Below are positions 1-34,699 of a stretch of 34,699 bases of DNA, piece after piece. A program made the translations under genes and the position numbers. The notes beneath the pieces are model-generated. The model was not told the DNA's origin. It saw nothing but the letters and a program-made list of their open reading frames with translations, and did not search any database. The DNA lies in NCBI GenBank assembly GCA_022925895.1, contig JAKSYS010000658.1, forward strand, positions 1-34,699, written 5' to 3'. The stretch's first letter is position 1, and every line of letters starts with the position of its first letter. Origin of the DNA: Fragilaria crotonensis (Eukaryota > Bacillariophyta > Fragilariophyceae > Fragilariales > Fragilariaceae).

Positions 1-5
1 AGTAT

Positions 6-242
6 GTTTGGCGTGCGCCACAGTCGACGAACAGACACACCCTACCGATTACCAGCTACTGATGACGCAGCCCTTTGAAGTGCGTCAGTAGCGGTTGAGC
101 GTAGAATGTATGGCCTATAAGACAGATAGTCAATCTCTGCAGCTGTTTCTAGCTGATCGGAGCAGAGAGAGAACTCCACCAAAAATACTTCATATTTTCT
201 ACAAGTGTTCGCGTGAGACGCGAATCGATAGGAAAAGGGATA
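6..242 (+). repeat. A1 terminal repeat of YR retrotransposon
   Basis: 237 bp, repeated at 6462-6698 with the constant offset 6456. I count two substitutions (both G to A in A2) and no indels. It contains an imperfect hairpin: arm 56-69 pairs with arm 81-91, apart from a 3-nt bulge. It ends six bases before the first element ATG (248), so it acts as the 5' leader. Confidence 0.92.
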
Positions 243-247
243 GTACG

Positions 248-550
248 ATGGTCGACAATCCGGCGTTAGCCGAACTAGTCGCAGCGCAACCAGTTGCGCT
301 TCAGCGTCCGTATGCCGCTGACCCAGGGACCCTCACGGGGTGGCTGGTCAAGGATACGCTCGAAGCATCCCCGGATGAGGTGCTTCGCATTTTGGCGGCG
401 ACAAATGCTAAGTACGCAAATGTCAATGCCACCGATGCCAACGCGGAGGATGCCACAAACATCCTCAAGGAATTGGCTGAGGATATATTTGCGGCCGAAG
501 CGTTGGAGACTTTCCTGACGGTAGTGATACCTGAAGGGGGTCAACTGTGA
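248..550 (+). CDS. Small first ORF of YR retrotransposon (100 aa, unknown)
   Basis: This is the first ATG after the A1 repeat. The frame is open upstream to 95, but that part lies inside A1, so 248 is the natural start. The 100-residue product is acidic and alanine-rich (many Ala, Asp, Glu, Asn) with no recognisable domain. Its stop TGA (548-550) shares its last base with the ATG (550-552) of the following Gag-like frame. It could be a separate small protein, or the N-terminal part of Gag cut off by a frame change. Position favours a Gag role. Confidence 0.5.
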   Translation: MVDNPALAELVAAQPVALQRPYAADPGTLTGWLVKDTLEASPDEVLRILAATNAKYANVNATDANAEDATNILKELAEDIFAAEALETFLTVVIPEGGQL

Positions 551-2586
551 TGGTCGTGACAAGAATGTCCCGATACCGCCCAGAACTGGGAGTGGCCTCG
601 CCGTGGTCGGGACAAGGCTTTGGTTTCCTCGGGGAGGTCGAAGGAGGGCAGTTGCCCCCGTTGGTGAAGCTGCCAGATGCGTTGTCGTTACGACAGGCGT
701 TGGCTCCGAAAGAGGTGCTCGCGCCTACGTGGTCCGAATGGAACACCCATTTCGGCATTGACCCTCGCGACGTGCGCATCCGAGGCGAGGAACTCATGGT
801 TGTAGAGGGCGGAGATGACAATGGCAGGAGGGTACTGGTGCCCAAGTTGCAGTACCTTCCTCGTGCCTGGGCGCCGTACTTCTTTGGCGGCACAACTCCG
901 GAGCACGCTATGAGACTGATTCGTCAGCTAACTCGGAACTTGGAGACCGAGCAACAAAAGGAAGTCGCAGCCCCTTTGGAGCGCTGGTGTGCCGCGTCGT
1001 GCGTGCGAAGCGGTATTGTCGGTAATCTGCGCTCGCGCAGCAAGAACTACATCGCGTGGGTGTCGCCGGCGGGGGCACTCGACAGGGCGCTTACGCGTTG
1101 GAGCGCACGAAAGATGGCGCCGTATATCACGATCGCAGTGCCACCGATGATGGCGGCGATGTATCCCCCAGCGGCGGCTGGCGGCGGAGAGGCAGCAGCC
1201 CCATCCCGATGATGCATGCTCCGGGATACGAGGCCGGCAATCGGGACAAGGTGTATAGCCCCTTCGAGCACGAAAGAATTCGGACGGCATGTGGACTTTC
1301 GCACGCCAACTACGAAGCAAGTCGTCCGCCCATTTATGCAGCCATGCTCACGGAAGGCCGGACAATGGCCAAAGTGGAGGCAGTATTGCAGAGATTCTTT
1401 GAACCTATTGCAACGCATTGGGATCCAGTGAAGATCTACGTGTCAACAGAGTTGACGCGCGATGTCAGGACCTGCGCTTCGGCTACGGGAATGAGAACAC
1501 GTACGACACGTGCCATCGCGGAATCTCGCCGTTTGCGGTGCTGCAAGTGTCCATGGAGCAGCAGAACAAGCGTCGTAGGATTCAAGAGCGCCGATCGAGC
1601 GACGCACTTGTCGACAGACGACGCGCGAGATGGAGGCCGAGCCGGAAGCTGTCCAGCACCTACTTCACTATGTTAGGTCTACTAAAAAGTACATACAGTT
1701 GCTGACTGTTCTTTTTGGCCCGGGATGTGCCCACCTGGCGGAGGTACAGGGGGTCTATCAGATATTGTCGGCCAAGTCCGCCGTCTACGAGACGATGACG
1801 GCGGAATTGGTCGCGGAGACTCTATGGCATGTCTTCATCGACGCCCGGGAGTACTTCAGCTACACGGGACCGGGATTGCCGGACTCGCAGTTGTTTGCCC
1901 TGCGCGACTGTCTCAGGAGCTGCTCGTTGAAGGTGACGATTAACTGCCCGGTCTACATGCTCTTGGGACGTCCAGCCCCATCGGTGGCAGCAGTGGTGTC
2001 GCGAACAGGCAGTGCTGGCGGCGGCGGTCGCGGAGGAAGCCACGGGAGCGGTGGATCAGCATCGACGATGTCGACACTCACAGGATCGGCGGCGGCGTCG
2101 CGAGTGGCGCCTGAGATGGTTGGAGGAAAGTGGTTAAACCCGACTCCGATTCCGGAGATTGTATCCATCATGACAGCCCTCCGAGCTCGGAAGCCAGGAG
2201 TGGATATGTACACGATCATGCGGTCCCAGAAGCTACTGATGTCGGATGTTGGCATTGGGGGCCGCGGGCAGTGCATGGACTTCATGTACTTCGGCGAGTG
2301 TGGCAAGTCGGGATGCTCGTACTCCCACGTCGCCGGAGCGGTGTCGGCTGGAAAACGGCGCGACGTGATCAAGAAGATGACAAAGCGGTCGCCGGGTATC
2401 TTGCCGAGGAGACTAGTGCCGGTGGCTGACGAGCAGGGAAAGCATGACTGCGGGAGGATTACGGAGACGAGTAGCGACGACAGTACAATTAATACAACAG
2501 TCGACCTTACATCCGTTAGTTCCACCACTACCCACATCATGTTCGTTCCCCAAACAGCACAAAAATCCCGCCTACACACAGTGTAG
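550..2586 (+). pseudogene. Gag-like gene of YR retrotransposon, CCCH zinc finger, frame-broken
   Basis: Coding character runs through 550-1212, then another frame from about 1209 to 1460, another from about 1460 to 1620, and back to the first frame for 1630-2586. Each change has the sense expected of a one-base loss. The last segment is a globular region followed by a Gly/Ser-rich linker (about 2000-2070) and a zinc-finger-like motif at 2272-2326 spaced C-x8-C-x4-C-x3-H. The position before reverse transcriptase and the C-terminal zinc finger support a nucleocapsid or Gag role. I recognise no capsid fold. Residual sequencing indels could account for the breaks. Confidence 0.6.
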
Positions 2587-2951
2587 ACGCGAACTTGCGA
2601 CCCGTGTTAATATCGGGCGCGGGAATTACAGCACCATACACAGTAGCCGTACTCGCGGCAGCCGGTGAGCGACGGGTAACTGCCGCGTCGTCCGGCGTGC
2701 TCCAGAAGTCGGACACGCGCCAGCGATCGGTGGACAGACCACCCACTCTGCCAGCGCACCAGTGTCGTACTGGCACTGACCCAGTCACTACGGACGTCAC
2801 CCGGCACCGAGGCCGGCACGACGGCCGCCAGACAGACCAGCGGAGTTTTCGTTCGGCGCGCGAATAAGCGCGGAAGATCCGGATCTTCGCCCAAGTCGAA
2901 TCTTTGAGCCACCCGGCGAATCACCCACAAAATTGCACAAGGTAAGCTTAG
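2587..2951 (+). other. Gag-Pol junction of YR element, no assignable domain
   Basis: Two frames are partly open here, one to about 2865 and a second to about 2959. The latter is rich in Pro and charged residues. It is probably the degraded start of the Pol reading frame, but nothing recognisable can be named. A splice-donor-like AAG/GTAAGC lies at 2938-2946, with no convincing partner acceptor. Confidence 0.35.
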
Positions 2952-4790
2952 AAAATTAATGAACCGGAACCGTGGATGCGATTCCACCCATTTGTAGCAA
3001 CGTTGGAGCAGTGGTCAGATGGAGTACCAGTAGTTTGTAGTCCGCCATGGAGCCCAGTAGCAATAGAAACAGCGGTCGCGAGGGGTCCGCACACAAGTGC
3101 ACTAACGCCAGAGGCGCGCCAACTTATAACGGAAGAGATGGAATACCAAGTAGCTGCAGGTTTCTCTGAGATTATGCTGTGGTCAGACGTCCAGGCGCTG
3201 CAACCAGAGCACCTCAAGGTATCCCCACTGGCGGTAATACCGCAAGTCGGCCGACGTGGCCGTCTGCTATTGGATTTATCCTTTGCCGTTCAAGCCCCGC
3301 CGCTGGGAAGCGCGCCAGACGCGCAAATAGGCCCACAGAACCCGCACCGTCTGTGAACGACACAACAACTAAGCTATCGCCAGAATATCCTGTCAAAGAA
3401 GTAGGCCGAGTCCTCGTACGATTGCTCCAGTTTATGGCCGCGGTACCCGCAGAGGAGATAATCAATTTTGCTAAGATTGACCTATCCGATGGCTTCTGGC
3501 GCATGTTGGTTGCTGACGACAGCAAATGGAACTTTGCGTACACACTGCCCGGTGAGGTCGATGCCCCGTGCAAGTTGTCATCCCACATGCCCTCCAAATG
3601 GGCTGGACAGAAAGCCCGGGTTACTTCTGCGCCGCAACCGAGACCGGGCGGGACATTATGCAAGCAGTGATTGATGCCGGAACTGTCTGCCCCCGCACGC
3701 GTTAGATGACTTTATGACACCACACAACCCCTGCTCGCCGCCAGACCAGTCCCGAACGACAGTGCGAAAATGGCAGATGTCGGCCGTGTATGTCGATGAC
3801 TACATTCTGGCTGCCGTGGAAGACCGGGCCGGCACTCTATTGCAACGCACCGGCCGGGCGGCGCTATACACCATTCACGGCCTTTTCCCGCCGCCCGCCC
3901 GCTCAGGCCACATAGGCGGTAAGGACCCGATCTCAGCAAAAAAGCTTGCAGCCGGTGATGCCCGATGGGCCCACACCAAAGAACTACTCGGCTTCGTCTT
4001 CAATGGGAAAGACCGCACCGTGCACCTTACTCAGCGAAAAGCGGCAGGTATTGCCGACGACACCGCCAAGCTACTTAAGAAAAATAGAGTGGCACTTCAC
4101 AAATTTCAGTCCATCGTTGGAAAAATGCGTCACGTTACCACGATACTGCCCGCGGCGCGCGGTCTCTTTACCCCGCTCAACCGTGCCCTGCGCGGCAACC
4201 CAAAGGTCATCTCGTTGGGTGCCCACGGGGAAGTCCGCGCTGCGCTCCTTGATTTGCGGCAGCTGGTGGTCAAACTTGCTGACCGCCCCACCCACGTCAA
4301 TGAAATCCTCCAACTCGGCGCCCCAGCCTACATTGGGTATTGCGATGCGAGTGCCTTCGGCGCCGGCGGAGTCTGGTTCAGCGGCACAGTGCCGCTCCCG
4401 AAACAGTCTGGCGACTGCAGTGGCCGCGGGATATCACCGCGGCCGTCGTTTCTGAGCAACCCGACCGGGAAGCTGACTAACTCAGACCTCGAGATGGCGG
4501 CGGTTGTTTTGCACTTGCGTTCTAGAAAATGTAGTGCCTTCCTTCGGCACCTCCACATTTTTGTCCATAGTGATAATACTCCAAGTGTAGCATGGGTGAC
4601 TAAGATGGCGACCAAAACGGCGCAATCCGATGCTGCACACCGACTCGTCCGAGGTTTGGCGTTGCGCCAACGTATGCTGGAATCGGCCCCCGTGAGCATT
4701 AGTCACGTCGCGGGGACCGACAATGTATTAGCCGATATCGCATCACGCCCCATCCCCACCATTGATGACGACTCTGCGTTCCTCACGCAC
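2952..4790 (+). pseudogene. Reverse transcriptase-RNase H of YR retrotransposon, frame-broken
   Basis: The protein is read in four frame segments. The first, 2952-3290, holds the finger region with HLKVSPLAVIPQ and the LLLDLSF box. The second, about 3357-3570, holds motif A, INFAKIDLSDGFW. The third, about 3570-3705, holds PHALQMGWTESPGYF, the conserved DIRS-type stretch before the active site. The fourth, from about 3693, holds the catalytic YVDD at 3789-3800 and then RNase H. In RNase H the acidic residues are visible in YCDAS (near 4340), SDLEMAAV (near 4485) and VHSDN (near 4565). Every change has the sense of a one-base loss. The sequence is closest in character to DIRS-order RT, not LTR-type RT. 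The product is non-functional as written. Confidence 0.85.
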
Positions 4791-4839
4791 TTTGATTCTG
4801 CCTTCCCATTACAGAACAGATACTGGCGTCGTGCCAGCC

Positions 4840-5952
4840 CGCTACCCGTGCAGCTTTCCAATGTGATTTTGACGCTGCGCGGGCAGCGCTTGACAATGCA
4901 ACGGTGGACACTAAAGTCCGGGCCGCCAACTGGCGGTGGTGGGGACAATACTGCACCGAGTGTGGAGTTGATCCCTGGCTCCGAGACATTAACCCGCCCA
5001 CCCGACTCCAATTATTGTTGGGCTTTGCCGCACGGACTCGAACTGGATATTTTGGGAAGGGAAGGCAAGTTACCTCCCAAACTGTTGAAAAAGCCATGCG
5101 TCACGTGGCACAAGCCTTCATGCTGGAGGGATACCCTGACCCCCGATGCCCCTCTGGATCCAGCGGAGGCGACCTGGCTCTGCCCGTTACCCACTTACTT
5201 AAATCCTATAAAGACCGAGACCCCGTCCCCCGACCACAAGTTGCCCTCCCCGTTGGTGCCATCCAAATGGCCGCCGCCGCCCGCCTAGATGCTGCTGCTA
5301 CCCCCAGGGAGCAGGCAACTGCCCACCTAATCGTCATGGCGTTTTATTTTCTCCTGCGGGTTGGTGAATATACACTACCCCCAGCTCATGTCACCACCCG
5401 CACTATCCAGTTTCGAGTGAGTGACACGCGTTTCTGGCAAGGCCAGACGCTGTTACCGCCCACCAGCGAGGCAGCAACCCTCGCAGCGGCCACCTCTGTG
5501 ACGCTTGTGATGGACAATCAAAAGAACGGGCACCGTGGTGACACCATCCACCAGGAGGCGTGCGACACGGATTTTTGCCCCGTCCGCTCAGTTGCGGCTC
5601 TTGTGAGTGCCATCATGGCCCAAAACATGCCGGTTTCTACCCCACTGAGTTTTGTACAACCAGGCATGCATGTGCAGCCTGGCCATATTCTCCATGCCGT
5701 CCGGCGGGGAGCACAATTAGCTCAGCTCGAGGCAAGCGGCTACCAGTTAACCCGGATCGGTGCGCACTCGCTGCGCGCCTCGGGTGCCATGGCCTTGTGG
5801 TTATCCGGTCATGGCCCGGAAGCGATTATGAAACTGGGACGCTGGCGCACCCAAACATTTCTTACTATATCCACTCCCAAATCGCTGCCCTCACCACAGG
5901 CACCTCTCGCAAGATGGGGCGTTCAGTCAACTTCCACAATGTGGGCGGGTAA
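4840..5952 (+). pseudogene. Tyrosine recombinase of YR retrotransposon, frame-broken before catalytic Tyr
   Basis: This is a phage-integrase-fold recombinase. An open frame of about 350 residues (usable ATG at 4904, coding character from about 4840) contains the N-terminal helical domain and then catalytic features: Arg in FLLRVGEY (about 5356), the H-x-x-R box AHSLRAS (about 5764) and Trp in LGRWRTQTF. The nucleophile Tyr codon TAT lies at 5866-5868 in the next frame, followed by IHSQIAALTTG and a stop at 5950-5952. One base is missing between the Trp and Tyr motifs. It follows RNase H with no spacer domain. It would recombine the circular DNA intermediate into the target. Confidence 0.85.
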
Positions 5953-6224
5953 ACTTTAGTAACCTCAGACTGTACAATCGAACAGCATCGGACCCTGCTC
6001 TTTTCATTACGTTCTTAGGTTTCCGCAGGTTCCTGGGCGGTCCGGCGCCCGCATTTATCCGAACTGTTCGATCGGGACCGGCGCTAGCACCGCGCCGGCT
6101 TCCTGTGCACTTGTAGCTTTGTCAAGGACACCTCCCGGTGGGGGTGGGTGTGTCCTTGGCACCGTTTACAAGGCCGAATTAGCTGGTGCAAATACGACAC
6201 CACGAAGCAAACGGCACCGAGTGG
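5953..6224 (+). other. 3' untranslated part of YR element with hairpin
   Basis: No coding sequence is seen. There is a perfect 9-bp inverted repeat, arms 6123-6131 and 6150-6158, with an 18-nt GC-rich loop. It could be an RNA structure for replication or 3'-end formation. Role unknown. Confidence 0.5.
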
Positions 6225-6463
6225 GGATGATCCGGGAGGGAACAAACCCAAAGAACCTAGAGTTCTGTGGAAATTCCTAACCCTATAGATTCCTGTCTAC
6301 GGCCAATATGCTAGTGTGGTAGTACTGTAGTTGCTAGCACTGGTGCCACACGACCACTAGTGATGACGAAGGATTCTACTGGAGGAACGACATACTGTAC
6401 ACTACGGGAGCTACTCCCAGGATATTCGAAGACCGAGCGCACAGCCCCCTATCTCTGATAGGT
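6225..6463 (+). repeat. B1 repeat of YR retrotransposon
   Basis: It is repeated as B2 at 6739-6983. I see no substitutions, only three length differences in or next to G or C runs (B2 longer by 3, 1 and 2 bases). Its last two bases GT (6462-6463) are also the first two of A2, which gives a B1-A2 junction identical to the joint expected in a circular intermediate. Confidence 0.92.
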
Positions 6464-6698
6464 TTGGCGTGCGCCACAGTCGACGAACAGACACACCCTA
6501 CCGATTACCAGCTACTGATGACGCAGCCCTTTGAAGTGCGTCAGTAGCGGTTGAGCGTAGAATGTATGGCCTATAAGACAGATAGTCAATCTCTGCAGCT
6601 GTTTCTAGCTGATCGGAGCAGAGAGAAAACTCCACCAAAAATACTTCATATTTTCTACAAGTATTCGCGTGAGACGCGAATCGATAGGAAAAGGGATA
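6462..6698 (+). repeat. A2 repeat of YR retrotransposon
   Basis: Second copy of A1 (6-242) at offset 6456, with two substitutions. It directly follows B1. It is separated from B2 by 40 bp of C/G-rich spacer (6699-6738). Confidence 0.92.
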
Positions 6699-6738
6699 CC
6701 CACCCCCCCTCACCGGTGTGACTAGCACACCCCACCCC

Positions 6739-6983
6739 GGATGATCCGGGGGGAGGGAACAAACCCAAAGAACCTAGAGTTCTGTGGAAATTCCTAACCC
6801 TATAGATTCCTGTCTACGGCCAATATGCTAGTGTGGTAGTACTGTAGTTGCTAGCACTGGTGCCACACGACCACTAGTGATGACGAAGGATTCTACTGGA
6901 GGAACGACATACTGTACACTACGGGGAGCTACTCCCCCAGGATATTCGAAGACCGAGCGCACAGCCCCCTATCTCTGATAGGT
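6739..6983 (+). repeat. B2 terminal repeat of YR retrotransposon
   Basis: Second copy of B1 and the right end of the element. It ends in GGT before host sequence starting CACATT. Joining this end to the A1 start (GTTTGGC) recreates the internal B1-A2 junction. Confidence 0.9.
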
Positions 6984-7642
6984 CACATTGTACACCGTAT
7001 ACCGTATACTGATACGCGTATGCCCATATCATAGACATCATGAGTGAGGGTGAGGCTACATGCTACATTGTACTGGTACAGCATACAGCATTCCTCGTAT
7101 GGTCCGGTACAGTTCGTAAATCAGAATGTCCATGTGTCCTGTATCCGAACTTCCCGTGCGCATTGAGAAGTAGGGACTCGTCCAAGTGCTGTTAGCATGA
7201 ATTGTACCAGTGCCGTAGCGCTGTGTACCAGTGCTAGTATTACTCCGTATTCCGTATGTCTCCAATCTACGACTACTGGTCTACCGGTACTGGTGTCTTG
7301 TCCATACCCCTCTCTGGTCCGCACATCCTTGAAGACTGGATACTGGTTAGAAAGAAAAATCTCTGACCATGCAGCAGTGCAGCAGTGAGCAATTAGTGAA
7401 GTTGACACTTTTTCTTTCGACTATATCTTAATCCATCGCTACGCGTACTACGTACTACGTCACTGCTGGGAACATTCCAGCATAGTTCTTATTCGGTGAT
7501 CTAACATCGGATCTCGAACATCGAACACTCACAAGCACTGACCTTTATCCCATACCTTGCAGGCGACAACGAACAACAAGTCGTTTCATTGACTTAACTT
7601 ACTTCCCTGCTTGTATATTGAAGAACGCACTCTCAAATATTC
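6984..7642. other. Intergenic region, no gene seen
   Basis: 659 bp rich in short GTAC/GTAT-type words (for example repeated CGTACTA near 7443-7460). No ORF with domain character is found on either strand. The right part is the likely promoter and 5' UTR of the TMEM65-GAF gene. Confidence 0.5.
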
Positions 7643-9088
7643 ATGTGGCGAGCAGTTGGAGGATCGAGAGTACCATCATTGCCTCGCTTCGCGCAGTCGA
7701 ACCATGGCAGGGGCCGTCGTCCAATGCGCCGCACTTTCTCCTCATCACCGACCAATCCTTCAGAGGCCGAAAAGAAAACTGCCAAGACGCTCTCTTGGAT
7801 GAGCGCCCAAGTTTCCATTCACGGAGAACACGCCGCAAATGAATGGGCTTCCCGTTTGTCCCCGGCCGCCCAACGCGAATTGACAGGACTCATGGTGTCA
7901 AGCCCCCACGCCGCCAACACGGTATTTGCCGTCCCCGAGCCCTCGACTCGCGATTTACGTCTCGTTGCATTCACACAGTCCATCCCCTTTGTCGGTTTTG
8001 GAATAATGGACAACTCACTTCTGATTGTCGCGGGTGACATTATTGATACATCGTTGGGGGTTGCCTTGGGCATATCCACCATGTGTGCTGCCGCCATTGG
8101 AAACATTGTATCTGACGTGGCGGGGGTAATGTTGGGCGCCATTATTGAAGATTATGCGTCTCGCTTGGGATTGCCTGTTCCACAATTATCCATTGCTCAG
8201 CGCCAGTTGCGTTCTGTGCGCTTTGCGAATCAATTCGGATGTGCCGTCGGTCTGGTGATCGGATGTATCATTGGCATGTTCCCGCTATTGCTAATTGATT
8301 CTAATAAGATTCAGAAAATGAAGCAGGAAGCGAAGCTGGATCTCATATTTTCGGATGTTGTGACGAAAGCGAAGGAGCTGATTGGAGCTGAAATCACAAA
8401 TCTCTACCTGATAGTGGATTCCAAAGACACCACCACGCCAACACAAACAAAGCTGACATCGATTGAGGACGCAACTGCAAAGCAACAATATTTCTACAGC
8501 AAGCATGGTCATCCGATTCATATTCCTGTCGGGCGTGGTGTTATTACAAGAGCAGCTATTTCCGGAGAGATTGAGAATATCCAGAAGTAAGTCTATTGAT
8601 GTATGATAGGGGAGTCTCGGTCAATCACGTCTCACACGAGTATAATGCTCTGCATTTCAAGCGCTCTCTCTGAACCAGATATTGCAAAGGAAGAATGGCA
8701 AAAGGCCTTTCCTAATGTTGAGATTCGTAGTTTAGTTTGTGTTCCCGTCTTTGATTCCAGAGGCCGAGTCATTGCGATTTTACAAGCCATCAACAAGGTC
8801 AAACGAGGGTTGACACGGCGAGATTCCGTCCATACAACTGATGCAGGCTTTTCGAAGACAGATGAATCGATTCTGAAGGTATTGGCAACGCATATTGCAG
8901 TTTCCTTGCAGAATATGTACGAACCCGATGTGGAGTTGAGTTTGAATGAGACGATTGATATCTTGAAGGAGCAGGGATTAGCAGGATTGCAGGAACAACG
9001 CCAATTTCTCTCGTTGCCGGCGTCACCCTTGGAGTCCCGCCCTTCTGCGCAGGCAAGGAGAGAAAGGAGTGAGGGCAAGGTTGGATAA
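7643..9088 (+). CDS. TMEM65-like membrane domain fused to GAF domain, predicted mitochondrial
   Basis: Two exons, 7643-8586 and 8662-9088, give 456 residues. The 75-nt intron has donor GTAAGT and acceptor TTTCAAG. Splicing turns the end of exon 1 into ENIQNALSEP, a typical GAF motif, so I trust it. Residues 1-35 are Arg/Ser-rich without acids, like a mitochondrial presequence. Residues about 115-218 match the TMEM65 family, with FVGFGIMDNSLLIVAG, GISTMCAAAIGNIVSD and GCIIGMFPLL forming membrane helices. Residues about 232-400 are a GAF domain with N359-K360, F378 and D382-E383, the NKFDE signature of cyclic-nucleotide-binding GAFs. Human TMEM65 is an inner mitochondrial membrane protein reported to act in sodium-dependent calcium export. 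The GAF tail suggests ligand control of that activity, which is inference. The C-terminus is Arg/Glu-rich. Confidence 0.87.
8587..8661 (+). other. Intron of TMEM65-GAF gene
   Basis: 75 nt, GTAAGT to CAAG. Unspliced reading hits TAA at 8588-8590. Exon 1 ends with two bases of a codon and exon 2 supplies the third, which keeps the GAF reading frame. Confidence 0.85.
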
Positions 9089-9618
9089 TTTTGACATGGT
9101 AGCATTGTTTTGGTTCATTTTATGTTCATTGTTCACGTAGATCTGATGCAGCCTCTAGCATCTCGTCCTGACCTCTGAACTCATCTTGAAACCAGTCATG
9201 CGCCTTTTGTTTAACGTCATTCATGAAATGGTTTGCTCAAATGCGAAGAATTGGGATAGGTGCGGAACGCAACGCTCCTCATCAATTGAAACATCTCCGC
9301 TGTCAAGCAATGTGGCGCACGTCGTCAATACTGATCGTCCACCTGTCAAAATCGTGACTATTGAAGCGATGGCCCCCCGTTACTAATACCATGATCATCC
9401 ATTCACGCATGCCAAGCCGTCGTATGGTCTGCCTTGTACGCGGCTCGCCCTCTTGGCATGTATTGCATTATTGCTGTCATAGGCGCTAGGCTCAAAAGTG
9501 CTTTGATCAGTTGAAGGCACCTTGGCATATGCAGACAGGGCTTTACTAGATAGTGTTAAAGTGGCCCTAGATCCTTTGCAAATATATGAAACGGATGGAT
9601 CAGCCGATTATACTATGG
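9089..9618. other. Convergent intergenic region
   Basis: 530 bp between the 3' ends of the TMEM65-GAF gene and the DUF547 gene. No domain-bearing ORF is visible; it presumably holds both 3' UTRs. Confidence 0.5.
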
Positions 9619-10808
9619 TTAGGCACGATTTATTTGCCAGCCATAGTCGAAGTATCTCACAGAAACGTCTCCCTTAATGACTCTAGCTTTCAGGTTTTCA
9701 TCCTCAATAAACTGTGGCAAAAACTTTCGAATGCCTTTCCATTGACCAAAATCTGCTCCAAACCACAAAAAGATTCGACTTAGCTCCAAGCAATTGCCTG
9801 TCAACTTGATACCCTTACTATCATTCTTCATCCACAGTCTCATTTGATCCTCCATTTGATCCTTGAGTTTGGGAACCACGAATGCTTCCGGGCGTAAATT
9901 GGGACAACTCGCCGACGCGCACACAATGCAGGCATGGACCAACGGTTCGTCCCAAACTTTGCGCAATTGGTCGTGTTCAATTCCATTCAATGAGATATCC
10001 ATACCGGCCACCTTGCCAGCGATTTGATCCCACACAGGATCATTTGGTTTGGAAAGCTCAGTGATACTCTCGATTTGAATGCTATTCTTCGTCTCGTGTT
10101 GAATGATGATATTGATACAGAGTGCATTGTAGGCATTCATCCAAAAGGCTAATTGTTCGGCCGGTTGCATTTGTTGGACATTGGCTTGTTCCAATTGTGA
10201 CAGATACTGGCAAAAGTCATCATCGGCCTTGACGCCGTCATAATCGACCAAGTTAATTCCACTAACAGCCCCAGCGCTTCCCGCACCAACCTTGACATGT
10301 CGTTTCAGGACAGAGTCCCATTTGGAATGATCAAACGTTAAAGTGGCAACATCAAAAGGGTAATCCTGGAGCTTCGTACGGTCGAGAATCTTCGAGACAT
10401 TCGGAATCGATTTGGAGGCAACCTGCGTTGGATATAAGATCTTGAGTGAGCATCAAAAATCGAAAGCAACGTTGCTTTCTGGGTGGAACATGGAGGAATG
10501 AATCAACATACCTGGAGTTCCAGGTAGTAGTAAACGGGCTTGACGAAATTCGCTAGCAATTCGCGAAGCATAATTGACATTGTTTGTTAGTAAGACAAAG
10601 CAGTGCACAACAAAAAAGGGCGATACAAGTCGTTGACTTCGAGTGAAGGGTTTTCAGACAATGTCACAGAATGTGTACGACCCATCCGATTCCAACTTTG
10701 AAACTCACTTATTTGCTCGAATGACAACCCCATGAGCGCCTTGCCTCCACCAAATGCTACAGTGGTTCCAACTAGCAAGAACGAGATCAGCAGTTGGATC
10801 ATCATCAT
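9619..10808 (-). CDS. DUF547 protein with signal peptide, three exons
   Basis: Exons 10808-10709, 10552-10512 and 10422-9619 give 314 residues. Intron 1 (10553-10708) has donor GTGAGT, a perfect TACTAAC branch site and acceptor GCTAG. Intron 2 (10423-10511) runs from GTATGT to ACGCAG. Phases fit at both joints. The N-terminus is a hydrophobic signal peptide ending TVAFGGG; a Phe right after the predicted cut resembles the diatom plastid-import (ASAF-type) signal, so the protein is secreted or plastidial. The DUF547 domain carries DYDGVKAD (about 107), FWMNAYNAL (about 140), H210 and Cys in HACIVCASASCPNLRPEA, and a C-terminal RYFDYGWQIN. The biochemical role of DUF547 is not established. The start is shared with a 398-bp divergent promoter to the peptidase gene. 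Confidence 0.85.
10423..10511 (-). other. Intron 2 of DUF547 gene
   Basis: 89 nt, donor GTATGT, acceptor CAACGCAG, phase 0. The frame is stopped upstream at 10453-10455 if the intron is not removed. Confidence 0.8.
10553..10708 (-). other. Intron 1 of DUF547 gene
   Basis: 156 nt with consensus donor GTGAGT, a TACTAAC branch sequence, and acceptor GCTAG about 36 nt after the branch sequence. Splicing gives EQITNFVKPVYYYLELQ across the joint, which continues into the DUF547 N-terminal helix. Confidence 0.8.
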
Positions 10809-11206
10809 GTGCGGTCAGCGGGAGGAGGCAAAGGAAGAATAAGTTGGACTGACGAGACAAGGAATTTTGGTCGTCTGGTAGTATTGTACAACTGTACTCG
10901 AGTACACTTATAGGAAACAGACACTGTGCGAGTCGGTACCTGGTAGTGTGTACTGTCCACTGAATGCCTTTTTGACAAGAGCTCAAGACTCAAGATCCGT
11001 AAAAGAATGGGATCAGACAACAAATAACTCAGGCCTCAGGTGTTCATTAATGCTTTGAGAAAACAAAGCACACAGCCCTTCCTGCATCACTCCTGTCCTG
11101 ATTCTTGGATCAGCATAACAGACATCCATTGCTTCATTGCAAAACTTGGTTTCTTGTGCAACCAGTAGACTCCACCACGATACCGAGTAATCGCTAGAGT
11201 CTCATT
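10809..11206. promoter_or_regulatory. Divergent intergenic region (shared promoter)
   Basis: 398 bp between the starts of the DUF547 gene (minus) and the peptidase gene (plus). It must contain both promoters. It holds a GTAC-rich palindromic patch around 10885-10945. No specific factor site can be named with confidence. Confidence 0.5.
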
Positions 11207-11908
11207 GTGATTCACTCGTTCCTTATTGGTCACAGGCAAACGTCCGGCACTCCTTTCCACATGACAACGACAATGACTACCGACATCGAAGCACCAGATA
11301 AATCTACAGTTTCGTTTATTGTCACCGGCTTTGGTCCCTTCCAACACTCGACGGAGAATCCTACGACAGTGATTGCCACCAAATTGAAAGACTACGTTCG
11401 CGACACAAACATTTCTCTCCTGACGACGCTCGTTATTGAAACCTCAGCGGAGGCGGCACAAGCAGAAACTGACCGATTGAAGGAGACAATTGCGAAACAG
11501 AAGAATGGAAATGTTGTTGTACTGTTGCATATGGGAGTGAACTGCATGGGGACCCGGTTTCAGCTTGAACAATGTGCTTACAATGAGGCCAATTTTTCCA
11601 TTCCCGATGAGAAAGGCTTCCAGCCCCGTCATGAGGAGGTCATCGAGGCCTGTGAGCCGGCCTTGATGACGAAGCTAGATGTGGACAGGATTCTGATGGA
11701 TCTTGGACTGGATTCGTTCGTTGTGAGCACGGACCCCGGACGATTTGTCTGTAACTATACCTACTACTGCAGCCTCTCCAAGTTTCACGACTGCGATGAC
11801 GTCTACACCCTCTTTTTGCATGTGCCGCCCTTTTCAGTTGTGCCTGAAGCCGAGCAGTTACAAGTTGTACTGCACTTGATGGACACGATTCGAAGGCAAT
11901 TCGAATAA
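11207..11908 (+). CDS. Pyroglutamyl-peptidase I (family C15)
   Basis: This cytosolic cysteine peptidase removes N-terminal pyroglutamate from peptides. Its 233 residues are close to the usual 200-230. The family opening VTGFGPF is at residues 39-45. The catalytic triad is visible: Glu121 in QLEQCAYNEANF, Cys182 in STDPGRFVCNYTYY, and His205 in LFLHVPP. The frame is unbroken and intronless. The ATG at 11261 (Met19) is an equally good start, because residues 1-18 precede the conserved core and carry no clear targeting signal. The gene is transcribed away from the DUF547 gene across a short shared intergenic region. It is one of the few clean genes in the window. Confidence 0.93.
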   Translation: MIHSFLIGHRQTSGTPFHMTTTMTTDIEAPDKSTVSFIVTGFGPFQHSTENPTTVIATKLKDYVRDTNISLLTTLVIETSAEAAQAETDRLKETIAKQKNGNVVVLLHMGVNCMGTRFQLEQCAYNEANFSIPDEKGFQPRHEEVIEACEPALMTKLDVDRILMDLGLDSFVVSTDPGRFVCNYTYYCSLSKFHDCDDVYTLFLHVPPFSVVPEAEQLQVVLHLMDTIRRQFE

Positions 11909-12582
11909 GTTGCGAATCGTCCGCCTTGAAACCTTTTGTCGTTGTTTAATGAAACATTGTATCATTTGTCGGGAACGTAGTCTGGCATTAGGATATGTAG
12001 AATTGGGTCCTAACACGAATTTCTTGCGTATTCTAAGTACTCGTATGTTTTATGTGCTGGTGCCTTGCTGCTATCATATGCATGGTTCTACTACATGTAG
12101 TTGTCTAAAATCTAAACGCCTGTTGCATTAAACTAAAGATGGCCCATTGCCAAAATCTTTCCAGACCCATTTCGGCCCGTACTCAATTTCTTCATTTTCC
12201 TCATGGACCAAACGGGGGCATCTGTTAGAGCATCTCTTATGGTGGGGATAACGGAGAACTCAATCGTGGTATCCAACAAGTTTCCAAAAAGCAATTCTTA
12301 TGAGCGAGGGGTAGACGGGTCAAATTGTAGACCATGTATTCATACAGTTTTTCAGAACGTGTATGCATATGCATACCATTTGTGAAACCTTCCTACAGTA
12401 ATAATCGAACGGTACTACGTACGACATCCTACGATTAGAGTATCATCTCCGGTGGTATTCTCAAGTTGCTGCGTCCTGTGACGTAATCACAATGTCACTC
12501 CGGGTTCTCCGAGCATAACAACTACGAGTACCATGACTCTGAACGCGAAGCCCTATGATATTATGCCTCTATTACGACGTAC
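11909..12582. other. Intergenic region, no gene seen
   Basis: 674 bp with only short, featureless ORFs. It holds the 3' UTR of the peptidase gene and the upstream region of the next gene. AT-rich with several ATGCATATG-type palindromic words near 12361-12376. Confidence 0.5.
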
Positions 12583-14026
12583 ATGGCAGCACTGTCGTAT
12601 TGTACCGCTCTATTCTCTTCCAACTTCCTCGTTTTTTACTCGCATCGTTATCAACCGAAGATCATGCGACGCATCTCGTTTCACGCATATCTCTTTCATG
12701 CGATTGCTTTGGCAATATTGACTTACTATTGTGCTCGAACCTTCGTAGAGGTAGACAATTATTTAAATAGTTATGCAGCGCGGTCGTCTATTGAATCGCA
12801 ACCTTTGATCACGTGGAATGGAACCAAAAAGTCAAATATCAAGGTCCTTCCGGCGCGCATGGTATCGAAACGCATAAATCTTTCTGCGTGCCCTGCTGAG
12901 CATCGAATAGTCGTTGCTCCCAAAGTCAATGTGGATGGAGGAATCGGCCATCGAATGACTCAAGCTTTGTTTGTGTTTCGGCATGCCATGACCCATGGAT
13001 ATTGCTTTTGTTTTGATACAGATCAGTTTGGAACTGACATCAATGTTTATCATCTCCTTCTCGAACCTGTCTTTCCTTCTTGTAATGCAGCATTTCCTAA
13101 TCGCACCTTGCAAGAAACCACGTTCGACAACCTTGAAAACCAAGACGTTGCTTTGGTGACCAACGGCAGCTCCTTCATTCAATGGATTGACACCCAGGAA
13201 GATGAGGTTTGGCCAGTGGACGAGCAAAACCAAAGAGCCCCTGGATGTGGTGATGTGTATGCTTTTGTCGACAACTTTCTGAGAGATAATCATCTGTTGG
13301 ATGAAGTCGTGATTCCGTGGTATCAACGACACACACGCATTAACACAGCCTTTCGGAAAACCCATAATAAGACCACTAATGGGACTCTTCGTAATGATGA
13401 TGGTGATGTGAACAGCATTGCGCTGAACGCTTCATTTCATTTGAGAGTGGGCGATATTGTTCTTGAGAAGTCGGAATCATATTGGCGTAATGTGGTAACT
13501 ACCATGATGAATATCGTGGACCTTGAAGTCGGATCTGGCTGCACAGTTCACGTCTATTGGCTTTACTTTCCAGCGGATCACCGAGGAGAAATGGGTAGTG
13601 AAATGAGAAAGAGTCTGGATAAAAATGTGGTTGGAGAATGGCCGTCCAAACCAAACATGTTGCCTGAGTCACATCGCTTCCTTTGCCAATCTTTGTCGCG
13701 AGTTCGATAGGGTGAAATGCCATTGGAAACTCGGAACGAATTTACTGGAATCAATCGACCTCTTTGTCAGATCTGACCTTGTGTACATATCTGGCAGCCT
13801 CGTTTTCACAATTGCTCTCACTTTTCAGCCAAGGCATCCGATTGGTGGCTATTACCAAGGAGCTCAATAGGAAGGATCTGCTACGAAGGGTAGCGTGCCG
13901 TTTTTGAGTATTAGCACGAATGGCTTCAGCAGTTTGCGGTACTACTACATTGATGGAACTGGCGAATTATTTGACGAGCACTACGCCTATCTACAAGTGA
14001 ACCAGCCAAATGATACAGCAACTTAG
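12583..14026 (+). pseudogene. Fucosyltransferase-like type II membrane glycosyltransferase, frame-broken
   Basis: The first segment, 12583-13710, encodes up to 375 residues. Met28 (12664) is the better start because it precedes one signal anchor (about residues 34-50, FHAYLFHAIALAILTYY). The luminal part has GGIGHRMTQALFVFRHA and SFHLRVGD, which resemble the GDP-sugar-binding H-x-R-x-x-D region of fucosyltransferases. The C-terminal part continues in other frames: about 13675-13795 (LGTNLLESIDLFVRSDLVYISG), about 13794-13906 (ASFSQLLSLFSQGIRLVAITKEL), then 13895-14026. The last two read like the normal end of such enzymes, so three frame changes break one gene. It would act in the Golgi. Sequencing indels are an alternative to real decay. 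Confidence 0.6.
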
Positions 14027-15088
14027 TGAGTTGTGACAAGTCAGCTATTGCGTGAAAGGGGGTGTCCCTCTGTCCGTAGTATTAAAAAAATCTTTGGGGT
14101 CCGGGGACTTTCTTGCTGATGAATATCGTTGCTATGGTGGATTGTATGCAAATTGCTCTCTTGCAGTCTTTTTATTTCCGATGACGATTTCAACTACGAT
14201 TGCGACATTCAAGATGTGTCAACTCACATTTATCGGAAGCAACTTGCTATCCTTCATGTTAGACTTCAAATCTTCGTCGTCACGTGCACGTTCGTCGTAG
14301 CCTCATCTCCATTTCGCTGACCGTCCTTTAGCAAAGATGATGCCTGTCTTTAGAGATTCCAATTGCCTTTATGCTTTGTTGAACACGTGTTTGAGCAGCG
14401 CTGTGGATCACCACATTTATCGGATCGTTGGCATGGAGTTTATGGTGCACCATCATTCCCAGTTGCTTCCTCTCCAATTATTTTATCCACGTTATCATGC
14501 TTGTGCTCGACATCATCCGTCTGTGCTCTAATACTTGGTTCGTGGTGCTGATTAATCTACATCGACACCCCAGCCGAGCACAGTCCATTTGGTGACAAAA
14601 TCTATTTTCAAAAACCAGCAACGCAGCATCACAGTTGTCCTCGTCGGCATCCTTATCATGACTTGTAAGGACCGTGGGTGTGTCGCTGCACCAAATGCCG
14701 AATATGCTTGTGTCGAAGTTCGTCCTTCACCACGTGATCACGATTGTCAGGCGCAAGATTATTCAGTTGATGTAGGCCAATTCCATTCTCAGCAATTTTA
14801 CCGATCCGGCACGACCTTGAGACGAATGGAGAGTGCCACTGCCTGAAGATCCAATGAGGCAATTGTGACAGCCGCAAGGAATGACTTGGGACACTGCATG
14901 GTCACCTTTAGATCGAGACCTGACATGAACGCTTTGACGAGGCCGACACATGATGAAGGACCGAGGGAAAACCGCAACGACGGATGCTCAATGTGAAGCT
15001 GAGTTCGAGCGAAAGGGCTGTGAAGGGTCGACGTTATCCCTTGTCTGAGTTACTGGTTTAGTGCACAGTGCACTAGCTCCTAAGTGTC
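14027..15088. other. Decayed or unrecognised region
   Basis: 1062 bp with short ORFs on both strands. Stretches near 14090-14330 and 14330-14540 look weakly coding but shift frame constantly, and no motif can be named. It may be the remains of a gene or transposon between the fucosyltransferase-like gene and the HtrL-like gene. Confidence 0.35.
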
Positions 15089-16054
15089 CTAAGTTGTAGT
15101 ATTCAGGCCGATGCCATGCAGTAAAGGTGCAAAGTAAAACCATGGATCTCCAAAGGTCGAACGCGCTTTAACTAACACACACAAACCTGGAGTTCGTTGG
15201 CAAGTTTCAAACATCCATGGTTGGTCTTTGCCGACGAAGTGATCGCGATAGTTGGCCTCAATGATGGCATAGAAGTGTTTGATCCATCGTGAGAGGCCCT
15301 CCTTGTATCCTCCTATGAAGCCACCACCCACATGGCTTGCACGGTCCATGGCATGAGTATCAAGAATAAGGGTTTGCTCTTTCGTGAGCGTGGCAGGTAA
15401 GAAACGTATCATGCGCTGGTCTACCAGAAGTGAATCCCTCATATATCCGACGTCGACCCAAGCGAAGAAAGTTGAGTTGAATGGATTCAGCTCCATGACA
15501 CTTTCAATGAAACGGCTCTTTTGAATCCAAACAACATAGAGCTCCTTACTGTGCTTGTCCTTTTCCGGGTCGAGAGTATGCTGGTGCTGCCAAAAGTCCA
15601 TGCCTCCATAGTCGTTGGCAGCTCTGGTTTCATTTAGCGAGAGTGCAATGATCCGAGTATTGTTGGGTCGATGCTCTCGAAGTTTCGACAAGTGTGGAAC
15701 CAAATCTTGCGATGTGAACAATACCATGTTATCTTGCAAACTCATAAAGTTTTGAATCCAAGGCTGATATTCGGCGGCAGGACGTTTCGACGGAATGTCG
15801 TAGTATGCAGAAACAAGTGTTACGGTTTCGGGCCGAATCTGTACCAAATCAGTGGAATCGATGGTGTAGATCGGTGTAGGGATCACTGTTTCGGGCCGAA
15901 TCCGTACCAAATCAGTTGAATCGATGGTGTTGGTCGGTGTAGGGATTGGAGCAAATGTATCAGGACCAGTTTCAGCAAGAGTATCGGTAGAAATAACTGA
16001 ATCGGAATGGAGGCCAGAAATCTCGATCCGAAACAAGTTATTGGTTATTCCCAT
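15089..16054 (-). CDS. HtrL/YibB-like protein
   Basis: 321 residues, unbroken frame. The HtrL/YibB domain (glycosyltransferase-like, common in diatoms) begins near residue 79 with TLVSAYYDIPSKRP. It includes NMVLFTSQ, a D-x-D-like FAWVDVGYMRD (Asp201) and DTHAMDRASHVGGGFIGG. These features fit a nucleotide-sugar enzyme, but the true reaction of this family is not settled. Residues about 43-78 hold a near-perfect duplication (TIDSTDLV.IRPETV twice), encoded by a 63-bp tandem repeat. No signal anchor is present in this ORF. The same frame upstream contains an ATG at 16153 and a basic stretch, cut off by one TGA (16067-16069), so the N-terminus may be truncated here. Confidence 0.75.
   Translation of the reverse strand: MGITNNLFRIEISGLHSDSVISTDTLAETGPDTFAPIPTPTNTIDSTDLVRIRPETVIPTPIYTIDSTDLVQIRPETVTLVSAYYDIPSKRPAAEYQPWIQNFMSLQDNMVLFTSQDLVPHLSKLREHRPNNTRIIALSLNETRAANDYGGMDFWQHQHTLDPEKDKHSKELYVVWIQKSRFIESVMELNPFNSTFFAWVDVGYMRDSLLVDQRMIRFLPATLTKEQTLILDTHAMDRASHVGGGFIGGYKEGLSRWIKHFYAIIEANYRDHFVGKDQPWMFETCQRTPGLCVLVKARSTFGDPWFYFAPLLHGIGLNTTT
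15825..15949 (-). repeat. 63-bp tandem duplication inside the HtrL-like gene
   Basis: Two adjacent 63-bp units (15825-15887 and 15888-about 15949), about 90 percent identical by eye. The unit length is a multiple of three, so the frame is kept and a 21-residue block is doubled in the linker before the domain. Confidence 0.85.
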
Positions 16055-16524
16055 AAAATGCGAGGCTCATGCTGATCCGAAAAGCCGTGTGAATGTGACA
16101 GTCCTTGCCATAATGAGAATATGACTTGATCTTCTTATTTTTCTTATAATCATTGAAGAGTTTGGTTCCTCACAGCTCAGTCTTTTGTGGGAGGACGTTC
16201 AGGGGAGGATGGTTGTTAAATTGGTTAGATTATAGATTATAGACTCTCTTCGTGCGGTGGGTTTTTGTTTTGGTCATGCTCCAGTATCATACATGTGCTC
16301 AGAATGCTCGGATTATCCACGAAATACTTCCAAAGTTGTATACATATTTCTGTTTAAATATATATATAATAGTCGTACTCCAGCGAGTATGCTGCAGGGT
16401 TGGGAGAAACCACTACAGTAATACGTACAAGTACGTATCCAATACTACTAGTACAAAGTACAAAGTACAAAGTACTCCGAGTACAAACGTACAAACCAGA
16501 ATAGCCAATAATGGAATAGAAAGT
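16055..16524. other. Intergenic region with short tandem repeat
   Basis: 470 bp upstream of the HtrL-like gene. No gene is seen apart from the stop-separated frame extension noted for that gene. GTACAAA is repeated three times in tandem at 16451-16471, next to other GTAC words. The last four bases (16521-16524, AAGT) are the target duplication of the copia element. Confidence 0.5.
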
Positions 16525-17124
16525 TGACAGTATTCGTGTGATCGGTACGCGAGTACTGGCCGACGGTAGACTTAAGGTTAGTAGGACCTAGAAGTCTGCC
16601 GTCGGACTTGACGGGAGAGGAAGCGAACGTGACGGATCGTCCAGCTTTGGGCGTAGGAGTCCTGAAGATGTGGACCATGATGGTAGATTTGTTGTTACAA
16701 ATATGTAGAAGATGTAGAACTAAGTAGTAAAGGCCTTTACTGTTTTTGGTTTGTGGAAATTATAAGTTAAAATGTAGATGAAAAATGAAAGTGAGATCTC
16801 CAATATTAGTTGGAGTCTCACAAAAGTTATGTTGCTTTAATCCCACTTGTTGAGTGGTGTTTGAGTTATGAATCCCATAGTAAAAGTTGTGTTGTCAATA
16901 AAATTGACAACATAACAGATTTGAATACTTAGGGAAACTCAGGGCAACATGATTTAAATTCCTTGTGTGGTCGCGGGATCCAGAGTTCTGATTCGCAGAA
17001 CTACTGGCACGAGTCACGGACAGACGAAGGAAAATAAAGGACTGTCTACCGTATTACCGTATGGTATTTAACCTTACAGTAATTACGAGTGACAGTGTGA
17101 CAGAGTGACAGTAGATCTCTAACA
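16525..17124 (-). repeat. 3' LTR of copia element
   Basis: 600 bp, TGACAG...CTAACA on the plus strand. It contains four inverted repeats able to form hairpins: 16560-16605, 16792-16820, 16891-16911 (9-bp perfect stem) and 16980-17007. TGTCAC-type words occur at least three times at the U3 end (17085-17115). An ATG at 16678 on the minus strand opens a 51-codon stretch that in the 5' LTR forms the start of the element's first protein; here it reads out into host DNA. Confidence 0.95.
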
Positions 17125-17131
17125 CCCTCTT
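17125..17131 (-). promoter_or_regulatory. Polypurine tract of copia element
   Basis: The minus strand reads AAGAGGG immediately before the 3' LTR, in the expected place for plus-strand priming. Confidence 0.65.
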
Positions 17132-17134
17132 GGA

Positions 17135-19021
17135 TCAGATCTCTGGTCCCGGTGATGAAAGCATGTGGTCGGGGAGAACACAGAAGATCTTGGTGAGGTG
17201 AGGATCAATTTTGCCGGAGTGTTGAGTCTTGGTGAGGATATCGGCAAGTTGGGAGTCACAGGGAATCCAATGAAGTTGGTGGATGCCGTCTTGTTGGCCT
17301 TGACGGACGAAGTGGAAACGGCGTTCAATGTGGCGAGTTTTGCGAGTGAGTTTGCCATTCTTGGCGATTTGAACAGTTGCTTCATTGTCAATCATGAGGA
17401 TGGCAGGGATAGAAGGGAGACGTTGAGTGGTTTCACGCCATTGTTTGGTGCCAAGATAGAGCATATCATAGAGAAGCATTCGGATGTGAGCGGTGGCCAT
17501 GGTTGCGGAACATGCAGCCATATATTCAGCTTCAGAGGTAGACATGGCAACAGGTGTTGGCATGGTAGAATTTGCTTCAATAAGAGCACCATTGTAGAAG
17601 ATCATGTATCCAACAGTAGATCGGCCGGTATCGGGGCAGTCTTGCCAGCTGGCATCAGAGAAGACAGTGAGATCAGTGTATGGAATGCGATGATGGATGC
17701 AGATGTCATAGATGGGGTTTGAAGTGCCATCGGGATAGAATTTGAGGGCATAGTAGGGACGACGTCGGAGGTAGCCAATGAGCCAGGTGAGAGCTCGAAA
17801 ATCAGGTATGCCAGGAGAGATGCATGCTTTAGCAAGTTTGCAGACAGCAAATAGGATGTCAGCTCTTGTGTTGTATGCTAGGTAGAGGAGAGTGCAGACA
17901 GCAGAGCGGAACGGAAGGCGTTGTTGCTTATGTTCGACGAGAGTCAGGTCGGAGGCGGTTACGGGGCGGTTATCCTTGCTGAAAGTATAATCGGGAGGGA
18001 AGGGAGTATCTCGTTCTGGGAATTCGGAGTTTGGATCGTATCGTTGAAGAGTGTTCAAAACGTAGCGGTGCTGGTCGAGGGTGTAGCTTGAGTCGGAGTG
18101 TTTGTGGATACGCATTTGTAGGAACCATTGCGCAGGGCCGAGGAATTTGACATCAAAGCGATTGCGGACGGAATCTTCAAATTGTTTTTCGATGGAATCG
18201 TTGCTTCCAGCGTAGAGCATATCGTCGACGAAAAATAGGAGACGGAGCCATTGATTGTGTTTATCATATCGGACAAAATAGGACGGTTCGGAAGGAGACT
18301 GGATAAAACCTTGGGAGTAGAGCCATTCCGAAAATTCAATGTTCCAATATTTGCCGGAGTAGACAAGACCGTAGATTCCTTTGTTCAGTAACATTGGGGA
18401 GCCAAAGAATTTAGCATATTCAGGGAAGTGATAGGCGTATTCCAATGGCAGTTTCACAAAGTGGCGGCCAATAACTTTGGCTTGGAGGTAGGCACCAATG
18501 AAGTCAGCACTCTTGACACTTCTTCTGGATGCACAAATGGTTGCAATGAATAGTTTGACCCCTCTTGCAGATGCACAGGGTGACCAGGTGTCTTCATACA
18601 TGAGTGGTTCAACAGGTATAGGTTTTGGAGTGCCAGGTGAAGAGGTAGCAGATTCAGCAATTTCTTGACGTTGTTCAAGGAGTCGTTGTTGGTTGATGGC
18701 TTTAACTCTTTTCAGGAGACGTTTCTCCAGGTCGCCACGGGCGACAAGGCGAGCTTTTAGTTTGTCAAGTTTTCCAGATGCAGTTTGTTTTGCTTTGAGC
18801 ACAAGTTTGACTGGGATAATGAGTTCATCTTTGTGTGGGGTTTGTCCAAGGATGAAAGTATCATGGTCAATGAGGTTCTTGATTTCCATTTTGATTGCAT
18901 GTAGCCAAGCATTGCGGACATGATCATCAAGTTTGAGAACAGCTTTGAGAGACTGAGGTTCTGGAAGATATTTGTCCACAGGTTCCTGGGGTTGGCTTGT
19001 GAATTGTTGCTGGGAGAGTTG
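17135..19021 (-). CDS. Copia reverse transcriptase-RNase H
   Basis: The frame is open from 19021. An in-frame GTG at 18979 begins 614 residues, but the region is normally part of a polyprotein, so no true start is expected. Numbered from 18979, copia RT shows KARLVARGD (about 75), motif A SADFIGAYLQA (Asp159), and the catalytic FVDDMLYAG (250-258). RNase H follows with SDASWQDCPDTGRSTVGY, STSEAEYMAA and MIDNEATVQIAK, then the tail RKTRHIERRFHFVR and LADILTK typical of copia. This is the longest unbroken piece of the element. It ends just short of the polypurine tract. Confidence 0.93.
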   Translation of the reverse strand, partial: QLSQQQFTSQPQEPVDKYLPEPQSLKAVLKLDDHVRNAWLHAIKMEIKNLIDHDTFILGQTPHKDELIIPVKLVLKAKQTASGKLDKLKARLVARGDLEKRLLKRVKAINQQRLLEQRQEIAESATSSPGTPKPIPVEPLMYEDTWSPCASARGVKLFIATICASRRSVKSADFIGAYLQAKVIGRHFVKLPLEYAYHFPEYAKFFGSPMLLNKGIYGLVYSGKYWNIEFSEWLYSQGFIQSPSEPSYFVRYDKHNQWLRLLFFVDDMLYAGSNDSIEKQFEDSVRNRFDVKFLGPAQWFLQMRIHKHSDSSYTLDQHRYVLNTLQRYDPNSEFPERDTPFPPDYTFSKDNRPVTASDLTLVEHKQQRLPFRSAVCTLLYLAYNTRADILFAVCKLAKACISPGIPDFRALTWLIGYLRRRPYYALKFYPDGTSNPIYDICIHHRIPYTDLTVFSDASWQDCPDTGRSTVGYMIFYNGALIEANSTMPTPVAMSTSEAEYMAACSATMATAHIRMLLYDMLYLGTKQWRETTQRLPSIPAILMIDNEATVQIAKNGKLTRKTRHIERRFHFVRQGQQDGIHQLHWIPCDSQLADILTKTQHSGKIDPHLTKIFCVLPDHMLSSPGPEI

Positions 19022-19476
19022 TCAATTGTCATCATGGCAGAGTGAATGGGATCAATAGTTGGTAGATCTTCATTGCATTCTTGGAAGTAGATGGTCATCA
19101 TCTTGTGGAGTTGGGAATGATGTTGTTGATGGGTGACAAAGTTGATTTGATGTGGTGTGGGTGGTGTTGGACCATGTTGGATGATTGCTTCATTGTGATG
19201 GTCAGCATGGGTTGGGTTAGGCATGGTTCCAGGTGGTTGTTCATCAGTATTGTCATCAGTTGATTCAGGGATGGCAGTCAGGAGGGCAGTGGATTTGTGT
19301 CATCAATGAAGGTTGATGGTGGATTGCCAAGGTTGGCTGCAGATCCAGTTTGGTGAAAAGTAGATGGTTCAGAGTTTTGAGTGTTGCAGAGTCCATTTGG
19401 GTTAAACTGGGAGCGGATGGGGACGGCTCCAGCGAAGGGTTTGGAATCAAAACATAGAGCTGAATTGAAGTCTTCA
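19022..19476 (-). pseudogene. Integrase-RT linker, frame-broken
   Basis: The linker shifts frame at least twice. A segment reading ITRDAYFDEDFNSALCFDSK and then AGAVPIRSQFNPNG looks genuine. It is followed by a His/Gln/Asn-rich segment before RT. No domain is expected here beyond the flexible connection. Confidence 0.55.
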
Positions 19477-20790
19477 TCAAAGTAGGCATCGCGGGTGATG
19501 ACAAGGCTTTGGGGTGGTCAGGGAGTAGACTAGCCAGCCTGCGGAGTTGTCAGGAAACCGAGGAAAATTCGCAGAGGCTCGTTGGAGTTGTTGCTTATAT
19601 GTGATAAGCTTGTTGCGGAAAGTTGGTTCATAGCGTTTGAAGAAGGTAGGACATCCAAAGACACGAAAGTTGGCAATGGAAGGCTTGCGTTGGAAGCTGT
19701 ATTGATAGGGAGTTGTTGGGTTGCCATCTTGATCAATAACATTCTTGGCAGGGCAGACATTTAGGATTTGAACTGCATAGGCATGGGCATGATGGAAGAA
19801 GGCACCTCCAAGTCTTGCATTGTTGAGGAGAATGTTGGCAGTGTTGTGGACTTCACGCCATTTTGCTTCACAAATACCATTCATTTCTTGATGTTCAGGG
19901 GCTGCAGCTTCAACTTTGATACCAAGTGAGGTGCATTCAGAGATGAATTTTGTTGATGTAAAAGCAGATCCAGCATCAGTGCGGATGAAACGGACGGATT
20001 GGGTGCGGCCAAGTAGTTCTGTATCAGTCAGCCATTGCTTTAGAGCAATAAGGATGGAAGTTGTGCTCTCAGTTGGAAGGCCAATCCAACCTGTTAATTT
20101 GCCTGGGGTGGTGACAATAAACAGATAGGCTGAGTAGTTGGAATTGGTGGTGAGACCATAGCGGAAAGGATTGCGCATAAGGTCAAGATGAAGGCGATGG
20201 AAGGGTTCTGTGCCTTGGCGTTGAGGCGTTTTGTTTCTGGCGCGTTTTTGACTGATGGAAATGCGGAGAGGCCAGGAGTTGTGGTCAACAGTAGGTGTGA
20301 GTACATGATCATTCCATGTTTGGTGAAGGGATCCAACCATGAGATTTCGAAAATTGCGGTAAGCAAGTCGTCGATAAATCAGTTCCAAAGGTAAGGCAGT
20401 GACTGAGCGGCGTTGATCAGTGTCAATGGGGGTTGTAGTGTCATCAAAGTGTTGCTCTTCTGGTTCAGAGTCAAGGTCAAAGGGAACTTTGGGGTTGGAA
20501 GTGGTTGAAAAGGCTTGGTGTGGAGTTGGTGCTTCTCTGGTGATAATTGGCCAAGTGTAGGTGGAGCCATTTGGGAGTTGAATGGTGGTAGCTCTGTTCT
20601 TGATCAGGACACTGAAATTTTGAGTGCATGATAGAGCAGTCAGGGAGAGTAGTCTGTGACTTAGGCCTTCAACAAAGTAGACATCAGTGAGACCTAGGAT
20701 GGATTTGAGGCCATCATCAGTGGTGAAGTGACATTCAGTTGTGCCTTTGTGGGTAGACATCTTGGTGCTGCCATCAGCTAGGAGATTGGG
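19477..20790 (-). CDS. Copia integrase
   Basis: One frame of more than 430 residues (ATG at 20760, coding character from about 20790) follows the protease in another frame. The N-terminal His/Cys zinc region is not conserved in an obvious way. The catalytic core has Asp in RLHLDLMRNP, Asp in FIRTDAGSAF and Glu in EHQEMNGICEAKWRE, the D,D,E triad. VFGCPTFFKRYEP marks the end of the core as in copia. It would insert the DNA copy and leave the 4-bp duplication seen at the ends. Confidence 0.9.
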   Translation of the reverse strand, partial: PNLLADGSTKMSTHKGTTECHFTTDDGLKSILGLTDVYFVEGLSHRLLSLTALSCTQNFSVLIKNRATTIQLPNGSTYTWPIITREAPTPHQAFSTTSNPKVPFDLDSEPEEQHFDDTTTPIDTDQRRSVTALPLELIYRRLAYRNFRNLMVGSLHQTWNDHVLTPTVDHNSWPLRISISQKRARNKTPQRQGTEPFHRLHLDLMRNPFRYGLTTNSNYSAYLFIVTTPGKLTGWIGLPTESTTSILIALKQWLTDTELLGRTQSVRFIRTDAGSAFTSTKFISECTSLGIKVEAAAPEHQEMNGICEAKWREVHNTANILLNNARLGGAFFHHAHAYAVQILNVCPAKNVIDQDGNPTTPYQYSFQRKPSIANFRVFGCPTFFKRYEPTFRNKLITYKQQLQRASANFPRFPDNSAGWLVYSLTTPKPCHHPRCLL

Positions 20791-21020
20791 ACACTGCAGG
20801 GTTCAACATCACTGAGGTCGCTGAAGAGTGGAGTATAATGGCTGGTAGCACCACTGTCAGGTAGCCAGTTTGCAAGGAGTGGGGGACCAAATCTTTGGTA
20901 TGGTGATTGGGGGTCATCAGGGAAATAAGCTGTGGCTCCAGAGTTGGGAGGAGCATGGTTGGCAGTTGGAAGATAATCTCTATCAAGTAGAGGTTGATTG
21001 ATAGGCATCTGAGGTAGAGG
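20778..21020 (-). pseudogene. Copia aspartic protease, frame-broken from its neighbours
   Basis: The active-site motif WLPDSGATSHYT is encoded at 20835-20870, with DSGAT at 20844-20858. The frame stops at 20778-20780, where integrase continues in the next frame (LADGSTK). Gag sequence upstream is in yet another frame. It would process the polyprotein if the frames were joined. Confidence 0.8.
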
Positions 21021-22630
21021 ATTGGGCCATGGGATGTTGTCTTGTTGATCATCAAGTTGATCAAGGAGGAAGCTTTGAAAGCTTGGTGATGGTATCTTGA
21101 ATGATTTTGGGAGTCTTGACTAGAGTCAGTAACAAAGTAAGCGCGTTGTTGATTGCGAGGAGCAGCGTTTTCATTGTTGGTTGAACGTTGCGGGTTGGAT
21201 GCGATTGTTTTGGTTGGATCTTGGGTTGGTACAGTTGCGCGAATAGTGGCCGAGGCGTCCGCAGTTATTGCAGACGATGGTAGCTGCGTGGATGCAGAGT
21301 TGCGCGATTGATTGATGTTAGATCCATTGGGTGATGGTCGTTGATTTGGATTCAACGTTGGTCGGAAAGGTGGTCGATTGTTCCGTTGGGGTTGGTTGGA
21401 TGGGCGAGGCGAAGGAGGTGGTGGGCGACGTTGATTCGGGTTGTTGAAAGGTGGTCGCGAAGGATTTGTAGGAGGTCGGAACGGGCGCGAATGGTTTTGC
21501 GGTGGTCTCGGTGGATGACTTCTGTTTTGATTGTTGCCATTAGGGTTTGAATATGGGCGAAGGATGGAGCTGAAAGCTTGTTGTTGACGTTGTGTGAAAA
21601 CACGATGGGTAGTTTGGGGGTGGCGCGATTGAAAATGGTGAGATTGTTGACGGGTAGAATGTGCGTGCTGATTGTAGTTGCGTTGATTCTGAGACGGTAG
21701 TGTGAGACCACGGGATTCGTCAATGTTGAGGAGATGGCTCTCAAGTTCGGCGAATGGTGGCAGAGCTTCGTCGTTTAGTTCAGCTCGGCGGATATCGGCG
21801 TCGAAGCGTTGATAAGATGCGGCGTAAAAGGAGTGATTGCTTCCACCACGAACGGTGCGTTTGATGAGTTCGGCGTCGGTGTTGGGGATTCCAGCATGAT
21901 AGCAGTCGCGCGTAAGGATGCGGATGCGGTTTAGGTAAGAGGTGGCGACTTCATGATGTGGTTGTTTGATAGAACAAAAGGCTTCGCGAGTTCTCTCGAC
22001 GTGATCAGGAGTTAGCGGTGCACAATGGCGTCGTAGAGTAAGAATCGCGGTGCGGGCGTCTGGTGGGCCATCAATGATGTGTTTTTGGCAAGGTCAGATG
22101 TTTGTAAAGATCAGGTTGTAAAGTGCGGTGCCAACAAATGGGTGTGAATAAGAGACTTGTTTTGGCCAAAGATCAAAGACTTGGCGCGTCCACGGGGAAA
22201 TGTTGCAAACAATTCGAAGGTTGTCGATGAAGGTGTTAAAATGGCGGCGGCGTGCTTGAAGATCGGTTGGGTAAGCCAATTTGCGAAGGTTTGCATTTTT
22301 GGCGTACTTCAAAAGCGTCTTGGTTAGGTCTTCAATTGGGGGATAAGTGAAGTCGGTTCGCGTGGAGGATGTGAGTGCGTCAGGCGATGTCTGCTGGATG
22401 TGTTTTGGCTCTTGCTCTGAGTCATGATCGGTGTCGTCGTCAAAGAAGGTGTCGACAGTTGGTGGGTATGCAAAGGTGGCATGGGTCGCCTGGCGCGGAG
22501 TTGGGCGTGCGGAAGCGAGTTTTTGAGTTTCTGGAGGAGTTTGGTGATCATTTTCAGAATTGGCCGTTTTGTGTAGATTTGGTAGGTTTCGTATTGGGAG
22601 GTTGAATAATTTTGCTTTGTTGAGTTTGGG
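21021..22630 (-). pseudogene. Copia Gag core with CCHC zinc knuckle, frame-broken
   Basis: The capsid-like part reads continuously without an ATG from about 22630: ENDHQTPPETQ, TYPPIEDLTKTLLKYAKNAN, FNTFIDNLRIVCNISPW, KQVSYSHPFVGTALYNLIF. It then meets one in-frame TGA (22094-22096) and resumes in the same frame with KHIIDGPPDARTAILTLRRHC and DCYHAGIPNTDAELIKRTV. A Gln/Asn/Pro/Arg-rich tail follows. The zinc knuckle C-N-N-C-G-R-L-G-H-Y-S-R-N-C (CX2CX4HX4C) is at 21231-21272 in a shifted frame. This is the nucleocapsid and packaging protein. Confidence 0.85.
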
Positions 22631-23636
22631 GTTGCGAAAGATTTTGTGACGGATTTGGTGGTTGAGGGTTCGAATTCCGGGGTGGTAAGTTTTTGGAAGG
22701 TATAATTTTGGGCGTCGTCGAAAAAGTTGTTGAAATCGGAGGTTGTGGGTTCGAGTCGGTTGTGGCCGGATCGTGAGGTAATTTTACGTTTTTCGGCGTG
22801 AGAATGCCTGAAAATGCATCGGAAAAGCGTTTTAGAGGTCCAGTTGATGATTTCGCAGTTGGAGGTGAGTTAGAGGGTGTTTTGGTGTGTGAACTGCTTG
22901 TTTCGGGCGAGTTTGGTGGCAAAAACGCGAGATTTGGTTGAGTTCCGGGTAGTTGTTGAGTTTCTTGTGCGTGTTCGTCGTATGTAGTTTCCGCGTCGGA
23001 AATTAGCTGTTGGGAGTGAGTTTCCGTGCTGTGCGCGTCGTTTTGCGTTGGATTTTCGCTGGTAGTGTCACTTTGTGTGGGATTTTCGCTGTCGGGGTCG
23101 TCGTGCGCGAAAACTGTAGTTTCAGGTTCGTTTGCTGCAAGATTTTCGTTTTGTGGGTCGTTTTGTGCAGAAATTTCGTGCTGGGGGTCCGGGGTTCGAG
23201 TCGGATCGGAAAATAAAGCGGAACGGCGAGTTTTTACGGCAAGACATGCGAAATGTGGTCCAGAAAATGTAGTTTTATCCTGTTGGAAGGTAATTATGTT
23301 GTTACTTGTAACTAATTCCATCTGATTGGGACAGCCTAGGCTATCACAGATAGAAAAAGGTAAGTAACCAGCATAACAACCAGGATAAGACAGACATTGT
23401 AGACTAGACTCACCATTGTAGCCATTGGCTGAAAAGGGTGAATCAGGTCCCATTTGATCAATGAATGGAAACTCAGGATGAGACTCTTTCTCATTATAAT
23501 AATAAGAAAGATGATTGTTGAAAAGTTGGATCTCAGGGTCACGGAGGGCATCAATGAGATGTGGCAATGCCCAGGCTTGATAGATGGATTCCTCAAGTGG
23601 ACCAGTTGTGAAAACTGGTATCATGCGAATAGCCAA
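22554..23636 (-). pseudogene. Extra 5' coding block of copia element, segment 6 (360 aa)
   Basis: The first 130 residues look globular (GPLEESIYQAWALPHLIDAL, LSYYYNEKESHPEFPFIDQM, several Cys). The rest is low complexity: repeated NPTQ-type Asn/Asp/Glu/Thr runs, then Pro/Ser/Thr/Gln-rich sequence. It leads directly into the Gag core in another frame. No family is recognised. Confidence 0.5.
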
Positions 23637-24565
23637 GGAAAAGGGGACCGTTTTGGGATCGCGAGCGACGTGATACTTACTGGAATCAGGGTGGCGACGC
23701 AGGTTAGCGGCGCTGGTTGGAATCCAGTCGGGTCGCCAATGTGATAGGAAAGAATTGGTTTGGCAAGTTGGGCTTTGAACAAAGCTTGGACTGACAATCT
23801 GTTGTAGGGTTCTCCATCTCTGTTGCTGATGATTGGTTGTTGATCATGGTTGAAAGTGGTGGGGAAGATTCCTGCTCTTGCTGTAGGTTTAGCAATCTCA
23901 GTTGATGAACCATTAGAGTAGGAGTTGGACGCAAGTGGGGAGCCTTGGAACATGATAACGTGGGGAGGAGGATGGTTCCTGGGGAGAATGCCGGTCGGGT
24001 CCTTTGGATTCACAAGTTGCGCAACTCGGTAGAGGATATACTCGAAGTGCGGAAGGAAGTCAATCGAGAAGTTGATGCCGTTGGTAGAGACTGGAGTGAG
24101 GTCAGAGTAGACATCCATGTAGTAGGTTTCCTCATTTGCTTCAGTTGGTTGCAGGGTAAACAGTTGGAGGAAGTCCAGAGGTTGGCAGACCACATAGTTG
24201 ATTGCAAGTGTGTCATCATTGACATCATCAAGATCCAATTGAACAAGGGAGGGCCTGGTAATCATGGGAAGCAGGTTGCAAAGTTGGACAAGAATAGATC
24301 TGCAGGTGGAAGGTTGCCAATATGGAAGCGGTTGTTGGATAATTCTGGTTCCTCGATCGTCGTCGCGTCTTGCGATTAATGAGACCATGTTCGAATAAGG
24401 CAAGGCGGATGATTGTCTGGGCAGTTCGCAAGGCAATCGATCGTTGTTCCTCGTCGTCCAATCGAAAAGAATTCGTGTATGCGACAAGATAGGGATTCGC
24501 GCGCGAAATTCAAGTCCACGCGAAACATTTTCCGGTAGCGTTTCAATCCGCGATAAGGAATGCAA
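23621..24565 (-). pseudogene. Extra 5' coding block of copia element, segment 5 (314 aa)
   Basis: Genuine reading probably begins near 24370, where the preceding segment leaves its frame. Features are RPSLVQLDLDDVNDDTLAIN, CQPLDFLQLFTLQP, and FSIDFLPHFEYILYRVAQLV, followed by a flexible Ser/Asn-rich part. It looks globular and mostly alpha-helical. No family is recognised. It overlaps the start of segment 6 by 16 nt. Confidence 0.45.
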
Positions 24566-25452
24566 AAGGTAGGGAAAAGATCGGCTTCAAAGAAGGCATG
24601 GTTAGCAAAGCGAGGGAGCGTCCGAAAAGTAGTGGTATCAGGGAACAAACTTAGAGCGGCGGCGGTAGACTTGATATCTTTTGCGATCTGGAACAAATGT
24701 TTCGGGTAGAGGTCGTGTTGGCGAAAACCGTGTCGGTGGTAGGTGCTGTGGCGGTGGTGGGTTATGTAGTAGAGTCGGAGCGCGTAGATGAGTCCGACAG
24801 CACATGTCGTTTCCATCGGGCAGTAGGGAGGGTTTTCGTAGAAGTCGCGGGTGATGTCGTAGTATTTATCCGGGATGCCGAAGGTCAAAAGGGAGCGTTG
24901 TTCGTCGGTGAAATGCTGGGTTAGCAAGTTGGTAGCACGGTTCAGAGTGTGAATCATGCCGAGTAGGTAGAACTTGTCGTCGCGGGAATACAGAGGGGAG
25001 TTAGGACTTGGCATCTGGTGTCTGAGAGTGATGTGGCGCGATATAGGCTTCATGTCGGATGACGTGATGTCGCGAATGTGATGAACTTCCGGTGGAGCGG
25101 CGAGAAAGTTGAGACAGAAAGCTGCAATAGTGGTGCTGATTTCGATGCAAAGCGGTAGGTCGCGTAGATGGATGGTACCATTCAGTGGGTCGTCCAGCGT
25201 AGCTTCTGAGAACATCAAGGCCGACGATGGATGGTGAGCTGGGTCCTGGAACATTGCATAAGGGCGGTGGTGAACTGGGGCAAGAGGATTCAAATGCCTT
25301 AGGGGTGGTTCAGGAAAAAGTGGGGGTAGCATCCGGACTGGTTGTTGAATTGTTGTGTCGGGTAGCTCATTAAGTGCCTCCAAAATTGGGTTAGTTGCAC
25401 TTTCTTCCACAAATTCCTCTTCAATGCTTTCAATGATCATGGGTTCTGGCAT
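24376..25452 (-). pseudogene. Extra 5' coding block of copia element, segment 4 (358 aa)
   Basis: An acidic and Pro-rich start (residues 1-80) is followed by a large globular part: HLRDLPLCIEISTTIAAFCL, FYLLGMIHTLNRATNLLTQH, GLIYALRLYYITHHRHSTYH, RYRKMFRVDLNFARESL. Near the end (about 24480-24400) a third frame reading RSIALRTAQTIIRLALFEHG seems the true continuation before segment 5. No known family is recognised. The length and order suggest a structural protein fused to or preceding Gag. Confidence 0.5.
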
Positions 25453-25537
25453 GATTTCAACTTCTGGTAAGACTTCAGGGTCAGGAACAGGGTCAGAAGC
25501 AGGGTAAAAGTTAACAGATGGCTTAGTTGGTGAATTA

Positions 25538-26605
25538 TCACTGGGGAGTAATAATTTTCACCAACATCAGCACAATCAGAGTCAGGGAAGAGGGTAAATC
25601 TTCCAATTTGATAGGAACAGGATGCTGGACACTCAAGGAAGTGGAGGAAAGGCTGGGATCAGTGGGATTGTGGGCTCTGTAGGCACACTGGGGTGGACTG
25701 GATTGGATCGCCGTACCGTCCACGACAGTAAACTCGACAGTATCATCATCATCACAGTACGATTCCAAGGCCTTTTCTTCAGCAGTTAGGGGGCCGCGTG
25801 GTGCAAAGTGGACAAAAGGGTCGATATCAAACGAGTCATCGGTAGGCGAAGCGGGCTGGGAAAATGGTCGAGTGGATGCGTCATCGGCAGAATGGTCATT
25901 GACGTTGGGACGCGGGGACGGTGTCTCGGGATAACACGGACTGTAAATACGGCGGTTGTCGGGGGACTGTGGCGCTGACGCGAAGGGAGTTTGGACGGAA
26001 TCTGGAGTTTCGGCACAAAAATTACGAGTCCCGAGTTCAGCACTGCGGTCATGACACGTCATAGTTTGCGTTCGCGAGGCTGCAGAGTTGTCGACGTCCA
26101 CCAATACGCGCGGGGGCGAGGGAAAATTTTGAACAGTCATTTCTCGAGAACCATCTGTCGGAATTCGCTCAAATTTGGCCAGGATGTCGACCATACGGTG
26201 TGCTGGCGGCACGGAGTGTGAGTTTCGTTGCCCGATTACGCTGCGAACGAGGATGAGCAAATCAAGAATGGGCATCAACTGTTCATCTCCAGTCATCTTG
26301 ATGGCAATTATGACAAGGTCTTCAAGGTCCTCATGATGCTGTAGAAAGCCAGTAAACTCAGTGAGGGTTGGAGTATAACCGAAGGAAGCAATTCTGTGGG
26401 TAAAAGTGGCGATTTCTGACTCCAGGCCAGGATGACTGGGGTGGATGAGTGTGGGAGGTTCTTTGGATTCTCCTGGCATTTTTGGCTGGGGAGGCTGATA
26501 CCTTGATGGTGAAGGATGGAATGGGAGGTTAAAAAGATGAGCAAAGAGACAGTCATGGAGATCTTTGCATGTCTTCTGAAGGGTGGTGAAGCCAGATGGA
26601 TTCAT
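25538..26605 (-). pseudogene. Extra 5' coding block of copia element, segment 3 (355 aa)
   Basis: The ATG at 26605-26603 overlaps the stop of segment 2 as ATGA. A Pro-rich head is followed by a helical segment (residues about 62-125: FTHRIASFGYTPTLTEFTGF, DLVIIAIKMTGDEQLMPILD), then a Ser/Thr/Pro-rich linker and an acidic patch (ESYCDDDDTVEFTVVDG). No family is recognised. Confidence 0.45.
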
Positions 26606-27429
26606 GCACCCGGGAGCTTGAAAATTGGATTGTGAGCAGGTTGGGCAAAGTTGGTCAAGGTGGTAACTTTTGCGGTTGGAATGCTTGGAGTGTTGGCTCT
26701 GGACTTGTAGGTGAGCGTGGGAGGCGAATTTGGAGCTTTCTGGGGCGTTTTCAAGTCGTTCGTATCATCGGTGAGATCGATTACGTTGTGTTTGTTCGGG
26801 TTAGTGCGGCGCTTGGCGGCAGTAGTAGTGTGCTCCTCTGTAGTAAAAACATCAGTAGGTCCAATGTTATTGCTCATAACATTGGTAGATGCAGCAGGTA
26901 AGGTAGTTGGACCGTTTTTGTTTGTAGTTTCGCCCATTTTGTTGTAGTAGTTGTCCATGGTAGTTGTGGTTGTAGTGGTCTGCATCTTTGCAGCCTTCTT
27001 GGTGGTAGAAGTAGCCCTGTGGCTAACTTTAGTGTCCTGCTGTGGTGGAGCTGCAAAAGCCTGCTGCTTGCGCTCGTCGGGGTGGAGGTTGCGATCCTCT
27101 TCAATAATATCATCGATGTCGTCGGAGGTTAACTTGCAGACGTCAAAATAGGCGGGACCTTTCTCAGAGGTGCGCCTCTTCTTCTTGTTGTTTGGGAGAT
27201 CCTGATCGTCATCAGGGGTAGTGGTTGGAGAAGGGATGTAACGGACACGGGAGGGGAGCTTGGATTTCTTCGGAGATCCATAGGCTAGGGGCACCTTTGT
27301 AGAGGGCGGGATGGGTGGGCGTGTCAGGAGGGACAGGAGATGCGCCGAGTTCGGCGGGGTAGTCGACGTTAGCGTCGAACGCGTCAGGGTTAGCGCCTTT
27401 GGAGGCGGACCTAGAGGCGCGAGGGGCAA
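26602..27429 (-). pseudogene. Extra 5' coding block of copia element, segment 2 (275 aa)
   Basis: Pro/Ser/Thr-rich with a basic KKKRR patch (nuclear-localisation-like) near residue 82, an acidic SDDIDDIIEEDRNLHPDE stretch, a Thr run from ACT/ACC repeats (about 26955-26985), and a second basic region. Mostly disordered. No family is recognised. Confidence 0.45.
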
Positions 27430-27809
27430 GGGAGGGCGGAGGTAAGTTCTGCATGGTGGACTTAAAAAGTTCTGTTGCCTTCAAGGGTGAGTTTAAATCC
27501 GTTGCTGGCGAATCCAAAAGGCGAGGGAAATTAATAGCAGTTAAGCGTAGGTTCTTAACGGCCGTAGGTAGATTCGACCAATGATCGGAGACATTGGTCG
27601 AGTATTTTTTCCTCGACGGTAGAGCCTTGGACCGGTGGTACGAGGCGAGCAACCATGACAGTATTCGTGTGATCGGTACGCGAGTACTGGCCGACGGTAG
27701 ACTTAAGGTTAGTAGGACCTAGAAGTCTGCCGTCGGACTTGACGGGAGAGGAAGCGAACGTGACGGATCGTCCAGCTTTGGGCGTAGGAGTCCTGAAGAT
27801 GTGGACCAT
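27212..27809 (-). pseudogene. LTR-initiated first ORF of copia element, segment 1
   Basis: The ATG at 27809 lies in the 5' LTR. The first 51 codons (MVHIFRTPTPKAGRSVTF...) are LTR sequence; the frame then crosses the primer site and stops at 27555-27557. Coding character continues in a second frame to about 27290 (NLPTAVKNLRLTAINFPRLL, ATELFKSTMQNLPPP). The result is a basic, Ser/Pro-rich protein start. The 5' end of the genomic RNA therefore appears translated from within the LTR. Confidence 0.5.
27644..27655 (-). promoter_or_regulatory. Probable primer-binding site
   Basis: Directly after the 5' LTR the minus strand reads TGGTTGCTCGCC. TGG is the complement of the universal tRNA CCA end, so a tRNA ending CGAGCAACCA is expected as primer. 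It is not the usual initiator-Met primer sequence. Confidence 0.6.
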
Positions 27810-28252
27810 GATGGTAGATTTGTTGTTACAAATATGTAGAAGATGTAGAACTAAGTAGTAAAGGCCTTTACTGTTTTTGGTTTGTGGAAATTATAAGTTA
27901 AAATGTAGATGAAAAATGAAAGTGAGATCTCCAATATTAGTTGGAGTCTCACAAAAGTTATGTTGCTTTAATCCCACTTGTTGAGTGGTGTTTGAGTTAT
28001 GAATCCCATAGTAAAGTTGTGTTGTCAATAAAATTGACAACATAACAGATTTGAATACTTAGGGAAACTCAGGGCAACATGATTTAAATTCCTTGTGTGG
28101 TCGGGATCCAGAGTTCTGATTCGCAGAACTACTGGCACGAGTCACGGACAGACGAAGGAAAATAAAGGACTGTCTACCGTATTACCGTATGGTATTTAAC
28201 CTTACAGTAATTACGAGTGACAGTGTGACAGAGTGACAGTAGATCTCTAACA
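27656..28252 (-). repeat. 5' LTR of copia element
   Basis: 597 bp. It differs from the other LTR by one A in an A run and by a CG dinucleotide, both absent here. The minus-strand ATG at 27809 opens a frame that crosses the LTR border into the internal region. Confidence 0.95.
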
Positions 28253-28256
28253 AAGT

Positions 28257-28537
28257 ATGTACAGCAGTACGCAAAGGTTATGTTGGTGGCGCAAAAAAGA
28301 CATGCATATGCATATATATGGGTATTCAACGTGAAGATATGTGATGGCGTATCGGCGTATGGCGTAATTTCTAGAGTAGGCGTATGGCGTATGGCGATAA
28401 TGAATTTGATGACTGATCACTGATCACAGTTCAAGTTGTAGGTGAGCACCCGACGATTCGATCCTGAATCTTGACCTGACTCCTGACCCTTGTCACGATC
28501 TCACCAAGGAAAGAATCCGAGGAAGCAACATTATGAA
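28257..28537. other. Intergenic region with GGCGTAT repeats
   Basis: 281 bp. The word GGCGTAT occurs several times between 28343 and 28400, and there is a CTGATCA direct repeat near 28410-28425. No gene is seen. Confidence 0.5.
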
Positions 28538-29757
28538 ATGGCAACAGTCATTCCAGAATATGTGCTCCACTACCTGACTGAGAAGTACCCAGGCTTGATT
28601 GACAATGGATGTGCAGTTCAAGAGATCAAATCGGCACAGCAGCAAGTGTGGATTCTTACTTTCACCCGCCCGTTTCCCGACCAATTGTCCGACGCTGTCC
28701 GTTCTGGTAATCGCGTGGTTGTGCGTCAATGGCGGGATCTGCGCGATGGTGGAACTTGAACAGTAATGAAGCTTCACTGGAGCGATTGGCGCGGGCTGAA
28801 GTTGCAGCCTATCGCATCTCCTACGAGGCGCTGCCGCACCTGGCCATTCCGCAAGTCCTGCACTTTGATGCCAGCACGCATGATTACCCGTGGGCCATTT
28901 TTTCGTACGTCGGGAACACTGATGCATTTCGATGGAAATCGGAAGCACACAATGGAATGGATCAATGGGATGATACAAGTGAGGCACGAATTTGGTTTTG
29001 ATGAACCTCACCCCGGTGGGGCGGGGTGCCGGTGGAATTTGCTGAGGAGTATGCGCTAGAAGTGCTAAGGACCGTGACGATACCGCTACACCAGCACCTT
29101 GCCAATAATCCGAAGCAAGACTGGCGCGATCTGTCTAGTGATGGACAGGCCATTACGTTTGCGGATATGGTTGCTGTGTATCGAGCGGCTCACTCTAGAA
29201 TGGTGGAGACAATCAGGACCAACGACGGGAGTAATGAGAAATGGCAGGCCGTCACTGAAACACTGCATAAATGCATCACAAAGTTGAATGTAACCACGAT
29301 TAAGCCTGTTGCGGGTATTGTGCACATGGATTGTCAACCTCAAAACCTTATCTTTCATAGATGTGAAACCACACGTTCATCTCCTCCGTTCTCGATTGGG
29401 AAGAAGCAGCATACGCTGATGCACGCTTTGAATTGTTGTTGATGGACGAAAGGTTTGCGCCAACAGAAAGCAGGCAGACAATCTGGGAAACTTACGAAGC
29501 TGAATGCCAGCTACTGGGGATATCGAGCCGTGGTTACGCCTTGAAGCGATTCACAGCATCACTACATTGACGCTTCAGTCCCTAAACCTACTCGGTGGCG
29601 GAGGAATCCATGGGAGTCTAATCCCGACTTGTGGCAAAAGATCGAACGAGAATCCATCGTCTCATTGGTCTTGGCTGGGATTTTTGTTCTGACGTTGTGG
29701 CATAGCAAGGTTAATTGGAATCTATTTTTAAATTCTTCGCTTCGCCCTCACCTCTGA
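28538..29757 (+). pseudogene. APH/choline-kinase-like phosphotransferase, frame-broken
   Basis: Likely start at 28538 (MATVIPEYVLHYLTEKYPG). Coding passes through six frame segments: 28538-28740, about 28729-28978, about 28976-29025, 29026-29380, about 29385-29565, and about 29560-29757. The nucleotide-lobe part includes NRVVVRQWR and ASLERLARAEVAAYRISYEA with IPQVLHFD. The catalytic loop is HMDCQPQN (His at 29323, Asp at 29329) and the metal-binding Asp lies in LDWEEAAYADARFELLL (29394), the pattern of aminoglycoside phosphotransferase and choline or ethanolamine kinases. The substrate is unknown. The C-terminal tail (RWRRNPWESNPDLWQKIERE) ends at 29757 inside the 3' end of the convergent kinase gene. 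Confidence 0.65.
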
Positions 29758-31234
29758 AACTACCTTGATTAGCATCGTTGCTATTTCACGCGCTGTCGGC
29801 CGTTTCTTGGGATCAAACTCTTGGCACTTGAAAAGGGCATTCCTGATTGCGACAATAGACGGATCCTTGCTTTTGTGTACTTGCGCCAAGGTTGGTCGAA
29901 TTCTTTCGCAACCACTTGCCGCACGTCTTCCATCCTTTCACGCTTCATTTTGCCGCGCGGCGAATGGGTGGTGAGAATGTGAAAAAGTATATTTCCCAAC
30001 GCGTAAATGTCAACGCTTTCATCGAGCAAGTTGTTGCTTCCAATCGTCACCTCCTCAGGCGCCCGCCACCAGGGCTCATGTAGCCGATCTGAAAACCACA
30101 TGTTTTGTTTGTCGGGATTGTAACGGAGAAATTCAGCAATATTAAAGTCGTTCAACTTGGGTTTGCCGCCAGCGACAATAGCAATGTTGCGAGGATTGAT
30201 ATCGTAGTGAACCATGGAAGGGCGATCATCGAGTTCGTGAACGTGGCCAGCCCTACTGACACGCTCGCGGCCAGCTGTAGTTTCAGAAAGTTAACATCCG
30301 CACCCACTCGACCTCGCAGGTTTTTACCAAACTTTTCTAGCGAATCCCACTGAAAGTCTGCGAGTTCATTCAAAGCCGATTGACCGCAATAACCATAAAT
30401 ATTCATCACAAAAGGAGAATGTGTCAATCGTTCCATGGCAACGGCATCTCGTCGATGCAAATCATAATACTCGTCAAAGAATTCCCTATCGAGTCGAAGT
30501 GTCTTCAATACAACAGATGCGTCACCGTCAGTGTCCCACTTCCAAGTCGATCGAAACCAGCCTGTCCCAAGAAGTTGTAACGTTGATGACTTTTTCCCTT
30601 CATCAGCAGCTTCGCGTAAATCCATTTCATGAATGATATTGCAGTTGGGAAACGACTGAGTTTGCCATTTCGCCATGGGAACACATTCCGGGTCATGATG
30701 CTCTGCCTTCATATTTTGTTCTTCAGTGGCCTCTTCCCCCGGAGGCGAATGCAAGGTGGGATCATCTGGCAAGATGCGATGACGTATCGGCTCAAAGGCG
30801 GTCCTTTCCAAGTAGACCACCCTAGGTGCAGCATTCATGGTGGAACCCCAACTACCCAAAGATACATGTTGCTGTTCAGTGACGTCGACCCAATGTAGAT
30901 CGACAGGAACAACTAAAACAGAAAATGAGCCAAAGAGCGAAGCCCCCACAAGAGCGATCAGAGTTGCTGTCGTCCTTAGTGTTCTCGAGGAAATTTTCCG
31001 TCCGATGACGGGTGACCTCGAACGGGGAGACGAAGACGGGGATCTGAGAGGCGAGTACTTTAGCTGCCGCACACCTGATACATCCAACATGGGAGTCGTG
31101 CAATGCGATCGTCGCTTGAGATGTGAATGAGACTCTGGTGTTGATGATGCAGACGAAGGTGTTGATGACGACGTTGTCGTTGCTACTGACCCTGGTGAAT
31201 CTTCAAGCGGCAACATTGGTTCGTTTGTTAGCAC
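29728..31234 (-). pseudogene. Transmembrane protein kinase with HYDINPRN/DFN motifs, frame-broken
   Basis: Start at 31234. Residues 1-85 are Ser/Pro/Arg-rich, a membrane helix spans about 88-110, and the kinase domain starts near residue 220. LGTGWFRSTW replaces the Gly loop. Lys244 lies in VVLKTLRL and Glu268 fits the helix-C position. The frame changes near 30240; the catalytic loop is HYDINPRN (Asp at 30203-30201) and the DFG position reads DFN (Asp at 30149-30147), followed by WWRAPEE and SVDIYALGNILFHILT. A second change near 29900 leads to RPTLAQVHKSKDPSIVAIRN, FDPKKRPTAREIATML and a stop at 29730-29728. One internal helix suggests a single-pass membrane kinase, its side unresolved. The frame changes look like one-base losses. 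Confidence 0.7.
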
Positions 31235-33247
31235 TGTCGTTTCTCTGTTGCCGCCCTACCGACGTTCCCTAGCAGTCGCTCTTTCTAGCTTTCATCCAAA
31301 CCCAACGAATGTTCCTTCCCTTCAATTGGTGATGAGTGGTGCGCTTAATCCGTGCTGGGGTAAAGCATAGAGTACACAGAGTACAGAATGTAATGCGACG
31401 GTCTCCTCTTTATCATATATATAGTACGATGGGCAGTGCCGGATTTCAAAACCCCACTCCGACGAGACGCCTTTCGGTCGGGCCCGTGCACCGATATTTT
31501 TTTGTCCCACTACAAATCCCGTACAACAGACGCCTTTCAGAAATCAAGGACAATGATTTTTATATAGGCATGTATATAATTTTCCGGTAAATGACAGTTT
31601 TCCGTTGTGGATGATACACAAAAATCTCGTACGCAGGACCTTCCAGCAAGATTCAAATTTATTCCATGATCACCGATGCGTGACACCATAACACATGAAG
31701 TTAATTACTCGTGCGGGTACAAGTCTACGACTCCAGGAATGTGCGCCTACGTTTAACTTGTTTTTCATCTGTGACCATACAGTATTCCAGTACCTGGCAG
31801 CGTTGATCGCCAGTCAATCTCCCTCCACGGATTGATGATTTCCTGGCATGAGTGAGAATCTATCTACCGGTAGGGGGGTCTAGTCAGTATTCAGTTGTTC
31901 AGGTTCATCACGCGAGAGTTCATGAGTTCGAGTCATGGTTTCACAGCTGGTCCTCCTGTCTCAGGTGTGAGGTGCCTGGGGCTGTGGCATCCCGCAAGAT
32001 TATTAGAGGTCGCCAATTCTTCTCTTGGCACGGCGGACCGAGCACCTCTACTCTAGCACGATGTCAAACTTGCATTCCGTATTCGGCATCTAGAAATGAG
32101 AGATACAAATAGCATGTCAAACATCTGTTGATTGCGAGGATCAAGTGCAAATACTTAACCTGTCTCAGCAGCAACACTTTGACAGAGGTCCAATTGAACA
32201 TTCTTCGGTCCGAGGCATTCAGTACATTGCTCCACACGGAATAGTGCTGTATCACCTTGCACAGAAAGTGTGAAAAAGTCGAAACCCCAGCGCACCGATC
32301 TAGACGAAAAAACGTCTCGTAGTCTCGTAAACCCGTTACAGTTGCTTTTACTTGTATGCATAGTATCACATGCAAAGACGCGACGAGATGAAGCCAATAA
32401 TTGAAGCGACGCAGGGGGAAACACAGTCGAAAACACTGATGTGCGGTGATGCAGCTTGCAATCACTCGTTTCACCTTGATGTTTTTGTCATGCTCCAGTG
32501 CAAGCAAACATTCACTGTCCTCGCTTTGTAAGGGCAATGGTTGCTGTCTTGATGAATGAGCTAATCCCAGTGCCATTCACGGAACTCAAGTTTTATTCGC
32601 TTTTTTTGTGTGGGGGAAATGGTGAACGCACATTTTGCAAGACAACATGACACAACGGCGTGCACAGCTCCCAACGTACGCTCTCAGGGATTTCCGATGT
32701 GGGCAGGGCCACATCCATGGAATTGCCACGAAATTCCTCCGAGTGTAAGCGTAGTAGCTTGAAAAGGGTGCATAAATAAAGATGAGAATACATTTCTGAC
32801 TGGAGCAGATCGTTTGCCGTATGCCCCTACGGTAGTGGACAACGAAACACTTCACCAAAACAATTATAGGATCGACTCGGCACTCGGCAGTGTACACGAT
32901 ATTCTGTTCGAATCGCTATCGACAGAACAGGGTGCCCACACCGAGGGACAATCGAAGGAGGGAAATCCAGCTTGGACGCTCCTGTATCAGAAGTTCTTCA
33001 TCAGAAACGCTCATTGTTGCCCTCTCACAAGACGTGGTCCGTTGCAGCAACCAATGGTCCACCCCCTTGCAGGATCTACACCCTAAGCTTGTGGAGTAAT
33101 TTCGCATTCCACTGATGCTTAGTAGTACATCTTAATTCTACTTGTCCTGATATCCACGCGAAGAACTCTACAGAGCTGACTTGAAGGCATGCATGACATT
33201 GGCAGCGTCAAGGCCTTGTAATGAACATGGTTGAAAAGATAGCGCCT
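31235..33247. other. 2-kb region without recognisable gene
   Basis: No ORF here has domain character. A 170-residue minus-strand frame at 32064-32576 has no motif and no support. A patch at 31893-31946 carries a tRNA B-box-like word GAGTTCGAGTC with a short T-arm-like pairing but no complete cloverleaf. The right part includes the 3' UTR of the GT32 gene and the left part the promoter of the kinase gene. Confidence 0.5.
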
Positions 33248-34433
33248 TCAGAAAAAATCGAAAACGGAACCGAAGGGCTTTTTCTCGCTTATTGTCAAAA
33301 TGTTTCGTGATAATGTCGAAACAGCTTTCGCCCGTGTGAACCATTGTTTGCCGGTAGTGTACCATCTCGTTTGCCTTGTACCGTTGTTCCTTATCTGGAA
33401 GGGCAAATTCCTGGACAATACTACTAGCTGTCTCGTTTGTTCCATCTCTCCGTACAGTGTGTCCACCCATGCCGTGGAATGTGAATGAGCCACCTTAATC
33501 TGATGAAACTGTGTTTTGTCGGGATCATGATTTCGTAAAAACATCTCCAAAGCCTTCTCCAGAGCGTCTGGACCTAAAACACAAACAGATGAGCGGACAA
33601 TGAAGTACAACGGTGACATAGTGCTCCAGTGGCACTCAATACTCAAATGCATTGCCTTACCAGTTGTTACCGCAGGGCAGTAGAAACCTGTGTCTGGTAT
33701 GAATAGCAATTCATGCAGCGCTTGCTGCAGAGTGAGGAATTGAACGGGATGTCGTGACATCGACGCCATGAAGTGAAATGAGGGGCGGCTCACTAAATCA
33801 GCAACCGCGTACATTTCATCGTCCGTTCGAATTGTGACTGTTGGTTGGAATGAAATTGGTTTGGTGTCCAGGTCCGCGTAGATTCCACCATATTCATAAA
33901 GCAACAAAAGGCGCCACAAATCAGTCTTGACTACAGGCTTGGTGATACAATGCTCCCACACTAACTGTAAGTGGGGAACTCCTTGTAATTGTGGGAAAGA
34001 ATCAGCCGGTCGATCGCTGCGTCGTCGTGAAAATAGTACGGAACTCCGAGGGCTTTCCATGCAAGAGAAAGCTGATAGACGTCGTCGGTCACGCAGCGAC
34101 TCTTAAACGTTTGGTGAATGCGTTATCCGGTGGTTCGATTTGAAGTTGGCGACTGACTGTTGAATATTGGTTTCGTGTCGGGAGGACAAGAGATATTCTG
34201 CTGTCCCTGCTCGTCGGTTAGCAAGTCGAGGGGTATCTGTTTTCGTCCACCTGTGCGTTTCCGTCTCCTTCATTATTACCCTGCACATTGGATTCGAAAG
34301 GTTCTGAACGCGAAAGGAATTCAAGGCGAAGTAGTGACAGCAACACCAACCCAGCAGCAACCAAAACCACATTCCTTCCTCGCTTGAGCGTCGATCGATG
34401 TCGACCCGCAACTATGACGCGTTCACCAGTCAT
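33248..34433 (-). pseudogene. GT32-type glycosyltransferase (DXD), one intron, frame-broken N-terminus
   Basis: The N-terminus at 34433 has a basic stretch and signal anchor (RNVVLVAAGLVLLSLLRLEF), typical of a Golgi type II enzyme. The frame then shifts near 34210 and again near 34115, giving HQTFKSRCVTDDVYQLSLAW and GVPYYFHDDAAIDRLILSHN. A third shift lies at a C run near 33985, after which 34060-33248 stays open. The catalytic part has KTDLWRLLLLYEYGGIYADLD, the D-x-D metal site of GT32 (Asp codons 33874-33872 and 33868-33866). An 87-nt intron (33574-33660, GTAAGG to GTTTTAG) joins AVTTG to PDALEKALEMF. It would transfer a sugar from a nucleotide donor in the Golgi. The acceptor is unknown. 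Confidence 0.72.
33574..33660 (-). other. Intron of GT32 gene, in frame and without stop
   Basis: 87 nt, donor GTAAGG, pyrimidine-rich acceptor TTTGTGTTTTAG. The length is divisible by three and the intron has no stop codon, so unspliced RNA would add 29 residues. Splicing restores the family motif TGPDALEKAL. Confidence 0.8.
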
Positions 34434-34699
34434 ATCTAACTTTAATCTTATGCTGATGCAGTTTGATGAAAATCAAGGGACAGAGCGTATTCAAGGATCA
34501 GGACCAAGGATCAAGGCCGTCTGAACAGACTTGACCAATGCGTTTTTTATTGAACGAACGTGAAAGTGTGATCTCATTTTCTCCAATACTACACTATATA
34601 CTGTACATGATGCATTACTTCACAAGGATTGTTGGCAGTGTTGTACTACTACGAGATAGGACCAGGTATCAGTACAAGGTACTGAGTATGTACTATTAC
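34434..34699. other. Upstream region of GT32 gene
   Basis: 266 bp, AT-rich. Contains the repeated word GGATCAAGG/GGATCAGG near 34493-34515. No gene is seen. Confidence 0.45.

Follow-up and report, generated by a model that had tools for sequence, protein, structure and literature searches.

TMEM65 has only recently been proposed as a mitochondrial Na+/Ca2+ exchanger, and its role is debated. In the human protein little sequence follows the TMEM65 domain, and we know of no animal TMEM65 with a GAF-type tail; nor, to our knowledge, does any mitochondrial ion transporter use a GAF domain to bind a cyclic nucleotide. Human TMEM65 is reported to be an inner-membrane protein whose N-terminal signal is cleaved and whose three helices, by prediction, place the C-terminus in the intermembrane space (PMC3994636). 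Reconstituted in liposomes, TMEM65 is described as showing Na+/Ca2+ exchange, and an EF-hand is reported for many orthologues from outside the Metazoa (PMC13254257, which cites its Supplementary Fig. 1 for the latter). Whether the protein is itself the exchanger or regulates NCLX is disputed (PMC12874050, PMC12894878); Garbincius and colleagues are reported to find a requirement for TMEM65 in NCLX-dependent efflux. In mouse brown fat, mitochondrial calcium efflux via NCLX is reported to be PKA-dependent (PMC7334226). All diatoms surveyed in PMC11085791 lack MCU, and the use of any other mechanism by them is said there to be unclear.

Here we analyze a gene of the diatom Fragilaria crotonensis in which a TMEM65 domain is joined to a GAF domain. 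The window examined is a whole contig of 34,699 nucleotides (JAKSYS010000658.1, assembly GCA_022925895.1), designated C622 in a 62.1-Mb genome of 881 contigs. Like animal TMEM65, the encoded protein has a near full-length PF10507 domain, three membrane helices (predicted here) and a presequence-like N-terminus, but it differs in its C-terminal GAF domain and in belonging to a set of three loci in one genome. It shares with the EF-hand orthologues of PMC13254257 the combination of TMEM65 with a sensor, yet here the sensor is a GAF domain; no EF-hand match was seen at E up to 1 in a Pfam search of the window protein and its paralogues L002 and L003. The GAF domain resembles those of CyaB2 (1ykd), PDE5, PDE10A and PDE2A in sequence, in fold (for a weak model of L003), in the NKFDE signature of the window protein and L003, and in the lid signature of L003. 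It differs from them in residing on a membrane protein, in being one domain rather than two, and in the loss of the lid signature from the window protein. A TMEM65 with a sensor, the EF-hand, is already in print; the GAF in that role is new. We found no description of the TMEM65–GAF pairing in the open-licence literature, and architecture databases may already catalogue it. The fusion offers a handle on the control of TMEM65, the GAF being a defined domain whose influence on flux is measurable.

A spliced gene joins TMEM65 and GAF domains

The gene lies on the + strand. Exon 1 (7643–8586) is an open frame from the ATG at 7643, preceded by a stop just before 7622, and encodes a putative presequence, the TMEM65 domain and the N-terminal half of the GAF domain. 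A 75-base intron (8587–8661) follows, with donor GTAAGT from 8587 and acceptor AG at 8660–8661. Exon 2 (8662–9088) supplies the remainder of the GAF domain (up to 8908) and a 59-residue tail, with the stop codon at 9086–9088. Joined, the exons form a frame of 1371 bases, encoding 456 amino acids plus stop; left unspliced, the gene has a stop at 8588–8590, inside the GAF domain.

In a Pfam search of the spliced protein, residues 112–219 (7976–8299) matched TMEM65 (PF10507; E = 4.6e-42, 142.8 bits against a cut-off of 25) over positions 2–109 of the 109 in the model. Residues 232–397 matched GAF (PF01590; E = 1e-11, 45.9 bits against 22.4) over positions 2–133 of 133, the part within exon 1 being 8336–8586, and GAF_2 also exceeded its cut-off (36.6 versus 28.6 bits). 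The sequence-only reading had placed the TMEM65 domain at residues ∼115–218 and had argued, from the continuity of the GAF domain across the intron, for one spliced gene. Both points are borne out: the two profiles score above their curated cut-offs, splicing restores a GAF match that spans the junction, and the frame stays open.

Across the genome, PF10507 matched at four places, all of them over cut-off. L003, on contig C19, is a single intronless frame with TMEM65 (2.6e-37) and GAF (6.8e-19, 69.1 bits) matches. L002, on C778, is a single frame with a TMEM65 match (6.3e-38) and a C-terminal GAF remnant, which scored 24.1 bits with GAF_2 (E = 4.6e-5), 23.8 with GAF_3 and 16.5 with GAF, all below the respective cut-offs of 28.6, 27 and 22.4; its tail gave no GAF match in a sequence search of the PDB. 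The fourth, L004 on C419, is almost identical to the window gene. The two domains share a reading frame at three distinct loci, though at L002 the GAF is reduced to the remnant. These matches confirm that the TMEM65–GAF fusion in one protein is real.

The best-supported reading is that of a transporter or exchanger subunit, TMEM65, with an attached GAF sensor. More fully, we propose that this is one of a small family of TMEM65 proteins, encoded in the nucleus and probably located in the mitochondrial inner membrane, in which a C-terminal GAF regulatory domain would confer control by a ligand, and we hold this view with middling confidence. The fusion, the family and the kind of GAF are shown by the data, whereas the mitochondrial place, the transport and the ligand control are what we infer here; the observations that bear on each are taken up below.

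Pocket residues of the GAF domain

We aligned GAF-a and GAF-b of CyaB2, GAF-b of PDE10A and GAF-a of PDE5 with the window protein, L003 and L002. CyaB2, PDE5 and PDE10A have a lid signature, an acidic residue (Glu in CyaB2 GAF-a) and then Gly-Tyr-x-Thr, which in cyclic-nucleotide GAFs faces the ligand. In the window protein, the aligned lid region runs from K329 to I336 (8702–8725), and the signature is lost: Lys and Asn-Val-Glu-Ile occupy the places of Asp and Gly-Tyr-Arg-Thr in CyaB2 GAF-b. L003 retains Asp and Gly-Tyr-Arg-Thr, together with the preceding Phe-Asn found in PDE5 and PDE10A. The lid serves here as a conserved signature in the alignment, not a proven contact; in PMC4411481, CyaB2 Asp356 is mentioned only in a cGMP docking mode disfavoured by mutants. 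Positions T293 and I308 of CyaB2 were studied there by mutation. In the column of I308, a hydrophobic contact, the window protein has Leu, like PDE5 and PDE10A, and L003 lies in a gap; in the T293 column the residues are Asn in the window protein and Leu in L003. Taken together, these two positions give a mixed result.

The NKFDE signature lies where it had been read from the sequence, at N359-K360 (8792–8797) and F378 with D382-E383 (8849–8866). All five residues are present in the window protein and in L003, whereas L002 retains F and D only, with N, K and E replaced. The further claim that this signature marks cAMP or cGMP binding is not supported in the form given, with NKFDE taken by itself. 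NKFDE residues are reported to make no ligand contact, even though their mutation reduces or eliminates binding (PMC11977230), and the window protein has the signature with its lid lost; as proof of cyclic-nucleotide binding, NKFDE alone is ruled out by the pocket comparison and that report. Since the window GAF bears the NKFDE scaffold mark but not the lid mark, L003 is the best candidate for cyclic-nucleotide binding. We consider such binding plausible in L003 but doubtful in the window protein. Moreover, the sub-threshold GAF remnant of L002 and the lid loss in the window protein imply that constraint on the GAF domain is uneven.

Dimerisation through flanking helices is common among GAF domains, and the window GAF could bind no ligand and serve TMEM65 purely for dimerisation or as a scaffold. 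The lost lid would fit such a role, as would the decay of the whole GAF in L002 and the tendency to dimerise. Yet the window protein has kept intact the NKFDE residues, which are required for binding though not in contact, and a hydrophobic residue at the I308 position, and the GAF of L003 is intact. We regard a purely structural GAF as rather unlikely.

Mitochondrial targeting, topology and transport

Residues 1–40 of the window protein (7643–7762) form a putative mitochondrial-type presequence, rich in Arg and devoid of Asp and Glu, with R-T-F-S at residues 30–33, which we take to be an import peptidase motif. The first acidic residue is at position 41 (65 in L003, 58 in L002), and the N-terminus is basic in all three proteins. 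Helical moments were 0.62 for the window presequence (residues 13–30), 0.42 for L003 and 0.32 for L002, the latter two being weak. The absence of acidic residues before position 41 supports a mitochondrial-type N-terminus, in line with the mitochondrial placing predicted in the sequence-only reading.

In an AlphaFold2 model of residues 97–231 (mean pLDDT 80.5), the TMEM65 part consists of three long helices and a linker helix directed toward the GAF domain. This model had no PDB fold match at E ≤ 0.001, and a sequence comparison of the domain with the PDB gave a chance-level match only (E = 0.57). Taken together with the topology predicted for human TMEM65, the model would have the GAF facing the intermembrane space.

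The following mechanism can be envisaged. Family knowledge suggests that the TMEM65 part may carry or support the exchange of Na+ for Ca2+ across the inner membrane. If the N-terminus lies in the matrix and the chain crosses the membrane three times, the GAF would be placed in the intermembrane space, within reach of small cytosolic molecules, and a short helix would link it to the third membrane helix. Ligand binding and a dimer rearrangement of the GAF would then alter TMEM65 activity, much as in GAF-controlled phosphodiesterases. Mitochondrial ion traffic might in this way be under the direct control of a signal molecule, for instance a cyclic nucleotide.

Genome searches gave 11 Na_Ca_ex matches on 7 contigs and three LETM1 matches on two contigs. 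MCU had no match in this genome, but the control genomes gave none either, so this is no proof of absence. The Na_Ca_ex matches leave room for a TMEM65 part that is not a transporter but a regulator of another exchanger, or else a structural protein of the inner membrane, and the requirement for TMEM65 in NCLX-dependent efflux attributed to Garbincius and colleagues points the same way. Na+/Ca2+ exchange by TMEM65 in liposomes (PMC13254257) argues against a non-transporting role, which in our estimate is fairly improbable.

Kind of GAF domain and candidate ligands

The GAF sensor of the favored reading was compared with solved structures. At E ≤ 10, the window protein had 13 sequence relatives in the PDB. 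Twelve were cyclases or cyclic-nucleotide phosphodiesterases, one of these (the PDE6 sequence 6mzb) at E 1.3 only, and the odd one was the HD-GYP phosphodiesterase 4mcw. CyaB2 adenylyl cyclase ranked best (2.2e-11), followed by PDE5, PDE10A, PDE2A and PDE6. For L003, CyaB2 again came first (1.6e-28), then PDE5, 4mcw (5.7e-18), PDE10A, PDE2A and PDE6; at E ≤ 0.001, 20 of 21 sequences were cyclases or cyclic-nucleotide phosphodiesterases, the exception being 4mcw. A Foldseek search with the L003 whole-protein model, which is weak (mean pLDDT 57.9), ranked PDE2A (1mc0) first, followed by 4mcw, CyaB2, PDE2A and PDE10A, with other kinds of GAF lower. The proposal that the GAF is of the phosphodiesterase/cyclase kind is upheld by its top solved sequence relatives, CyaB2 and PDE5.

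We also surveyed the genome for GAF domains (E ≤ 0.001) with two models, PF01590 and PF13185. Every match fell on a TMEM65 locus (3/3 for PF01590 and 4/4 for PF13185), in a search that runs exon by exon and scores the best candidates only, such that a divergent or much-split GAF could escape. Control matches were obtained in 12 of 14 genomes for each model. The same searches gave no GAF match at the genome's cyclases or phosphodiesterases. A protein search with the L003 GAF recovered L003 alone and missed the window GAF, and is thus insensitive. The phytochrome domain PHY had no match in the genome, with a control that matched in just 1 of 14. For the silicon transporter family (PF03842), there were 19 genome matches, 18 of them over cut-off (best E = 4e-193), as would be expected of a diatom. 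That the detected GAFs all sit on one protein family makes this family a good candidate for the missing diatom mitochondrial calcium control.

Cyclic-nucleotide families are present in the genome, with 24 cyclase, 12 PDEase_I and 31 CNB matches, and cyclic-nucleotide signalling is therefore likely to exist in this organism. Cyclase–phosphodiesterase fusions are known in diatoms. On six contigs (C26, C152, C233, C262, C292 and C523), cyclase and PDEase_I matches lie 0.5–0.9 kb apart on the same strand, which is consistent with such fusions.

For L003, in which the lid signature is complete, a cyclic nucleotide would be the likeliest ligand. In the window protein, where NKFDE is kept and the lid altered, the GAF might take a different ligand or have low affinity, or it might bind nothing and pair with a binding subunit in a mixed dimer. 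GAF ligands are described as varied (PMC4411481), and the signal sensed by the domain might not be a cyclic mononucleotide at all but, say, some other nucleotide, a metabolite or the redox state. The diverged lid of the window protein is in keeping with this, as is the presence among its relatives of 4mcw, an HD-GYP protein that is not a cyclic-mononucleotide enzyme. Against it stand the remaining 12 of the 13 PDB relatives, all cyclases or cyclic-nucleotide phosphodiesterases (6mzb at E 1.3 only), and the retention by L003 of that group's lid signature, and we find this alternative unlikely.

In its most specific form, the GAF-sensor reading would put mitochondrial Na+/Ca2+ exchange in diatoms under the direct gating of cAMP or cGMP, acting on a GAF borne by TMEM65, with L003 as an intact binder and the NKFDE-bearing window protein and the decayed L002 as partners that tune the response in mixed dimers. 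This version is speculative, and we would sooner bet against it than for it by a wide distance.

A near-identical copy of the gene on a second contig

Contig C419 is collinear with positions 6974–31800 of the window at 98–99% identity, from which we take L004 to be an allele or a very recent duplicate of the window gene. The two copies differ by 6 substitutions in the 75 intron bases versus 4 in the 1371 exon bases (Fisher p = 2.8e-6, a count that leaves out six small exon deletions in the C419 copy). When the deletions are added as events, giving 10 in the exons versus 6 in the intron, p is 8.4e-5. Of the four exon substitutions, two are silent and two change a residue, S12L in the presequence and D262E.

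The six small deletions disrupt the reading frame of L004. In the long alignment of C419 with the window, there are 117 indel events versus 61 mismatches; 83 of the 117 indels involve one base, and 64 lie in runs of three or more. This excess of indels, mostly of one base or in runs, suggests that the frame breaks are assembly errors rather than decay.

An annotation artefact, which the sequence-only reading had argued against, is ruled out by the pairing without an intron at two further loci and by an intron that varies more than the exons. The frame breaks of the C419 copy might be held to favor two adjacent genes falsely merged by the gene model or by an assembly error, but with the pairing recurring at two intronless loci, a GAF match continuous over the splice, an intron more variable than the exons, and all six breaks being small deletions that fall within base runs or short repeats, as assembly errors would be, this is extremely improbable.

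Viral relatives of TMEM65 and neighbours of the gene

Among 50,697 phage records, tblastn detected one with a TMEM65 relative; plasmids gave none. Pattern scans based on a three-protein alignment or on the TMEM65 domain returned 114 and 9 stretches in viral contigs and 57 and 81 in genome contigs, with none confirmed; these scans rest on short peptide patterns, and their negatives do not show absence. Viral scans with the phage protein and with a mixed alignment yielded one locus from 4 stretches and two from 74. The viral TMEM65 loci are L013:3022–3306, L014:3622–3909, L015:1262–2203 and L016:4944–5273, with Pfam scores of 64.5, 19.6 (below cut-off), 104.6 and 57.1 bits. The record note of Vibrio phage 2.275.O cites PF10507. 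Compared with the diatom protein, the viral forms (Vibrio phage 2.275.O and three IMG/VR contigs) largely share the core FG..DN, SD and GC residues, but three of them are 94–109 amino acids long and have no sensor, and L015, of 313 amino acids, has a long acidic N-terminal part. These matches indicate that TMEM65, known from mitochondria, has phage members. In a Foldseek search of BFVD, the model of window positions 7931–8335 resembled predicted proteins of giant viruses, among them A0A1C9C5H2 of Heterosigma akashiwo virus 01 (TM-score 0.61, probability 1.00, E = 0.26) and a protein of Mimivirus LCMiAC01 (E = 0.25); none of the giant-virus matches reached E ≤ 0.001.

Collinearity with C419 ends at 6974. 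To the left of this point, 240-base direct repeats (3–242 and 6459–6698) enclose two frames, 3675–5288, with no Pfam match, and 4796–5959, with a Phage_integrase match below cut-off (E = 0.038). Positions 1–6974 may represent a mobile element which just one of the two copies carries, at a distance of under 1 kb upstream of the TMEM65–GAF gene. A second element, at 16525–28252, has direct repeats of ∼600 bases (16525–17124 and 27656–28252), which match perfectly over the two listed stretches (300 and 151 bases) and flank a reverse transcriptase frame (RVT_2) on the – strand. It is probably a Copia-type retrotransposon and is found on C419 as well. Neighbours of the gene encode a DUF547 protein (9619–10452, – strand; 4.2e-22) and a pyroglutamyl peptidase (11198–11908, + strand; 6.4e-17). 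Two further frames of the window match HtrL_YibB (15089–16066, – strand; 1.4e-13) and a glycosyltransferase region that binds sugar and contains a DXD motif (33248–34102, – strand; 5.7e-9).
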